A DNA stretch of 64,000 nucleotides from Nitrosospira lacus (lineage in GTDB: Bacteria; Pseudomonadota; Gammaproteobacteria; Burkholderiales; Nitrosomonadaceae). Below, piece after piece: positions 1-64,000 of this stretch (position 1 is the stretch's first letter; every line of letters starts with the position of its first letter). Made by a program: the position numbers and the translations under genes. The stretch covers positions 2,389,137 through 2,453,136 of the forward strand of contig NZ_CP021106.3 in the NCBI RefSeq assembly GCF_000355765.4, in the 5' to 3' direction. The notes beneath the pieces were generated by a model, which did not search any database, was not told the DNA's origin, and saw only the letters and a program-made list of their open reading frames with translations.

Positions 1-1088
1 AACATGGCTTGCACACCTTGCCTGGCGGCCGTGGCCAGCATTGCGTTGACGCCTTCATCATAGATTTCCCCCCAGGGAACCATCGTCGCTGCATGCCAAC
101 GCGGAGAATCTGCGGCCAATGGCAGATGCGCGTTCAGGTCAACGCTGGCGTCATGAAAGCCGAAGCGCTCGATCAGTGACTGGCGGCGCTGCTGCTGCCC
201 TGGTGCGTCCAGATGAATGCCAAAGGTCGATAAACCTGGCTGGTACTGGCGGCAAAGAATGGACACCAGGCTTGAATCCAGCCCACCGCTAAGTTCCGAC
301 CCATATTGTATATCGGCATGTATCCAGCGTTTCACCGCCCCCTCCAATATCTTGAGCGCCGCCTCGGCAGGTCTGGCATCTGCACACAAGGTTCTCACAC
401 CGGCCACGGATGCTGGATTGGGGTAGCTGATTCTGAGCCCGGTGTTGCCATTCCACAGCGCACAACTGAGCGCAGTGAGCATCTGCAATTCAAAAAATAA
501 GGTACGGCGCGAATAAGGCATATCGAAGGAATGCAAGAAACGCGATGCTCGCCCCAGATCAAGGCAGTCTAGATAGGGATAAAATTCCAGCGGATCCCAG
601 TGTCCACGCAGGGTATGCGCTGACTCCATCAGATAGATCGGTGCGGTGCCCCATGCACCTTGTCGTAACGACATCGCGCCTGCCTGATGATCGATGACCA
701 GAATGGTGGTTTGTAAAGGCCATGCACGCGCGGCAAGCACCGCCCTGTAAAAATTCGCAGCATCAAGGACTTGGTTGGCCGGTGCTTCTGCACCGCGCTC
801 ACGAACGATCATTGCACTAGCCTGGGGACAGCGCAAAGTGTAAGACTCCAGCATGGGATGTTGCAGAGAACGGATCCAGCTTTGCCCGCAACGCATTTCA
901 GTTGCAGACATGCGCCATGGTCGTTTCAGGGAAGACGCCTTGATTTCCAAACTCAGCATACCGACCTCATGAAGGATTTTTTTCTGGCGAGCTTCAATCG
1001 CCGCCAGATGAAAATTTGAGCGTGCTGGTGGAATGATGCGGGCCAAGTGCATTGCCATTTGCATTTGTATTCTTGCCTGCCGCAGCAT
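1..1088 (-). CDS. asparagine synthase-like ATP-dependent amidotransferase/cyclase, 3' end outside window
   Basis: The reading frame is open from an in-frame TAG at about 1097 to the left window edge, giving about 362 visible residues. The PP-loop ATP-pyrophosphatase motif SGGLDSS lies at 290-270 (about residue 267), followed by a segment typical of the AsnB synthetase domain. The N-terminal part has roughly the length of a glutaminase domain, but no Cys follows any candidate start (1088, 1064, 1058, 1052), so glutamine hydrolysis is probably lost, as in lasso-peptide cyclases (McjC type) and beta-lactam-synthetase-like enzymes. Such enzymes adenylate a carboxylate and form an amide or ring. 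It lies downstream of the repeat polyprotein on the same strand, which suggests that protein as substrate (inference). The PP-loop family is clear; the substrate is not. Confidence 0.85.
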   Translation of the reverse strand, partial: MLRQARIQMQMAMHLARIIPPARSNFHLAAIEARQKKILHEVGMLSLEIKASSLKRPWRMSATEMRCGQSWIRSLQHPMLESYTLRCPQASAMIVRERGAEAPANQVLDAANFYRAVLAARAWPLQTTILVIDHQAGAMSLRQGAWGTAPIYLMESAHTLRGHWDPLEFYPYLDCLDLGRASRFLHSFDMPYSRRTLFFELQMLTALSCALWNGNTGLRISYPNPASVAGVRTLCADARPAEAALKILEGAVKRWIHADIQYGSELSGGLDSSLVSILCRQYQPGLSTFGIHLDAPGQQQRRQSLIERFGFHDASVDLNAHLPLAADSPRWHAATMVPWGEIYDEGVNAMLATAARQGVQAM

Positions 1089-1108
1089 CCACGGCTAAAA
1101 CCATCGTG

Positions 1109-1139
1109 CCCGCCTGGGAGCAGTCTGTCACCAGGCGGG
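1109..1139 (-). promoter_or_regulatory. strong stem-loop between polyprotein and asparagine synthase genes
   Basis: Perfect 9-bp GC-rich arms (CCCGCCTGG at 1109-1117 and CCAGGCGGG at 1131-1139) enclose a 13-nt loop. No T-tract follows on the minus strand, so it is less likely a simple terminator than a partial attenuator or RNA-stability element. Its place between a putative precursor gene and a putative modifying enzyme would fit unequal expression of the two. Confidence 0.6.
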
Positions 1140-1175
1140 TCTAAACGATATGACTACACTACAAGTACAGGGCAC

Positions 1176-3527
1176 TCATTTCTTTTTCTTCGCTTGCCGG
1201 TCGCGTGCACCGCCGATTTTTGCCAGATAGTCTTGCCCGACAAGTTCCATCAGTTCATGAATCAAGGCAGTCAGCAAGGAAGGTCCGCCATCATCCTCAT
1301 TAACCAGACTGCGCTTTTTACGACGTTGGCGATCGCGCGCACCACTGATCTTCGCCAGCAATTCGGCTTCCGCAACATCGCTCAGACGCATTTTCTTGCG
1401 ACGCTGGCGATCACGCGCACCGGATATTTTTGCATTCGGCTCCAGCGCTTCATCTTCCTCGTCGCCCTCTTCAAACTGATCTGAACCATCAGCGATGTAG
1501 AGATTCTCTTCATCAGCCAGACTGCGTTTTTTACGACGCTGGCGATCGCGCGCACCGCTGATCTTCGCCAGCAATTCAGCTTCCGCAACATCACTCAGGC
1601 GCATCTTCTTGCGACGCTGGCGATCGCGCGCACCGGATATTTTTGCATTCGGCTCCAGCGCTTCATCTTCCTCATCGCCCTCTTCAAACTGATCTGAACC
1701 ATCAGCGATGTCGAAATCGTCTTCATCAGCCAGACTGCGTTTTTTACGTCGTTGGCGATCGCGCGCACCGCTGATCTTCGCCAGCAATTCGGCTTCCTCA
1801 ACATCGCTCAGACGCATTTTCTTGCGACGCTGGCGATCACGCGCACCGGATATTTTTGCACTTGGCTCCGGCGCTTCATCTTCCTCATCACGCTCTTCAA
1901 ACTGATCTGAACCATCAGCAATGTCAAGATTCTCTTCATCAGCCAGACTGCGTTTTTTACGGCGCTGGCGATCGCGCGCACCACTGATCTTCGCCAGCAA
2001 ATCGGTTTCATCACCCGCACTTGGGAGCGCCTTTTTCCTGCGTTGACGATCACGCGCACCTGCTGATTTGGCATCTCCGGTGGATAGTTGCAGATCGTCT
2101 TCCTGATCTTCATCCTCTTCCTCAGCCTCTACTGGATAGCACTGCGAGCATTTCGGCGCGGTCGGCGAAGTCATGGCGGTTTCATAGGTATTGATGCGGC
2201 AGCGATTGCTTGGGTAAGGCTGGCCTGCAAGATCTTCCGGCGCTGGGGTAATATCCAGCGTGGCATCCGATTTCTTTGCCAATTTCAGATAGGAATACAA
2301 CAATTCCAACTGATCGATGGCTTTCGGCAGGCGTTCAAAATATTCTTCGCCAAACCAGATCGTGCGCAAGGCAACCGATGCGGCAAACCAATCAGCCTGC
2401 CCTTCGCAAGTCACACCGCCATCCAGTTTTGGTTTGCCCAGCAGATGCCCAACTTCGTGCGCCAATACCATGGACACGCCTTCTATGACAAAGCCTTTGA
2501 TGCGCGCCAACCCGCCCGACAGGTACACATTCTGTTGACCAGTCACGGTATCAACCCAGGAATACGAATTCACCGTATCGTCATACCAGTTGAAGTTGAA
2601 CTTGATGTCAGGGTAATGCGGCTCAAATACAAACTCGATCAGATATTCACACATATCGAGCAGATATTGATTCGAGGTCGGTTCTTTTGGCGCCCACCAG
2701 CCTAGTATTGCTGCCTGAATTTCTGGCAAAAAGGCACTTGCATGCACAGGAATGGCGACCTCAAAGGCAGCGGCTGGAATAAATATACCATGCTCCATTT
2801 CTATCGCCGCATCCAGCTCGTTATGCTCGCTGACATTGCGCTCCAGCCAATCGCTGGAGCCAACCACCGGCCGGTCTTCATCCCCTTTGCTCTCTGCCTC
2901 AATGGCATCGGTTGGATAGTTTTCATACACAGAGACGGCATAGTCACCCGTTACCACACCTTCGGTAATGACAAGATGACCATCCAGATTGGCATTGGGT
3001 TTTTCCACGCTGGTGGCAAATTCCCAAAATTGCCCTATGTAAGAACCCCACCTTATCGTTTCTATCGTGATCGGGTTACCTTGTTCATCGATCAGCCTGT
3101 CCTTGAGCTGCAGCGCGCCGGCACCAACCAGTTTTTTGTCGGCCAATAGAAAAGGATGATCCATGGTTACCACTCGCTCCACCATCGTGCCGTCACGCTT
3201 ACGGTATTTGAGATAGATTGTATTTTTGGTTTCACCCCGATTGGTGCCGACCAGAGTTTCTACTTTCTTGGAAATAAACTTCAAATCCTTGCCAGCGGCC
3301 TTGACCTCTGTTTTGCGCTCGATTATGTCTTCCACCTTCAGTTCAGTGCCATTCGCCAGCGTCACCAATGTGCCGTTACCAAGGCAACTGCAAACGCAAT
3401 AACAGGTTTTGCCGTTTACCTGGTACATGATCCATTTTCCAGCTTCTTTGCCCAGATCGTGACAAGTCACATCGATATTCTTTTTCTCGGGAATACAAAA
3501 GCCATCACCGCAATATCCCACTGCCAT
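1176..3527 (-). CDS. Hint-domain / zincin-like polyprotein with nine basic GARDRQRRKK repeats
   Basis: Predicted 783 aa. Residues 1-48 are Cys-rich. Residues about 46-205 look like a Hint (hedgehog/intein) self-processing domain: a Cys just before GNGTLVTLANG, a TMDHPF block at 121-126 (TxxH-like) and a GHLVITEGVVTGDY block near 183-196. Residues about 225-460 contain HEVGH at 357-361 with a downstream EGQADWFA, a gluzincin-like metallopeptidase arrangement with Glu375 as possible third ligand. From about residue 465 the chain is very acidic and then carries nine GARDRQ modules (the first at residue 490, the last near the C terminus as GGARDRQAKKKK). No signal peptide is seen. It starts 56 bp downstream of the Cys-rich gene, so co-transcription is likely. 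Family assignments rest on motifs; the function of the whole is unknown. A self-processing multi-core peptide precursor is one reading; a secreted polymorphic or structural protein is another. Confidence 0.85.
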   Translation of the reverse strand: MAVGYCGDGFCIPEKKNIDVTCHDLGKEAGKWIMYQVNGKTCYCVCSCLGNGTLVTLANGTELKVEDIIERKTEVKAAGKDLKFISKKVETLVGTNRGETKNTIYLKYRKRDGTMVERVVTMDHPFLLADKKLVGAGALQLKDRLIDEQGNPITIETIRWGSYIGQFWEFATSVEKPNANLDGHLVITEGVVTGDYAVSVYENYPTDAIEAESKGDEDRPVVGSSDWLERNVSEHNELDAAIEMEHGIFIPAAAFEVAIPVHASAFLPEIQAAILGWWAPKEPTSNQYLLDMCEYLIEFVFEPHYPDIKFNFNWYDDTVNSYSWVDTVTGQQNVYLSGGLARIKGFVIEGVSMVLAHEVGHLLGKPKLDGGVTCEGQADWFAASVALRTIWFGEEYFERLPKAIDQLELLYSYLKLAKKSDATLDITPAPEDLAGQPYPSNRCRINTYETAMTSPTAPKCSQCYPVEAEEEDEDQEDDLQLSTGDAKSAGARDRQRRKKALPSAGDETDLLAKISGARDRQRRKKRSLADEENLDIADGSDQFEERDEEDEAPEPSAKISGARDRQRRKKMRLSDVEEAELLAKISGARDRQRRKKRSLADEDDFDIADGSDQFEEGDEEDEALEPNAKISGARDRQRRKKMRLSDVAEAELLAKISGARDRQRRKKRSLADEENLYIADGSDQFEEGDEEDEALEPNAKISGARDRQRRKKMRLSDVAEAELLAKISGARDRQRRKKRSLVNEDDGGPSLLTALIHELMELVGQDYLAKIGGARDRQAKKKK
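1179..2066 (-). repeat. in-frame tandem repeat array encoding nine basic cores
   Basis: Two alternating unit types form a 213-bp (71-codon) super-repeat. One core is followed by RSLADE..., IADGSDQFEE and an acidic run; the next by MRLSDV.EAELL. Most cores are preceded by AKISG. Nucleotide identity between super-repeats is high, with only scattered changes, so they look recently duplicated or homogenised. The first core (2031-2060) and the last (GGARDRQAKKKK) differ most, as expected for array edges. Confidence 0.95.
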
Positions 3528-3583
3528 GTTATTTCTCCTCTGTTTGAATACTTTAATAAATATGCTACTGTCCTACTTCCTAC

Positions 3584-4153
3584 TTACATCCCGGATTTAT
3601 GTGCGTCGATGTCAAGAAGTTCACCCCAGCGGGAATATCCAGGACGATCTGTATCCTCACTGGGGCATGTTTCATGAGGAAAACGTCCTTTCGCGCGGAC
3701 ATTGCATCCGCACAATCTGCAGATCTTTTTTTCTGCTGAAATCAGGCTGGCAGCCGCGTACGCCAGGTTTTGCGGCGGGTCCGCCAGTTGCGGACAAGAC
3801 ATGCAGGCTTGCCAGCGGCGATCACGGGTTTCGCTATCCACTTGCCTGGCCCCGTCACGCATCCACCGCACCAGCGAGCCACCCGCTTTTGCCATCAGTT
3901 CGCGGCTGCTGTGGGTCGGTGCGCTTGGCAAAAGGTGAGCAGGTATGGCTGGCGGGTGATCGAGCAAATGCATTACCGCATTCGCATGATTACGCATGGC
4001 ACCAAGTTTTGTTGCATAACCACGATGATTCATGACGGCCATCAGCGCCGCGTCGCTGATGGGGGCATCAACATTGAGCCAGTCGCGCAAGCGCTCCCGG
4101 ATTTGCTCACGTGATCCGCTGCTTAAATCAATTTCCATAGTCTGATCTGTCAT
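3584..4153 (-). CDS. small Cys-rich (zinc-ribbon-like) protein of the repeat-polyprotein cluster
   Basis: Predicted 189 aa from the ATG at 4153, which is preceded by AAAGGTG at suitable distance; upstream in-frame starts lack such a site. The N-terminal half is helical and has no motif I recognise. The C-terminal third has CMSCP, then CRLCGC, then a CP before a Trp, a four-plus-cysteine pattern likely to bind zinc. It sits between the LamG giant gene and the polyprotein gene, all on the minus strand. I do not recognise a named family; similar Cys signatures occur in small phage and cluster-associated proteins. A maturation or chaperone role for the neighbouring polyprotein is only a guess from position. 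Confidence 0.7.
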   Translation of the reverse strand: MTDQTMEIDLSSGSREQIRERLRDWLNVDAPISDAALMAVMNHRGYATKLGAMRNHANAVMHLLDHPPAIPAHLLPSAPTHSSRELMAKAGGSLVRWMRDGARQVDSETRDRRWQACMSCPQLADPPQNLAYAAASLISAEKKICRLCGCNVRAKGRFPHETCPSEDTDRPGYSRWGELLDIDAHKSGM

Positions 4154-4284
4154 GGTCTTCACCTTTCTGATAATGGATTTCGTTAAGATTGACGCCCTGA
4201 TGTCAATGCGGCAGCTCGCTTCTTGCTGCACACTTCAGCGAAGCCACCGCACTCACAATTTCTGATACTTCCGGCTGATAAAGT

Positions 4285-7200
4285 TTATGAAGGAATACGA
4301 TAGTAAGAACGCATATAGCGCATGATGTCCTCTTTGTATTCGGCTTTTTTCTTCAACAAATCGGCGCCCCATACCGGGTTTTTACTGAGCCGCGCCAATA
4401 ATTCATCCGCTTCAATACTCACTCTCGCCATGGGGTTTTGTGCATTCAGGTCAGTCGGCAATTCGGCAATCATGACCGCATTCGACAGCACGCTGTCTTC
4501 GTCCGGCAGCTGCACATTGGCGGCAATGGTCTGCCCTTTGTCCTGGACGCTGGGTGGAGTACGGTTGACATAGGTGACGCGATAAAGTACCCGCCACACC
4601 TCGTTCGGATTGTGCAAGGCAGAGCGCAATGCCAGTGCATCGGGATCGTATTTGCCAGCGTATTCGCCCTGTCCGTACAACCAGTTCTGATCAATCACTT
4701 CACTGAATTTCTCGAAATTTTGTTTGGACGGCGAGCGGTAAAAACTCATGAATCGATAGCCTTGAACCTTGCCCGGCGAGGGTTTGTTGGTGTAGCGATA
4801 ATCTTCATCCGGATCTTCTTCTATCAGTCCGATATACCGCTGGTCTCCAGGCAAATCAATTTCCAGCGTGAACATTGCCGAGTCGTGATCGGTTTTCATG
4901 GATTGCGTGGTGATGCTGGTGCCAAACATTGCATCCAGACTGAAGGTGGGACCGACGCTCAGCGTCGCTTCGGTATAGAAACCGGCCTTGGTCGAGATGG
5001 AGAAAGTGCCGCCACTCGATTCTTCTCTTAATGCCATGAACTGTTGCTGCTCGGCATACAAACCGCCAAGTGCGGTCCAGACATAGGTATTCACCATACT
5101 TCTGCGTGCCATTTGCGCGCGCCATTCCTTGACCGACAAGGCAGCCTTTTGCCTGAGGCCGATCAACGCATTCACCAGGCTCTGGCTACTATCGGCAATG
5201 TCGGTACCCCGTGGCGAAAGTATGTTGGCTCTTTGCCCCAGCGCCTCGGCATCGAAATTTTCAAAGCGTGATTCTCTTTGCTTTTGTTCCCGCTCGATGG
5301 ATGCTTTCATCGCATAGGCTTCCAGTGGTTTGAAATAACTGGCCTGGTCGCCCACTTGCAAATTCGGGTAGCTCTTGTCTGGCTGGAAGCCTATCCAGCC
5401 ATCCAGCGTGCCATTTTTCACATACTGGTCATTCAGCTTGAACATGATGATATTCATGTCTTCCGGTATGTCAGGATTCGGGCGCGAGGTGTAACCCACC
5501 AGAGTGCCTGTCCCTTCTATGCGCATGGCAAACAGATCGGCGGTGCCGGAGCGCACCAGCGCATAGCCGACATTATTGGGATAATGGATATCGCCGACAC
5601 CGGCATCGATCTGATACACATTCGGCTTCCACTCGCCGCGTGATTCCAGAAACTTGCGTGCCGTCACCGTTAGCTCTTCACTTGCCAGCCCTTCACCCAG
5701 AATGCCGACACTGCTGTCAGTCTGCAGTGCCAGTCCGGCATTGAAACCATAGGCCAAAATTTGCTGTTGCACACCGATCCCCGCACTGGTTTCTCCTTCA
5801 ACCGCAAAACCGTAACGCACATTCATATCCATTACCGTGCTGCGGTCACGCGAAGCGGTATACGAGTAGGTCTTGATATCGGTTTCATCGATCAGCACGC
5901 TGGAGGCACCCACATAAGACAACGGATCGCCCGGGAACAGTTTCATGTTTTCAGCCGGGAGTGGCGGCGCCCCTTCGATATAACCAATCAATGTTGGCTC
6001 GACCTGGGCCTGGCCTATGTATTGCAGAATCAGATTGCCTATCCTGAAATCGGCAAACAGCACCATGCTGGCATCAAGCTGGTCAACGATAGCCAGCGTC
6101 TGCAACAGGCTGGCATATAGATTGCCACGCGCATCAACCTGGGTTTGGCCATAGCGACCCACCGTGGGCGCGAAGGCCGTTTTCAGGTTTTCTGGTTTGG
6201 CGATATCGCCCGGTGTGCTTTGCAATGCCGGTTCTTCCAGACCGGCTGGCGCAGTCGAGATCAACCAGACCGCATCATCATTGGCGATGCCGGTATTGCC
6301 CCAGCCTGAATAATCTGTGATGTATTGGCCGGAGCCATTATTAATTGCCCAAAATGCCGCCATGCCGGGCTCTTTCCCGCTCAACAGGGTGAACATGGCG
6401 CCGCGAATTTGTGCACCGGTTCTTTGCGTGCTCCAGATACGGGTCTGGCTGATCTGGCCGGTGAAGAAGCGCGAAATCGAGCCGCGCAAGGAAAATGCCC
6501 CCAGGTTGGCTTGTTCGCTGCCATAGTCGCCGGATGGCAAGGCACCGGGCATGCTGTTGATGGGATCCCCATTGATGAAAAAACTCCAGCCCGATTTAAA
6601 GGCGGTTTGTATCCACATCGCATCCATGATTTCGTCCGTCAGATCGACGCGCCCGTCTCGTATCAAGGCATTATTGTTGCTCTTGTCATCAAACACCGTG
6701 CCGCCTTTGCCGGTACGAAAGGGCCAGTTGGCTAGCAAGCCCTTAGCATTCGGCTCCAGTGGTTCAGTCCTGAAATAATCGATTTGCCAGTTCATCCGGC
6801 CAACTTTCCAGAGGCGTGATTCCGACACCGCACCTTGCAGGTATTTGGTAAAGACACTCGAACCCATGGTCAGGCTGGAATTGGAAATGGCGATCGGGTC
6901 CACCACTCTTTCGAAGGCTTCCATGCTACCGTTGATAAATAGCTTGTGCGCGAATGCTCCCTTGTCGATGCGAATGAAATTCCCGGTCACCAGGCTGCCA
7001 TTGGCCGTGCCAGCCAGATCCATGACGGTGTTGCCAAACAGATCGTTGAATTTCCAATAGCCAGCCAGGCCACGCTCATTGGATGCCAGAGGCTGCAAAA
7101 TCTTTTGCCTGACTTCATTCAGGCTCAGGCCGCGATCCCACAGGCTGACTTCATTCATGGTGCCGATAAAGCTGAGCTGGGCAGCAATACCGCCGACCGA

Positions 7201-10200
7201 ATAGGCGGCTTCTGCCTCTCCCTGTGCCGCTTTGGCAGCTTGCAGGCCAAGCAATGACACACCCGTCGATGTCAGGGTTCGGCGGCTACCGACGCGTTCA
7301 GCAACTCCGGTCATAGGTAGTATCGGCACGCCATCAATAATCAAGGCAATGCCACGCACGGGGTCATAGGTGCCGGCGATGTGCACCCAATCGTCACGGC
7401 GCAAAGTGGCGCTGTCCTTGATGCTGTAGGTGCCATCGTCAACATACACGGTAAATTGCGGCACGCCCTTGTACAAACTCAGGGTAAACACCAGGCTGGC
7501 GGCGGCGTCGGTGGAGGAGAACATCACCTCTTCGGTATTCGAACTGTTTTGCGTGCGTTTGAGCCACATCATCACGCTGACGCCGGTCTTGGGTGGAGTT
7601 CCGACTTGCGGAATCTTCACATAAGATTTTTGATCAAAGGCAATCGCCACTTGACGTTCGAAGGCGACATCATAGACACCGGCGACATGGGTCCAACTGC
7701 CTATGCTGAGTGCCGATCTGGAGGTGACGGCACGCTCATAGGTGCCGGTTTCTGTCGATTGATTGACGCGAAACACCAGCTTGCCTTTGCTGTCTATGGC
7801 AAGCGACCAGCTGCTGTCGGTGCCAGTGCCAGTCTTGGCGATGACGACTTGCTCTGCGCCCAGCGCATCGAGCCTGACCCAGGCTTCTACGGTGACGGCT
7901 TCGGCGGTGTTTAAACTTTCGTCGGAACCGGCATTCAGGTAACGGCTACCCCCCAGCTGCAGACCGAAGGATGTTCGATACGAAGCGGCAAGATGGCTCC
8001 AGCCCTGATCGAGCGGCACTTTCTCACTTGCGACATTGATCACCTCGCCTTTGCCAGCGAATGGACGACCATCATTCAGCCCTAAAATATAGCGTACCGT
8101 CTGTTCCTTGGTTTTTCCATTTTTGTTGAACACAAATACGGTGTGCACATTATCCATCTCATTGCTAAGAGGATTCAGCCATGCCTCTATCGTCATATCG
8201 CGGTCTAACAGCAAACTTCCCTGATAATCCACCATCTCATTGGGGCTGATGATCTCTATGTATTGCCCCAGGTCTTGCATATCCAGACCCAATAAAGGCG
8301 CGTACGGCAACCAGCGCCCGCCCGCGCCTATCCTGCCGCGTGCCGGTGGGGCCGTATCACTGGTCTCCTGCACTAAGGCCGCCATGCCATTGGCTGGTTC
8401 GGCATCAATGAACACCACGAAGATTGATGAGCCCGTGCCAGCGGCAGGTGCCGGACCGCTCTGACCGTACCCGGGCGTAATCGTCACCTTGGTGTAGTCA
8501 TACATCAATTGATCTTCATCGATTTCTGCAGGGTCATTGCTTAACTGCGCGGCCTGTCCGTTGATGACCTGGACAAACTCATCGACGGCTTGCGGTACAC
8601 CCGGCCAGACTTCGGTGTAGCCGGTGTAACTGCTCAACGTGACTTGGCACTTTTGCTTGGGTTTTTTGACGATCTTGATCCAGACCTGTTTGGTATTCTT
8701 ATTGTTCATCGCGGTGCCAGCCATGCGCGCCACAAAGCTGAGTTGTCCTGATTCTGAATTCTCTGGCGTGCTCGCATCGGCAGCGATCCACGGCACCAGA
8801 TAACTCGCACGCGTGACGACAGGGCAAAAATGCGCGGCGCAAGCTTGCTGACTGCCCTTTTCCGCGTAATAAAGGTGCAACAGCGAGTCCGCTCCTTCAT
8901 CAATACTTGGCGTCGCATCGGTGGCGGCGTAAGCCAGCATGCCGCTTAAAAACGTCAGGCCACGCGGGTCTATCGCCAACGCCACACCGGTGTTGGTGCT
9001 TGGCACCCGGCTGGCGACCCAGCGTGCCCCAGCTAGCACGCCATCATTCGCTGCTCCGGCCTGGGATTGATTCGGCACCGTGGTGAAGCGGCGTGCATCG
9101 TTAGGCTCGTTCATTTGCCAAGCCCCAAGCAGATGCGGCCAGTCCGGATCTTGATCGGTGATGATGGTATTCATGCCCGCCCAGATTTGCTCCTGGCTGC
9201 GGACGCTGTTCCACAAACGTACCGCCGCCAAATCACCGGTAAAACCCTGTTCACCACCGAGACGATATCCGCTTGCCGGTGCTTCGGCATTCTCGCCCTC
9301 GACCCCATTATCTGTGGTGTATGCCTGGCCGTTGATATACAAGGTGCAGCTCGCATCCCACACCGCCGCCACATGCGTCCAGTCATGATTACTGATTGCA
9401 TCTGTGCCAGCGACGGTATGCCCGTCCGGGCCAATAAAATACGGTATGCCGCCATCCAGCCCAAGAGTAAACAACACCGCCTCGCTCGCGGCACTGGCAG
9501 CGATGATGCAGGCACCCTCCGGGTTTTTCGACGGCAGCAGCCAAGTCTCAAATGTCATGGTCGGGCCTGTTGCGATGGACGGCAGATCAACCTGGGCGGC
9601 AATTTCAGGACAAAAATTCAATGCCCCCTGCAATACCGCCTTATCGGCAACCGTTAGTTTATTGCCGACCTGCGCCAGCATTCCATCCTTACCCAGGCCA
9701 AAATCCAGATAGGCAATCTGCCTGGCACTGCCAACAGCCAGCGCGACCATCACGCGCACTTCGCGTTTTTGTAAATTGATTTTTCCGTATTCGTCCAACT
9801 GCCATTCTTGCTGATCGTAGCGGCAGATCGCCGGGCCCGATTCCAGTGACAACGCGGCACCATTCGCATCGACCAGCTCAAAACTGGCATTCGGAATAAT
9901 CGCGCCGCTGTCCGGGTCCAGGCTGTCTCCCAGATCAAAGCCGCCATTCTGGCTGCGTGCAATGGAATAGCTGTCCAGCTTCCCGGTTTGGGCATTCTGG
10001 CAAAGCATCTGCCACTTGCTGATACCCGCCAATTCCGTAGGCAGTAAAGTCACGCAAAACCGCCCCGGCACCACCCCGTCGGCAAAATCCAGTTCCGTCG
10101 TCGGCTCGACGAAGAACACCTCGTTCATATCCCTCGCGCCGAAGCTGTCGCGCCTATCCATGGGTAGATAAGCTTTGCGGCTGCGGCGATAGCGCACCTG

Positions 10201-10596
10201 CACCGCATTGGTCAGCTTGCCCGTCGTCTGATCGAGCACAAATTTGTCGCAATAAATCGTCTGATTGGTCGACGGCCGGAATACATAAATAAATTCCGCA
10301 TCTGACATCACATCAAAACCGGCATCGCTCATCGGCGCTGCCTCACTCATTTTGACAACCAGCAGTCCCCTGCCCAGCGTACAAATTTCTTTTGGAAATT
10401 GCAGATTTCTTGGTTCACTCCAGGACGAGTCGGAATCGACGTTGTCATTCTCCATGACATGCACCGAATACACCATTTGCGGCGCCAGATCGGCCTCAAC
10501 AACTATGGAAAAAGCAATGACGGTGCCGGAATGCGCGATGGTCCTTGAATATTTTATTGGCATATATCTATCCCAAGAAAACGGGTTGATGTTCAT
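4285..10596 (-). CDS. giant LamG/concanavalin-fold repeat protein
   Basis: Predicted 2103 aa. The first 350 residues are unassigned. At least five LamG-like (laminin G/pentraxin fold) units follow, recognised by the pattern T-E-W/A-W..., then DWTHVA or GWSHLA or SWTHVAGVYD, then LYINGQ/LFINGS and a terminal VRLWN/VSLWDRGLS element. The C-terminal 600 residues contain no LamG motif and have a helical KASIEREQKQRES segment and a Ser/Thr-rich beta-type segment. No signal peptide or TM segment is evident at the chosen start; a second ATG at 10562 (MPIKYS) is possible. LamG units bind glycans or proteins, usually outside the cell. It is upstream of and co-oriented with the polyprotein cluster, with 131 bp between this gene and the Cys-rich one, so it may be a binding or export partner. 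Confidence 0.85.
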   Translation of the reverse strand: MNINPFSWDRYMPIKYSRTIAHSGTVIAFSIVVEADLAPQMVYSVHVMENDNVDSDSSWSEPRNLQFPKEICTLGRGLLVVKMSEAAPMSDAGFDVMSDAEFIYVFRPSTNQTIYCDKFVLDQTTGKLTNAVQVRYRRSRKAYLPMDRRDSFGARDMNEVFFVEPTTELDFADGVVPGRFCVTLLPTELAGISKWQMLCQNAQTGKLDSYSIARSQNGGFDLGDSLDPDSGAIIPNASFELVDANGAALSLESGPAICRYDQQEWQLDEYGKINLQKREVRVMVALAVGSARQIAYLDFGLGKDGMLAQVGNKLTVADKAVLQGALNFCPEIAAQVDLPSIATGPTMTFETWLLPSKNPEGACIIAASAASEAVLFTLGLDGGIPYFIGPDGHTVAGTDAISNHDWTHVAAVWDASCTLYINGQAYTTDNGVEGENAEAPASGYRLGGEQGFTGDLAAVRLWNSVRSQEQIWAGMNTIITDQDPDWPHLLGAWQMNEPNDARRFTTVPNQSQAGAANDGVLAGARWVASRVPSTNTGVALAIDPRGLTFLSGMLAYAATDATPSIDEGADSLLHLYYAEKGSQQACAAHFCPVVTRASYLVPWIAADASTPENSESGQLSFVARMAGTAMNNKNTKQVWIKIVKKPKQKCQVTLSSYTGYTEVWPGVPQAVDEFVQVINGQAAQLSNDPAEIDEDQLMYDYTKVTITPGYGQSGPAPAAGTGSSIFVVFIDAEPANGMAALVQETSDTAPPARGRIGAGGRWLPYAPLLGLDMQDLGQYIEIISPNEMVDYQGSLLLDRDMTIEAWLNPLSNEMDNVHTVFVFNKNGKTKEQTVRYILGLNDGRPFAGKGEVINVASEKVPLDQGWSHLAASYRTSFGLQLGGSRYLNAGSDESLNTAEAVTVEAWVRLDALGAEQVVIAKTGTGTDSSWSLAIDSKGKLVFRVNQSTETGTYERAVTSRSALSIGSWTHVAGVYDVAFERQVAIAFDQKSYVKIPQVGTPPKTGVSVMMWLKRTQNSSNTEEVMFSSTDAAASLVFTLSLYKGVPQFTVYVDDGTYSIKDSATLRRDDWVHIAGTYDPVRGIALIIDGVPILPMTGVAERVGSRRTLTSTGVSLLGLQAAKAAQGEAEAAYSVGGIAAQLSFIGTMNEVSLWDRGLSLNEVRQKILQPLASNERGLAGYWKFNDLFGNTVMDLAGTANGSLVTGNFIRIDKGAFAHKLFINGSMEAFERVVDPIAISNSSLTMGSSVFTKYLQGAVSESRLWKVGRMNWQIDYFRTEPLEPNAKGLLANWPFRTGKGGTVFDDKSNNNALIRDGRVDLTDEIMDAMWIQTAFKSGWSFFINGDPINSMPGALPSGDYGSEQANLGAFSLRGSISRFFTGQISQTRIWSTQRTGAQIRGAMFTLLSGKEPGMAAFWAINNGSGQYITDYSGWGNTGIANDDAVWLISTAPAGLEEPALQSTPGDIAKPENLKTAFAPTVGRYGQTQVDARGNLYASLLQTLAIVDQLDASMVLFADFRIGNLILQYIGQAQVEPTLIGYIEGAPPLPAENMKLFPGDPLSYVGASSVLIDETDIKTYSYTASRDRSTVMDMNVRYGFAVEGETSAGIGVQQQILAYGFNAGLALQTDSSVGILGEGLASEELTVTARKFLESRGEWKPNVYQIDAGVGDIHYPNNVGYALVRSGTADLFAMRIEGTGTLVGYTSRPNPDIPEDMNIIMFKLNDQYVKNGTLDGWIGFQPDKSYPNLQVGDQASYFKPLEAYAMKASIEREQKQRESRFENFDAEALGQRANILSPRGTDIADSSQSLVNALIGLRQKAALSVKEWRAQMARRSMVNTYVWTALGGLYAEQQQFMALREESSGGTFSISTKAGFYTEATLSVGPTFSLDAMFGTSITTQSMKTDHDSAMFTLEIDLPGDQRYIGLIEEDPDEDYRYTNKPSPGKVQGYRFMSFYRSPSKQNFEKFSEVIDQNWLYGQGEYAGKYDPDALALRSALHNPNEVWRVLYRVTYVNRTPPSVQDKGQTIAANVQLPDEDSVLSNAVMIAELPTDLNAQNPMARVSIEADELLARLSKNPVWGADLLKKKAEYKEDIMRYMRSYYRIPS

Positions 10597-11409
10597 GAAG
10601 GCAACTCTATTCAGTCGCCACGGGTTCCTTCTTGTACCTGCGTGGATTCGACGAATGCAGGCGATCAGTTAAACCGTGCTGTGAATAATTGCTAAGGCTT
10701 CCAGCGAGACTGCGATAAAGATGGTGATGAGCACGCCTGAACCTATCCCCGAAAAAATGCAGTGTTTAAGGCGTGATCAAGATTAATGTTGCGTGGCAAC
10801 TTGTCCAATACGGTCGAGATCAATTTTCATGACGATGGAAACTAAATGGAAAATGAGTTGAAGGGCTGGCAGCATGACCCTTTCTCATTATTCCTTCTCT
10901 TATTGCCTACTGAAAACGTCGCTATTAGACAGTGAAGTGAAACACTTGAATAGCTGTAAGATGTTACAGGTAAGGATGAGCTTGAATGGTTGGAATCAAC
11001 GGCGGGCGAGCTTCAAACACTTGTCGAATGCGTGAATAACAGGATCGACTCGTCTCCAGCACGATAACTAAGCCCAATGCAGCCTGGGAGTTTATGCAAT
11101 GCCCTGAGTCCAAAATTGAAGGCTAACAGTTGTTCTATTGGCCGAAAAAGCCTTGAAATATGGGCCGGCCAGACGCTTCAGCCGATTTCCTTTAAGTCCG
11201 ACAGGCTGCTAGAGCGAGCTGCCATGCTGGTAATGAAGACCGATTACGTATTGGGTGCAACCTTTCCGAGAGGTCAGGAGGTGAACGGAAACGCTATGTC
11301 GATCCATAGCTTGTACGCTCCCTCCTATACCAGCACTCGATTTCTCACACCGACACTTGCCACACTGAAACAAGGATATCCGAATAGCGGATTTCTGCGG
11401 CGCAAAAAA
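10597..11409. other. intergenic region, no convincing gene
   Basis: About 800 bp without an ORF of normal coding character. A short minus/plus mix of stops interrupts possible protein-like stretches (for example near 10960-11060 on plus), suggesting decayed sequence. A small dispersed repeat lies at 11179-11208. The plus-strand ORF across 11077-11610 runs antisense into the VOC gene and is probably spurious. Confidence 0.5.
11179..11208. repeat. short dispersed repeat, copy 1 (second copy near 48831)
   Basis: The core CCTTTAAGTCCG with flanks GATT and CAG is shared with 48831-48860. In this copy CAGCC and GGCTG can pair around it. The origin is unknown. Confidence 0.5.
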
Positions 11410-11907
11410 CTATCCGGCATATGCCTTCATCAATTCATCAATGTCGAGTTTCTTCATACGGAGCATCGCCTCCATAGCCCTGCCCGACTTTTCCGGGTCG
11501 GGATCACTCATTATTTTTGGCAAAACACTGGGGACAATTTGCCAGGACGCGCCATATTTATCCTTCAGCCAACCGCACTGCTGAGCTTTTTCGTCTCCAC
11601 CCTGGGATAATTTCTCCCAGTAATAGTCGACTTCTTCCTTTGTTTCACAATTGACCTGAAACGAGATGGCCTCGTTGAACTTGAACATGGGGCCGCCGTT
11701 AAGCGCGGTGAAATCCTGTCCATCAAGTTCAAACGCGATGGTCATGACTGATCCCGCTGGTTTTCCGTGTATCTCGCGTCCTGCTTCTCCATAGCGGGAA
11801 ATGTTCAAAATCCTTGAATTCCGGAAAATGCCGGTATAAAACTTGACCGCTTCTTCAGCCTGACTATCGAACCACAAGCAAGGGGTGATCTTTTGAGTAT
11901 TTGGCAT
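11410..11907 (-). CDS. VOC-family PhnB-like protein (glyoxalase/3-demethylubiquinone fold)
   Basis: Predicted 165 aa from the ATG at 11907, preceded by CGGAG at 9 nt; an upstream in-frame start is rejected for lack of a site. The sequence begins with the typical ITPCLWFDSQAEEAVKFY motif and contains MTIAFELDGQDFTALNGGP and a WLKDKYGASWQIVP segment, the signature of the PhnB-like (3-dmu-9_3-mt) branch of vicinal-oxygen-chelate proteins. These are cytosolic, and most have no proven reaction. It is a single gene, divergent from nothing obvious, and its regulation is not visible. Confidence 0.9.
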   Translation of the reverse strand: MPNTQKITPCLWFDSQAEEAVKFYTGIFRNSRILNISRYGEAGREIHGKPAGSVMTIAFELDGQDFTALNGGPMFKFNEAISFQVNCETKEEVDYYWEKLSQGGDEKAQQCGWLKDKYGASWQIVPSVLPKIMSDPDPEKSGRAMEAMLRMKKLDIDELMKAYAG

Positions 11908-12055
11908 GACGTTTTCTCCGGTTGGGATAATAATAAATATGAATGACCATACCATCGACTAGTCGTTTGCGGAGTGCTGATATCGACACATTGGGGAATT
12001 GAAATTATTTTCACACCTCCCACTACTGCCAGATTCCTTTCGCTTGCGATCACCT

Positions 12056-14614
12056 CTACTGCTCAAGCAATGTCACCACGCCACTTGTACCGTCAACTTC
12101 CACCATGTCCCCGTCCTTGAGTCTATCCAGTATTCCCGGCAAATTGACCACCGCGGGAATGCCGAATTCACGGGCAACGATCGCGCCATGCGACAAATAG
12201 CCGCCGGCCTCCACCACCAGACCGCCCGCAATGAGGAAAAGCGGTGTCCAACCGGGATCAGTGGAGGGAGCGACGAGAATATCGCCTGGCTGCAACCTGT
12301 AACTCTCGGACGGATGGCGAAAAAGACGGGCTTTGCCTCTGGCGCGGCCTGTGCCGGTGGGTATTCCCTGGTAGCGTGATGAATCATTTTCTGGTGCAGC
12401 AGTGATATCTTGCTCCCGCAAGCCCCATGTCAAATACTGGGCTGGATCAATCAGAACATCCGGCGCTATTTCCTGCGACCATTGCTCGAACAGCCTGTTC
12501 CGCTCGGCCACGCGCGCCCTTACACCGGCTGCGGGAATATCGCCGCCTAGTGCCCGCAGTATTTCAGAGAGCATGAGCTGAAAAATGTCCGCTTCCTGCG
12601 CCAGCGCCCCCTGCTCGGCCAAATGGCGCCCGGCAGCCAGCAAGAGCCGGCGTTCCGGTTCCATATAGGCAACCAGCGCGCTGCGTGCGGCTTCACGCTG
12701 GTTGCATTCCTGGCGCGCCGCTTTTGCCAGTCCCTCGATAAACGCCCGTTTCCAGAATGGCACGCCGGCCTTGATCCGCGTCAGGGCTTCCGCCACGGCT
12801 GCCTGCTGGCGAGCCCGCAGAGCCGCTTCATCAACTTCGGCCAGTTGTGCCAGTGACGACAACAAGTATTCCGGCGCTTCCCGCCATCGCGGATTGCGGA
12901 AATAAGTTTCATACAACCCGCGATGGCCGTAATGTTCAAGAAATCTATCGAAAGCATGCTGAAATTCCGGATCTTTCCCGTACTGGCAGAGCTGACGGCT
13001 GCCTAAAGCTCCATGGCTTTCTCGCGACGCGATTTCCCGTGACAAACGTGCCAGAGCCATCAGCTCATAGCCTTGACGTGCCGTTACGCTCGACTCGCCG
13101 CCTGCGAGCAAGGCCGTACCCAGCGCATATCCCTCGCCCGGAAAATATTTGTCCAGCTGCTCGACCAGCATTGACAAACTTCCGCCGCCGGAGCCCTGCA
13201 GAAAGAATAGATCGACCGCGCCCCGCCCTGCTCGAAACTGGCGCAGGATTTCCACCTGCAATCCTGCCGCATCCCCGGGAGGCGTTTGTTTACGCCACTG
13301 GCCCGCCTCAATCATCGCGCGCTCAACGGCTCGCATGCCCCGGCGGCGTTGAGCCGGAGAACGCAGCACATAACGAAGCACCCGGCGTAAACGTGCGAGA
13401 CGATCGCCAAGCCTCGTTGCGGGTACTGCAATTTCCGGTTGATGACCGCCAATCAGCACATTCACCGCCTTGGGAACGACGCCCAGTGCATCAAAACATT
13501 CCCACTGCAACAAGGAAAGCGCCAGATAAAGCCGGCCGTGGAAGAGCCCGGCGCGTTGCGCGCCCGGCAGCAGCGGGTAACCGGCCAGTAGGTAACCCTG
13601 CGTGAGCAGTCCATTGACGAGCTTGCGTGAATTGCTCCAGTCGATCGGCGATAGCGGCTCGGGCACCACCTCGCAGGTATTGCCGCGCGTCCAGTACGCG
13701 GGCTGGGTTTGCAATGGGGTGTAGGTATAATGGGGCCTTGCGGTAACCGGCCGGCCCTGGGTCAGCCAAAATCGGTCGCCATCCCACACCCATTCCAGAT
13801 CGTAGAACGGATGGGTGAAATCCAGTGCCACAGCGGCGTCACGCAGCAACTCGGCCAAATGCAAGGCTTGACTGGAAGAAAGAACAAAAGCTCCGGCTTC
13901 AGCCGCCGGTGTGGGGATCATTGCGGTTCCACCACCCGGCTGGGCGACGGCTTTGGCCGCCTTGCCGCCCATTCGCCGGTGAAGCAATGTCCAGTGATCA
14001 TCGAGTGGATCTTCGGCAAAAACATATTCATCGCCGTCGGTCTTCCCTCCGACCAGCGCCTCGCCCAAGCCCCATTGTGCGTGAATGACCAGCCGGTCGT
14101 CACGGCTGCTAATAGGGTCGCACGTAAAGGCGATGCCGGAAGCAACAGCGGGCAGCAAGGGCATGATAATCACCGCCATGTCCGGCACCGTATCGTCCGT
14201 ACCCAGCCCCAGTTTCTGCCGGTAAGCGATAGCCGCCGAGGACCACAGCGACGCCCAGACCTCAAGAATAGCCGCCTGTACTTGCTCCATGCCGTATACA
14301 TTCAGGCACGAGCGGTAAATGCCGGCGAAAGAAACCTTGGCCGAGTCTTCCCCGGCAGCTGAAGAGCGCACGACCAGCGGCTTATTCAACCAGTCACGGA
14401 CGGCCAGGGCTTCCTGCAATGCGCCCGATAATTCCGGTGGCAGTGCCGCCGCTCCCGTATGTGACGGACACCACCCAGCTGGAATCACCAGCCCCTCCGG
14501 TACCGGCAAACCAAATTGCTTGAGCCGCGCCAATTGCCAGGCTTTGCCCCCCACCGTCACCGCATCGGCGGCCAGAACGCCTTGCCAGTCGAGTATCGCC
14601 GGTTGCGCTGCCAT
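12056..14614 (-). CDS. PEP-utilising phosphotransferase, rifampicin phosphotransferase-like
   Basis: Predicted 852 aa, close to the length of rifampicin phosphotransferases (about 860) and longer than PEP synthase. The N-terminal PEP/pyruvate ATP-grasp domain shows VGGKAWQLA and VVRSSAAGEDS. The middle region is helical and variable. The C-terminal swivelling domain has GGYLSHGAIVAREFGIPAV with the phosphorylated His. The reaction would transfer a phosphate from ATP via this His to an acceptor (an antibiotic in Rph, pyruvate in PpsA). The gene starts 2 nt after the stop of a TetR regulator, so the two form an operon. The middle domain is unlike PpsA, which favours Rph-like drug or metabolite phosphorylation; the substrate is not known. 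Confidence 0.85.
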   Translation of the reverse strand: MAAQPAILDWQGVLAADAVTVGGKAWQLARLKQFGLPVPEGLVIPAGWCPSHTGAAALPPELSGALQEALAVRDWLNKPLVVRSSAAGEDSAKVSFAGIYRSCLNVYGMEQVQAAILEVWASLWSSAAIAYRQKLGLGTDDTVPDMAVIIMPLLPAVASGIAFTCDPISSRDDRLVIHAQWGLGEALVGGKTDGDEYVFAEDPLDDHWTLLHRRMGGKAAKAVAQPGGGTAMIPTPAAEAGAFVLSSSQALHLAELLRDAAVALDFTHPFYDLEWVWDGDRFWLTQGRPVTARPHYTYTPLQTQPAYWTRGNTCEVVPEPLSPIDWSNSRKLVNGLLTQGYLLAGYPLLPGAQRAGLFHGRLYLALSLLQWECFDALGVVPKAVNVLIGGHQPEIAVPATRLGDRLARLRRVLRYVLRSPAQRRRGMRAVERAMIEAGQWRKQTPPGDAAGLQVEILRQFRAGRGAVDLFFLQGSGGGSLSMLVEQLDKYFPGEGYALGTALLAGGESSVTARQGYELMALARLSREIASRESHGALGSRQLCQYGKDPEFQHAFDRFLEHYGHRGLYETYFRNPRWREAPEYLLSSLAQLAEVDEAALRARQQAAVAEALTRIKAGVPFWKRAFIEGLAKAARQECNQREAARSALVAYMEPERRLLLAAGRHLAEQGALAQEADIFQLMLSEILRALGGDIPAAGVRARVAERNRLFEQWSQEIAPDVLIDPAQYLTWGLREQDITAAPENDSSRYQGIPTGTGRARGKARLFRHPSESYRLQPGDILVAPSTDPGWTPLFLIAGGLVVEAGGYLSHGAIVAREFGIPAVVNLPGILDRLKDGDMVEVDGTSGVVTLLEQ

Positions 14615-14616
14615 GA

Positions 14617-15231
14617 TTATGGCCGTGGCCTGAGTCCAAACAGAAAGAGATCAAGCATCCGGGAAAATTCCTCAGTCAATGACAGATCCTCATGCAGCAA
14701 CCAGCGCAGCAGCGCCGCCAAATAAAGAAATTCCAGGTAGACCGCCAGGATGGCTGGCTCACACGCTGCGCAGAACTCTTCGCTTGCCTGTCCTTGCGCG
14801 ATAAAATAGCCGAAAATGCAATCTAGACCGCTACGGGAATCATCATCCCGCCGGCGGGGCTCGCTCAGCCGGAACTGTACGTAAGGCAGCAGGAAGGCAC
14901 GATGCGATTGGGACCATGCGGCGCTGCGTTCCAGAAAAGCCCGTAATTGACCCTCGAAACTCGGCAAGGAAGTAATGTCAGCCAAAACTTCGGGCCATGC
15001 CTTTTCCAGTTCGCGATGGAAGCGGTGGCACAGTAAGGCTTCCTTGGCCGAGAAATGCTTGTACAGTGTCCCCTTGGCGACATCGGCCACGTCGGCAATG
15101 CGCTCCATGGTCACCACCGCGAAACCCTCGCTTTCAAACAATGCCCAAGCCGTATCCGCCAAGTTATCGAGTAACTGCAGGCGCTTACGCTCGCGGCGGC
15201 CGAGCTCAGCGAAATGGTTCTTAATATGCAT
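14617..15231 (-). CDS. TetR/AcrR family transcriptional regulator
   Basis: Predicted 204 aa from the ATG at 15231, with AGGA 6 nt upstream; a GTG at 15258 lies directly against its GGAG and is less likely. The N-terminal HTH shows TMERIADVADVAKGTLYKHFSAKEAL, the classic TetR DNA-binding helix pair; the C-terminal ligand domain is Leu/Arg rich. It is the first gene of a two-gene operon with the Rph-like enzyme and probably represses it in response to that enzyme's substrate. The upstream AT-rich segment 15260-15320 is the likely promoter/operator; I see no clear palindrome. Confidence 0.9.
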   Translation of the reverse strand: MHIKNHFAELGRRERKRLQLLDNLADTAWALFESEGFAVVTMERIADVADVAKGTLYKHFSAKEALLCHRFHRELEKAWPEVLADITSLPSFEGQLRAFLERSAAWSQSHRAFLLPYVQFRLSEPRRRDDDSRSGLDCIFGYFIAQGQASEEFCAACEPAILAVYLEFLYLAALLRWLLHEDLSLTEEFSRMLDLFLFGLRPRP

Positions 15232-15546
15232 TTTTATTCCTGAGTTCGGTACACCCACCTCCTATTCAGAAATTACCTATCGTGAAAATATAGACTAGGT
15301 GTATAAATATACGATGTTCATTTATTTCTGGCAATAGATGGTTCATATTTTTTGAGATGTAAATCGGCCGCGCACATGGGCAACCCGCTTAAGCTTTCCT
15401 GTAAGCGGTAACGTATACTTCATACATTCGCCATCATGAAAGGCAAGGTCAGAGAACACGCCATGCATACGGAAGAGAGAATTACCCGCCTGCTCCGACG
15501 ATCCTTGAACGCCGGTCTTCATCGCTCCGGTGGATATGACGAGAGT

Positions 15547-16488
15547 ATGAAACAACCTGTTGGTGGCCGCCGTGAACTGGTCATGCTATCCCTGGTCCTC
15601 AAAGTTTTGCGATATGCTTTCCATGGCCTGTTCGCCAGTGCTTTATCTCTTGCGCCAGCATTTGCACAAAGCCCAATTACCATCGAGTTCAAAGGCGGGG
15701 ATCAGGCTGTCAAGGCACTCTCTTTGAAAGACCTTGCGGCCCTTACGCCAGCGGTCTCGCTCAAGGTTTTTGAAGTACACGAAAATGCGGAACGCATTTA
15801 TCGTGCTTTCCCGGTCCGGCCTGTATTGGATAAGGTATTCGGCAACGAGTGGAAAAAAGCGCAGGAGATCGTATTCACTTCCATCGACGGGTATCAGCCA
15901 AGCGTGCCTGTCGCCAAGTTCCTCGCCCATGACGCCTATTTTGCCTTCGCGCATGAAAACGGCAGACCATTCACGATGACCAACACGCTCCAGAACAACG
16001 AAATCGTGCAACTCGGACCGTTGTACCTGATCTGGGACAATATCAACTCAAAAGAACTGCTTGAATCCGGCGCCTCGGACATGCCCTACCAGATCAAGAG
16101 CATCGAGATTAAGTCCATTGCTCCGTTTCCCAATATGGCTCCCCCGGCAAATGCCTCCGCGGAAGTTCAGCGCGGGTTCACGCATTTTCGCAAGCACTGC
16201 ATGGCATGCCATACAATCAATGGCGAGGGGGGTGGCAAGGCGGTGGAACTCAACTATCCGGTCAGCGTGGTCGAATACATCAAGCCTGAATACCTGAAGC
16301 GCTGGATCGAGAATCCCCAAACCATCCGGTACAACACGACGATGCCGGGACTTGCGAGGGAGATCCCCAACCGGGGAAAGGTCGCGGAAGAACTGATCCT
16401 GTATCTCAAGGTAATGAGTATTGCAAAGCGCGCCCCGGCAAAATCGTCTGAAAATATTTCTGAGCAGCCGGAATCCAGATTTCGATAA
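15547..16488 (+). CDS. periplasmic class I cytochrome c with oxidoreductase-like N-terminal domain
   Basis: Predicted 313 aa from the ATG at 15547 (ATG 15583 is also possible). A signal peptide with a cleavable AFA-QS ends about 40 residues in. The central part has a molybdopterin-oxidoreductase-like segment, without recognised cofactor residues, seen in several beta-proteobacterial cytochromes. The heme-binding CMACH motif is at 16198-16212, and a TTMPGL methionine follows as probable sixth ligand. It would act in periplasmic electron transfer. It is single, divergent from the TetR gene across about 300 bp, and no partner gene is adjacent. Confidence 0.9.
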   Translation: MKQPVGGRRELVMLSLVLKVLRYAFHGLFASALSLAPAFAQSPITIEFKGGDQAVKALSLKDLAALTPAVSLKVFEVHENAERIYRAFPVRPVLDKVFGNEWKKAQEIVFTSIDGYQPSVPVAKFLAHDAYFAFAHENGRPFTMTNTLQNNEIVQLGPLYLIWDNINSKELLESGASDMPYQIKSIEIKSIAPFPNMAPPANASAEVQRGFTHFRKHCMACHTINGEGGGKAVELNYPVSVVEYIKPEYLKRWIENPQTIRYNTTMPGLAREIPNRGKVAEELILYLKVMSIAKRAPAKSSENISEQPESRFR

Positions 16489-16559
16489 CACATCCGGCAA
16501 CACGCGCATTCAAAACGATCCCCGCGAGCCTGGCCACCCGGTTCGCGATGCGGTCAGAT

Positions 16560-16800
16560 CAGGGTTCGACCTTTCCCCTCGATACCACGCCGAACTTCAA
16601 CCCGCTGCTGCCTTCACCGCAGCCGGTAACCTGGCTGGGCCAATCCACAGCAAGCACGTCCTTGGGCATCACGGGCTAGTCGAAGCTGCGGCTCCCCGAG
16701 GTGCCCTCTACATGCTTCTCGATGCCCCACACCAGGTTGGCCATTTCGTCGCTTATCATCGGCACGTACTCAGGGGGCGGAGCCTTCGAACGTGTCCAGT
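16560..16800 (-). pseudogene. decayed coding remnant
   Basis: On the minus strand one frame reads PPPEYVPMISDEMANLVWGIE, then a stop after SRSFD, then further protein-like text (VMPKDVLAVDW...) to another stop. The DEMANLVW block resembles a motif I have seen in large uncharacterised proteins, but I cannot name the family. No intact start or length is present, so it is a remnant at best. The rest of 16489-16833 is empty. Confidence 0.3.
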
Positions 16801-16833
16801 TTCGGACATGAATACAAATACATTCTCCGCAAT

Positions 16834-18750
16834 CTAAAAGAAATAATTGACGGAAAAAACACCCTCGTTGTAATGGTCGTAGCGGTTCAATTCCACCCGC
16901 ACATCCAGATCCTGCGAGAGCGCATAGCGGGTGATGAACTGGGAAGTGAAAAAACGCTTGCTATCCCCCAGGAAAAAAATCTGGTAGCTGCCTGCAAGCT
17001 TGACCCTCAAATTTTTCGTGACATCGTAGTACGCACCCACCTCGATATCGCCACCCAGACGGAAATTCTCTTTCAAATGCCCCGAAACCTCCGCTTTTAC
17101 ATCGACAAGGGAAAACAGAAGCAGGGGCGAGAAGAAATCCGGCCGATAGGAAAGGCCTCTGCCATAGCTGCCCTTGATGGAATTGCAATAGTTGCAATTG
17201 TAGTCCTTGAGAGTGTCGATCCCCACATCCAGGCGCCAGGAAAATTTGGGAAGCAGGGGGTCGTAGGGGTTGAGCGAGGTGATGGAAAGAATCTTGGCCC
17301 GATCCAGCCTTATCCGGTCGGAATCCAGGTAATAGCGGAGCGCGAAATCCAGGAAAATGATTTCCGAGTTCTTATCGTAGCCCACATCCCTGGCCATTAA
17401 ATCATGGTAGGCTGGGCGATAGGCAAATTCCATGAAAGGTTCGTGCGAGTTGTGGCCGACCCCCACACGAAACCGGTCTGTCCCGTGGCCCTGGTCCGGC
17501 CGGGTGGAGAAGTGCGTGATTTCACTTTTGACATCTTCGACAACCTGCAGGCGGCTTCTCGCCCGCAGAACCGAACGCGGTATTTTTATTTCCTTGTCGC
17601 TCTTTTCCTGCATGCTCTGATATTGCAGGTAGTCCATATAAGCATTCAGCACGAGCGCTTGCGATGGAGGGGAAAGATTTACAAAAGCAGTGCTTTCGGG
17701 CGAGATTTTCCCCTTGACCAGCTTTTCCAAGATCTTTTTTTCGCGCTTGATCATCTTGAGGCGCTTATCGTTCATCTGGGTGAGCACCGCGGGCCGGTAC
17801 ACGACATTTTTCACCAGGCCTTCCTGCGCCATTACGATTTTTACCGTATCGGTCGGGATCACGCTAAAAAAAAACGAGTCTTTCAATCGCAGGTCGGGGT
17901 TGGCAATCTCCAGCAGGGCAAGCACATGGTAAGAGCAGTTTTCCTGAAAATAGTAATAATCGAAATAAGTGCCGCCCAGTTCCCATAAGTGCAGAATCAT
18001 CGTGTTCAACTGGTCTTCGGTAAACTTGAGCTCGTATTCCCAAAGATCCCGGCTTTCCCAATTATTGTATTCCTGCACCTTGGTGTAATAGGGAAAAATG
18101 GCAAAACGGCCCTGGAATGCACCCGTCAAGCCCTTGAATGCATAAAGAAACGAATTCTCGGTATCCGTCACCGCGGCATAATTTGCACCATAGTTCATCA
18201 GATTATTGCCGCTGCCCGTCCTGCGGCTATCGATGCGCATAAGCGTATGGCCGAACATGGATGCGGGGTTGTTCAGGAAATAGGAGGCAAAGACCAATGT
18301 TGCCCCGATCGGATCTAAAGTTTTTACCCAACGGTCGAGCCGGTCACATGGCTGTATTTCCAGGCGATCAAGGTCGAACGATAGTTGCCGGTTCAGCCAT
18401 TTGAACCGGGCGGGAAAGTTGCACTGCGGATGCTCCTTGCCTTCCGTAACATCGGCTAGCGGAACAAAGAAGCTGGCGAGCGTCGCCGCGAGCTCGGCTT
18501 CCGGATCAGTTTTCCCTTGGGGAGAGTTGAAAAACTCCATTCCATCGGCTTCGCTGACCATGCCACCCAGGAGTCTCGTGTCGTACTTTAAAAGCAGGTG
18601 CCAAACGCGCTCATGGGCAAGTTTCTTTTGCTTGGCTTGCTGTTGCAGTTCCGCCAGGTAGTGGGTGGCGTCTTTTTGTTTGGAATGGGCAGATGCAGGA
18701 AAAAAGCAAAACCAGCAAAGCAGCCCAACTACAATACTGATATGCCGCAC
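16834..18750 (-). CDS. DUF4105 (Lnb-type) outer-envelope protein
   Basis: Predicted 638 aa with an N-terminal signal peptide (cleavage after SAHS-like Ala). The DUF4105 core is visible as NPASMFGHTLMRID, followed by YGANYAAVTDTENSF and a FQENCSYHVLALLE block carrying a conserved Cys-His. This core is shared with the Lnb lipoprotein N-acyltransferases, in which the Cys acts as nucleophile. The C-terminal 230 residues alternate short beta strands and end with VFSVNYFF, a typical C-terminal beta-barrel signature, so it is probably outer-membrane inserted. It lies 66 bp downstream of the DUF3015 gene behind a terminator. The acyltransferase role is from family knowledge; the barrel is inference. 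Confidence 0.85.
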   Translation of the reverse strand: MRHISIVVGLLCWFCFFPASAHSKQKDATHYLAELQQQAKQKKLAHERVWHLLLKYDTRLLGGMVSEADGMEFFNSPQGKTDPEAELAATLASFFVPLADVTEGKEHPQCNFPARFKWLNRQLSFDLDRLEIQPCDRLDRWVKTLDPIGATLVFASYFLNNPASMFGHTLMRIDSRRTGSGNNLMNYGANYAAVTDTENSFLYAFKGLTGAFQGRFAIFPYYTKVQEYNNWESRDLWEYELKFTEDQLNTMILHLWELGGTYFDYYYFQENCSYHVLALLEIANPDLRLKDSFFFSVIPTDTVKIVMAQEGLVKNVVYRPAVLTQMNDKRLKMIKREKKILEKLVKGKISPESTAFVNLSPPSQALVLNAYMDYLQYQSMQEKSDKEIKIPRSVLRARSRLQVVEDVKSEITHFSTRPDQGHGTDRFRVGVGHNSHEPFMEFAYRPAYHDLMARDVGYDKNSEIIFLDFALRYYLDSDRIRLDRAKILSITSLNPYDPLLPKFSWRLDVGIDTLKDYNCNYCNSIKGSYGRGLSYRPDFFSPLLLFSLVDVKAEVSGHLKENFRLGGDIEVGAYYDVTKNLRVKLAGSYQIFFLGDSKRFFTSQFITRYALSQDLDVRVELNRYDHYNEGVFSVNYFF

Positions 18751-18773
18751 AAGGAACCGTAGGAGTGATAGCG

Positions 18774-18810
18774 ATAAAAAACGGGCATAGGCTTCCGCCT
18801 ATACCCGTTG
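18774..18810 (-). terminator. Rho-independent terminator after the DUF3015 gene
   Basis: Stem of about 13 bp (AACGGGyATAGGC with its complement) and a 4-nt loop, followed on the minus strand by a TTTTT run. It separates the DUF3015 gene from the DUF4105 gene. Confidence 0.85.
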
Positions 18811-18816
18811 TCATTT

Positions 18817-19326
18817 TTAATCCAATGCGGCTTGCTTGATATTACAGGAACTTGCAAGCGTGGGATGGCGGGTTAACTGATTTTCCAGCTGACTCAATAA
18901 TTCGGTTGAAGTTGTTTGATCACTTGCTACTAAACTGTCAAATTTCTCCTGAACCATTGTGCCAAATTCTTGATGCTTTGCTGCAGGACACTGGTATAAA
19001 CTGGCTAGTGTAGACAGATTTTCGCCTTTGCCTTGCGCCATTTCTTTAACCAGGCTGGTGTAATTCTCCTGCGCAAATACTTCCCGTTCTTTGCTTATTT
19101 TTACTAATCCATGGTCGCCGCAGTTCGAGGTTCCGAACGTAATCCCCAAAGTCTGGGACCCGAATGTTCCATTGGTTGTTGCAGCAAAGACCTGATGGAT
19201 GCCGGGCTTCGATCCTAGAACCATTGAACCCAGCCCACAACCTGCTGCACCATATCCAGCTGCAAAAACAGAAACAGGAAGTAAAAACAGAGAAGTTGCT
19301 GCCGCAATCAGACTATATCGTTTCAT
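18817..19326 (-). CDS. DUF3015 family secreted protein
   Basis: Predicted 169 aa. A clean signal peptide ends at VFAA, after which the mature protein begins GYGAAGCGLGSMVLG, the glycine- and cysteine-containing block typical of DUF3015. NGTFGSQTLGITFGTSNC follows as the second family block; four Cys suggest disulfides. These proteins are periplasmic or secreted; their role is unknown. It has its own promoter region (19327-19440, AT-rich) and the terminator listed. Confidence 0.9.
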   Translation of the reverse strand: MKRYSLIAAATSLFLLPVSVFAAGYGAAGCGLGSMVLGSKPGIHQVFAATTNGTFGSQTLGITFGTSNCGDHGLVKISKEREVFAQENYTSLVKEMAQGKGENLSTLASLYQCPAAKHQEFGTMVQEKFDSLVASDQTTSTELLSQLENQLTRHPTLASSCNIKQAALD

Positions 19327-20478
19327 AATTCTCTCTCCATAAAGAGGTTGCTGTCACGTCAATTTAGATCAACTATCCAATAGTTTTAAAGTACCCAATT
19401 TCAAAAATCATAAAATGATCCAGAAAGAATAATGGCTTCTCGCTAGACCCAAATTGAATTTACTGAACGTCTCTCAGATTGTCAAATTTTTATTGAGTTT
19501 TAGGAAGTTAAAGTGAGTTCGGCCTTAATAATTTGGGTATTGCAAGGCAGAGAGTGAACTCACCATCCTCAAGAATGCTATTGATACAATTGGACACATA
19601 AGTTGGATTTTCTCGATACAATTCAGCGATTGGGCTTATCTGGCTCCATAGGGGCCAGATCATTTCCCGATCAAGGTGCCTTCCTCTCAAGAACCGCATG
19701 AGGAATGTATACCCCAAGACTTCGATTGCTGCAGACGGGCGCACAGGCCAATGACAGGCGGCCAGTCATTCGCGCGGTGTAACGGCTCGAATTGCGATAG
19801 ACCGGCATATATCATGATCAATCTTTGAACGCATGATGGCTGTTTATCGATCTACAACGGCCGACATTTTAAGGATTACAGGCAGAGACGGCTGCCTGTA
19901 ATCTGATAGCCCTTCTTGCGGAGTCACTGGTTCGGAGAAACTGCACGCCCTCCGCTAATATCCCGACAGACGGCGGGGTGATTTTCCCGTCGTCAAGGAG
20001 TTTATTGATAAATCTTTGGCCTTGGAGTCCTTGGGATGTGGCATTAATGGGACATAAATTTGGTATGTCACATTGACGAGGCTTCAGGGCGGTTCCATGC
20101 CTGCATGTGCGATATCTCGCATATACTTGGACTTCCCCTGAAACGGTAGACATTCCGGGGAAAGTCCAGCTCATCGATCCCGTCCAGTCGTTGCCGCCAT
20201 GGAGAAGTTCTGATTTCCAGTGTTAGGTTTGGAAGACATTGTTCGATATCCCTCCAGACCGAACTACCAGGTGCGATAAGTTGGCCCGAGCGCTCGAATT
20301 TGCGTGCATCGTAAGCGCTGACTGTTGGACAGGGCGTGCTGGCGAAGATTGGCGAATCCGTCGAGAGAAAGGTCATTTGACTACCGTCGTCGAATTTTCC
20401 TTTGAAATCCACTCACGATTTATGAGCATCAACGAATCGTTGATGGAGGATGTTTCTTCAATCGTAAGGAGTTAGCAA
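19327..20478. other. 1.15 kb intergenic region, weak ORFs only
   Basis: Only short ORFs with no recognisable motif are found (19508-19744 and 20068-20412 on minus). Composition is mixed and the sequence looks like decayed genes. The end of this stretch is the promoter region of ogt. Confidence 0.4.
20068..20412 (-). CDS. possible hypothetical protein
   Basis: 114 codons starting MDFKGKFDDGS and divergent from ogt (66 bp apart). No motif, signal peptide or TM segment is seen, and there is no good ribosome-binding site. It could equally be a chance ORF. Confidence 0.25.
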   Translation of the reverse strand: MDFKGKFDDGSQMTFLSTDSPIFASTPCPTVSAYDARKFERSGQLIAPGSSVWRDIEQCLPNLTLEIRTSPWRQRLDGIDELDFPRNVYRFRGSPSICEISHMQAWNRPEASSM

Positions 20479-20979
20479 ATGTCATATGTATACAAGGTAA
20501 TAGACTCACCCATCGGCAAATTAAAACTTGTTGCAAATGGGTCAAGGCTCTCTGCAATTTTATGGGAAAACGATAAACCAAATCGAGTACGGCTTGGCCC
20601 GATTCACGAAGATAAAGATAATCCCATTCTGGCAGAGACGGAACGGCAACTAAATGAGTATTTCGCGGGAAAAAGAAACTGTTTCGAGCTTGAACTCGAC
20701 TTTGTTGGAACCGAATTCCAAAGAAAGGTTTGGGAGACGCTATTGACTATTCCATTCGGAGAAACTCGCAGCTACGGGGAAATTGCGGCACAAATTGGCA
20801 ATGCAAAGGCAGTTCGGGCGGTGGGTGCTGCAACTGGAAAAAATCCGATCTCGATTATCACTCCTTGCCATCGCGTAATAGGTACATCGGGCGATCTCAC
20901 GGGATTTGCTGGTGGACTCCGAGCAAAAAGGATGTTGCTCACATTAGAGAGCGATAATACGTCGCAAACCGCAGTGTGA
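20479..20979 (+). CDS. ogt: methylated-DNA--[protein]-cysteine S-methyltransferase
   Basis: Predicted 166 aa, the normal length of Ogt. The active site PCHRVIG (20872-20892) holds the methyl-accepting Cys, preceded by the DNA-recognition segment RSYGEIAAQIG and AVRAVGAA. It removes O6-alkyl groups from guanine in a suicidal reaction in the cytosol. An AAGGAG site lies 8 nt before the ATG at 20479. It stands alone. Confidence 0.95.
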   Translation: MSYVYKVIDSPIGKLKLVANGSRLSAILWENDKPNRVRLGPIHEDKDNPILAETERQLNEYFAGKRNCFELELDFVGTEFQRKVWETLLTIPFGETRSYGEIAAQIGNAKAVRAVGAATGKNPISIITPCHRVIGTSGDLTGFAGGLRAKRMLLTLESDNTSQTAV

Positions 20980-21230
20980 CCGATGGTGACTTATCGAGCG
21001 GCATGTACGAGATGTATTTTTCATATCAAATTCCATGATGCGGACGGCTTGGTGACCTTGGCGCAGCTATGCCGTGTTGCACATTTGGAGCATCAAGAAA
21101 GATGCTGCTAAAGTTTAGCGTGGCTACCAAGGCTGCTCATAGTCTACTATTATTCATAGCGCCATGAATAATGACGTCCTTTACCATTCATGAATCACAA
21201 GGAAAAGTCACGTCCAGATAAACTTTCGCC

Positions 21231-23168
21231 TTAGGAGCCTATCTTCCGTCGCTGGCAGACTTCTCCATTCCGCCGGCCGACGAATTCCATGATCTCTGCG
21301 TGGGGCCGTGGCAATTCCCACGTCCCATCGCTGATCTTCCGCACCGCCTCGAACGGCCGATCGTCGGCGTATGTTTCCAGTTCATCCAGACCACTTGTGG
21401 TCAATGCAACTGTACTATCGTTGACCTCCACCTTCATCGCCGTACGCGGGATGCCCGCAAGGAATCCCGCGCAGAATTCGATCAGGTCCCTGTTTTCGTG
21501 AAGCAGATCATCGCGGGTCATCTCGTAGGGAATTCCCGGAATACCCAGATCTTCTATCGGCATCCCGTCGGCGGCGCCGCTGCGAAGCGCGCGGCGAATG
21601 GCTACCGTGTAGCCGACATCGGCAGGCAGCCGTTCAAGCTCGAAAGGCGTACCCACCAAGGCTTCACGAAGATCATAATGCGTCCAGACGTTGGCTCCTC
21701 CCGCGCCGCTGCCCTCCCCCACGCATACCAGTGTGCCTATCGCATTGTCGACAAAGCCCGCGGCGAACAGATCACCCGCTGAATACGTATTGGGGTCCAC
21801 CACACACACGATCGGCCCGCTATAGCGCTGGCCGATATCATTGCACCAGTCGGGATCGGTCAACGGCAAGGGTTGTGAATAAGCCTCTCCCGTGGCGATC
21901 GCCGCCTCGAGAGACGGCAACCAGGCTTCGAACTCCATCCGGTTGAAAGGACTGCGCGCCAGGGCCCGCATCAGCGGAGTCGCCAGCACGCTAAAGCGCG
22001 CGGGCGTAACAGTATTCGGCGTGAACAGCTGCAGCAATCGCTCGGCCGCCCAGATCAACCCCCCGGGATTGCCGCGCAAATCAAGGATCAGGCCGGTTTC
22101 CGGCAAAAGATCCAGCAGCCGTATCACCTCGGCGATGAAGGCGTCATCATCATCGACATCGAAGCTCCAGATACGCAAATAACCCAATTCGCCCTGCGCC
22201 TTATCTTTGATGACCTTGGCCGCAAGTGTGTCTTGAAACCAGGTCTTGATCCACCCTTTGTCACGTGCAACAGCGACACCGCTGCGCTCGGCCTGCCATA
22301 CGCTTCCTGAAAACATCATTTTCTTCGCGCGCCGCACGACCTCTGCCGCCGGGTTCGCGGCAATATAACGTGATGCACGCGAGCCCGGCCGCTGGCTGGT
22401 TTCCGCGCGGGCAGGATGAACGACACGCCAGGGAATGCGAACCTCCCGGCGCGTCTCGCCGGGCAGAATCCGGTAGCCGATGTCTACCAGCATCTCATCC
22501 GGGGGCGGTCCTCCCTCAAGCGCCCTGAAAGTAAGGGACTCCAGCGCCCTGGCACGGCGCGCGTCCGGACGTCCGCCGGTTTCCCGGTCCGAGTACAAAT
22601 CCACCGCCCTGGCAAAGGGAATGCTATTCCAGCTTTCCAGCACGACGCCTGCCGTAAATTTGGGATCGCGTATCAACTGGGGCGCCGACACTTTCGAAAC
22701 CACGAAGACCGGATCATCGTGCGAACCATATTGCTCAACGAGAAACGGGAGTGTCGCCACCGCCCCTTGGCCGGCCCTGGGTCCACTATAACGGGTATGC
22801 GCATCGCGCAAGCCCAGAACAATCGAAGTAAGCGCCAGGTGGAATTCCCCCTCCGATAACTCGGCAACGCGGCTGCGCAGCAGATGTAATGCCTGCACTG
22901 GATCAAGCGCGTAGGCGGCGCGTTTCTGGGGAAGATGACAATAGGCGCCGCTGATTACGGTAATCAGCGCGTCAATGATCCGGAGCCGCTCTCCGCCATC
23001 CAGCACGTACGCGAGTTCAATCCGGGCGCCGGCCTCGCCCCCCGTCTCTCCTCGCCTGGCACGCGCCGCCGGGGGGGGGGTGCCAAAGAGAAATTCACTG
23101 AGAAGCTGGCCGGTCTGGGCTCTAAGCAGGGTGGCGTCAGCATCCCTGCCACCAGTCATATGGATCAT
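21231..23168 (-). CDS. S41-family (tail-specific protease-like) peptidase
   Basis: Predicted 645 aa. The C-terminal half carries the S41 core: LGYLRIWSFD, LILDLRGNPGG and VDPNTYSAGDLFAAGF, where the Ser of TYSAGD is the predicted nucleophile. No signal peptide is seen, so it may be cytosolic or exported another way. It is the last gene of a three-gene unit, 14 bp after the amidohydrolase. A run of ten G (23071-23080) near codon 30 encodes a Pro run and could slip. A substrate cannot be read from sequence. Confidence 0.85.
   Translation of the reverse strand: MIHMTGGRDADATLLRAQTGQLLSEFLFGTPPPAARARRGETGGEAGARIELAYVLDGGERLRIIDALITVISGAYCHLPQKRAAYALDPVQALHLLRSRVAELSEGEFHLALTSIVLGLRDAHTRYSGPRAGQGAVATLPFLVEQYGSHDDPVFVVSKVSAPQLIRDPKFTAGVVLESWNSIPFARAVDLYSDRETGGRPDARRARALESLTFRALEGGPPPDEMLVDIGYRILPGETRREVRIPWRVVHPARAETSQRPGSRASRYIAANPAAEVVRRAKKMMFSGSVWQAERSGVAVARDKGWIKTWFQDTLAAKVIKDKAQGELGYLRIWSFDVDDDDAFIAEVIRLLDLLPETGLILDLRGNPGGLIWAAERLLQLFTPNTVTPARFSVLATPLMRALARSPFNRMEFEAWLPSLEAAIATGEAYSQPLPLTDPDWCNDIGQRYSGPIVCVVDPNTYSAGDLFAAGFVDNAIGTLVCVGEGSGAGGANVWTHYDLREALVGTPFELERLPADVGYTVAIRRALRSGAADGMPIEDLGIPGIPYEMTRDDLLHENRDLIEFCAGFLAGIPRTAMKVEVNDSTVALTTSGLDELETYADDRPFEAVRKISDGTWELPRPHAEIMEFVGRRNGEVCQRRKIGS
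23071..23080. repeat. G10 homopolymer tract inside the S41 peptidase gene
   Basis: Ten consecutive G on plus (C on minus) fall at about codons 30-33 of the peptidase. A one-base slip would shift the frame near the N terminus. Confidence 0.9.
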
Positions 23169-23182
23169 GAGTTTTTCAAGAA

Positions 23183-24739
23183 CTAATTATAAAAATCGGC
23201 CAGCCCATCCAGCAGCCCGCCATGGAATCCGCGTCCGGAGATCGAAGCAAAAAATTCGCTATCATGCTCAAGCGGCTGGATCGGCGGAACAATAATCGCC
23301 GCCAGATTTTTTGGCAGGCCTCCCACCGGCACTTTTCCCGTGGGCATATCCAGCGCCAGACGCAGGCGTGGTGCGCCACCCGAGCGAATGGATGCGAACG
23401 CGAGCCGGCGGGCACGTTCGATCGCGGTCTTGGGGTCGGCCCGGACTTCTTCAAGCCGCTTGAGGACATCATCGAAAGACCAGGGTTGGGCATCCCCGTC
23501 AAATCGGGTGAGAGCAAGGCGGCGAGGCTGGCCTCGCAGTTGCCCATCGAGATTGATCTCGCTGGTTTGGGTCGCGCCGCCCTGCCTCATGAGCGCCTCG
23601 GTACCATACAAAGGCCGCCCATTCACCACTACCAGCCGTACGTCGGTTTCGGTGGCGCGAAGTATCGTTTTGAAAGGGTCAGCCTTGGGCTTGGCCGCGA
23701 TCACAGCCACGTCGCCCAGCGCGCCGGGCTGCAGGCGGCCCGCCTGCCGCTGCCACGCCTGGGCCAGCACGTCTCCCGGATTGGCGGTGATCATTTTAAC
23801 AAGATCGAAGTCTGTCAACCCCCATCCATTGGCTTCGCTTACCAGCGAAGCCACCTTTACTTCACCAAGCACGTTTCGCGTGCCGGAGGGACCCCAGTCC
23901 GAACCCACGCAAAGGTTGATGCCCCGCATCAATGCCGCCGGGACATCTGTTGTAGTGCCGTACAGCCACAGATTTGAGAATGGCGACCACACAATCGCAC
24001 CTGGTTCACGCCAGGTATCGTAGGCTGCCGGGTCGACCGAATTGGTATGGATGGCCACAAGGTGGCGCTGCAAGCAGCCCGCGGTGCGGGTTGCCAAGTA
24101 TTCCCGCTGCACGATCGACCCCGGCCGGCCCTCGGCACAATGATAAATAAATGTCGCTCCCTGCCGCATGCGGGTGGCCCGCTCGCCAAGCTGGTCTGAT
24201 TTGAGCGTGAGTGTTGACGCCAGCACCTGATGACGGCCAATTTCCCCACCCAGCGTTTCATCCTCGATATTGCGCACCAGCCATCCATCCAGCGGGCGAT
24301 TACTGGGCGGTGAACCCTGGATGCTGGTTGTTCCGCCAATCAATGCACGAACCTCGGCGTAGGCAAGCAGTTCCACCGGCGTCGACTCGATAAAGGCATA
24401 AGCGGGCCAGGTCACGCTCTCGGGATAGGTAGGCCGCGTGGGCCATATATCATGATGCGCGAAGGGTACGGTACGATCGGGCTCGACCCAGAGGGGAAGC
24501 GTAGCATATGCGAGATGGCTGTGCAGGTCGATAAAGCCGGGAATGACAAGATCATTATCGACATCTGCCACCGGCGCGGTTTCGAACCCCGTCGGCCCCT
24601 GGGCTGAACCCTTCGTAACGGCGGCGATGCGCCCATCATCCCCGATCCATACCTTGCCCTGGAAGGTCGCATTCTCGCTCGGCGCAACTTTCAAAGCGCG
24701 GCTGATCGGGACAATGCGGCCGGCGACGACGAGACTCAT
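23183..24739 (-). CDS. amidohydrolase-family metal-dependent hydrolase
   Basis: Predicted 518 aa. PGFIDLHSHLAY contains the HxH metal motif of the amidohydrolase (TIM-barrel) superfamily; VAIHT and GSDWGPSGTRN provide further conserved metal-ligand positions. N- and C-terminal beta-sandwich elements (VVAGRIVPIS, GDVAVI) match the imidazolonepropionase/atrazine-chlorohydrolase branch. The C-terminal 100 residues are an extension. It is the middle gene of the glycosylase-amidohydrolase-S41 unit, 18 bp after the glycosylase. The substrate is unknown. Confidence 0.88.
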   Translation of the reverse strand: MSLVVAGRIVPISRALKVAPSENATFQGKVWIGDDGRIAAVTKGSAQGPTGFETAPVADVDNDLVIPGFIDLHSHLAYATLPLWVEPDRTVPFAHHDIWPTRPTYPESVTWPAYAFIESTPVELLAYAEVRALIGGTTSIQGSPPSNRPLDGWLVRNIEDETLGGEIGRHQVLASTLTLKSDQLGERATRMRQGATFIYHCAEGRPGSIVQREYLATRTAGCLQRHLVAIHTNSVDPAAYDTWREPGAIVWSPFSNLWLYGTTTDVPAALMRGINLCVGSDWGPSGTRNVLGEVKVASLVSEANGWGLTDFDLVKMITANPGDVLAQAWQRQAGRLQPGALGDVAVIAAKPKADPFKTILRATETDVRLVVVNGRPLYGTEALMRQGGATQTSEINLDGQLRGQPRRLALTRFDGDAQPWSFDDVLKRLEEVRADPKTAIERARRLAFASIRSGGAPRLRLALDMPTGKVPVGGLPKNLAAIIVPPIQPLEHDSEFFASISGRGFHGGLLDGLADFYN

Positions 24740-24757
24740 CGGGTCATTGACGCAACC

Positions 24758-25579
24758 CTAAGCGGGAAGCACGCCCTTGGGTACACGGACGATAATGGTT
24801 CTGCGCTTCTCCAGCGGAGTCTCGCCCGTTCGATCCGCCCAGCCTTCCTCGGTGCGCATCCAGGCCGGTGTGCCCGGCGGCAGATCATCCGGCAGGATAT
24901 CCGGCAAATCGCCGGGAGCAAAGGCAGCTCCATACAACGCAAGCGGTTCTGTTACATCGGGGTGATTAATAACCGGCCTCAGAGCCGCCAGCCCATCGTT
25001 CCAGTTCTCAAGCATTTTCGTCACCGCCACCTGCCGCTCCGCGTTCGTGCGGGCCGAACTCTCGGGCCAGGTCGGATGCGTCAGATGCCCGAATGGCAGC
25101 GGAGAACGTCCGGCCGCATCGGGAGAAACGAGCCAGCTCTGCCATGCCGTATTGGCGAGCCCGCCCAAGGCCACAACCGCTTCAATCTGGCTGCGATCGA
25201 GAATCGCCTTAATCCATCGATTGCGATAGGCAGTAATCGCGGAATCGCCGATATGGCGGGCTCCGCCGCCTTGACCGTACACGCTATAGAGAAAAGTGTT
25301 GATAAAAACGTAGCTGCGGATGATTCCGAGTCGCTGCAGGAAGCCTTGCGCGCGCTTGCCCGCCGTGCCGGCGAGAATACGCCGCACGACTACTTCATGC
25401 TGCGCGGGGTCCTGCCCGATAATGAGCACGCGTGCGCTGCCATCCAGCCGGCCCCGATGAAAAACAGGACCCCACTCCACACGGAAATCGGCTGGAGGAT
25501 AAACGTCTTCCGCAGGATATTCCGATACAAGCTTGACGAAGGGCTGCCTGTAATAGCCACGATCAAACGGAATAGGCAT
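24758..25579 (-). CDS. uracil-DNA glycosylase superfamily protein
   Basis: Predicted 273 aa. VLIIGQDPAQHE is the catalytic GQDPxxxx motif I; VALGGLANTAWQ and FGHLTHPTWP match the second and third motifs. The fold suits base excision from DNA, but the context (an amidohydrolase and an S41 peptidase behind it) is not that of DNA repair, so another base or nucleoside substrate is possible. It is the first gene of the three-gene unit, starting at 25579. Confidence 0.85.
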   Translation of the reverse strand: MPIPFDRGYYRQPFVKLVSEYPAEDVYPPADFRVEWGPVFHRGRLDGSARVLIIGQDPAQHEVVVRRILAGTAGKRAQGFLQRLGIIRSYVFINTFLYSVYGQGGGARHIGDSAITAYRNRWIKAILDRSQIEAVVALGGLANTAWQSWLVSPDAAGRSPLPFGHLTHPTWPESSARTNAERQVAVTKMLENWNDGLAALRPVINHPDVTEPLALYGAAFAPGDLPDILPDDLPPGTPAWMRTEEGWADRTGETPLEKRRTIIVRVPKGVLPA

Positions 25580-25972
25580 GGATTTATTCCCTCCCGGACA
25601 TAGACCTTTCGCACTCGCCCGGTTACGCTGCCGGCATACTGTTCGCCCGGCTTATTTTCTGAAGCCGAATATTATGGCCTGATGGTTAAACCTGAATCCA
25701 GCGGTTGACCGCCCGCTTGTTTGTTTAATACAACGCTACGTATGGATTTCTTGTTGCTTGATCCTCGCTGCACCGGATTTCTCGATTCCCCTCTCTGTTT
25801 CCGGATTCTGAATATCCAGGCAAAATCACGGATGGCATTTTCCGAAGGACGGAAATTGCAACCTCCCCCTTGCAACCTCCGTCCGGTTGAAAATTTACGC
25901 TCAACATACTGCTGTGTCAACGATGCCTTTCTTCTGCACAAGGCCTCTTCCTGCTCCGCCAACACGATACGG
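25580..25972. other. intergenic region with repeat-end remnant
   Basis: No gene. At 25687-25711 lies a copy of the sequence found at the left end of the 48258 element (AACCTGAATCC..GGTTGACCG). No matching right end is clear, so it may be a decayed element or single end. Confidence 0.5.
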
Positions 25973-26428
25973 CTATTTGGCAAGTTCGATCAACTGATCG
26001 AGCAACGCCCTCTTCTGCTCGCCCAATTCAGCGTAACGCGAATACAGGCGATTGAGGTCGCGGGTGTATTGCTCGATACGTTCCTGGCGCTCCCTCTGTA
26101 TCCGCACGTTATCGTCATAGCTTTGAGGAGGGTTATCCTTGAGGCCGCCCATGGCGTAAGGCGCCTGCATCATCGAGTTAGGCGTTTGTATCGCCTGGGG
26201 GTAATTCTCCTGTATCTCATTGCGGCGCAATTCCTGCGTCATCTGGAATTGCTGGTACACGGCCTGCTGCTCCTGTTGCACGTGATTTAATGCCGTTTCC
26301 AGCTGGGTGACGCGTGGGTTGGGTAGCGGAGGGGCGGTTTTTGGATAGGGATTCGAAACAGTTTGCGCCAGCGCGGAACCGCCCAGACCTGAGCCGAGTA
26401 AAAACAGGGCAAGAATGATCGGCTTCAT
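25973..26428 (-). CDS. secreted coiled-coil protein of unknown function
   Basis: Predicted 151 aa. A signal peptide ends at ALAQ (about residue 22). The mature protein is rich in Gln, Glu and Arg with two helical heptad-like stretches (RVTQLETALNHVQQEQQAV and RIQRERQERIEQYTRDL), so a periplasmic coiled coil is likely. It has no catalytic motif and is not part of an evident operon. Confidence 0.75.
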   Translation of the reverse strand: MKPIILALFLLGSGLGGSALAQTVSNPYPKTAPPLPNPRVTQLETALNHVQQEQQAVYQQFQMTQELRRNEIQENYPQAIQTPNSMMQAPYAMGGLKDNPPQSYDDNVRIQRERQERIEQYTRDLNRLYSRYAELGEQKRALLDQLIELAK

Positions 26429-26546
26429 GACTCCTCCTGGAAATGGGCAGGGGATTCCGTTACGATAGCCACGGTGATAACCTGCCTGGCAATACCTACT
26501 CGCATGTTATTGATCTACCCACTAACACAGTATATCCGAGACCATC

Positions 26547-27776
26547 ATGCCTGGCGATGATCCCTATACAGACGTGGCACCACTGTGGGTACAATCGCCC
26601 CTTAAAGCGCGGAAAGGGCGAGGTGCGGTGTCGAATCTGCAAGGCCGCTATGAAGTGCTGGCACGGGAAGCTATTGACGACGGCTGGTCTCGTGATAATA
26701 CTGAAACAGGTACCGAACATCATACCGGCAGCGATAACCTGTCAATACTGAAGACGCAAGTCATCGAGGAGCAGGCCAAATCCATCTTGACCCGCAATCT
26801 GTCTCCCGATGTGCCGTTCAGCGTGTCGCTCAATCCGTATCGCGGCTGCGAGCACGGTTGCATTTATTGCTTCGCGCGGCCCACGCACAGCTATCTCGGC
26901 TTATCGCCGGGATTGGATTTCGAGAGCAAAATTTTTGCCAAGATCAACGCACCCGAATTGCTGCGGTGCGAGCTGGCGAAAACCTCGTACGTGCCGGAAC
27001 CGATCGCGCTTGGCGTCAACACAGACGCCTATCAGCCCTGTGAACGAGATCTGCGGCTGACACGCCGCATACTGGAAGTGCTGCACGAGTGCGAACATCC
27101 GGTGGTACTGATTACCAAGTCTTCATTGATCGAGCGCGATATCGATCTGCTGGCGGAAATGGCTTCCAGGCGGCAAGCGGCGGTCGCGATAACGCTCACC
27201 ACGCTCGACCATGCCATGGCACGCACCCTGAAACCGCGCGCGTCGGCCCCGGCACGCCGCTTGCGCACCATCCGCACCCTGACCGATGCAGGGATTCCGG
27301 TCGGTGTCAGCATAGCGCTGGTGATTCCTTTTGTCACGGAGCCCGATCTGGAACGGGTCATGGCGGCAGCAGCGGAAGCCGGCGCTATCAATGCCAGCTA
27401 TGTCGTGCTGCGCCTGCCATGGGAGGTAAGTCCGCTATTCCGGCAATGGCTGCAGGCACACTTTCCCGACCGCGCGCAACGCGTCATGAACCGGGTGTGG
27501 GATATGCGCGGTGGCAAGGATTATGATGCCACCTTCGGCAAGCGGATGCACGGTGAAGGCATATGGGCAGACATGATCCGTCAGCGCTTCGAAAAAGCGG
27601 TCGCGCGTCTCGGCATCGGCGTGCGCTCAGGACGCTTCAGGACACTGGATACTTCGCGTTTCCGTCCGCCTTCGGCGACTACAATAGCAGTGCTAGCGGG
27701 CATGCCAACTCCTGCGCTCGTGAAGGCAAGAAATAATAAAGCGAAAAACTTAGATAGACAGTTCGAGCTGTTTTAG
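26547..27776 (+). CDS. PA0069-type radical SAM protein
   Basis: Predicted 409 aa. RGCEHGCIYCFAR holds the Cx3Cx2C iron-sulfur motif of radical SAM enzymes, and GVNTDAYQPCER plus the ITKSSLIERDIDLL segment match the SplB-like PA0069 family. It would use S-adenosylmethionine to start radical chemistry; the family's substrate is not established. The ATG at 26547 has no strong ribosome-binding site; no better in-frame start is seen. Confidence 0.9.
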   Translation: MPGDDPYTDVAPLWVQSPLKARKGRGAVSNLQGRYEVLAREAIDDGWSRDNTETGTEHHTGSDNLSILKTQVIEEQAKSILTRNLSPDVPFSVSLNPYRGCEHGCIYCFARPTHSYLGLSPGLDFESKIFAKINAPELLRCELAKTSYVPEPIALGVNTDAYQPCERDLRLTRRILEVLHECEHPVVLITKSSLIERDIDLLAEMASRRQAAVAITLTTLDHAMARTLKPRASAPARRLRTIRTLTDAGIPVGVSIALVIPFVTEPDLERVMAAAAEAGAINASYVVLRLPWEVSPLFRQWLQAHFPDRAQRVMNRVWDMRGGKDYDATFGKRMHGEGIWADMIRQRFEKAVARLGIGVRSGRFRTLDTSRFRPPSATTIAVLAGMPTPALVKARNNKAKNLDRQFELF

Positions 27777-27915
27777 CGGCTCAGGCTTCCATCGGACAGT
27801 CCGCACACGTAAGCCACCGCATCCAATCTTATGGCATAATTAGATTAATGCTTCATGCGATGCACATAGAGATATCGCTTCCTGCCAATGACTGTTAGGG
27901 ATTTGACGTCCTGCC

Positions 27916-28449
27916 ATGAAAATACCCGTATTCGTTTCTTCCCCAACCAGCCTGTCGCCATCGCAAGAGGCTGCCCGAACGGTCATCATCCGGCAGTTGG
28001 AGGATAATGATCTAGAGCCTCGCGCGCTGGGACGCTCCGACTATCCGACTGAGCTTCCTTTGCGCGAAGTGCTTCTGATCGCGCGCCACTGTTCGGGTGG
28101 TATTATTCTTGGATTCGAGCAGTTTCGCGCTGAAACCGGGATAAGCAAACCCGGAGTGATAAGCAAACCCGGAGAACCAGGCGAAAAACGGATCAGCATG
28201 CCGACACCATTTCCGACGGCATGGAACCATTTGGAGTCTGGCATTCTGTTCGGTCTGCGCCTCCCCATCCTCGTTTTTCGCGAGGATGGAATTACCGGGG
28301 GCGTATTCGATAACGGTGTTTCAGATGTCTTTATTCATCCAATACCGTCGCCCGAAATCAAGGGTTCTGCAAAAGACGCATTGAGGCAAGTCTTCCAGAG
28401 ATGGGCAGGCAAGGTTCGCGATCACTATTATGATGACAGACATGCCTGA
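27916..28449 (+). CDS. TIR/SLOG-like predicted nucleotide-handling protein
   Basis: Predicted 177 aa. It begins with beta strand IPVFVSSPTSLSPSQ followed by a helix, has HCSGGIILGFEQF, then NHLESGILFGLRLPILVFRED. The latter has the E.G.A...P pattern of nucleoside deoxyribosyltransferase, SLOG and TIR-like folds, so I infer NAD or nucleotide binding or cleavage. An imperfect 18-bp in-frame direct repeat encodes ISKPG twice. It is followed by a membrane CBS protein on the same strand. The exact family is not recognised. Confidence 0.6.
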   Translation: MKIPVFVSSPTSLSPSQEAARTVIIRQLEDNDLEPRALGRSDYPTELPLREVLLIARHCSGGIILGFEQFRAETGISKPGVISKPGEPGEKRISMPTPFPTAWNHLESGILFGLRLPILVFREDGITGGVFDNGVSDVFIHPIPSPEIKGSAKDALRQVFQRWAGKVRDHYYDDRHA

Positions 28450-28604
28450 TAGTCGGGTCGAATCAATGCCTTATCCACTCCTGCCCTCGCTGGCAGGTGT
28501 GAATTTCGATCTGGTTCCGTTACTGCTCTGCCAACGGGAGCCGTCGACCCTGGAGACCACAAACCACTTCTCGCTAGAAAGATTTCCAGATATGGGAGAA
28601 TAAA

Positions 28605-29396
28605 ATGACAACTGAAACACCTGACAATGATCAGGAAAATGAAAGAACGAGAGCGGATGCCAATGAACGCGCGAAAATTGGAAAGAATATTGTCTACTTC
28701 GCGCTAAGCGTTATAGGTATTCTTGGTTTTGTTTCAATTCTGGCCGCATCCTTTGGAACTGCTGGAGAAAAAAGTTTTACGCAGGTAAAGGACATATTGG
28801 GGATACTTTTGCCCGTTCTTGGTACCTGGGTGGGGACGGTGCTCGCATTTTATTTTTCAAAAGAGAATTTCATCGCTGCCGCGCAACAAACCTCCAATCT
28901 GGTGCGCCAGTTAACACCGGACCAGAAATTACAGGCTATCCCGGTCGAAGAAGCGATGATATCGATAACTGCCCCAACCACCGTCAAACTAACCCTGAAC
29001 AAGAAAGAAGAGGAAATCAAACTTAAAGCAGACATACTCGATGCGTTGCTCCCCGAGGGAGGCAAGAACCGTTTACCCTGCGTCGATCCGGAAGGAAAAA
29101 TCAAGTATGTCATTCATCGCAGCATAATCGAAGGGTACATTTCCAAGCAGGCTTTTTCAGGAAGCGTCAATCTGGCTGATCTCACGCTCAAGGATATGCT
29201 GGCCGTCAATCAAATCCAGCGCATTGCAACCGCTTTTGGCGCCGTAGGTCAAAACGCCAAACTGAATGCCGTCAAAACGCTTATGGATGGCAATCCAGAA
29301 TGTTCGGATGTATTCGTGACCGTAGATGGAACGAAAAACGGTAACGCCGTGGGATGGATAACCAACATTATTCTGACGGAAAAGTGCAAGGTTTAA
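28605..29396 (+). CDS. membrane-anchored CBS-domain-like protein
   Basis: Predicted 263 aa. Two TM helices lie at about residues 27-47 and 64-86. The soluble C-terminal part (about 100-263) resembles a CBS pair: a threonine-rich strand block (AMISITAPTTVKLTL), then NRLPCVDPEGKIKYVIHRS, and a second GQNAKLNAVKTLMDGNPECSDVFVTVDG block. CBS domains bind adenosine nucleotides. GGGAGAAT precedes the ATG. It follows the TIR/SLOG-like gene by 155 bp and may be its partner (inference). Confidence 0.65.
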   Translation: MTTETPDNDQENERTRADANERAKIGKNIVYFALSVIGILGFVSILAASFGTAGEKSFTQVKDILGILLPVLGTWVGTVLAFYFSKENFIAAAQQTSNLVRQLTPDQKLQAIPVEEAMISITAPTTVKLTLNKKEEEIKLKADILDALLPEGGKNRLPCVDPEGKIKYVIHRSIIEGYISKQAFSGSVNLADLTLKDMLAVNQIQRIATAFGAVGQNAKLNAVKTLMDGNPECSDVFVTVDGTKNGNAVGWITNIILTEKCKV

Positions 29397-29463
29397 TTGA
29401 CCGAAGCCAGCTGAGCTCTTTACCGGATCAACCTCAAGTCGCCTATCGCCTAGGAAGTGGTTC

Positions 29464-29645
29464 ATGACGTAATCTCCAGTCGCTTCCATAAACACTTGCT
29501 TTTGCTTTTACGTTCAATCATTTCCAGTTGCTGCGCGTGAGCTTCCAGTTCCTCAGCACTCGGAATGAGTACTATCAATATGCAAGTCCTGTAGGTTGAC
29601 GACGATATCGGGGTCGCTTATGGGAGAGGCGCAGAGCAAAGCAAT
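29464..29645 (-). pseudogene. 3' fragment of a second dnaQ copy
   Basis: The plus sequence from CCATAAACACTTGCTTTTG through TGCGCGTGAGCTTCCAGTTCCTC to CAAGTCCTGTAGGTTGACG aligns base by base with the 3' end of intact dnaQ (38594-38760), with substitutions and single-base indels. It is inactive and is the 3' half of a pair with 32095-32290. The surrounding 29397-29799 holds no other gene. Confidence 0.85.
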
Positions 29646-29799
29646 CATCGATCCAAGTTCGTAACTTTAATTTTTACTGCACGGTTTTTCCACTCTGACC
29701 ACGCCCTCCCCATAGGGCATGATCCGTCAATACATCCGCTAGTTTTGACAGTCATTCGGATTGGGGATGGACTTCAGAGAAATTCTTCATGCTACTTAT

Positions 29800-32070
29800 T
29801 CATCCCACGGCACCGATGTTCTTACGCTTTATCTGAAAGGCGGCATATTTTTCCAAAATATTCTCGTTCTTCGGATCAGCTTCTATTGCACGCTTGTACA
29901 TCACCTCGGCGGCATCTAGATTCTCGCGATTGTTAGCCAGAAAATCGGCGTACCTTCCTAGAATAAACGCATCCGCCGAATCAACTTCGATCGCACGCTT
30001 GTACATTTCCTCCGCAGCATCCCAGTTTTTACGCTTATCCGCCAAAAAATTGGCATAAGAACTCAAAACATACCTGTAATTTGGGTCGACTTCGATCGCG
30101 CGCTTGTACATCTCCTCGGCAGCATCCCAGTTTTTACGCTTATCCGCCAAAAAGTTGGCATAAGAACTCAAAACATATGTGTAATTTGGGTCGACTTCGA
30201 TCGCGCGCTTGTACATCTCCTCGGCAACATCCCAGTTTTTACGCTTATCCGCCAAAAAGTTGGCATAAGAATTCAAAACATATGTGTAATTTGGGTCGAC
30301 TTCGATCGCGCGCTTATACATCTCCTCGGCAGCATCCCAGTTTTTACGCTTGTCCGCCAGAAAGTTGGCATAAGAACTCAAAACATATGTGTAATTTGGG
30401 TCGACTTCGATCGCGCGCTTATACATCTCCTCGGCAGCATCCCAGTTTTTACGCTTGTCCGCCAGAAAGTTGGCATAAGAACTCAAAACATATGTGTAAT
30501 TTGGGTCGACTTCGATCGCACGCTTGTACATCTCCTCGGCGGCATCCCAGTTTTTACGCTTATCCACTAGAAAGTTGGCATAAGAACTCAAAACATACCT
30601 GTAATTTGGGTCGACTTCGATCGCGCGTTTGTATATCTCCTCGGCGGCATCCCAGTTTTTACGCTTATCCGCCAGAAAGTTGGCATAAAAACCCAAAACA
30701 TACGTGTAATTTGGGTCGACTTCGATCGCGCGCTTGTATAATTCTTCCGCGACATCTAAGTTTGCGCGTTTGGCTTCTAAGAAGTTAGCGTAGTTGCATA
30801 AAATACGAGCGTCCTTCGGATTGACTTCAAGTGAACGCTTGTATGTTTCCTCGGCAGCCTCGAAGTCACGGTCTTCAATCTCTAGAAAGAGCGCGTAGCT
30901 ATCCAATAATTCGGCGCTTGAAGGTAACGTTGCAATCCCTTCGAGATAGATATTCTTGCGCTTTTCTGGATTAGCTTCGGCAAGAGCCCGCATTTGCCAT
31001 GACCACCAGTTATTCGAATCCTTGAACGCATCAGCCAAGACTTGCCGCGTCGCCTCTTGATCTACACTCGAAATGCCGATGGCGACAATATTTTTTTGAA
31101 GATTCTCTACTTGTTCACGGTAATTTTTAGCTCTTTCTCTACCACGTTCTTCAATACGGGTGAAAATTTCTCCCATCTCGAAATCGGGAATCAATTTCGC
31201 TGCCAACTGCAACATGAATGGATCGAACCCCGGTATCGCAACCATTACGCCGTCATGTTTCGCCAATAGTTTCTGTACCGCAGCCGATGGAGGCGAGCCG
31301 GCTTGATAGCACCAGATGATTCGGCCCGTAATATCGCCGAGTCTCAAACTATTAAAAAAGCCCATCAGGCTACCATCATTGCCCCCGTAGCCAATCACCA
31401 GCGGCATATAATGCTTGAACAGACGAGTGAGAGCATCTATCCAGCCTTTCTCCAGTGCCCCCACCCCTACTGCGTCGTTCTTGGGGTCAAGAAACAGATC
31501 ACGATGTATTTTGGCGACCAGCGGTCTGCGCAATGCTGCCCGCACATATCCGGTAAGCGACTCATGCCCTACTATCAGCGGCGGTTTGTGGGCGTGAATA
31601 GCTAACGCGTCGGCTACCAGATTGTCGAAATTAGTAGTGACAACGACCTTGTGCCGGGTTTGTTGCATGATTTCGGCCAGCAGCGAATAACCGAGGCCGG
31701 GTTCTTTGCCGTCCATGGCAGCTTCGAGCGCAGCAAATCCGGATTCTGGGTCGCCACGAAAGCGGCGGTCGAATATCCGGGGGTAGAATTCAGCCGCATG
31801 ATCCCATGTGAGGCCATCAATTCCCAGTGCATTGGAGGCTATCCATGTATCACGATCTGAATCATCGCGACACTCGCGCAAATGTAGATCATTCAGCCAG
31901 TTCTCCGCCATTACTTTTCCAGTAGAAATACCTGAAGTAACAGAGGCCCCGGAACCAAGCACGAACGCCAGGGAACGGTCTGGCATGGATTTGTTGAGGC
32001 TTGCTATTTCCTCAAGAACACCCGCTACTGTCCACTCCAATGGAGATTTTGTAGACGCTGGCTCATTCAT
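29800..32070 (-). CDS. SIR2-family NADase with C-terminal TPR array
   Basis: Predicted 756 aa. The SIR2 domain (about 30-300) shows FVLGSGASVTSG, VVVTTNFDNL, KIHRDL and VIGYGGNDGS, the SIR2_2-like signature, in which NAD is bound and cleaved. Residues about 380-756 form ten 35-residue TPR repeats, seven of them almost identical. SIR2-TPR and SIR2-fusion proteins are known antiphage effectors that deplete NAD. The gene lies inside a decayed dnaQ copy, pointing to acquisition. No partner gene is in the same orientation. Defence is inferred, not shown. Confidence 0.85.
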   Translation of the reverse strand: MNEPASTKSPLEWTVAGVLEEIASLNKSMPDRSLAFVLGSGASVTSGISTGKVMAENWLNDLHLRECRDDSDRDTWIASNALGIDGLTWDHAAEFYPRIFDRRFRGDPESGFAALEAAMDGKEPGLGYSLLAEIMQQTRHKVVVTTNFDNLVADALAIHAHKPPLIVGHESLTGYVRAALRRPLVAKIHRDLFLDPKNDAVGVGALEKGWIDALTRLFKHYMPLVIGYGGNDGSLMGFFNSLRLGDITGRIIWCYQAGSPPSAAVQKLLAKHDGVMVAIPGFDPFMLQLAAKLIPDFEMGEIFTRIEERGRERAKNYREQVENLQKNIVAIGISSVDQEATRQVLADAFKDSNNWWSWQMRALAEANPEKRKNIYLEGIATLPSSAELLDSYALFLEIEDRDFEAAEETYKRSLEVNPKDARILCNYANFLEAKRANLDVAEELYKRAIEVDPNYTYVLGFYANFLADKRKNWDAAEEIYKRAIEVDPNYRYVLSSYANFLVDKRKNWDAAEEMYKRAIEVDPNYTYVLSSYANFLADKRKNWDAAEEMYKRAIEVDPNYTYVLSSYANFLADKRKNWDAAEEMYKRAIEVDPNYTYVLNSYANFLADKRKNWDVAEEMYKRAIEVDPNYTYVLSSYANFLADKRKNWDAAEEMYKRAIEVDPNYRYVLSSYANFLADKRKNWDAAEEMYKRAIEVDSADAFILGRYADFLANNRENLDAAEVMYKRAIEADPKNENILEKYAAFQIKRKNIGAVG
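29897..30873 (-). repeat. 105-bp TPR repeat array within the SIR2-TPR gene
   Basis: The unit YKRAIEVDPNYTYVLSSYAN with its following NFLADKRKNWDAAEEM recurs every 105 bp (for example TCTCCTCGGC at 30111 and 30216). Adjacent central copies differ by only a few bases, indicating recent gain or homogenisation. Confidence 0.95.
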
Positions 32071-32094
32071 CTATATGCCTTCATACTGTTTTCC

Positions 32095-32290
32095 GTAGAG
32101 TGGATGAAACGCAGCAAGATAGATTTCCGCCAGAAATTCCGCTTCCAACAGCGCCGGGGTTGTAATTCGGCCAACCCCAATTCATGATCGAGAAATGCAA
32201 CATTCAACACGGTGTTGTGCATGATAAGCTCCGTTCCTCAAAAAAATCGAGCAGCTTGGGCGTCGAACGATATAACGTAGTCAGGATAAT
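32095..32290 (-). pseudogene. 5'/middle fragment of a second dnaQ copy
   Basis: Plus sequence AAGATAGATTTCCGCCAGAAATTCCGC and CATGATCGAGAAATGCAACATT and GTTGTGCATGATAAG align with intact dnaQ at about 38810-39070, with an internal deletion of about 110 bp and many substitutions. It is inactive. The SIR2-TPR gene lies between this fragment and the 29464 fragment. Confidence 0.85.
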
Positions 32291-32319
32291 CGTCGCCCGG
32301 TTACGAAAAGCTCTCAGGT

Positions 32320-32640
32320 CTATTCGCTCCCCCGTTCGCCCGTACTGATACGTCCACTTTCGTTTACGTCGAGGACATAGACCTTACCGGCACCATGTTG
32401 ATGAGTGTTGGCAACCGTCATTACTTCATTGAAAATACACTCCACCAGATTATCAGGGGCAAAAATTTCAATGCGCTTTTTTGGTACGTACGGCGTGAAA
32501 TCCCGCCCGGTAATGAGTTTGACTCTCCCGAAGCCTTGGCAATCGGATACGCTCATACCCGGGAAATCAGGGATTTCAAGCAGGGTCTGGGTGAGTTTCG
32601 ATAACATGAAAGGCTCGATATAGGCGCGGATTTCCTTCAT
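32320..32640 (-). CDS. P-II family signalling protein linked to metal efflux
   Basis: Predicted 106 aa, the size of GlnB/GlnK. The start KEIRAYIEPFMLSKLTQTLLEI and VSDCQGFGRVK match the P-II beta-alpha-beta core; GRISTGERG resembles the C-terminal loop. The T-loop (TGRDFTPYVPKKRIE) lacks the uridylylated GRAAEYxVDFLPK consensus. It is the last gene of the czcCBA unit, 9 bp after czcA, so it may sense metal or nucleotide state rather than nitrogen (inference). Confidence 0.85.
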   Translation of the reverse strand: MKEIRAYIEPFMLSKLTQTLLEIPDFPGMSVSDCQGFGRVKLITGRDFTPYVPKKRIEIFAPDNLVECIFNEVMTVANTHQHGAGKVYVLDVNESGRISTGERGSE

Positions 32641-32649
32641 GGCGGTACC

Positions 32650-35600
32650 TCAAGGATGCGGTTGTTGAAAATTGCGGTAGAGTGCTGGGAGCATGGTCAA
32701 GGTTAACAACGTCGCGGTTATCAGTCCACCAATAATAACCACGGCAAAAGGTTTGACGGTTTCTGATCCGACGCTGGTGGACAGCGCTGCGGGCAACAAT
32801 CCCAGCATCGCCATCAGCGCCGTCATTATCACGGGACGCAAACGGCTGACAGAACCTTGCAATATGGCTTCATTTAGCGAAATGCCCTCGCGCCTGAGTA
32901 AGGTGATCTGTGATAGCAGGATCACGCCGTTTTGCACGGCAATGCCGAACAGCGCGATGAACCCAACCGCTGCCGATACGCTTAAATGGATGCCGGTCAA
33001 TAGCAATGCGATCAATCCACCGATCATCGAGAAAGGAACGTTCATTACAATCAGGGAGGCATTCTTGATCGAGCGGAATGTCCAGAATAACAATACAAAA
33101 ATCAAGATAAAACTGACGGGAATAATAAAGGAAAGCCGCTTCATCGCACGCTGCTGGTTCTCGAACTGGCCGCTCCAGACTATGCTGTAACCCGGCTGCA
33201 GATGAACCTGTTGACCGATTCTTTTCTGTGCCTCGGCCACGAAACTACCCAGATCGCGCCCTATCAGGTTGCATTTGACGGCTATACGGCGCATGTTGTC
33301 CTCGCGGCTGATACGCGAGGCACCTTGGCTCATCTTGATTTCCGCCAGTTCGGCCAATGGAATACGGCTGCCATTCGTGGATAAAACGGTGATATCTTCA
33401 ATTGCCCCCACTGAATCGCGTGCCGAACTGATGAGGCGCACGGTAATGTCGAAACGGCGTTCTCCCTCCAGCATTTGGGTAGCGGTTTTACCGCCAACCG
33501 CCATGGAGATCACGTCCTCCACATCAGATACATTGATACCATAGCGCGCAATTTTATCCCGATCGATGGAAATGACGAGCTGAGCCAGCCCGGATTGCTG
33601 CTCGGCAGCCACATCAGTAGCGCCTTCTATGGAGCGCAGGATGCCGGTGATCTGATTGGCCTTCTCCTGAAGAATCCTTAGATCTTCGCCGAAAACCTTG
33701 ATGGCAATTTCGCCCTTCACGCCGGAAATAGCTTCTTCCACGTTGTCCTGGATCACTTGAGAAAAATTGAACTGCAGCCCGGGAAATACCGCCAGGCGTT
33801 TCTGCATCGCTTCGACAAGCTCATCCTTGTTGCGATACCGCCAGGTATCCTTTGGCTTGAGATCGATAAGAACCTCCAGATTATTGAAACCTTTGGGATC
33901 GGTACCATCCTCCGGGCGTCCCAATTGCGTAAGTATCGACTTTGCCTCACGGAATTCGAGCAGACGCGCGCGTACATCCCTTTCCAGATCCTTGGCCTTA
34001 TTGAGCGAGACCGGCGTTGGCAATGTTATGGTCAGCCAGACATTGCCCTCATCCAGTTTGGGCATGAATTCCGTACCAATCAGCGGAAAAGAAGCCAGCG
34101 ACAAGGCCAGCATTAAACCCGCGCCTACGAACAATTTGCGCGGATGGCGCAATACGGCCTCCAGCAACGCCAGGTAACGCCGCTCCATGCCATGGATAAG
34201 CGGATTGTGCGATTCGGTGAGTCGAGGTCCTACCAGGTAACTCAAGAGCACCGGAACCAAGGTCAAGCTGATAAACAGCGAACCCAGCAAGGCAAAAGTA
34301 AGCGTGAATGCCATGGGAGAAAAGATTTTTTCTTCAACGCGCTGGAAGGTAAAAATGGGTAAGAAGGCGATAATAAGAATGGCTTTGGAAAAAAGTATCG
34401 GCCGAGCCATTTCCGCCGTTGTCATGAGCATGGATTGGCGCATATGCGCCACACTTGCCTGCTGGCGCATCTCCAGAGTCACTTTGACCATGATGGCCTC
34501 CACCAGCACCACGGCGCTATCCACAATGATGCCAAAATCGATTGCGCCCAGGGAAATCAGGTTGGCGGAAACCTGCATGGCATCAATCAGGATAAAGGCA
34601 AATAACAAGGATAGCGGGATAACAACGATAACCACCGCTGAAGCCCAGACTCGACGGAGAAAAATAATCAGAACTACCAGAATAAGTGCCGCGCCCTCCA
34701 GCATATTTCGCTCGACCGTATGGACGGTATGCTGTATCAGTTCCGTGCGGTCATAGATGGGGACGATCTTGACGCCTTGAGGCAAGCCATAATTATTAAG
34801 ATGCTCGATTTTTCCCTTTACCCCATTTATCACTTCAATGGCATTTCTGCCCTTGATAAGCAAAACGATGCCCTGTACCACATCATCGTCCTCGTTGTAA
34901 CCGACAATGCCAATACGCGGCTGGGAACCCACGACCACATCGGCAACATTCTTGACAAAAACCGGAACACCTTCCCGGCTGGCAACGATGATATTTCCAA
35001 TTTCATCCCCGGATTTCAACAAACCTGTGCCACGTACCACCAATGCCTCATGGCCATGATCGAGATAACCGCCGCCGATATTGGCATTATTGATGGCGAT
35101 AGCCTGGTAGACTTCAGGAAGCGTCAGCTTGTAATTCCTAAGCTTGCCTGGATCGATCTGCACCTGGTATTGCTTGATGCCCCCCCCGAAAGCTACTACA
35201 TCGGCCACCCCCTGGACGGAGCGGAGCGTGCGCTCGATCATCCAATCCTGCAACGCCCGCTGTTCCACCAGGGGAATGCCGGGGGCTTCGATACGATAGC
35301 GAAAAATCTCGCCGATACCAGTCGTCAAGGGGCCCAGTATGGGCTTTACTTCCGTTGGCAGGCTAACGGTTTTTAGCCGCTCCAGCACCAGCTGCCGTGA
35401 AAAATAATCCTCGGCATCGTCATCAAACGTCAGTGTTACCACGGACAAGCCGAAAATGGATACCGAACGCATATTAATCATATGCGGCAGACCATTCATT
35501 TCCTTTTCGATGGGCAGACTGATCAGTTTCTCCACTTCTTCCGGAGCTTGGCCGGGATATTGGGTCACCACTTGTACGAAAACATTCTGCACATCGGGAA

Positions 35601-35715
35601 AGGCCTGTATCGGCAAACGCTCGAACGACAGAGCACCAAGGCCAGCCAGAAACACTGCCGTGCTGATAATCAACAGGCGTTGTTGCAGGCAGAAGGCGAT
35701 GATCCGATGGATCAC
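32650..35715 (-). CDS. czcA: CzcA/CusA-type heavy-metal RND efflux pump
   Basis: Predicted 1021 aa, standard for HME-RND pumps. Twelve TM helices are consistent with hydrophobic blocks at the start (LLIISTAVFLAGLGALSF), around 340-520 and 850-1010. The TM4 motif GAIDFGIIVDSAVVLVEA contains the DFGxxxD pattern of divalent-cation pumps rather than the copper type. It exports metal (Zn, Co, Ni or Cd class) from the cytoplasm or periplasm using the proton gradient. The start overlaps the czcB stop (ATGA). Confidence 0.93.
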   Translation of the reverse strand: MIHRIIAFCLQQRLLIISTAVFLAGLGALSFERLPIQAFPDVQNVFVQVVTQYPGQAPEEVEKLISLPIEKEMNGLPHMINMRSVSIFGLSVVTLTFDDDAEDYFSRQLVLERLKTVSLPTEVKPILGPLTTGIGEIFRYRIEAPGIPLVEQRALQDWMIERTLRSVQGVADVVAFGGGIKQYQVQIDPGKLRNYKLTLPEVYQAIAINNANIGGGYLDHGHEALVVRGTGLLKSGDEIGNIIVASREGVPVFVKNVADVVVGSQPRIGIVGYNEDDDVVQGIVLLIKGRNAIEVINGVKGKIEHLNNYGLPQGVKIVPIYDRTELIQHTVHTVERNMLEGAALILVVLIIFLRRVWASAVVIVVIPLSLLFAFILIDAMQVSANLISLGAIDFGIIVDSAVVLVEAIMVKVTLEMRQQASVAHMRQSMLMTTAEMARPILFSKAILIIAFLPIFTFQRVEEKIFSPMAFTLTFALLGSLFISLTLVPVLLSYLVGPRLTESHNPLIHGMERRYLALLEAVLRHPRKLFVGAGLMLALSLASFPLIGTEFMPKLDEGNVWLTITLPTPVSLNKAKDLERDVRARLLEFREAKSILTQLGRPEDGTDPKGFNNLEVLIDLKPKDTWRYRNKDELVEAMQKRLAVFPGLQFNFSQVIQDNVEEAISGVKGEIAIKVFGEDLRILQEKANQITGILRSIEGATDVAAEQQSGLAQLVISIDRDKIARYGINVSDVEDVISMAVGGKTATQMLEGERRFDITVRLISSARDSVGAIEDITVLSTNGSRIPLAELAEIKMSQGASRISREDNMRRIAVKCNLIGRDLGSFVAEAQKRIGQQVHLQPGYSIVWSGQFENQQRAMKRLSFIIPVSFILIFVLLFWTFRSIKNASLIVMNVPFSMIGGLIALLLTGIHLSVSAAVGFIALFGIAVQNGVILLSQITLLRREGISLNEAILQGSVSRLRPVIMTALMAMLGLLPAALSTSVGSETVKPFAVVIIGGLITATLLTLTMLPALYRNFQQPHP

Positions 35716-36869
35716 GGCGCACTTTCCCCACTTTGCTGCTCGGTATCCTGTTCGGTACGCAACAACAAGGCTCCACCCACTACGAGCCTCTCCCCGGGCT
35801 TCAATCCATCAAGAATCACCGCCCGGTCTTTCAGGCGCAGACCCACCGTGACCGGGCGCTTCTGGTAATGATAATCACCAGTATTTACATATGCCCAGTT
35901 GGATTCATTCTCGGTAAATATTGCGTTCAAGGGGACAACCACGGCCAGATCATCGGCATCACTTTGTACCATGATGCTTGCGAACATGGCAGGCAGCAGC
36001 CTTTTCTCTGCATTGGGCAAAATGCACCGTACTTTCACTGTGCGGGTCGTTTCATTCACCACTTGGCTTATATAGCCGACAGTTGCGGTAAAGTCTTCCC
36101 CCGGGTAAGCAGGAACTTGCACTAACACCATGGCGCCGGCATGAATCAGTGCGATATCTTTCTCAAAAATATCCATCTGCACCCACAACTGCTCCAGATC
36201 GGAAATAACAAACAACGGTGCAGTCAGATCAGAACGGACCTCCATCCCTGGGTTGATATTGCGTTCGGTGATCGTTCCCGAAAGGGGCGCATGCAAAACA
36301 AAGCGGTTATCGGTACGCTGGCCGCGAACACCCAGGTTGGCCAGTTTCAGGCGCGCCCGTTCCGCTTCGCTACGGGCCCGGATCAGGTTATCCTCCGCCT
36401 GCTCCCGCTCCTTGCGCGGCGCAATGCCATTATCATAAAGATCCCGTATCCTCTGGAAGGCCCGGTTAGCGAGATTCAAATCGGACGTAGCTTCCGCATA
36501 GGCCGATTGCGCCTGCCCCAGTTCCGGACTATCCAGTTCAGCCAACGTATCACCTATCCGAACATATGCACCCAAGGCTGCAATGCCACCGGTCACCCGG
36601 CCTGCAATTGGTGAGGAAACACGAGCGGTACGGGTTTCATCATAAGTTATTTTTCCCGTAACGGCATCCATCAGCGGACGTTGAACCAGCTCGATGGTTG
36701 TTTCTTTTATGAAGTCGCGCTTGGGTGAATCCGGGCTGAGAATGATCTCGTCCCTGGGGTGATTGGCGGCTGGCAATGGTTGCTCATGACTTTGCCGCTG
36801 ACAGGCGACCAGCGACAAACTCAACAGTCCGATGGCGAGATGCGTGGCAGCGCAAAATCTCGTGCCCAT
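35712..36869 (-). CDS. czcB: RND efflux periplasmic adaptor lipoprotein (CzcB type)
   Basis: Predicted 385 aa from the ATG at 36869, where a lipobox LSLVAC follows at about residue 21; longer in-frame starts up to 36992 would overlap czcC and bury it. It contains the biotinyl-lipoyl-like IAGRVTGGIAALGAYVRIGD, a hairpin of Arg/Glu-rich helices (KEREQAEDNLIRARSEAERARLKL) and a beta-barrel HAPLSGTITERNINPG. It bridges CzcA and CzcC. It overlaps czcA by 4 nt. Confidence 0.9.
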   Translation of the reverse strand: MGTRFCAATHLAIGLLSLSLVACQRQSHEQPLPAANHPRDEIILSPDSPKRDFIKETTIELVQRPLMDAVTGKITYDETRTARVSSPIAGRVTGGIAALGAYVRIGDTLAELDSPELGQAQSAYAEATSDLNLANRAFQRIRDLYDNGIAPRKEREQAEDNLIRARSEAERARLKLANLGVRGQRTDNRFVLHAPLSGTITERNINPGMEVRSDLTAPLFVISDLEQLWVQMDIFEKDIALIHAGAMVLVQVPAYPGEDFTATVGYISQVVNETTRTVKVRCILPNAEKRLLPAMFASIMVQSDADDLAVVVPLNAIFTENESNWAYVNTGDYHYQKRPVTVGLRLKDRAVILDGLKPGERLVVGGALLLRTEQDTEQQSGESAP

Positions 36870-36939
36870 AAGCTTTACCTGGGCTGGATTCATTCGCTTA
36901 TTTGGACCAGGAGTCCACAGCAAGAAACCACCAGGCAAC

Positions 36940-38256
36940 TTAACCATCGCTGCCCGCCAGACCCCGGGAGGAACCTTTGGTTTCCTCTCCATATGCCATT
37001 AACAGATCTGCCCAGGCTTTGCTGCGATTTGCCAGGGCGGTGTAATAATCCAGCATTATTGCCCTATAGCTGCGCTGTGCGTCGATCAAATCCAGCACGC
37101 CTACCGCTCCTTTTTGATAAGCGATTTCCTGCGCTTTACGTAAGGTCTCAATGCGCTTGACCACCGATGTCTCGAAGCGCCTTGCTATCGCGTCGGCGCT
37201 CTGCCACGATGCCGAGGCTTTCATCACCTCCGCCCGGATGTCCTGCTCAGCCTGCGCCAGCGCCAGTTCAGAGTTGGTTACACCCACACGAGCTTTGGAA
37301 ATTTCACCTTTTTGTTGATAAAACACGGGAATGGGTAGACGGATACCGACGCCGCCCGTGCGCGGGAACTGGTTTCCCTGATCCTGATCATAAAAAGCGG
37401 TTATGGTCACATCGGGGATGATCTGCCGCTGCGCCAGAGTCAGCATCTTCTTGGCTTGTGCGATGCGCACCCTTGCCGCGCGCATATCCGGCCGGCGTTC
37501 CAGCGCGCGATCAACCAGCTGGTCTTGCCTGGCCAGCGCAATCTCGGGAGCCGCTTCGGGCCAGGTTTCCACTGCGGTGATCTCTATGCTGTTTTCAGGC
37601 CAGCCCAGCAGCAGCAGCAGATCGGCTCGCGCCTGATTTAATGCCGCCCGGGCCTGATCCTGATCACCCTGAACCTTGAGGCTTTCCACTTCGATGCGAA
37701 TAAAATCGACTGTTGCGACATCCCCTACCCTGAGCCTGACTTCATTGACCCGCAGGATTTCCCTGTAACGCTCGAAGTTATCGCTCGCCACTTTAAGTGT
37801 CTTTTGCGCCAGCAAAAGACTGTAGTAACTGCGCCGCACGGCGTTGGTGAGCACGCGTGCGACATCCTGCACGTCAAAATTGACTGCTTCGGTGGCGAGT
37901 TCGCTGCTTTCTATCCTTAAACGGCGTTTCCCGGCAGTCACGATGAGCTGTTCAATCTGCGGGATTATCGCCGGCACCGCCAAGTTACGACTCTCCGGGG
38001 CAAATGCCTTCGGGGCCAATTCTGAAGTGGTGAGACTGAATACCGGGTTAGGAATCGCGGCGGCAATAATCTGCTCCGCCTCGGCACTATCGATATTGAG
38101 ACGTGCCGCAATCAAACCGAGATTGCGCTGATAAAATAGCGCGATGGCTTGCTGTTCGGTAATAACGAGTTGATCCGTGGGTACAGCTTCTGCCCGCAGC
38201 GTTACCGCCCATGAAACCAGCAGTATGCATGCCAGAATTCGCAGGCTTGACAACAC
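36940..38256 (-). CDS. czcC: TolC-like outer-membrane efflux protein (CzcC type)
   Basis: Predicted 438 aa with a signal peptide (ending about LRAEA). Coiled-coil helices rich in Ala, Gln and Arg and the repeated outer-membrane-factor pattern (QSYRAIMLDYYTALANRSKAWADLL) show a TolC trimer channel. The start is GTG at 38256 or TTG at 38253, with no strong site. It is first in the czcCBA-PII unit, and its promoter must lie in 38257-38585. Confidence 0.9.
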   Translation of the reverse strand: MLSSLRILACILLVSWAVTLRAEAVPTDQLVITEQQAIALFYQRNLGLIAARLNIDSAEAEQIIAAAIPNPVFSLTTSELAPKAFAPESRNLAVPAIIPQIEQLIVTAGKRRLRIESSELATEAVNFDVQDVARVLTNAVRRSYYSLLLAQKTLKVASDNFERYREILRVNEVRLRVGDVATVDFIRIEVESLKVQGDQDQARAALNQARADLLLLLGWPENSIEITAVETWPEAAPEIALARQDQLVDRALERRPDMRAARVRIAQAKKMLTLAQRQIIPDVTITAFYDQDQGNQFPRTGGVGIRLPIPVFYQQKGEISKARVGVTNSELALAQAEQDIRAEVMKASASWQSADAIARRFETSVVKRIETLRKAQEIAYQKGAVGVLDLIDAQRSYRAIMLDYYTALANRSKAWADLLMAYGEETKGSSRGLAGSDG

Positions 38257-38585
38257 TTTAGCAAACTCGACACATCAGCAGTGTCCGTGAATTGCCATGA
38301 CCGATACCCACTTGAGTGAGGCTGTGGACTGCCGGCATCCGGATGACAGGCAGAGTGCGAATGTCTGGGTTGCAGAGAGAGGGCAGCCGACGGTCAGTCA
38401 GAGGTGGAAATTTTATTGTCATACAAGGTATTTTTCCTTGCCTGATGAGCGAATTCGCCGATGTTGCCCACGACGATGCAAAGTGGGGACAAATTTTATT
38501 ATGGTACTGCCGCCAGCTTTCAATCTCGCAATCGGTCACCCAACCCCTCGCTCCGAACCTGCCATCTTTCTGGGAGCCTCCACCG
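38257..38585. other. intergenic region between czcC and dnaQ
   Basis: About 330 bp without a convincing gene. Both flanking genes are on minus; it must contain the promoter of czcC and the 3' end region of dnaQ. No clear palindrome or terminator is seen. Confidence 0.4.
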
Positions 38586-39311
38586 CTATTGCGTGACTAG
38601 CTGATCCCTATTGGCGTCGGATTCCAACCGTTTCCATAAACACTTACCCTTGCTTTCGTGCTCAATCAATTCAAGCTGTTGTGCGTGAGCTTCCAATTCC
38701 TCCCCGCTGGCGGTCAGCACCGTCAGTTGCAAATCCCGCAGATTGGCGGCGATCTCGAGCGCGGATGGTGCCTCCAGTTCCATGAGCAGACTATCCTGCC
38801 CCCGCGTCATGGCGAGATAGACTTCCGCCAATAATTCCGCATCCAGCAAAGCGCCATGCAGTGTACGCCGGGAGTTATCCACCGCGTAGCGCTCGCATAA
38901 CACATCCAGATTGTTTCGCTTTCCGGGGTGCAGCTCTTTGGCCATTTTCAAGGTATCGGTCACTGAATGGCAATATTCGCTCAATGGCTGCAACTCGGCC
39001 AAGCCGAATTCGTGATCGAGGAACGCAACATCAAATGAAGCGTTGTGCATGATGAGTTCAGCCCCCTCCAGAAATTCGAGTAACTCGGGGATGACATCAC
39101 GAAACTTCGGCTTGTCCTGAAGAAACTCCACGGTCAGGCCGTGAACCTGCAATGCTCCCTCATCGATCTCCCGGTCAGGATTCAGGTACCGGTGAAATCT
39201 GCGGCCGGTCAATCGCCGGCTTAGCATTTCCACCGCTGCGATTTCGATGATGCGGTGGCCGAGCCGGGGTTCCAGACCAGTGGTTTCGGTATCGATAAAA
39301 ATCTGGCGCAC
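38586..39311 (-). CDS. dnaQ: DNA polymerase III epsilon subunit (3'-5' exonuclease)
   Basis: Predicted 241 aa. FIDTETTGL (ExoI DED), HNASFDVAFLD (ExoII) and HGALLDAELLAEVY (ExoIII HxAxxD) form the complete catalytic set of the proofreading domain. The C-terminal segment fits the polymerase-binding part. It is upstream of nothing obviously coupled; a second, decayed dnaQ copy lies at 29464-29645 and 32095-32290. Confidence 0.95.
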   Translation of the reverse strand: MRQIFIDTETTGLEPRLGHRIIEIAAVEMLSRRLTGRRFHRYLNPDREIDEGALQVHGLTVEFLQDKPKFRDVIPELLEFLEGAELIMHNASFDVAFLDHEFGLAELQPLSEYCHSVTDTLKMAKELHPGKRNNLDVLCERYAVDNSRRTLHGALLDAELLAEVYLAMTRGQDSLLMELEAPSALEIAANLRDLQLTVLTASGEELEAHAQQLELIEHESKGKCLWKRLESDANRDQLVTQ

Positions 39312-39407
39312 AGCTTTATATTCCTATTCAAAATTCATGTTAATACGTACTTCTTCCGATAAAATCCGTCTGCCTCATTTTTATATAATTCCTGCCAATT
39401 CTCCGAG

Positions 39408-39857
39408 TCATTCCCTCGCCGATGCCGGCCTTTCCAGCACCGACTGCACCCCGCGATTGGCAAGTATGTCCGCCTGTTCGTTGCCTTTGTGTCCGGAGTG
39501 ACCGCGCACCCATAGCCACTCGATTCGATGACGCTGCGTCAGCTCATCAAGCTCCTTCCATAGATCATCATTTTTTACCGGTTTTTTGTCAGCGGTGCGC
39601 CAATCGCGCTTTTTCCAGGAGTGAATCCATTCGCTGATGCCCTTTTGCACATACTGGGAATCGGTGTGGAGCCGCACTTCGCATGGCTGCGTCAGGGCTT
39701 CCAGCGCACGAATAACCGCAAGCAGCTCCATGCGGTTATTCGTCGTCAGCTTTTCGCCGCCGTACAGCTCCCGCTTGTGCCCGTTGTATTGCAGCAGCGC
39801 CCCCCACCCGCCAATACCCGGATTGCCCTTGCAAGCGCCGTCGGTAAAGATTTCCAC
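39408..39857 (-). CDS. rnhA: ribonuclease HI
   Basis: Predicted 149 aa from GTG 39857. [13 protein letters not shown] carries the first catalytic Asp; [21 protein letters not shown] and [14 protein letters not shown] supply the rest of the DEDD set and the His loop. It degrades RNA in RNA-DNA hybrids. A GGAGGG lies just upstream of two tandem GTG codons (39860, 39857); GTG 39881 overlapping the methyltransferase stop is another start. It is coupled to that gene. Confidence 0.93.
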
Positions 39858-39877
39858 CACCCCTCCACGCTCCGCTT

Positions 39878-40723
39878 TCACTCTCCGCCTTGCGCGGGCG
39901 TCTTCACTATGGTCCCGTTGCGCGCGGCCAGGCGCGGCTCTTGTCCGGAAGCGTTGCCGCCGAGTTTTTGCGCAACCGGAGCCATACCTCTCCTTGCGGC
40001 ACGCACCTCTTTCCACTCGGGCTTGATCACGCGCATACCATGCACACGCTTGACCGCCGTCAGAAAGTAGATACCGCCGGAAAACGGCCACCAGCGGTCA
40101 CCCGCGGTCTCCATGAAACTGAATCGCTTCAGCCACTTTTCCTGACTGAATGGGGGCACATAGCAACATAAGCGGTCGTTGGTGATTTCGAGATCCAGTA
40201 ACGTCAGCCAATCCTTGAGTCTTGGCAGTGCGATGAACTTGCCATGCCAGGGAAAATGCTTCTCAACCAGCGAGTCTTTTAGCTTCGGCATCAAATTCCC
40301 ATGCCAGGGAAAATGCTCCCTCATCGATCCGAAAAAGCCACGCATCCCCCAAAGACTGCGAGGATTGAAACCACAGACAATTACGTGACCCTCGGGCATA
40401 AGCACCCGTTGCACCTCGCGCAGAATCTGATGGGGATTGGCACTGAATTCGAGCACATGAGGCAGGAGTACCAGATCTATGCTGTTCGTTTCGACCGGCA
40501 AAAACTCGGGAGCTGCCCGCAGTGCAGCCCCTTCCTCAATGGCCGCACAGAACCGCAACGGCATGCGGTTGGCACGTAGAAAATCGTATTGCGGAAATCC
40601 TATCTGCATGGCGTTGTAGCCAAACACGTCGACCACGGCCTGGTCGAAGTGGCTCTGCTCCCGCTCCAGCAGATATTGGCCCAGACAAGTGTCAAACCAT
40701 TTCAGCCTATTTTTTATCGGCAT
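39878..40723 (-). CDS. class I SAM-dependent methyltransferase
   Basis: Predicted 281 aa. The SAM-binding fold is shown by [13 protein letters not shown] and the [20 protein letters not shown] block of the methyltransferase type 11 family often found beside rnhA. An internal 57-bp in-frame duplication repeats HFPWHG twice (40244 and 40301). The target is unknown. It precedes rnhA, overlapping it if that gene starts at 39881. Confidence 0.85.
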
Positions 40724-40858
40724 ATATATATTGAAGAATGGCGGAAGGGAATTCGATTATGGACTAATATGAATACCTATTACTCTGTTATGTGTCAATT
40801 CATCGATCCGCACTGCCATCCATCCGATCGGACGAAAATTCAAACTGACATCAGCACC

Positions 40859-41650
40859 ATGACTATGCCGCATATCGTTGCGATTCATGCATTCATCGAT
40901 AATTATATCTGGGTTATCCGCGACCACTGCCACGCCGCCGTGGTCGATCCGGGCGACGCCGCCCCCGTGCTGGATTACCTTAACCAGGAAAAACTGAAAC
41001 TCGTCGCCATCCTCAATACCCATCATCACAATGACCATGTGGGAGGCAATGCCGCGCTGTTGCGGGAATTTACGGTACCGGTATATGGCCCCGCGAATGA
41101 ATCGATTCCCACCGTCACGCACCCTCTCAGGGAATGCAACAACAAAGAAAGCGGAGAAGGCGATGCCTATATTCCGGAATTCTCTCTTACCCTCAGAGTG
41201 CTGGATATTCCCGGCCATACAACCGGACATATCGCGTATTATGGCGCAAACCTGTTGTTTTGTGGGGATACTCTATTTGCCTGCGGCTGTGGGCGGTTAT
41301 TTGAGGGAACCGCTGCGCAAATGGTGAACTCACTGCAAAAACTGGCTGATTTGCCCAAAGAAACCGGGGTCTATTGCGGTCATGAATATACCCTCAACAA
41401 TATCCGTTTTGCCAGAACAGTCGAGCCCGGCAATCAGGCACTGATCGAACGCGAAATGGTGGTTGAAGCATTGCGCAAGCAGAATATCCCGACGTTACCC
41501 TCCAGCATCGCGATTGAAAGGGCCACCAATCCGTTCCTGCGTTGCGATCAGCCCGAAATCATCCGTAATGCCAGTATCTATGCTGGCAAACCGCTGTCCG
41601 ATCCCGTCAGCGTATTTGCCATGCTGCGCGACTGGAAAAATCATTTTTAG
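40859..41650 (+). CDS. gloB: hydroxyacylglutathione hydrolase (glyoxalase II)
   Basis: Predicted 263 aa from the ATG at 40859 (MTMPHIVAIHAF). THHHNDHVGG is the metallo-beta-lactamase metal motif, with PGHTTGH, FCGDTLFACGCGRLFEG and GHEYTLNN as the glyoxalase II-specific blocks. It hydrolyses S-lactoylglutathione to lactate and glutathione in the cytosol. An upstream ATG at 40769 is in frame but would add 30 unusual residues. Divergent from the methyltransferase. Confidence 0.94.
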   Translation: MTMPHIVAIHAFIDNYIWVIRDHCHAAVVDPGDAAPVLDYLNQEKLKLVAILNTHHHNDHVGGNAALLREFTVPVYGPANESIPTVTHPLRECNNKESGEGDAYIPEFSLTLRVLDIPGHTTGHIAYYGANLLFCGDTLFACGCGRLFEGTAAQMVNSLQKLADLPKETGVYCGHEYTLNNIRFARTVEPGNQALIEREMVVEALRKQNIPTLPSSIAIERATNPFLRCDQPEIIRNASIYAGKPLSDPVSVFAMLRDWKNHF

Positions 41651-41915
41651 CTCCCGATAAAAAGGAAAGAAGCGGAATAAGCAGGCAATTCGCAAGGCAA
41701 ATACTCGCGAATTTGAATTTATGAAGACGCCCATGAATGATAAGGCGCTTTCGTTGTCGTATGGATGCACCTTGCTTCACCAGCACACCATCGACTGCGC
41801 AATATCGCAATACGCTTATATCAACTCAACTGCCTGCTGCGGCACAGTGAAACGGCAAATTGGCGTTCACGTACGGATTGTTCGCCACAGCGGCACATAA
41901 CGGGAGTTTAAATAC

Positions 41916-43043
41916 ATGAATCCTTTAGAGCAGATACTACAGTGCGGCCAATCCATCTGGCTGGATTCGATCAGCCGCAATCTCATCAATAGTGGAGAAT
42001 TGCAACGCCTGGTAACTGAAGACAAGCTGCGCGGCGTAACCAGCAATCCCACCATCTTCGAGCAAGCCATCAATCACGGCAGCAGCTACGACGACGCGCT
42101 GCGCGCATTGCTGAAAACCGATGAACAACAAACCGACAAGGCACTGTTTGAGGCACTGGCCGTTGCCGATATACGCAGGGCCACCGATGTGCTGCGGCCG
42201 GTCTATGATGCAACCCAGGGCGGCGATGGTTACGTCAGCCTCGAAGTCTCGCCACACCTCGCCTATGATACGGATGGAACCATTGCCGAAGCGAAACGGT
42301 TATGGGACGCGGTGCAGCGCCCCAATCTGATGATAAAAATTCCGGCCACCCCGGCGGGTATCCCCGCGATTTCACAATCCATCGCGGCGGGGGTAAACAT
42401 CAACGTGACCCTGATGTTTTCACTGCGGCATTATGAAGATGTGGCACGAGCCTATATCCGCGGGCTCAGTGGCAGGGAGGAAGCATCACTGGGTAAAAAA
42501 GTAAGCTGGCCGGTTTCGGTTGCGTCGTTTTTTGTCAGCCGGGTGGACGGTATTGTCGATCCCTTATTGGAAAAGAACGAATCACCCGCAGCACTCGCCT
42601 TACGCGGCAAGATCGCCATCGCCAACGCCAAACTCGCCTATCAGCGCTTCCATGAAATATTCCATGGCGAGGATTTTGCCGATTTGCGCCGCAAAGGCGC
42701 AAAAGCGCAACGTCCGTTATGGGGCAGCACCGGCACCAAAAACCCCGCTTACTCCGATGTGCTCTACATTGAGCAATTGATCGGCCCCGATACCGTCAAC
42801 ACCGTGCCGCCTAAAACGCTCGACGCATTCCGCGATCATGGCCGCGTGCGTGAAACACTCACTGAAAATATTCAGCAGGCGGAAGCGGACATTGCACAGT
42901 TACAGGAATTCGGCATTGATCTCGACGCTGTCACGGAAAAACTCCAGGATGACGGCGTGGACGCTTTCGCAGCATCATACGACAAGCTGCTTGCCGCGCT
43001 CAAAACCAAGCGCGAGGAAATCCTGACCAATCACGCGGCCTAG
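41916..43043 (+). CDS. tal: transaldolase, long subfamily
   Basis: Predicted 375 aa, the length of the long (subfamily 3B-like) transaldolases. The Schiff-base Lys lies in [11 protein letters not shown], preceded by the GYVSLEVSP motif. [13 protein letters not shown] is the N-terminal signature. It swaps dihydroxyacetone units between sugar phosphates in the pentose phosphate pathway. A second copy is at 52101-53228. Gnd follows 184 bp later on the same strand. Confidence 0.95.
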
Positions 43044-43147
43044 CAGCCGATTTTTTAAGCCCCGGCGGGCTGCTGACCTTGGGTAGGATGGGTGGAGTAT
43101 AACGCAAGCCATTAACACCGCCGGGGTGCGCTACTTTTATTGAACAT

Positions 43148-43200
43148 CTGAATAAGCTCTTCCAAGAGTGAGTCGCTGACTACGTCGGAGATTTATTCAG
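43148..43200. repeat. palindrome-ended intergenic repeat
   Basis: Arms CTGAATAA and TTATTCAG enclose about 37 nt. A related copy with arms TGAATAAG/CTTATTTCA is at 47583-47630. It lies between tal and gnd. Confidence 0.5.
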
Positions 43201-43227
43201 AAGGACTGAATAATCGGGAGAAAAATA

Positions 43228-44133
43228 ATGGAACTCGGAATGATCGGCCTCGGCCGCATGGGCGGTAATATGGCACAACGGCTGGTGCTCGGCGGCCACC
43301 GCGTCGTCGGCTATGCCCGCAACCCCGATACGCTCAGGGAAATCGAAAAAAAAGACATTGTGCCGGCGGCGACGCTCGAAGCACTCGTGAATGAATTGAA
43401 GTCGCCTCGCACGATATGGCTGATGGTTCCCGCGGGTGCCCCGGTGGATGAAACAATTACCGCGTTGTGGCCGCTGCTCATACCAGGCGACATCATTATC
43501 GAGGGCGGCAATTCAAATTACAAGGATACGCAACGCCGCGCGCAAATGCTGGCAACAAGCAAGATCCATCTTGTCGATGCGGGAACGAGCGGCGGCGTGT
43601 GGGGACTGCAGAACGGCTACAGCATCATGGTGGGCGGCGATGAACAGGTAATTGAGGGATTGCGCCCCATCTTTGAAACCCTGGCTCCCGCGCCGGACAA
43701 AGGCTGGGGGCGTGTTGGCCCCAGCGGTGCCGGGCACTTTACCAAAATGATTCATAACGGCATCGAATACGGCATGATGCAAGCATATGGGGAAGGGTTT
43801 GCGATTCTGCGCCACAAACAGGAATTCAACCTGGATCTGCATCAGATAGCGGAGATCTGGCGCGACGGCAGCGTGGTGCAATCATGGCTGCTCGACTTGA
43901 CCGCCGCTGCCCTGGCGGAAAATCCAGGTCTGGAAGGCATTGCCCCGTATGTTGCGGATTCCGGCGAAGGACGCTGGACGGTTGCGGAAGCGATTGATCT
44001 CGATGTCGCCGCCCCGGTCATCACGTTGGCATTATTACAACGCCTGCAGTCGCGTGATTCCGATTCATTCTCGAACAAATTGCTATCGGCACTACGCAAC
44101 CAGTTCGGGGGACATGCGATGAAAAAGGAATGA
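43228..44133 (+). CDS. gnd: 6-phosphogluconate dehydrogenase, decarboxylating, short type
   Basis: Predicted 301 aa, the size of the short GndA/YqeC-type enzymes (often NAD-using) rather than the 470-aa type. GLGRMGGNMAQRL is the dinucleotide motif; IIEGGNSNYKDT and GAGHFTKMIHNGIEYGMMQAYGEG are the catalytic signatures (Lys and His). It oxidises and decarboxylates 6-phosphogluconate to ribulose 5-phosphate. AGAAAAATA precedes the ATG. It sits in a pentose-phosphate neighbourhood with tal and pgl. Confidence 0.94.
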   Translation: MELGMIGLGRMGGNMAQRLVLGGHRVVGYARNPDTLREIEKKDIVPAATLEALVNELKSPRTIWLMVPAGAPVDETITALWPLLIPGDIIIEGGNSNYKDTQRRAQMLATSKIHLVDAGTSGGVWGLQNGYSIMVGGDEQVIEGLRPIFETLAPAPDKGWGRVGPSGAGHFTKMIHNGIEYGMMQAYGEGFAILRHKQEFNLDLHQIAEIWRDGSVVQSWLLDLTAAALAENPGLEGIAPYVADSGEGRWTVAEAIDLDVAAPVITLALLQRLQSRDSDSFSNKLLSALRNQFGGHAMKKE

Positions 44134-44503
44134 ATCCCCTGGCGAGCAGGAGGCAAGGAAGCGCGCCAATAAGCGAAACATATTGCCCCCCGTATGCTAC
44201 GGCTACTAGGCTACTGGAGCGCTGTAAAACAAAGTATAGGGTATGGGGACGACGTCCCCACACTCCTCCCATTGCCAAATCCGGCCCATCGGACTATCTC
44301 ACGTTCGTCAAGACGTTCAGGTCACTCGATATGAATTCATGGGTTCAAAACACACTTTAAACATTATTAAGTTGACAAAGTGTTTTTAATTGTATAAGAT
44401 TCGAACCATGAATGCTGGGAATTGAGGAAGTGCTCGACGTTTTCCCACCAGTTTCCCCACCGAATGCCAACGAAAATCGCTAGTAATATTAGTGAGGTAC
44501 ACG
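44134..44503. other. intergenic region with palindrome
   Basis: No gene. A perfect palindrome TGGGGACG-A-CGTCCCCA is at 44244-44260, possibly an operator or a weak terminator for gnd; no T-run follows. Confidence 0.5.
44374..44402 (+). promoter_or_regulatory. candidate sigma-70 promoter for the small envelope protein gene
   Basis: TTGACA is followed by about 17 nt and TAAGAT. Position and strand match the gene starting at 44504. Confidence 0.5.
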
Positions 44504-44920
44504 ATGAAAACAGGGAATATTTTTTCAGCTTTATCCATGATCGGCTTCCTGGCCTCGGTGAGTTCATCCGTGATCGCTGTCGAGCCTGTTGATACTCCCG
44601 AGATTCGCGCGGCTGCTCAAAAAGCCGTTACTCGCAGCGACCATGAAGCCATAGCCAAGTTCTATGAAGACGCAGCGACGCTGATAAAGGCAAAAGCGAA
44701 GGAACAACAGGAACTGCTTGAGCAGTACGAAAACAAAAGTTATCTGTATGGCAGACAGGCGCAGGACCTTCAATCGCATGCCTCCGCGCAGGTGCGTGAA
44801 TATGAGCGAGCTGTCGAGGCAAATATCAAGGAAGCCCGCCTTCATCACCAAATGGCTCTGAAGGCCGACGAGAATCATGCCGCTGCTAACCCGCAAAAGC
44901 TGAGTGCCGTAAACCGGTAA
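44504..44920 (+). CDS. small secreted helical protein, paralogue of 50519
   Basis: Predicted 138 aa from the ATG at 44504 (GAGGT upstream). A signal peptide ends near SSVIAVE. The mature part is helical and charged, with the block KSYLYGRQAQDLQSHASAQV, shared with 50519-50935 (KSYLYGRQAQDLKSHTTALV), and also RSDHEA. Unknown function; probably periplasmic. A terminator (44949) follows. Confidence 0.75.
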   Translation: MKTGNIFSALSMIGFLASVSSSVIAVEPVDTPEIRAAAQKAVTRSDHEAIAKFYEDAATLIKAKAKEQQELLEQYENKSYLYGRQAQDLQSHASAQVREYERAVEANIKEARLHHQMALKADENHAAANPQKLSAVNR

Positions 44921-44948
44921 CAAATTTTATGTAATTTCCTGATGGCAA

Positions 44949-44979
44949 ACGGCACTTGGTTGGGTGCCGTCTTTTTTTC
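44949..44979 (+). terminator. Rho-independent terminator
   Basis: Arms ACGGCAC (44949-44955) and GTGCCGT (44964-44970) are followed by a run of eight T. It terminates the 44504 gene just before the TetR promoter. Confidence 0.9.
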
Positions 44980-45010
44980 TTGACAATCCAAGACAACCGG
45001 TCGTATTATT
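44980..45010 (+). promoter_or_regulatory. TetR promoter with overlapping ACCGGTCGTATTATT operator
   Basis: -35 TTGACA (44980-44985), 18-nt spacer and TATTAT (45004-45009). The 15-mer ACCGGTCGTATTATT (44996-45010) overlaps the -10 box; its exact reverse complement recurs at 45627-45641. The ATG at 45016 is 6 nt after the -10, so the transcript may be leaderless. Confidence 0.6.
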
Positions 45011-45015
45011 TACTT

Positions 45016-45612
45016 ATGCTTAAACCCACCAAAAAGGAATTCAACAGAGACAACCTGTTAAATCAGGGAGTCGCCCTGCTCAGGGGGCAGGGCTATCACG
45101 GCACCGGACTCCAGGAGATCCTGGATGCGGTTAATGTGCCCAAGGGTTCTTTTTACAATTACTTTGGCAGCAAGGAAGATTTTGGTGCGGAAGTCATTCA
45201 ACACTATACCGATCCATTTATCGCGCTGTTAACTGATCATCTGGAACGATCCGACGCTGATGCACTCGGTGCAATAAGGCGTTATTTTGATGAGCTCATC
45301 GTGGAACTTGAGAGGGATGAGTTTAAAGGCGGTTGCCTCCTGGGTAACCTGATGGGAGAAATAGGCGATACCAGCGAAGTTTGCCGTAAATCGCTTCAAT
45401 CCGCCGTCAGGCGTTACCAGGATGTATTACAGTCCGGGCTGGCCAAAGCACAGCAGCAGGGGACGGTAAGATCGGACAAATCACCTGAAATGATGGCCGA
45501 TCTGCTGGTGAATACCTGGCAGGGCGCTTTATTGAGGATGAAAATAGAAAGATCATCCGCGCCGATCAAGCAGTGCTGTCAGGATTTACTGGACGATTTT
45601 TTCAAACCCTGA
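45016..45612 (+). CDS. TetR/AcrR family regulator, AcuR/NemR-like
   Basis: Predicted 198 aa from the ATG at 45016. NLLNQGVALLRGQGYHGTGLQEILDAVNVPKGSFYNYFGSKEDF is a TetR HTH close to the NemR/AcuR group. The C-terminal domain contains Cys residues (GGCLLGN, EVCRK) that could sense electrophiles. It probably autoregulates and controls the TPR gene downstream, because the same 15-mer stands at both promoters. Confidence 0.92.
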   Translation: MLKPTKKEFNRDNLLNQGVALLRGQGYHGTGLQEILDAVNVPKGSFYNYFGSKEDFGAEVIQHYTDPFIALLTDHLERSDADALGAIRRYFDELIVELERDEFKGGCLLGNLMGEIGDTSEVCRKSLQSAVRRYQDVLQSGLAKAQQQGTVRSDKSPEMMADLLVNTWQGALLRMKIERSSAPIKQCCQDLLDDFFKP

Positions 45613-45626
45613 TTTTTTTGCCCAAT

Positions 45627-45641
45627 AATAATACGACCGGT
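45627..45641 (-). promoter_or_regulatory. second operator copy AATAATACGACCGGT
   Basis: Exact reverse complement of 44996-45010, placed 140 bp before the TPR gene. The pair flanks the tetR gene. Confidence 0.65.
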
Positions 45642-45781
45642 CATATGTATTCCTGTCTCTGCATATTTTTTAGCAACCCATCATGGGGTTATTTCCATGC
45701 TTCACCACGTTGCAATCGCGCCGGCGGAAGGAATTTCCACTGCCTGGAAAATTGTGTATTTTTATTAGGGAGGTAATGTCC

Positions 45782-47554
45782 ATGCAATCCGACATCGTCC
45801 GTTCAACACTATTAATTCTGGCCCTGGCCGTCGCGGGTATTCCCGGCGCATTCGCCGAGACCGGCGCCGGGACTGGCGACGTGGCTTCGACCAAAAAGCG
45901 CGAAGCTTCCGCAGGATCCGGAGGCGGCCACCAGCATTACGCGCAATCCGATATGGCGGCTAGGCCGGGTCCGGATGGCAAGCTCGCACCCAGGCTGCAG
46001 AACCTGGGTACGGATACATTCCCCGTCAGCACGCGCAACAAGCTGGCACAGCAATACATCAACCAGGGGCTGAACCTCGCCTATGGGTTCAACCATGCCG
46101 AGGCGCGCCGGGCATTCCGTGAAGCGGCACGGCTCGATCCTGGACTTGCGATGGCCTACTGGGGTCAGGCACTCGTGCTCGGCCCCAACATCAACGCAAT
46201 GATGGAACCGAACGAGGAGCCGCAGGCTCTGGAGATCGTGCAACAGGCCAAGTCGCTCATGGCGAAAGCATCACCCAGAGAGCGTGCGCTCATCAATGCT
46301 CTCGAGAAGCGTTACTCGGGGAATCCCGAGAGCCGGACAACGAACGACAAGGCTTACGCGGAGGCGATGCGGGAAGTGCACCAACGTTTTCCGGATGATC
46401 CCGATATCGCGATGCTTTATGTAGAGTCGGTGATGGATCTGCGTCCCTGGGGCTACTGGATGCGCGATGGCCAGCCGTACGAGGGAACAGCCGAAATTGT
46501 CGCACTCACCGAAGAAGTGATGAGGCGCAATCCGAAGCATCCCGCCGCGCTGCACATGTATATTCACCTCATAGAACCGACCAGCACGCCCGAACGGGCG
46601 GAAAAGGCAGCCGACACCCTGCTGACGCTGATGCCGGCGGCGGGGCACATGATACACATGTCATCACATATCTATCAGCGCGTGGGCCGCTACGCCGACT
46701 CGATGAAGAGCAATCAGCTTGCCATCGCGGCCGACGAGGATTACATCGCGCAGTGCCGCGCCCAGGGGTTATACCCCATGATGTACTACCCGCATAACAT
46801 TCACTTCCTCTGGTTCGCGGCGACGGGAGACGGTCAAAGCAAAGTTGCAATCAAATCCGCACGGGAAGCCGCCAGCAAGGTAGACGATGCAGTGCTGGAG
46901 GCGATGCCGCTGACGGCGATATTCCGCATGGTGCCGTATTGGGCGCTTGCGAGGTTCGGCCACTGGAAGGAAGTTCTTGAAGAACCCGCCCCGCCATCTA
47001 CTAGCCCGTTTCTGAAGGGAAGCTGGCACTATGTACGCGGCCTCGCGTTTGTTGCCACCGGGCAGTTGCAACAGGCCGATCAGGAACTGGGTGCGTTGCG
47101 CGAAATCATGAAGAACCCGGCGCTGGATCTCCCCCTTTTCTCGAAAAATACCGCGCGCACCGTGCTGAGCGCCGCACCCGAGGTGCTCGCCGGCGAGATC
47201 GCCGCGGCGCGCGGACAGTTCGATCAGGCTATCGCGTACCTTGAACAAGCTGTTCGCCTTGAAGACGCCCTGATATACACGGAACCATCGGAATTCAGCG
47301 TTCCGCCACGGCTGACCCTCGGCGCCATCCTGCTGGAGGCAGGACGTCCGGCCGAAGCGGAAACCGTGTACTGGGAAGATCTGCGGCGCAATCGCAACAG
47401 CGGGTGGGCGCTTTATGGATTGATGCAAGCGTTGCGCGCACAAAAGAAGGACGATCAGGCGACGCTCATCGAGGCACGTTTCAACGAGGCCTGGGCGCGT
47501 GCCGATGTGAAACTCAGCGGATCACGCTTCGGACGCCGGGATGTAAAGATGTAA
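45782..47554 (+). CDS. secreted tetratricopeptide-repeat protein
   Basis: Predicted 590 aa from ATG 45782 (GGGAGGT 7 nt upstream; ATG 45776 is too close). A signal peptide ends at AFAE. Several TPR-like pairs are visible (AYGFNHAEARRAFREAARLDP, LAMAYWGQAL, GQFDQAIAYLEQAVRLE) plus conserved HxYIHLIEP and SSHIYQRVGRYADS segments typical of a family of periplasmic TPR proteins of unknown function. Preceded by the second operator, so probably repressed by the TetR protein. Confidence 0.85.
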   Translation: MQSDIVRSTLLILALAVAGIPGAFAETGAGTGDVASTKKREASAGSGGGHQHYAQSDMAARPGPDGKLAPRLQNLGTDTFPVSTRNKLAQQYINQGLNLAYGFNHAEARRAFREAARLDPGLAMAYWGQALVLGPNINAMMEPNEEPQALEIVQQAKSLMAKASPRERALINALEKRYSGNPESRTTNDKAYAEAMREVHQRFPDDPDIAMLYVESVMDLRPWGYWMRDGQPYEGTAEIVALTEEVMRRNPKHPAALHMYIHLIEPTSTPERAEKAADTLLTLMPAAGHMIHMSSHIYQRVGRYADSMKSNQLAIAADEDYIAQCRAQGLYPMMYYPHNIHFLWFAATGDGQSKVAIKSAREAASKVDDAVLEAMPLTAIFRMVPYWALARFGHWKEVLEEPAPPSTSPFLKGSWHYVRGLAFVATGQLQQADQELGALREIMKNPALDLPLFSKNTARTVLSAAPEVLAGEIAAARGQFDQAIAYLEQAVRLEDALIYTEPSEFSVPPRLTLGAILLEAGRPAEAETVYWEDLRRNRNSGWALYGLMQALRAQKKDDQATLIEARFNEAWARADVKLSGSRFGRRDVKM

Positions 47555-47582
47555 CCACTACCCAATATCCCCAAGGAATCTT

Positions 47583-47630
47583 TGAATAAGTTCCCTTGCC
47601 GGCAATGCGCGCCACGGAAGACTTATTTCA
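47583..47630. repeat. palindrome-ended intergenic repeat, second copy
   Basis: See 43148-43200; arms TGAATAAG and CTTATTTCA. It lies just after the TPR gene. Confidence 0.4.
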
Positions 47631-47714
47631 GAGATTCCACCCCTGAGGAGCCCTGCTGCAAGCTTGCCATTTCTGTTCGTTGTTGATGTATGTTTCTATA
47701 TTTCTCTTCCACCC

Positions 47715-47960
47715 TCAGTCTTTGGTCTTCAATTTTCCCTCATTCGCCGCTATGAATGCACGGATATCATCCGACATATCCACCAGCTTTAACCATTGCT
47801 CTTTGTAAAGCGTCACGGGAAACCTGCCCATGCCGTACACCGAGAGTGCTCCCTTTTCGCTCACCTTCATGGTGATCCCCGTACTGGCTCCTTTTTTGAG
47901 TGCTTCGTTTTCTTTACGCAATCGCTCCAACTCGGCTTTCATGTCCTCGTCTGACATCAT
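47715..47960 (-). CDS. small coiled-coil protein with VYGMGRFPVTLY block
   Basis: Predicted 81 aa. The N-terminal 25 residues form a heptad-like charged helix (MKAELERLRKENEAL), then GALSVYGMGRFPVTLYKEQWLKLVD, a block also found in short proteins of cyanobacteria. No function is known. AGGAATGATG at its start is a good initiation site. Confidence 0.75.
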   Translation of the reverse strand: MMSDEDMKAELERLRKENEALKKGASTGITMKVSEKGALSVYGMGRFPVTLYKEQWLKLVDMSDDIRAFIAANEGKLKTKD

Positions 47961-48392
47961 TCCTCCCAGATTATTGTGTTACCCGATAAGTATGCCTTTT
48001 TTTAATCTGAAGCACGATCTTTGGCTATGATAGCGTGACTAAAAAACGTGGGGAACCACTGAACAATCCGTCAATCCGGTAAAATATCTTGAAGACTGAT
48101 AAAATGGAATTGAATGACGTTATCCGGGACTAATTGATAAGTGCCCGGCTAAGTCAAAAACATTGATGGAAGTCTTCTCAGAAGGACTGCGCATCACGTC
48201 ACCGCATCGGTTGTTGCCGTACTTTCACCTTCCATCTTGAATTCGTCGTCGTTACATTTAACCTGAACCCGGCGGTTGACCGTTTATCTTTTCAATTAGG
48301 CACCATGATCCACAAAGACATATACGCTTGAGCTTCACCTTTGTGGTGAGTTTCACTACAACTACCGGATTCAGGTTCAAAGAAGAACGCCC
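47961..48392. other. intergenic region with MITE-like element
   Basis: No gene. Its right part is the element at 48258-48380; a TCAGAAGGACTG motif near 48177 recurs at 43197. Confidence 0.5.
48258..48380. mobile_element. MITE-like element of about 123 bp
   Basis: Inverted ends TTAACCTGAACCCGGCGGTT and the complement of TGAACCTGAATCCGGTAGTT match at 16 of 20 positions. A left-end copy is at 25687. The element reaches to 12 bp before the doxX start. Confidence 0.55.
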
Positions 48393-48797
48393 ATGCGCAA
48401 TCCATTTCAAAATGATGCTTTAGGCAAATTTATTTTGCGCCTTACGGTTGGCACGCTGATACTGCTGCATGGAGTATTCAAAATGCTCAATCCAGGCTCT
48501 CTCGAATTCATCAGCAAGCAACTTGCCGGGTTTAATTTACCTGCAGTTCTGGCTTACGGCGTTTACGTGGGCGAAGTTATTGCGCCACTAATGATTATTC
48601 TGGGAATTTTTTCTCGCCTGGGTGGATTGCTGGTTTTTGGCAATATGATATTTGCATTGGTACTGGCACACCGCAGCCAGCTTTTCTCGCTAACGAGCAA
48701 TGGCGGCTGGGCACTTGAATTGCAGGGTTTCTATTTATTTTCCGGCCTCGCGATATTATTCCTTGGTAGCGGTAAAATGGCGATCAGACCGGATTGA
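48393..48797 (+). CDS. DoxX family membrane protein
   Basis: Predicted 134 aa with four hydrophobic segments (LRLTVGTLILLHGVFKM, LAYGVYVGEVIAPLMIILG, LLVFGNMIFALVLAH, GFYLFSGLAILFLGSG), the DoxX topology. These proteins are inner-membrane and of uncertain function, often near redox genes. The ATG is 12 bp after a MITE-like element that may supply its leader. Confidence 0.88.
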   Translation: MRNPFQNDALGKFILRLTVGTLILLHGVFKMLNPGSLEFISKQLAGFNLPAVLAYGVYVGEVIAPLMIILGIFSRLGGLLVFGNMIFALVLAHRSQLFSLTSNGGWALELQGFYLFSGLAILFLGSGKMAIRPD

Positions 48798-48830
48798 TCC
48801 GACAGTCTGCCAAGTTTGAAGAATCGAGGC

Positions 48831-48860
48831 GGCGGATTCCTTTAAGTCCGGCAGACCGCC
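48831..48860. repeat. short dispersed repeat, copy 2
   Basis: Shares CCTTTAAGTCCG with its GATT and CAG flanks with 11179-11208; GGCGG and CCGCC can pair around it. Confidence 0.5.
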
Positions 48861-48893
48861 GATTACCACTCACAATGTATGGATGGATTGGTT

Positions 48894-49616
48894 ATGCACG
48901 TAAAACCCTCACAATCCCCTGGTTCCACCAATTCCGGACAATGCAGATGGCATGCGGTTGCGGATATGCCGGAACTGCAGAGCGTAGCGCTGAAGATGAT
49001 ACTCGACAGTGCCGCCACGGCGATCCGGATGCGAGGACAGTTTCACCTCGTACTCGCGGGCGGCGACACGCCGCGCGCAATCTATAAACAGCTGCGGTCG
49101 GCACATACCGACTGGTCAGCCTGGTATGTCTACTTTGGCGACGAACGCTGTGTGTCGCCCACCGATCCCAGGCGCAACTCGGTTATGGCCGGAGAAACGT
49201 GGCTCGATTATGTCGAAATTCCGGCGGATCAGCTGTACACAATTCCCGGGGAACTCGGTGCGGATCTGGCGGCTTGCGAGTACGCGCAGACCTTGAATAC
49301 CGTCGGCATATTTGATTTAACGCTGCTTGGGCTCGGTGAAGATGGCCATACCGCTAGCCTGTTTCCCGGTCACGAATGGGGAGCTGAGCCCGATTCGCCT
49401 GACACGCTGGCGGTGCTGGATGCGCCCAAGCCACCGCCTCAGCGCGTTTCGCTGAGCGCGGCAAGACTCAGCCGTTCAAGACAGGTCATATTTCTCGTCA
49501 GCGGCGAGTCCAAGCGGGATGCGGTAATGCGCTGGCGCGCAGGTGAAAATATTCCTCCGCGGGCAATAGCACCGGAGAAGGGAGTTGATGTGCTGGTGGA
49601 ATCCGCTTTACTCTAG
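48894..49616 (+). CDS. pgl: 6-phosphogluconolactonase
   Basis: Predicted 240 aa from the ATG at 48894 (ATG 48879 also possible). LVLAGGDTPRAIYKQL and VYFGDERCVSPTDPRRNSVMA are the family signatures, with LLGLGEDGHTASLFPG near the active site. It hydrolyses 6-phosphoglucono-lactone to 6-phosphogluconate, the step before Gnd. Its genes are in the same neighbourhood as tal and gnd but not in one operon. Confidence 0.94.
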   Translation: MHVKPSQSPGSTNSGQCRWHAVADMPELQSVALKMILDSAATAIRMRGQFHLVLAGGDTPRAIYKQLRSAHTDWSAWYVYFGDERCVSPTDPRRNSVMAGETWLDYVEIPADQLYTIPGELGADLAACEYAQTLNTVGIFDLTLLGLGEDGHTASLFPGHEWGAEPDSPDTLAVLDAPKPPPQRVSLSAARLSRSRQVIFLVSGESKRDAVMRWRAGENIPPRAIAPEKGVDVLVESALL

Positions 49617-49648
49617 CGTCTCCAAGCGGCTATTTATCTTATTAAATC

Positions 49649-50308
49649 TTATTTATTATCTTTGGATTCGTCATCTTTTGGCTTGAATCTGAACCGGCAC
49701 AAGTTACCGCCGTGGACCATGCATTCATGTTGCTCCACTGTGCTTTCGGTGAAAGTCTCCATCAGACCCCTGTCAAGATGGCAAATGTCGGTATCTCTCA
49801 CCGCCATCCTGTGAAAGACGCAATTATCGGCTTCTATTACCGTCTCGCCACCCGGAAATGTAGCGGTTTTGGCGTTATAACCAAGCTGCTCCATCACCTC
49901 GGCGAGCTTCTCGACTTTCTCTGCGTGCGTAGTCAGACCGGGATGTTCGCTGCGAAGCTGACGTCCGACACCCGCACCAATCTCGCCCAAGCGCCTGCTC
50001 ATGTTTTCCGCCCCCTCTTCCTGCTGAACGGAAGCCACCACAAGTTGTGCAAGCCATGAATACTGGCGCGGAAAGCTCTCCCGTCCAAGCTCGCTAAGAA
50101 TATAAAGCTGTTGAGGACGCCCCCCTCCTGAGGGTCGGGTGGCACCGGTCTCCACCAATCCTGCCGCTTCCAGCGAGGCAAGATGCTGCCGTACCGCATT
50201 GCGCGTAATTTCAAGTCCTTTCGAAAGCTCATCTACGCTCAGGCCCGGCTTGCCCCTGCGCAGCAGCTTGAGCAATTGTTTCTGCCGTTCACCCATAGTA
50301 TTAAGCAT
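49649..50308 (-). CDS. SufR-like winged-helix regulator with C-terminal Cys/His cluster site
   Basis: Predicted 219 aa from the ATG at 50308 (AAGGAAGG upstream). The N-terminal HTH (LSVDELSKGLEITRNAVRQHLASLEAAGLVE) is of the DeoR/ArsR-like winged type. The C-terminal part has NCVFH, DICHLD and EQHECMVHGGNLC, a Cys/His set similar to the cluster site of SufR. It may sense iron-sulfur or metal state. No suf gene is in view; the adjacent gene is a paralogous lipoprotein, divergent. Confidence 0.82.
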   Translation of the reverse strand: MLNTMGERQKQLLKLLRRGKPGLSVDELSKGLEITRNAVRQHLASLEAAGLVETGATRPSGGGRPQQLYILSELGRESFPRQYSWLAQLVVASVQQEEGAENMSRRLGEIGAGVGRQLRSEHPGLTTHAEKVEKLAEVMEQLGYNAKTATFPGGETVIEADNCVFHRMAVRDTDICHLDRGLMETFTESTVEQHECMVHGGNLCRFRFKPKDDESKDNK

Positions 50309-50413
50309 TTGGCTTCCTTCCTTTCTCCTGTCTGTATTATAAGAAATTATTATGGAATGCATTATTGTCTGCTCCATCTATCAACAGAATACAACATTAA
50401 GACACTTTAAGCA

Positions 50414-50445
50414 TGGAAAAGTTGACAAAACATCCCCGATGTTTT
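50414..50445 (+). promoter_or_regulatory. candidate promoter for the lipoprotein gene
   Basis: TTGACA at about 50415 resembles the -35 of the paralogue at 44374; a -10 (TTATGG or TTTATG) is weak. The copied GTTGACAAA context suggests shared promoters. Confidence 0.4.
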
Positions 50446-50518
50446 ATGGTTTTCTCGACTCAAAGGATAATACAAATGTTCATCACTGTCGATGAACCCA
50501 CTTAAAGGAGATACCTTT

Positions 50519-50935
50519 ATGAGAACAAGGACATTTTTTGCGGCGATTTCCCTTGGTTTGTTGGCCGCCTGCGCCCAGATGAGCCCCCTCGAAGCTGTTC
50601 AGAACACCAATGTTCGCAAAGCTGCTCAGAATGCCCGAACCCGAAGCGACCATGATGCCTTGACGAAGTATTTCGAAGGTAAGGCAAAGGAAATGCACTC
50701 GAAGGCTGAGGAGCAGAAAAAATTGCTTGAGCACTATGAGCAAAAAAGCTACCTCTATGGCCGGCAGGCTCAGGATCTGAAATCCCACACCACGGCATTG
50801 GTACGCAAGTACGAAGAAACCGAACAGGCAAGCATAAAAGAAGCTACCGCGCATCGGCAAATGGCAAAGGAAGCGGCCGGCGCCGAGGGCCGCGTCGTGG
50901 ATAACGCTTCCCAAACACGCCCGCAGCACAACTAA
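50519..50935 (+). CDS. small lipoprotein, paralogue of 44504
   Basis: Predicted 138 aa from the ATG at 50519 (AAAGGAG 8 nt upstream). LLAACAQM is a lipobox, so Cys is lipidated. The rest matches the 44504 protein through the RSDHDALTKYF, EEQKKLLEHYEQKSYLYGRQAQDL and HTTALVRKYEE blocks. Envelope-located; function unknown. Confidence 0.82.
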   Translation: MRTRTFFAAISLGLLAACAQMSPLEAVQNTNVRKAAQNARTRSDHDALTKYFEGKAKEMHSKAEEQKKLLEHYEQKSYLYGRQAQDLKSHTTALVRKYEETEQASIKEATAHRQMAKEAAGAEGRVVDNASQTRPQHN

Positions 50936-50996
50936 AAGCTGGGACCACTCCTTTCACGCTCTGGATATCCTGAATTCGGAATAATTGCACGCCGGG

Positions 50997-51782
50997 TTAT
51001 TCTCTCCAGGCCGGGAAACCCGGCAAACGCCGGAAAAAATCCATGTCGTGGTTGGGCCAAAGCTCCGCGTCTTCCTTGCGGCCTAGCGCCTTGAATTTGC
51101 GGATACTCGCCAAGGCCAGCGTTTCGTTATCCTGCCAACAATAGCCCGGTGCAATTTCCTCCGACAAGTTCTCACACAGATCGGCCGCATCGCCGCACAG
51201 GATGATGGGCTGGCCCTTCTTTAGCTCGATAAATAGTGACATGTGCCCCGCCGTATGGCCAGGACTGGTGATGGCGTGCACACCCGGGGCTACCGGGTAT
51301 TCGCCCACTTTCACCCGCCATTGATCCGCGGGGGCCAGTTCGCAGGCAAATACGCTGTCATCCAGCCCGGTATTTGCCGCAGCCAATTCATCGCCTTGTA
51401 TATGAACCTCGCAGCCCGGCAGATCGCAAAGCCCGCCCACATGATCAAAGTGCAAATGGCTGATGAACACGAGGTCTATATCGGATGGCACAAGCCCCAG
51501 TTGCGCCAGGTAGCGCGGAATGCGCTGCGCTTCCTGCATGGCGGGCGCTTCCACCAGCGGACACATGGGGTCAAAATACCTGGCGCGCAAAAGCGGATCG
51601 GCCACCTTGCGATAATCGCATCCCGCATCGTAAAGAATGCGCCCGTTTGATGTTTCGATCAAATAGGCGAGTATCGGCGCATCGATGAATTTGCCATGAC
51701 CGCGATTGCGCGTCGAGATGGTTTTCTCATAGCGGATCGTGCCGGTGAGCAGCGGCCACACCTTCGGAGCATGGGACATCAT
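50997..51782 (-). CDS. metallo-beta-lactamase fold hydrolase, AHL-lactonase-like
   Basis: Predicted 261 aa. SHLHFDHVGG is the HxHxDH motif; ITSPGHTAGHMSLF and ILCGDAADL and WPNHD complete the metal site. The length and SPGHTAGH pattern match the N-acyl homoserine lactonase group, but related enzymes hydrolyse other lactones. Cytosolic. Convergent with the lipoprotein gene. Confidence 0.82.
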   Translation of the reverse strand: MMSHAPKVWPLLTGTIRYEKTISTRNRGHGKFIDAPILAYLIETSNGRILYDAGCDYRKVADPLLRARYFDPMCPLVEAPAMQEAQRIPRYLAQLGLVPSDIDLVFISHLHFDHVGGLCDLPGCEVHIQGDELAAANTGLDDSVFACELAPADQWRVKVGEYPVAPGVHAITSPGHTAGHMSLFIELKKGQPIILCGDAADLCENLSEEIAPGYCWQDNETLALASIRKFKALGRKEDAELWPNHDMDFFRRLPGFPAWRE

Positions 51783-52100
51783 TGGGATTCCAAGCGTCGG
51801 GAATAGCGGTTCATGTCGCTATCAAAAGAATTACGCAGGATTATGTATGATATCCAGAAAGATCCTCACTTGGCACCTTTTGATGGGGAAAGAAAGTATC
51901 ATGAATTCCGTCATTCCGGGCTTGATGCGGAATCCAGTCCGAACCTGCAACGGTATACATCGAACACTGCTGGACACGGAGCGCCACCGGTACGACGTTT
52001 GCACCATTTACCCTGATCCATGGTACCCCACAAAGTACCCCGAAAAAATTAGTCAGCAGCCGTCCGCGAAGCGAATGCTCATCAGTTTGGATTTTCAGAA
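51783..52100. other. intergenic region before second transaldolase
   Basis: About 320 bp with only spurious ORFs. It must contain the tal promoter; no clear -35/-10 or terminator is seen. Confidence 0.4.
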
Positions 52101-53228
52101 ATGCCCATACATCAATTAAAAGCGCTGGGACAGTCTGTCTGGCTCGATCATATCGACCGCGATCTTGTCCACGGCGGCGGCCTGAAGAAAATGGTGGATG
52201 AAGGTGAAATATCCGGCCTCACCACCAACCCGGCCATGTTTGCAAACGCCATCGGCTCAGATGCCGGATATGCGGAAGAAATACGCGCCCTCCTCCACCA
52301 GGGGCATCCCCCGGCAACCGTTTGCGAGAAACTTGCCGTTCCGGAAATAGCCGCCGCAGCCGACTTGCTGCACCCGGTTTATGAAAATACGCACCGCCGC
52401 GATGGCTACGTCTCCTTGCAGGTCGCTCCGGCATTTGCCGATGATACCGCAGGGACAATAGCGGAGACCCGCCGCCTGTGGCGAGCTGTGGAACGAAAAA
52501 ATCTCCTGATCAAAATTCCGGCTACCGAGGCCGGCATCCCGGCTATCACCCAACTGATCGCCGAGGGCATTAATGTCAACGTTACGCTGATCTTTTCGCA
52601 AGCCCTGTACGAGCGTGCTGCGCATGCTTACCTGGATGGATTGGAGCAGCTCATTGCACATGGAGGAAATCCGGCCCCTGTTGCCAGTGTAGCGAGTTTT
52701 TTTGTCAGCCGTCTCGATGCCGCGGTCGATGCCCTCATCTCTTCTCACCTCAACCAATGCGGCTGGATCAAAACCTACAATGCGCTGGAACGCGAATTAC
52801 TCAGAAATCTGTTTGGCAAAGTCGCTATCGCCAATGCCAAAGTTGCCTGCGAGCGCCAGCAGGCGATCTTCTCCGGTCCCCGCTGGGATGCGCTCGCCAC
52901 GCAGGGCGCCCAAAAGCAGCGGCTTCTCTGGGCCAGCACCGGAATCAAAAATCCGGCTTACCGGGACGTAAGATACATCGAGGAACTGATCGGCCCCAAC
53001 ACCGTAACCACCATTTCCCCGGCAACACTGGTGGCTTTCCGTGAGCATGGGAAAGTGCGCCCCAGCCTGGGGGAAGATGTTGCAAGAGCAACCACCCTTT
53101 TAAGCACCCTCAAGACGTTGCGCATCTCGCTCGACGATATCGCAAGCAGATTAACATCCGGTGGAGTAAAGCAATTTAGCGCCGCATACGAAAAACCCAT
53201 TAATGCGATTCAACAACCTTTTCCTTAG
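52101..53228 (+). CDS. tal: second transaldolase, long subfamily
   Basis: Predicted 375 aa, the same length as the tal at 41916. The Lys is in LLIKIPATEAGIPAI; GLTTNPAMFANAI and HRRDGYVSLQVAP are the other signatures. The two differ at many residues, so they are old paralogues. Its 3' end overlaps the convergent membrane-protein gene by 29 bp. Confidence 0.94.
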   Translation: MPIHQLKALGQSVWLDHIDRDLVHGGGLKKMVDEGEISGLTTNPAMFANAIGSDAGYAEEIRALLHQGHPPATVCEKLAVPEIAAAADLLHPVYENTHRRDGYVSLQVAPAFADDTAGTIAETRRLWRAVERKNLLIKIPATEAGIPAITQLIAEGINVNVTLIFSQALYERAAHAYLDGLEQLIAHGGNPAPVASVASFFVSRLDAAVDALISSHLNQCGWIKTYNALERELLRNLFGKVAIANAKVACERQQAIFSGPRWDALATQGAQKQRLLWASTGIKNPAYRDVRYIEELIGPNTVTTISPATLVAFREHGKVRPSLGEDVARATTLLSTLKTLRISLDDIASRLTSGGVKQFSAAYEKPINAIQQPFP

Positions 53229-53445
53229 TATCTTCCGCATGATGAAGTATCTGGGATACGAAATGTGCGGAAACATTCATTACAAAAGGCACCAGCAGGA
53301 TAACCACAAGCAATGCCAGCAAAGCGGTGTTGACGCTTACCCCGATCTCTCCGCGCATGACTTTCTTGAAGAACCACGCACACACCCCGATAACACCTAC
53401 CAGGAACGCGGAGCCAATCATTATGTACTCGCTGTCATCCATCAT
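53200..53445 (-). CDS. small two-TM membrane protein
   Basis: Predicted 81 aa with two hydrophobic helices (IMIGSAFLVGVIGVCAWFF and LALLVVILLVPFVMNVSAHF) and a charged C-terminus. No family is recognised. It overlaps the tal2 end by 29 bp in convergent orientation. Confidence 0.6.
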   Translation of the reverse strand: MMDDSEYIMIGSAFLVGVIGVCAWFFKKVMRGEIGVSVNTALLALLVVILLVPFVMNVSAHFVSQILHHAEDTKEKVVESH

Positions 53446-53857
53446 TCTGAATCCGGGCGTTGGAGAGATTGAATATGCAGTGATCTGGATGACCGTCCCG
53501 TGGTAAATTCGCCATAAAAGTGAAAGCCGGGGTAGCGCAGAAAACCATTGTGGATCATAGAATTAAGCTGAATAAATAAGTGCTGGACCAGCGGTTTCAG
53601 GATCATATCCCCAATTGACACCTAACACCATCATAGACCAGATTGGCACTATCAGCCGGAAGCAATAGGATCGATACGCCCTCCCCGTTGAAGGAAAAGG
53701 GCTATCGGTTAAAAGACTACGCTTGGCTCGGATGCAAAAGATTAAGTATCACGATTAAAACAGTAAACAGGATGGCCATAACCCCATAAATCGGACATCT
53801 TAGGCTTATTTGATTGACCGACGAGCTTCAAACAATTAGTATATGCACCTCTTCAAT
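53446..53857. other. intergenic region upstream of tRNA-Asn
   Basis: About 410 bp with no gene; I see nothing convincing. It contains the tRNA promoter. Confidence 0.4.
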
Positions 53858-53933
53858 TCCCCGATAGCTCAGTCGGTAGAGCGACGGACTGTTAATCCGC
53901 AGGTCCCAGGTTCGAGCCCTGGTCGGGGAGCCA
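53858..53933 (+). tRNA. tRNA-Asn (anticodon GUU)
   Basis: 76 nt with encoded CCA. Acceptor arms TCCCCGA and TCGGGGA pair; D-loop AGCTCAGTCGGTAGAGC; anticodon loop CTGTTAA with GTT at 53891-53893; T-arm GGTTCGAGCC. All cloverleaf elements are present. Confidence 0.97.
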
Positions 53934-53934
53934 A
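53918..53934. repeat. tRNA-Asn 3' end, putative att site (left)
   Basis: CCTGGTCGGGGAGCCAA matches 55462-55478 at 16 of 17 positions. tRNA 3' ends are common integration targets. Confidence 0.55.
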
Positions 53935-54352
53935 AACCTCCAATAAATCCAAATAGTTGCGATGATAACCCCGAGGGGGTATCAGAACTTATGCCCGGAT
54001 TTGCGTCCAAAAGTAACCCCTAAAACCCCACTATTGCAGGTGGGAGAGTATCTCCCCCTGGGATGGCGCTTGTCGTTAAAGTGGATGAATTGCCAGATCC
54101 AGTATCAATAGCGTCTTCTGTGCGAGGATTTAGATAATGACGGCAGCAAACGATCAAAACCCAGTCTATATTAATAATATGTCTGGACCTATGGGTCTCT
54201 TGATTAACTGGTAAGCTCGGGACGCTTCCCAGTCAATTAAGGTTGCGCATGTTGGATACGTCCTGTTGGTGACATGCAGCAGCTCTTGCCCTGTGCAGAG
54301 TCGTAGAGTGCTATGTCGTGTTCACAAATGTCCGTATAGAGGGGGTTATGCC
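53934..54352. other. tRNA downstream intergenic region
   Basis: About 420 bp with no gene. It contains the promoter of the PEP-CTERM gene and nothing else recognised. Confidence 0.4.
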
Positions 54353-55279
54353 ATGAAAAGTATTAGTATCAAAATTTTTATGATCAGTTTCATGCTGTTG
54401 GTTGCAGCGTCAGCAAGAGCTGATCTAATCGAAGACAGAGCAGATGGGAAGCAAAGAGCTGCGACAACAGGTCGGCATGTTTTACCTGGAGGAACAGGTC
54501 CTACAGGAAACTCTATCTTGTCAACCCAAGCCAGAGCTGGAAGTATGTCCGATCCAAAGGGGCCCACACCCAATCCCTACACTCCAGCAACTGGAAGCGC
54601 TTCTCTAAGCTCTAACGCCACGGGAGAGTTTTACAATGCGAAAGCGAACGCTGATATAAAGTGGAGTCCCGGAGTCTGGGATACGAGCCCCAGTTCAGCC
54701 AGCGTGACGAGAATTAATACTCAGGCCGGCGATGAGTTTGCTCTTGCCGTCGCTCACATTGCAGATCCCGCGGACTATACCCTTTTTTTTGATCCTGCTT
54801 TTACGCCTGAAATCATATTTAGCCTCATGCTTGAGTCAGGCTTGACCGTTGCAGCCGCGGCTACTACTCATGATACTGCTACCGCTTCGATCTCAGGAAT
54901 ATACGCAACCAGTTTGCTAGTCGATCCACTATGGAATTTTTCTTGGGTTGCTGATTCCTCCAGCCCTAGCCTCTCCTCCTTCACTTTCCATAGCAATCCG
55001 GTGTTAGGGTTGGATGATAATGTTATTCATAACCAGTTTCTGAGTAGCGTCATAAGCTCAGGTGGTATTCATACACTCAGTAGTGACTTCACCATTTCTG
55101 CGTCGCTTTTTCCACAGCTTCCATTGGGTGTCAACCAGATTACCTACCAATTCGGGGGGGAAGCTGATTACTTGGCCCAAGCCCAAACAGTGCCGGAGCC
55201 AACCACTATCACCCTAGTCGCTATCGGCACCCTTGGTCTGCTCAGCTATGGTTGGCGACAACGAAAGCGAGCTACGTGA
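54353..55279 (+). CDS. PEP-CTERM sorting-domain surface protein
   Basis: Predicted 308 aa from the ATG at 54353 (GGGGG upstream). A signal peptide ends at ARADL. The C terminus VPEPTTITLVAIGTLGLLSYGWRQRKRAT is the PEP-CTERM signal: the VPEP motif, a TM stretch and a basic tail, processed by exosortase. The mature part is Ser/Thr-rich, typical of secreted matrix proteins of EPS-producing bacteria. It lies between the tRNA and the att-like repeat. Confidence 0.93.
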   Translation: MKSISIKIFMISFMLLVAASARADLIEDRADGKQRAATTGRHVLPGGTGPTGNSILSTQARAGSMSDPKGPTPNPYTPATGSASLSSNATGEFYNAKANADIKWSPGVWDTSPSSASVTRINTQAGDEFALAVAHIADPADYTLFFDPAFTPEIIFSLMLESGLTVAAAATTHDTATASISGIYATSLLVDPLWNFSWVADSSSPSLSSFTFHSNPVLGLDDNVIHNQFLSSVISSGGIHTLSSDFTISASLFPQLPLGVNQITYQFGGEADYLAQAQTVPEPTTITLVAIGTLGLLSYGWRQRKRAT

Positions 55280-55396
55280 CAAGGGACCAAAAGTCCGTGC
55301 TTATCCGCATCCATGCTATCGCCGCCCGGATGTGTACTGCTCGGCGAGCTTTCACTTGATTTTTGAGCGCTTGAATGAGGTAATAAATTTCGCAAG

Positions 55397-55648
55397 CTAA
55401 GCTGCTTTCTTAACAAAGCGAAGGGGCAATTCAATTTCAAGCCGAATGGTTCGTAGTGAGGCCTGATCGGGGAGCCAATAAAACAGAGACTTACCATTGC
55501 ATTGGAAGTCTTTGTCCTTTCTTAGTAGCCCTATAGTAGACAAATCATGCAATGCATAATAGTAGCATTGCCCAAATAACTCTGCGAAATGACTTCCTTC
55601 CTGAAATGCCTTTCTTCTGTTCCTATATTCTAGCCTGGGGGTCCTCAT
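55397..55648 (-). CDS. possible hypothetical protein across the att-like repeat
   Basis: 83 codons from the first ATG, with no motif. The frame passes through the att-like sequence as YWLPDQAS. It could be a real or truncated gene, or chance. Confidence 0.3.
   Translation of the reverse strand: MRTPRLEYRNRRKAFQEGSHFAELFGQCYYYALHDLSTIGLLRKDKDFQCNGKSLFYWLPDQASLRTIRLEIELPLRFVKKAA
55462..55478. repeat. partial copy of tRNA-Asn 3' end (right)
   Basis: CCTGATCGGGGAGCCAA against CCTGGTCGGGGAGCCAA in the tRNA. See 53918. Confidence 0.55.
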
Positions 55649-55819
55649 ATCAAGGCTGTGGGAATTACAAGTTCGAAAATCTATATTTGGAATGAAAAAT
55701 TGCTAAGTTAAATTTTTCTATTCCTCCTTGACCCTTAGTTTCTTATACTTGCACCAGTAGCAGTTCCATAACGAGTAAAAGATTGCTTAGACGGATAACA
55801 AATATAGGGGCATTCGGAA

Positions 55820-57922
55820 TTGAAATTTGAAGAAATCCATATCCTAAATTTTAAAGGGATTAAAGAAGGTACGTTTCGGGCAACTGATTTTTCTTGTTTA
55901 GTGGGTGAAAATAACGCTGGTAAATCTTCAGTTTTGCAAGCAATTGTAATTGGTTTGACACGTCCAACCACCCTTGCATCAACACTCTTTTATGATCAGG
56001 CGGTACCTGTAGAACTGACATTACGTTTTTCTGCAATATCAAATGATCACCTTAAACGTTTAGCTCAAGAACACCGCTCAAAAATAGAAGAAATAATCTA
56101 TGAAGGTACGTTAATTCTAATCGTTCGCTATAAATTCGGTCAAAAGGTAGAAGTCAAAGTTCTTCGAAAAACCCCTATAAATGAAAATTATAGAAAAGCC
56201 TGCATTGACGGACTTTTGAAAGGAAAAAAAGGGGTAGAACTCAAAGAAATATTTCAAAAAACTTACCCTGAATTATTAGAGTTGGTGCCAATTGATTTAA
56301 CTATCTCTAAAGCCAAAACCTATCTAGATGAATGCATCTCTAAACTTGACTCATCGCATTTTGCGCTAGATGAGGCACCTTTGCCATCGGGGATAAGCTC
56401 ATCAATAACGGCTTTGTTACCTGAAGCCATTTACATTCCTGCCGTTAAGAACTTAACTGATGATCTAAAGACGTCACAAACAACCTCATTTGGCCGTTTA
56501 TTAGGGCTTTTATTAGAAGAAATGACTCCAGACCTTGGGTCTATAAACGAGTCTTTAAAAAGATTAAATGAGATTTTTAACAAAGTGATTGCTGATGATA
56601 AAGTCATAGATAACCGACATCAAAATGTTAAAGATTTAGAAAATCTTGTAGAAGGTTTTTTGAGTGAAAACTTTCCTAGAGTTAAACTTGAGTTATGCAT
56701 ACCTCCTCCCGAACTGAAAACAATTTTGCATACAGCCCAAATTTTCGTAAACGACGGTGCTCATGATTTAATTGATAATAAAGGCGATGGTATAAAACGG
56801 TCTTTGACGTTTTCTTTATTGAGAGCATACGTTCATCAATTAAGTAAAAAAGAAAGGCAAGAAGAAGATCCTGCTGAACATCCCCTAATTTTTTTATTTG
56901 AAGAACCAGAACTCTATCTACATCCGAAATCACAAAAAGTTCTTTTCGGTACTTTAGCTACCATCTCAAAGTCTCACCAGGTGGTAGTGACAACACACTC
57001 ACCCTTTTTTTTTGCTCCTGGAGTTACCGCAAATTTTGTAAGAGTCGCAAAAATAGAAGATTCCCCGAAGTCAATATGTCTTTTGTATGATGTAAACTTT
57101 AAATTGGATGCAGGAAGTGCAGAGGTTTTTAAATTAGCGAAATTCGAAAATGCTGATGCTGCATTCTTTAGCACACAAGTGGTCTTGTTCGAAGGTGAAT
57201 CTGATGATTCATTTTCAAAGCATCTAGCTAAATTAATCAATCCATCTTGGGATTTCGAACAAAAAAGCATTGCACTAGTAAAAGTTTCAGGAAAAGGCAA
57301 CTTTTCAAGGTATCGAGGTTTTTTCGAGAAATTTGGTATTAGGGTAAAAATTGTTGCAGATCTGGATGTGATTTTTAATGGCTATCATCATCTAGGGGCC
57401 ACTCCAGGTGTTACCGAAATCAAGAATGCTGCAGTTAGAAATATCGATGAGCGTATCAAAGCTGCAGATTTGAGGTGTGAGCCAACAACCAGCCAAGTCA
57501 AAGATAAAGTCAATCAAGATTCATGGCATCAGAAGTATATTCTCGCAAAAACAATACTTAGAAAAATGCAAGAGACACAATTAATTGATAAAAAGGCACT
57601 GGATGAGCTTGATGAGCTTTTTGATTGGGAATCTGAAAGTGCCCGAGTGGCAGCATGTAAGCAAGATCCATTAGCAGCATCAGCTCTATTGCCTTTGTTA
57701 GATTCTTTAAAAGAAGAAGGAATTTATATTTTTTCAAGAGGGGCTATTGAAGATTATTATCCCAATACAGTTCCCAAAAAAGGAACTAAGCCTGAAAGGG
57801 CGATTCTGGCGGCTTCTTTAATTAAAACTAAAGCTGATGTATTGGGTTTAAGTATGCCTCTTGCGAACGGGAGATCACCCGAATTAGTTGAAATTTTTGA
57901 ACATATTTTTCAGGGATTATGA
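55820..57922 (+). CDS. OLD-family ATP-dependent nuclease (ABC ATPase + TOPRIM)
   Basis: Predicted 700 aa from a TTG at 55820. VGENNAGKSSVLQAI is Walker A; DGIKRSLTFSLLRAY resembles the signature; LIFLFEEPELYLHP is Walker B; VVVTTHSPFF is the H-loop. The TOPRIM part begins at VVLFEGESDDSFSKHLAKL with VIVADLD-like VKIVADLDV. OLD nucleases such as GajA cut DNA in phage defence. AT-rich and unlike the flanks. Its stop overlaps the next start (ATGA), so the two are coupled. Confidence 0.9.
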   Translation: MKFEEIHILNFKGIKEGTFRATDFSCLVGENNAGKSSVLQAIVIGLTRPTTLASTLFYDQAVPVELTLRFSAISNDHLKRLAQEHRSKIEEIIYEGTLILIVRYKFGQKVEVKVLRKTPINENYRKACIDGLLKGKKGVELKEIFQKTYPELLELVPIDLTISKAKTYLDECISKLDSSHFALDEAPLPSGISSSITALLPEAIYIPAVKNLTDDLKTSQTTSFGRLLGLLLEEMTPDLGSINESLKRLNEIFNKVIADDKVIDNRHQNVKDLENLVEGFLSENFPRVKLELCIPPPELKTILHTAQIFVNDGAHDLIDNKGDGIKRSLTFSLLRAYVHQLSKKERQEEDPAEHPLIFLFEEPELYLHPKSQKVLFGTLATISKSHQVVVTTHSPFFFAPGVTANFVRVAKIEDSPKSICLLYDVNFKLDAGSAEVFKLAKFENADAAFFSTQVVLFEGESDDSFSKHLAKLINPSWDFEQKSIALVKVSGKGNFSRYRGFFEKFGIRVKIVADLDVIFNGYHHLGATPGVTEIKNAAVRNIDERIKAADLRCEPTTSQVKDKVNQDSWHQKYILAKTILRKMQETQLIDKKALDELDELFDWESESARVAACKQDPLAASALLPLLDSLKEEGIYIFSRGAIEDYYPNTVPKKGTKPERAILAASLIKTKADVLGLSMPLANGRSPELVEIFEHIFQGL

Positions 57923-60210
57923 AGAATATCGTAAGTTCAAAAAGTACTGTTCAAGCTGGTAATGTAACTTACGAGCTTCATTCGTTAGGCTGGAAAGCGT
58001 TCCAACATCTATGCGTTTCAATAACAGCTGAAATATGGGGCCAATCCGTTCAGGCTTTTAGTGATACAAATGATGGTGGTCGGGACGGAGCTTTTCATGG
58101 AATGTGGAATCCTTCGCCCACAGATAGCTTTGTAGGAGCATTCACAGTTCAATGCAAATTCTCCTCTCGTGTAGGATCAAGTCTTACGCTATCCGATTTG
58201 TCAGACGAATTAGCTAAAGTTAGACGTTTGGCTAATCGCGGGTTAGCAGACAATTATTTCCTTTTTACTAACGCTATCCTAAGTGGGAAATCTGAGGAAT
58301 TAATACGGGCGGCATTTCTTGCTATATCAAATATAAAAAACTTTAACGTCTATGGATCAGAAAGAATCTCACAAATAATTAGTGAATCTCCACGACTCCG
58401 GATGCTTGTGCCTCGGATCTATGGTTTAGGTGATTTAAGTCAAATTATGGATGAAAGAGCGTATGTTCAAGCGCAAGAAATATTAAGTTCCTTAGGTGAT
58501 GAATTAGCTAAATTTGTCATCACGGATGCCTACCAGAAAAGTGCAAGAGCTTTAATAGAACATGGTTTTGTCATATTATTAGGTGAACCTGCGTGTGGAA
58601 AGTCCACTATTGCTGCCGCATTGGCAGTTGCAGCTTTAGATGAATTCAATTGTTTTACCGTTAAAATTCGGGATGCTGATGACTTCGTAAGGCATTCCAA
58701 TCCAAATGAAACCAAACAATTCTTTTGGATCGACGATGCTTTCGGAGCAACACAAATTGACTGGCAAAGCGCTATTGAATGGAACAAGGCTCTTCCTCAT
58801 ATTCAAGCTGCGATTAGACGTGGGACGAAGGTTGTATTTACATCAAGAGATTACATCTATCGCTCAGCTAGGAGGGTGCTCAAAGAGTCTGCTCTTCCAC
58901 TATTAAGAGAATCACAAGTTATTATCGAAGTTCAAAAATTAAGCAAATCTGAGCGTGAACAGATTCTTTATAATCACATCAGATTGGGCACACAAACAAA
59001 GGATTTTAAAAGTTCAATAAAGCCTTATTTGCCAGCCGTGGTAGAAAATTCAATGTTCACTCCTGAAATCTCTCGAAGACTAGGCAACCCCACCTTCACC
59101 AAAGACCTAGCATTAAATCCATTCGCGATAGAAAGGTTTGTCGCCAACCCAATGGAATTGCTACAGGAGATCATACGAACTCTCGATCCATATAGTAGGG
59201 CAGCAATAGCTCTAGTATTTATAAGAAGCGGTAATCTACTTAGCCCTATCTCATTGACGGACGAAGAGCAGAAATTTGTTGCTTTGATGGGTGGTTCAAT
59301 GACGAATTTGATACCTACTCTTGAGTCCTTAAATGGGAGTTTATTAATACTGGTAAAAAACGAAGGAAATTATTCTTGGAAATTTAAACACCCAACTATT
59401 AGAGATGCTTTTGCTGAAATTCTTTCCGAAAACCGTGAGTTGATGGACTTATATTTAGCTGGAACACCTGTTCACCAACTCTTTGCAGAAGTATCTTGTG
59501 GAGATATTGGTTTAGAAGGGGTGAAAGTAATTGTACCCAGAAATAGATTCGAAATAGTAATAACTAGAATAAATTTATTAATGAATAATAAAAGAGAGTA
59601 CCAGGACAGTATTTATCAATTTTTGGCAAATCGTTGTACAAAAGAATTTTTAGAAATATACATTTCGACTAACCCAAATTTTATTTCCTCATTACATATT
59701 TATTCCTACATTGAATATGTTTCAGATATTTTTGTTATTTTACGTTTAAATGAGTTTGGCTTATTACCTGAGGATCTACGCAAAACTCATGTTAACGAAA
59801 TACAAAGATTGGCAATAGAGACCCCTGATAGTGGTTTCAGTAGCCCACAAATTCGAAAATTACTTACTTCTGACGAGTATTTAAAAATCATCGAAGATGT
59901 GCGTATAAATCTTTTGCCTGGGTTGTCTAATTGTGTGGACGAGTGGCGTCGTTCTTATAACGACGATGGAGACCCGGACGAACATTTTTCACCTCTCATT
60001 ACGACCTTTCGAGAATTAAAGGATTTGTTTGAACAAAATGAAGATGTTTTAACGATGATTGATGCAGGTCTAAATAGTTTAGATAAAGTAATTGATGATA
60101 TCAAATCTGACATACAGGATAATTCTAGTCCTCATGAAGATTATCGGGATCATATAAAAACTGCTTTTTCTTCTAGCGCACGTTCAGTGTTCGATGATGT
60201 TGATCACTAG
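57919..60210 (+). CDS. REase-fold + nSTAND-type ATPase, OLD partner
   Basis: Predicted 763 aa. Residues about 15-115 have a restriction-endonuclease-like (Mrr-type) block: GWKAFQHLCVSI, TNDGGRDGAFHG and FTVQCKFS, giving a D...QxK PD-(D/E)XK site. Residues about 205-430 are a P-loop NTPase: GEPACGKSTIAAALA (Walker A), FFWIDDAFG (Walker B) and VVFTSRDYIY (sensor). The C-terminal region is helical and without named repeats. This is an nSTAND-like (STAND NTPase) arrangement with a nuclease head. Coupled to the OLD gene. Confidence 0.85.
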   Translation: MKNIVSSKSTVQAGNVTYELHSLGWKAFQHLCVSITAEIWGQSVQAFSDTNDGGRDGAFHGMWNPSPTDSFVGAFTVQCKFSSRVGSSLTLSDLSDELAKVRRLANRGLADNYFLFTNAILSGKSEELIRAAFLAISNIKNFNVYGSERISQIISESPRLRMLVPRIYGLGDLSQIMDERAYVQAQEILSSLGDELAKFVITDAYQKSARALIEHGFVILLGEPACGKSTIAAALAVAALDEFNCFTVKIRDADDFVRHSNPNETKQFFWIDDAFGATQIDWQSAIEWNKALPHIQAAIRRGTKVVFTSRDYIYRSARRVLKESALPLLRESQVIIEVQKLSKSEREQILYNHIRLGTQTKDFKSSIKPYLPAVVENSMFTPEISRRLGNPTFTKDLALNPFAIERFVANPMELLQEIIRTLDPYSRAAIALVFIRSGNLLSPISLTDEEQKFVALMGGSMTNLIPTLESLNGSLLILVKNEGNYSWKFKHPTIRDAFAEILSENRELMDLYLAGTPVHQLFAEVSCGDIGLEGVKVIVPRNRFEIVITRINLLMNNKREYQDSIYQFLANRCTKEFLEIYISTNPNFISSLHIYSYIEYVSDIFVILRLNEFGLLPEDLRKTHVNEIQRLAIETPDSGFSSPQIRKLLTSDEYLKIIEDVRINLLPGLSNCVDEWRRSYNDDGDPDEHFSPLITTFRELKDLFEQNEDVLTMIDAGLNSLDKVIDDIKSDIQDNSSPHEDYRDHIKTAFSSSARSVFDDVDH

Positions 60211-60277
60211 ATAGTATATTCTGCCGTACAGTTATTGACAGAACTCCAAGGGTGCAAGACTAATCTGATGTAAGGTC

Positions 60278-60579
60278 GTAAGCTTCCCCCTTTGAGAGAC
60301 CAGCAAAAAGTAGAACTTTCTGGCAGGATTTTGCCTGGAGGTTCAAATGAAGAGATCACGATTTACGGAAAGTCAGATTGTAGGGATTCTGAAGGAAGCC
60401 GATAGCGGGGTTGCGGTCAACGAGATCTGGCGCAAGCATGGGATCAGTTCGGCGACCTACTATAAGTGGAAAGCCAAGTACGGCGGGCTTGAGGTTTCCG
60501 AATTGGTGCGTGTGAAAGAACTGGAAGCGGAAAACAGCCAGCTCAAGCGCATGTATGCGAACCTGGCGCTGGAGAATCG
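60278..60579 (+). mobile_element. truncated IS3-family copy (left end + part of orfA)
   Basis: Begins TAAGCTTCCCCCTTTGAGAG and contains orfA from 60347 ([10 protein letters not shown]...). It is cut at NLALEN by the right end of the intact copy, so it is a broken element. Identical to the intact copy over its length, in opposite orientation. Confidence 0.9.
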
Positions 60580-60591
60580 TAAGCTTCCCCG

Positions 60592-61422
60592 TCAAGTAGA
60601 CAGTTCAGAAGTAGAACTCTTCCCTGCGAGCAAACGCTCACGGAACACAGCCGGGGGCAGGCTTCCCAGCGCGTCATGGGGTCGTTCTTCGTTATAGCTC
60701 TGAAGCCACTGGTGCGTGATTTCCCGTACTTCCTCAAGCGATGTGAACAGCCAACTGTCGAGCACTTCGGTCCGGTAGGACCGGTTGAAGCGCTCGATGA
60801 AAGCATTCTGGTTCGGCTTGCCCGGCTGTATGAAACGCAATTCAATACCCTTGTCCTTGCACCAGTCGGCCAGATACTGCGAGGTCAGTTCGGGGCCATT
60901 GTCGAGCCGTATCGCTTTGGGCAGTCCGCGCCAAGCTTCCAACTGTTGCAAAGCTCGCACAACGCGTTGGGCCGGCAGGCTGGTATCTACCTCAATGGCC
61001 AACGCCTCTCGCACGCCTTCATCCAGAATATTCAAGGTGCGAAATCGCCGTCCCTGATAGAGGCTGTCGCTCATGAAGTCCAGCGACCAGATCTCGTTGG
61101 GCCACAACGGTGCGTCCAGCGGCTGCATCGGCCTGATCAAGCGCCTCTTCGTGCGACGCGGCAGATTAAGCTTCATGGCACAATACACCCGCCAGGTGCG
61201 CTTGTGATTCCATGCATGACCGGCTAGCCGCAGCCGGTCGTGACATTTCCAGAACCCCCAGCGGCCATGCTTGGCAACCACCGCATTGAGCGCTTCAACT
61301 ACGGGTGCATCACGCGCTGCAAGCTTGTTCTCTTCCCGGTAATACGCCGCCCGTGACAGGTTCACCAGTTGGCAGGATCGTCTTACGGATAACCTCTGAT
61401 CCTGCGCCAGGCGGGAAACCAT
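60592..61422 (-). CDS. IS3 transposase OrfB (DDE catalytic part)
   Basis: Predicted 276 aa. LDFMSDSLYQGRRFRTLNILDEG, LDNGPELTS and FIERFNRSYRTEVLDSW supply the DDE triad. It is made as an OrfAB fusion by -1 frameshift at the slippery A-run near 61448, after which no stop interrupts the frame. Confidence 0.93.
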   Translation of the reverse strand: MVSRLAQDQRLSVRRSCQLVNLSRAAYYREENKLAARDAPVVEALNAVVAKHGRWGFWKCHDRLRLAGHAWNHKRTWRVYCAMKLNLPRRTKRRLIRPMQPLDAPLWPNEIWSLDFMSDSLYQGRRFRTLNILDEGVREALAIEVDTSLPAQRVVRALQQLEAWRGLPKAIRLDNGPELTSQYLADWCKDKGIELRFIQPGKPNQNAFIERFNRSYRTEVLDSWLFTSLEEVREITHQWLQSYNEERPHDALGSLPPAVFRERLLAGKSSTSELST

Positions 61423-61442
61423 GTCCCGGCGCTCAGGCGGCG

Positions 61443-61706
61443 CTACAGCTTTTTTAATACCGCCTTGATCGCTTCATTCTCCAGCGCCAGGTTCGCATAC
61501 ATGCGCTTGAGCTGGCTGTTTTCCGCTTCCAGTTCTTTCACACGCACCAATTCGGAAACCTCAAGCCCGCCGTACTTGGCTTTCCACTTATAGTAGGTCG
61601 CCGAACTGATCCCATGCTTGCGCCAGATCTCGTTGACCGCAACCCCGCTATCGGCTTCCTTCAGAATCCCTACAATCTGACTTTCCGTAAATCGTGATCT
61701 CTTCAT
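61443..61706 (-). CDS. IS3 transposase OrfA (HTH)
   Basis: Predicted 87 aa. [32 protein letters not shown] is the HTH; the C-terminus is a leucine-zipper-like helix ([19 protein letters not shown]). The last codons AAAAAAG form the frameshift site. Confidence 0.93.
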
Positions 61707-63297
61707 TTGAACCTCCAGGCAAAATCCTGCCAGAAAGTTCTACTTTTTGCTGGTCTCTCAAAGGGGGAAGCTTACGGTTCCACTGCTTGGCTAGTGATAT
61801 GGGGAAATCTTTACGTTTCGCATTGGGTCCACCCATCAAAGTAACAAAACGGTCCCACCTGCCCTCATCTGCGGCCTCCCTGAGCTCTTGTAGTCCTTCG
61901 GCGACTCCTACCCCACTCATACGGCGTAACTCTCGCCATAGCGTTACAGAAGGCCCACCAATCTGCTGAAATTGACGTATTCCCCAAGTTCTTGCCCAGA
62001 CATTTACCCGTTCTGCCGCGCTTGTGGGGTCTTCTCCATCGATATCACAATCCAGACCATAACCATCGATGTTCTTGGCGATGTACTTCGCAATATAACT
62101 AGCGCCAGTACCCTTTGACCGATCTATGCGTTCCTCTTTATAACGGTGCTTGGCGGCACCAGGCTCATCCCCATCCTCACGCATGGCATAGTCTCGAATG
62201 ACGTTCCCAACCTGTTTAACGTCATTTTGCGGCATGAATAACAATAGATGCCAGTGAGGTGTTCCATCGTGTTGAGGCTCGGCAATCCGGAAGCCATAGA
62301 CGTGTATGCCCATGCGGTGCAGCTTGGCCCGCATTCTTGCCCATATCTGAGTGAGATAGGTTTGCGCTTGACGTGGGGTAATGGTCTCTTCATATTTTGG
62401 ATTCTTGCGCCCCGTTTCTGAAAACCTTGCATGCATTTTGGAAGGGCAGGTAATGGTATAGAACACGCCAGCGTCTCCCCGAGCCAGCGCAACCTTATCA
62501 AACCCTGCAATGCGAGCCATCAATTCATTGCGGCGAATCTTCGGATTCGATACGGAAACATCAGCCAATTGCTGAAGGGTATATTCCTGCCCCCGTTCGT
62601 TTGTCGCGATGCACTGTTCAAGAATGGCTCGGTTACGGCGATCCAGTTTCTGGCGTCTTTTTAAAGTCTCGTGACTGACGTACTTGCCTTTACGGCTGTG
62701 AACCAGTCCCAAGCGAATAGCGCCATGTTCGAATTTTCTGCAATAGACTTTGCGTAGTGCCCGACGCCACCAGTACTCATCAGCCAGACGTGCCGGAACT
62801 CCTGTAACGGTTAGAGGCTCATTGAGGTCGTTTATTCCTGTTACAGGGTTATTTTTTCCTGTTACCGTTACTGTTACAGAGAAGGGTTTCTGTTTCTTTT
62901 CCTTTTTATCACTCCACGGCGGAGTAACACCGTATATCTTCTGAACGAGATCGCAGAGGGCTCGCGCCGCGTAAGCGGAGTTTTTGAACTGAAGTTGCAT
63001 GGTGGAAAATCGGCCCGCCAACATACGAGCAAATGCAACGATGTCCTCATCGCTTGCATCAAGGCTTAACGATTTACTGGTAAGCTCATTAGAAAGCTTA
63101 TGAAGAAAAGCTTCGGCTTTTTCTTCCCCATGGGCATCATATAGACGCACATATTCCTCATGCATAGGGAACGCCAAACAATCGGGATGACGGCTGAGCA
63201 GGTCAGAACTGAATTCTTCCTGTTCCGGGAAATAAATAATGCCGTCGATAACATAGGCTCCTTCCGGCACGGTTAACGGCCATGAATGGGCTATCAT
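61648..63297 (-). CDS. phage-type replication initiation protein (HUH), IS-truncated
   Basis: The open frame is 549 aa, but about 42 C-terminal codons past 61776 are IS-derived (from KLPPLRDQQ), so the native protein is truncated at QWNR. The native part has an HUH pair [10 protein letters not shown] and catalytic Tyr motif [11 protein letters not shown], the two-Tyr signature of the phage GpA/rolling-circle endonuclease family. Its start overlaps the AlpA-like stop by 4 nt. It probably belongs to an integrated element; activity after truncation is doubtful. Confidence 0.85.
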
Positions 63298-63497
63298 TTC
63301 CGGCCCGTATCGCTGGTGGATTTACGGATACAGGACTCGATGTAGTACTCCAAGTCCTGCAACCGATAGCGAACGGCACGGGAGCCGATCTTGATGAACG
63401 GCACGCGAGCCCCTGCCCACCGGTCCCGTTCAAGAAATGCCTTGCTGAGACCCAGATAATGAGCAGCCTGGGTGGTATTAAGTAATTGCGTTTGCAT
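63294..63497 (-). CDS. AlpA/excisionase-like HTH protein
   Basis: Predicted 67 aa. [49 protein letters not shown] is a MerR/AlpA-type winged HTH with the usual GSRAVRYR wing. Such proteins regulate excision or phage-like genes. Its stop overlaps the start of the replication gene, so they are one operon. Confidence 0.9.
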
Positions 63498-63688
63498 GCC
63501 ATGTCTCCTATTGGTTGAGCATGGAGCAAACCTTATTGATTTAAGTAAATGCTAAGAATGCCGCTACGCGCTGGGATATATTTATGTGCGCAGGAATAAA
63601 CAAGGTGTAGTTTGATTTGACAAACAATGGCAGATTTGAATTGCCGCTAGGTACCAAGAAGAGACGGTCAAGCGCAAATAAAACGAAA

Positions 63689-63721
63689 AAGCCACAAAGG
63701 GACATTTTCCCCTTTGTGGCT
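63689..63721 (-). terminator. Rho-independent terminator
   Basis: Arms AGCCACAAAGGG and CCCCTTTGTGGCT with a 7-nt loop; on minus a TTTTT follows. It ends the 63721 gene, whose stop overlaps the stem. Confidence 0.9.
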
Positions 63722-63993
63722 TAAACCTTCACCCCATCAGTCACAATGGTCTGGATGATTTGCTGAACCAATGCAAAGACCGATGCCTGAAGGTCTGAAT
63801 AAATGCCCATTAAATGTTTAGGATTACGCTGATCGAATGCCGCGTGATGCAGCATGAATAACTCCGTTTTCTTGACACATGCTGGCTGCGAGCCGCAGAA
63901 AACTCGGTCCACATCACATGTGCTGCAAAACGCATATCCATCTGGCTTGGTTGGGAAGTAAGTGGCTGTCCGCGCTGAAAGGCCGTGCTTCAT
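63721..63993 (-). CDS. hypothetical Cys-containing small protein
   Basis: Predicted 90 aa. FCSTCDVDRVFCGSQPAC gives a Cys-rich motif that may bind zinc; the C-terminus is an amphipathic helix. It is upstream of the AlpA-like gene behind a terminator. No family is recognised. Confidence 0.6.
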   Translation of the reverse strand: MKHGLSARTATYFPTKPDGYAFCSTCDVDRVFCGSQPACVKKTELFMLHHAAFDQRNPKHLMGIYSDLQASVFALVQQIIQTIVTDGVKV

Positions 63994-64000
63994 CGCATTA

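What the first reader, a model, noticed from the sequence alone, without database searches (positions are those of the whole stretch)
1..4153. Hint/zincin polyprotein with nine basic repeats beside a PP-loop synthetase: possible undescribed peptide-producing system
One gene carries a Hint-like self-processing block, an HEVGH zincin-like domain and nine near-identical GARDRQRRKK modules between acidic spacers. Next to it on the same strand are a Cys-rich small protein and an asparagine-synthase-like enzyme without a visible glutaminase Cys. A precursor that carries its own protease-like and autoprocessing domains plus repeated cores, with an amide-forming enzyme next to it, is not a system I can name.
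Basis: partly seen in the sequence, partly recalled or inferred. Interest (0 to 1): 0.9.

Follow-up and report, generated by a model that had tools for sequence, protein, structure and literature searches.

The report
Repeated peptide substrates beside asparagine-synthetase-like ligase
A bacterial gene carries nine copies of a short basic segment that looks like the substrate of the amide-bond-forming enzyme encoded next to it, and the same lysine-to-aspartate spacing recurs in tiny reading frames beside related enzymes in distant bacteria, pointing to an uncharacterised way of tying peptides into rings.

Summary
One gene (1176-3527, minus strand) encodes a Hint/HEVGH protein with nine AK-x-x-GARD-basic units; a six-Cys protein and a LamG giant precede it; an asparagine-synthetase (AS)-like enzyme without the glutaminase Cys follows. 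Two results change the picture. (1) Hint/zincin plus Cys protein is a cassette, together in 13 of 13 loci read, several of Tc, RHS or contractile-injection type; the other 12 Hint/zincin proteins lack repeats, so it is not by origin a peptide-maturation unit. (2) In one other genome (G389) the locus is conserved but the repeats are a separate gene directly before the AS-like gene. Every unit has Lys(i)-Asp(i+6). Short ORFs upstream of AS-like relatives (rhizobia, Xanthomonas, Streptomyces, viral contigs) show the same spacing: 9 of 9 chosen ORFs, shuffled mean 1.94, 0 of 4000 shuffles; by a mechanical rule 9 of 12 against 3 of 146 controls. Best reading: multicore substrates of an AS-family ligase, probably closing seven-residue Lys-Asp side-chain lactams. 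Substrate assignment is fairly well supported; chemistry and purpose are inferred. Ten library searches listed no such class.

The parts
1176..3527 (-). 783-aa fusion: Cys-rich N-terminus, Hint, zincin-like domain, nine-unit repeat tail
   Evidence: ORF
3387..3527 (-). Cys-rich N-terminal 47 residues before the Hint Cys48; C6, C22, C42, C44, C46 and C48 are invariant in 13 of 13 homologues aligned
2928..3386 (-). Hint-like domain (about residues 48-200): Cys48 in 13 of 13, TxxH in 11 of 13
2118..2810 (-). zincin-like domain (about residues 240-470)
   Evidence: HEVGH and CEGQAD; intact HExxH in 7 of 13 homologues; weak M48 match
2445..2459 (-). HEVGH motif
2031..2072 (-). repeat unit 1 AKSAGARDRQRRKK
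1953..1994 (-). repeat unit 2 AKISGARDRQRRKK
1818..1859 (-). repeat unit 3
1740..1781 (-). repeat unit 4
1605..1646 (-). repeat unit 5
1527..1568 (-). repeat unit 6
1392..1433 (-). repeat unit 7
1314..1355 (-). repeat unit 8
1182..1223 (-). repeat unit 9 AKIGGARDRQAKKK, at the C-terminus
1..1088 (-). AS-like ligase, N-terminal part; likely start ATG at 957-959 (residue 44 of the longest ORF), rest outside the window (whole ORF L002:16528-18225), overlapping a GT4-type glycosyltransferase gene (L002:14867-16531)
3584..4153 (-). 189-aa six-Cys protein, cassette partner of the Hint/zincin protein
   Evidence: relative downstream of the Hint/zincin gene in 13 of 13 loci read, own included
4285..10596 (-). 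2103-aa LamG-repeat protein, 45% identical over its length to the G389 protein

Best explanation
The repeat tail is a multicore substrate for the neighbouring AS-like enzyme. Each unit offers Lys2 and Asp8 (AK-I-S-G-A-R-D) around a Gly, followed by a basic stretch. The enzyme, which keeps the PP-loop (SGG-DS) but lacks the ammonia-making Cys, would adenylate the Asp side chain and let the Lys amine of the same unit attack, closing a seven-residue Lys-Asp lactam, unit after unit. In this genome the substrate is fused to a Hint/zincin cassette protein that in 9 of 13 loci lies with large LamG, Tc-, RHS- or injection-type proteins, so modified units would be displayed on, or cut from, that protein; in G389 the substrate is its own gene. 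Shown: conserved gene set in two genomes, conserved motif in fused and free form, same Lys-Asp spacing in short ORFs beside the enzyme's relatives. Inferred: that the enzyme acts on the units, that the bond is Lys-Asp, and what the product is for.
For: Locus conserved with G389: LamG 45%, Hint/zincin 48%, Cys protein 36%, AS-like 34% identity, repeats in a gene directly upstream of the AS-like gene. Of 399 genomes of the order (own included), the AS-like pair profile at E <= 1e-20 and Hint/zincin each hit 2, the same 2. Units found by the pattern K..G..D: 9 here (all nine GARD units), 14 in G389 (10 with GARD); Lys-Asp offset 6 is the commonest of offsets 1-12 in both regions (15 and 17 pairs). 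Codon differences among units 218 synonymous, 39 non-synonymous. Short upstream ORFs of AS-like relatives: K-x5-D in 9 of 9 representatives, shuffled mean 1.94, 0 of 4000 shuffles; the only residue pair at offsets 1-12 found in all 9. Read after the idea was formed (noted): L055 KPSGQGD, L056 KIAGSSD, L063 KPSHWLD: 3 of 3; Bradyrhizobium KRPSRPD had been printed but was not in the noted set, and the diverged KRRLRTD came. Mechanical ORF rule: 9 of 12 AS-like loci against 3 of 146 control ORFs (1 of 18 among controls with at least 2 Lys and 2 Asp), Fisher 3.4e-10 treating loci as independent. Rhizobium ORF pair 17 synonymous, 4 non-synonymous differences. No PF13471 lasso B protein in 2 genomes and 8 plasmid records searched.
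Against: Only two genomes have repeats plus AS-like gene. The shuffle test includes the sequences on which the idea was formed; I chose the nine ORFs, trimmed two to their first ATG, and for L049 took a 39-aa ORF nearer the enzyme gene instead of the annotated 58-aa CDS, which lacks the motif. Some of the 9 resemble each other. By the mechanical rule L022 and L053 give no ORF and L052 a different one (their annotated or homologous ORFs hold the motif); four near copies (L059-L062) were left out of that count, and L063 was scored by eye. The Bradyrhizobium ORF pair shows 4 synonymous and 11 non-synonymous differences and the Mesorhizobium pair 9 and 9, so constraint is not shown there. No peptide exporter or dedicated peptidase was recognised among the window-locus and flanking proteins scanned. 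The AS-like structure model was useless (pLDDT 34). Four of 13 cassette loci (L006, L017, L018, L019) have no recognised large exported partner. No direct evidence of chemistry.
Confidence: 0.55

Rival explanations
1. The units are substrates of the AS-like enzyme, but the Asp is joined to something else: an amine on another protein (for example the LamG giant), giving intermolecular cross-links or anchoring, with Lys as a recognition residue only.
For: Many identical units in one chain and co-occurrence with a conserved 2100-aa LamG protein in both repeat-bearing loci suit a scaffold; a glycosyltransferase gene overlaps the enzyme gene here.
Against: Lys(i)-Asp(i+6) is also found in short ORFs of relatives whose annotated surroundings name no LamG protein; both residues at fixed spacing suit an intramolecular bond. 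No relative of the glycosyltransferase was found in the G389 stretch.
Confidence: 0.2
2. The tail is a basic binding or targeting region (nucleic acid, cell surface or similar) of a Hint/zincin delivery cassette, and the AS-like gene is an unrelated neighbour.
For: Units are strongly basic between acidic spacers (71 K+R and 76 D+E in 311 residues); the cassette is found in Tc-, RHS- and injection-type loci.
Against: None of the other 12 Hint/zincin proteins has such a tail; repeats were seen only in the two loci with the AS-like gene next door, and in G389 they are a free gene beside it; the non-basic half K-x-x-G-x-x-D is the part shared with relatives' ORFs.
Confidence: 0.15
3. A lasso-type system in an unusual guise: the AS-like enzyme joins a freed N-terminus to the Asp at position 8 of AKISGARD, as in lasso rings of 7 to 9 residues (ring sizes recalled).
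For: Asp is residue 8 counted from the Ala of each unit; relatives score weakly to the NF033561 and NF033535 macrolactam or lasso cyclase models.
Against: No PF13471 leader peptidase in 2 genomes and 8 plasmid records (host chromosomes of the plasmids were not searched); the NF033561 and NF033535 scores are far below cut-off (39.5 of 300 and 25.9 of 525 bits at best); tandem internal units would need a cut before each Ala; Lys at position 2 is invariant.
Confidence: 0.1

Closest known systems
Lasso peptide cyclases (C proteins) and other AS-family RiPP enzymes (TsrC, ScdTA, PesC, named in passages of PMC13060819 seen)
   Same: AS-like family enzyme acting on a ribosomal peptide; weak profile similarity
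   Different: No B protein found; substrate motif is Lys-x5-Asp in a short ORF or tandem repeat; no glutaminase Cys, so glutamine-dependent amidation or nitrile formation as in PesC is not expected
Graspetides (recalled; abstract starts of PMC13097080 and PMC13003496 in the listing)
   Same: Side-chain to side-chain lactams would be a similar product
   Different: Graspetides are made by ATP-grasp ligases (recalled); here the enzyme is AS-like (PF00733)
Beta-lactam synthetase (1jgt) and hydroxyamidotransferase 7ylz
   Same: The only two solved sequences matched by the AS-like profile at E <= 1e-5 (1.2e-6 and 5.9e-7)
   Different: Beta-lactam synthetase closes a lactam on a small molecule (recalled), not on a gene-encoded peptide
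Polymorphic toxin and injection-system processing proteins (PT-HINT; 'PVC metallopeptidase', recalled from Zhang and Aravind, not read)
   Same: Hint plus metallopeptidase-like domains beside Tc-, RHS- or contractile-injection genes
   Different: No toxin domain recognised in the window-locus proteins; repeats and AS-like gene added

Membership tests
Lasso peptides | AS-like cyclase C | tested here: inconclusive
   PF00733 E 2.5e-19; lasso profile NF033535 only 18.1 of 525 bits on the window part
Lasso peptides | B protein (PF13471 peptidase) present | tested here: not met
   0 of 10: own genome, G389 and 8 plasmid records of relatives; the search rings in 2 of 14 control genomes
Lasso peptides | threaded N-terminus-to-Asp/Glu ring | not testable with these tools
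   needs MS/NMR
Graspetides | ATP-grasp ligase beside the precursor | tested here: not met
   locus proteins match Asn_synthase, glycosyltransferase, LamG and weak Hint only; the nearest ATP-binding enzyme is a PPDK_N/PEP-utilizer protein at 12056-14614, outside the locus
RiPP (general) | gene-encoded precursor beside a modifying enzyme | tested here: met
   repeats or short ORF adjacent to the AS-like gene; that they are precursors is inferred
RiPP (general) | modified peptide product | not testable with these tools
   no chemistry available
Asparagine synthetase B | N-terminal glutaminase Cys | tested here: not met
   no Cys after the aligned start Met in 6 of 6
Hint / intein-like | N-terminal Cys nucleophile and TxxH | tested here: met
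   Cys48 13 of 13, TxxH 11 of 13 including this protein; 2lwy E 7.5e-7; Pfam below cut-off; self-cleavage not tested
Zincin metallopeptidase | HExxH with a third ligand | tested here: inconclusive
   HEVGH and CEGQAD present; family matches only at E 0.06-0.09

The most novel reading that the evidence does not exclude
A distinct class of ribosomal peptides in which an AS-family ligase without a lasso B partner ties Lys(i) to Asp(i+6) side chains, spread over Proteobacteria, Streptomyces and viral contigs, with a multicore form in which tandem lactam units are carried on a Hint/zincin protein of an exported- or injected-protein locus.
Probability: 0.4. Interest if true: 0.88.

Novelty: new variant of a known kind. 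Interest (0 to 1): 0.74.

Why it matters
If right, a simple sequence rule (K-x5-D in a short ORF next to an AS-like gene without the glutaminase Cys) would identify an overlooked peptide-cyclising enzyme group and its substrates in rhizobia, streptomycetes and others, and the nine-unit form would offer a one-chain assay of such a ligase.

Tried and rejected
Hint/zincin as the peptide's own maturation protease: rejected as the primary reading, because repeats are absent from the other 12 Hint/zincin proteins and HExxH is lost in 6 of 13. Anti-phage defence: no PADLOC match for P0001, P0003, P0004, P0005, P0006. Phage origin: no phage record matched the Hint/zincin protein, no relative confirmed in viral contigs. 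Repeat searches on plasmids: no match for either repeat region, with BLAST's low-complexity filter on. A recognition-type domain at the end of the glycosyltransferase, suspected by eye: no Pfam match. AF2 model of the AS-like enzyme: pLDDT 34, not used. Rfam on 1-16000: nothing. Further AS-like relatives: 1 of 398 phylum genomes at E <= 1e-25, the own genome; 1 of 150 in the order of G633 at E <= 1e-30; 2 viral contigs; none in phage records. Hint/zincin in the phylum: 7 of 398, of which own, G795 and G606 were read and four weak partial matches (G533, G633, G013, G746) were not. Empty site: in two same-genus relatives DNA similarity stops 3 and 32 bases past the end of tRNA-Val and nothing of the locus resumes in the 10 kb read, so the far boundary is not defined.

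Full report
What is there. The window is G000:C1:2389137-2453136 of a 3.26-Mb single-contig genome. On the minus strand, in gene order: a 2103-aa LamG protein (10596-4285), a 189-aa six-Cys protein (4153-3584), a 783-aa Hint/HEVGH/repeat protein (3527-1176), an AS-like gene (from about 959, ending outside the window at L002:16528) and a GT4-type glycosyltransferase gene that overlaps it by 4 bases (L002:14867-16531). Pfam gives Laminin_G_3 (1e-55), Asn_synthase (2.5e-19 on the whole gene) and Glycos_transf_1 (1.4e-20) above cut-off; Hint and metallopeptidase are below cut-off. The Hint call is carried by profile and fold searches, the zincin call mainly by HEVGH plus CEGQAD.

The repeats. Nine 14-residue units. 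All have K, G and D at positions 2, 5 and 8, then RQRRKK or, in the last, RQAKKK. Long acidic spacers alternate with shorter ones (sequence). Codon differences among units are mostly synonymous (218 against 39 of 504 codon pairs), which argues for selection on the peptide rather than a fresh DNA expansion.

Relatives of the whole locus. Its locus (L012) reads LamG 2098 aa, Hint/zincin 469 aa without repeats, a 270-aa truncated second copy, the Cys protein, a 318-aa repeat gene with 14 matches to K..G..D (AKIAGARDAKGKKK, AKAPGARDAKGKRK and KKPSGTTDAKRKKK types), and the AS-like gene. Searching the order with the AS-like pair at E <= 1e-20 hits the same two genomes and no other of 399. The Hint/zincin protein is in 1 of 125 genomes of the own family and 1 of 28 of G389's family: rare and patchy. 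The own locus abuts tRNA-Val; the tRNA region matches in 23 of 23 genus genomes, own included, and in the two relatives read the similarity ends within 32 bases of the tRNA, consistent with an acquired island.

The cassette. Hint/zincin homologues were read in 13 loci: this one, G389, G795, G606, two S. canus plasmids, S. iconiensis, Nocardiopsis, Nitrospirillum, B. stagnalis, B. pyrrocinia, Mycetohabitans, Paenibacillus. All 13 have a relative of the Cys protein downstream (in S. iconiensis at E 5.7e-6 only; in G389 a truncated copy lies between). Four weaker phylum hits were not read. Neighbours: annotated neuraminidase-like and SpvB/TcaC genes in B. pyrrocinia and Mycetohabitans; ORFs of like size and order in B. 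stagnalis and a 2753-aa ORF in Paenibacillus, judged by size only; a 2358-aa protein in G606 that I take for RHS-like by eye; a baseplate J, LamG and AHH set in S. canus L007; LamG in this genome, G389 and G795. In the other four (L006, L017, L018, L019) I recognised no such partner. G795 has LamG (split in two ORFs), Hint/zincin and Cys protein but neither repeats nor AS-like gene. HExxH is intact in 7 of 13 and lost in 6 (L007-L011, L045), the Tc-, RHS- and injection-type ones. In five of those six, all but L007, the protein has a C-terminal extension of about 100-176 residues, an Ig-like domain just under its cut-off where scanned (L010), not repeats. So the cassette probably serves large exported or injected proteins, and repeats plus AS-like enzyme are an added module.

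The AS-like clade and its short ORFs. Relatives on plasmids (49 records; 25-30% identity in the 40 rows listed) are mostly annotated 'asparagine synthase-related' or hypothetical. I read nine of these loci, and two viral contigs, for short ORFs upstream of the enzyme gene. They share Lys(i)-Asp(i+6): KGGKPGD (Rhizobium), KRRLPGD and KVRLPGD (Mesorhizobium), KPAGTED, KAAETSD and KMPGGGD (Streptomyces), KPYLGDD (Xanthomonas). I noted this and then read new cases: viral L055 KPSGQGD and L056 KIAGSSD and G964/L063 KPSHWLD, 3 of 3 positive. Bradyrhizobium KRPSRPD had been printed but was not in the noted set; its diverged relative KRRLRTD came. KIAGSSD and KPSGQGD share 5 of 7 residues with the G389 units KIAGARD and KPSGTTD. 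Nine representatives: 9 of 9 against a shuffled mean of 1.94 and 0 of 4000 shuffles; no other residue pair at offsets 1-12 reaches 9. These nine were chosen by me: two are trimmed to the first ATG, and for L049 a nearer 39-aa ORF was taken instead of the annotated 58-aa CDS, which lacks the motif. A mechanical rule (same-strand ATG ORF of 30-80 aa, nearest stop within 300 bases) gives 9 of 12 loci (L022 and L053 no ORF, L052 another ORF; L063 scored by eye; near copies L059-L062 left out) against 3 of 146 control ORFs upstream of other long ORFs in fetched loci, and 1 of 18 controls with at least 2 Lys and 2 Asp; Fisher 3.4e-10 for 9 of 12 against 3 of 146, not corrected for relatedness. Constraint on the ORFs themselves is clear for Rhizobium (17 synonymous, 4 not), not for Mesorhizobium (9, 9) or Bradyrhizobium (4, 11).

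Mechanism. The enzyme keeps SGG-DS and lacks a Cys after the start Met in all six aligned members, so it should use an amine rather than glutamine ammonia. With a Lys, an Asp six residues on and often Gly three after the Lys (7 of 13 cores), an intramolecular Lys-Asp lactam is the simplest proposal. That is inference: no chemistry was tested, and Lys might only be recognised. The lasso route is disfavoured because no PF13471 protein was found in the own genome, G389 or eight plasmid records of relatives; the chromosomes of those eight hosts were not searched.

Novelty. Ten library searches, eight on the enzyme or its products and two on the cassette, listed no paper that by title or abstract start describes AS-like enzymes making Lys-Asp side-chain lactams. 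I read passages of PMC13060819 only and saw the rest as listings and abstract starts. The library holds open-licence papers only, so absence is weak. I file it as a new variant of a known kind (RiPP-like, AS-family ligase), with a fair chance of being a class of its own.

Noticed in passing
window 55820-60210: Low-GC (36-38%) pair: OLD-family AAA/TOPRIM ATPase (PADLOC 'Old' 1.5e-89) and an nSTAND3 protein matching candidate defence model PDC-S73 (3.6e-36), downstream of tRNA-Asn at 53858: possible two-gene anti-phage module.
   Followed up: partly
L006:8272-9696 and 11869-13392: A Streptomyces canus plasmid carries two nearly identical Hint/zincin genes in opposite orientation plus a truncated third copy at 14670-15335.
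   Followed up: no
L014:10370-12354 and L015:10202-12288: The Cys protein family also occurs directly after an alkaline-phosphatase-family gene in Sinorhizobium and Azospirillum plasmids, with no Hint/zincin match in the stretches read.
   Followed up: no
L052:6707-7525 and L021:9563-10525: A phosphotransferase gene follows the AS-like gene in Mesorhizobium (APH family by Pfam in L052; by annotation in L021); in Streptomyces an ABC transporter (L022, L050) or methyltransferase (L049) gene follows.
   Followed up: no
L055:76-1274: A 2OG-Fe(II) oxygenase-like gene (PF13759) and further ORFs, one perhaps a second precursor, lie before the K-x5-D ORF on a viral contig.
   Followed up: no
window 4285-10596; L024-L028: Relatives of the LamG giant (28-33% over roughly the C-terminal 800-1000 residues) occur in Salipiger, Planktothrix, Calothrix and Streptomyces plasmids without a Hint/zincin match in the stretches read.
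   Followed up: partly
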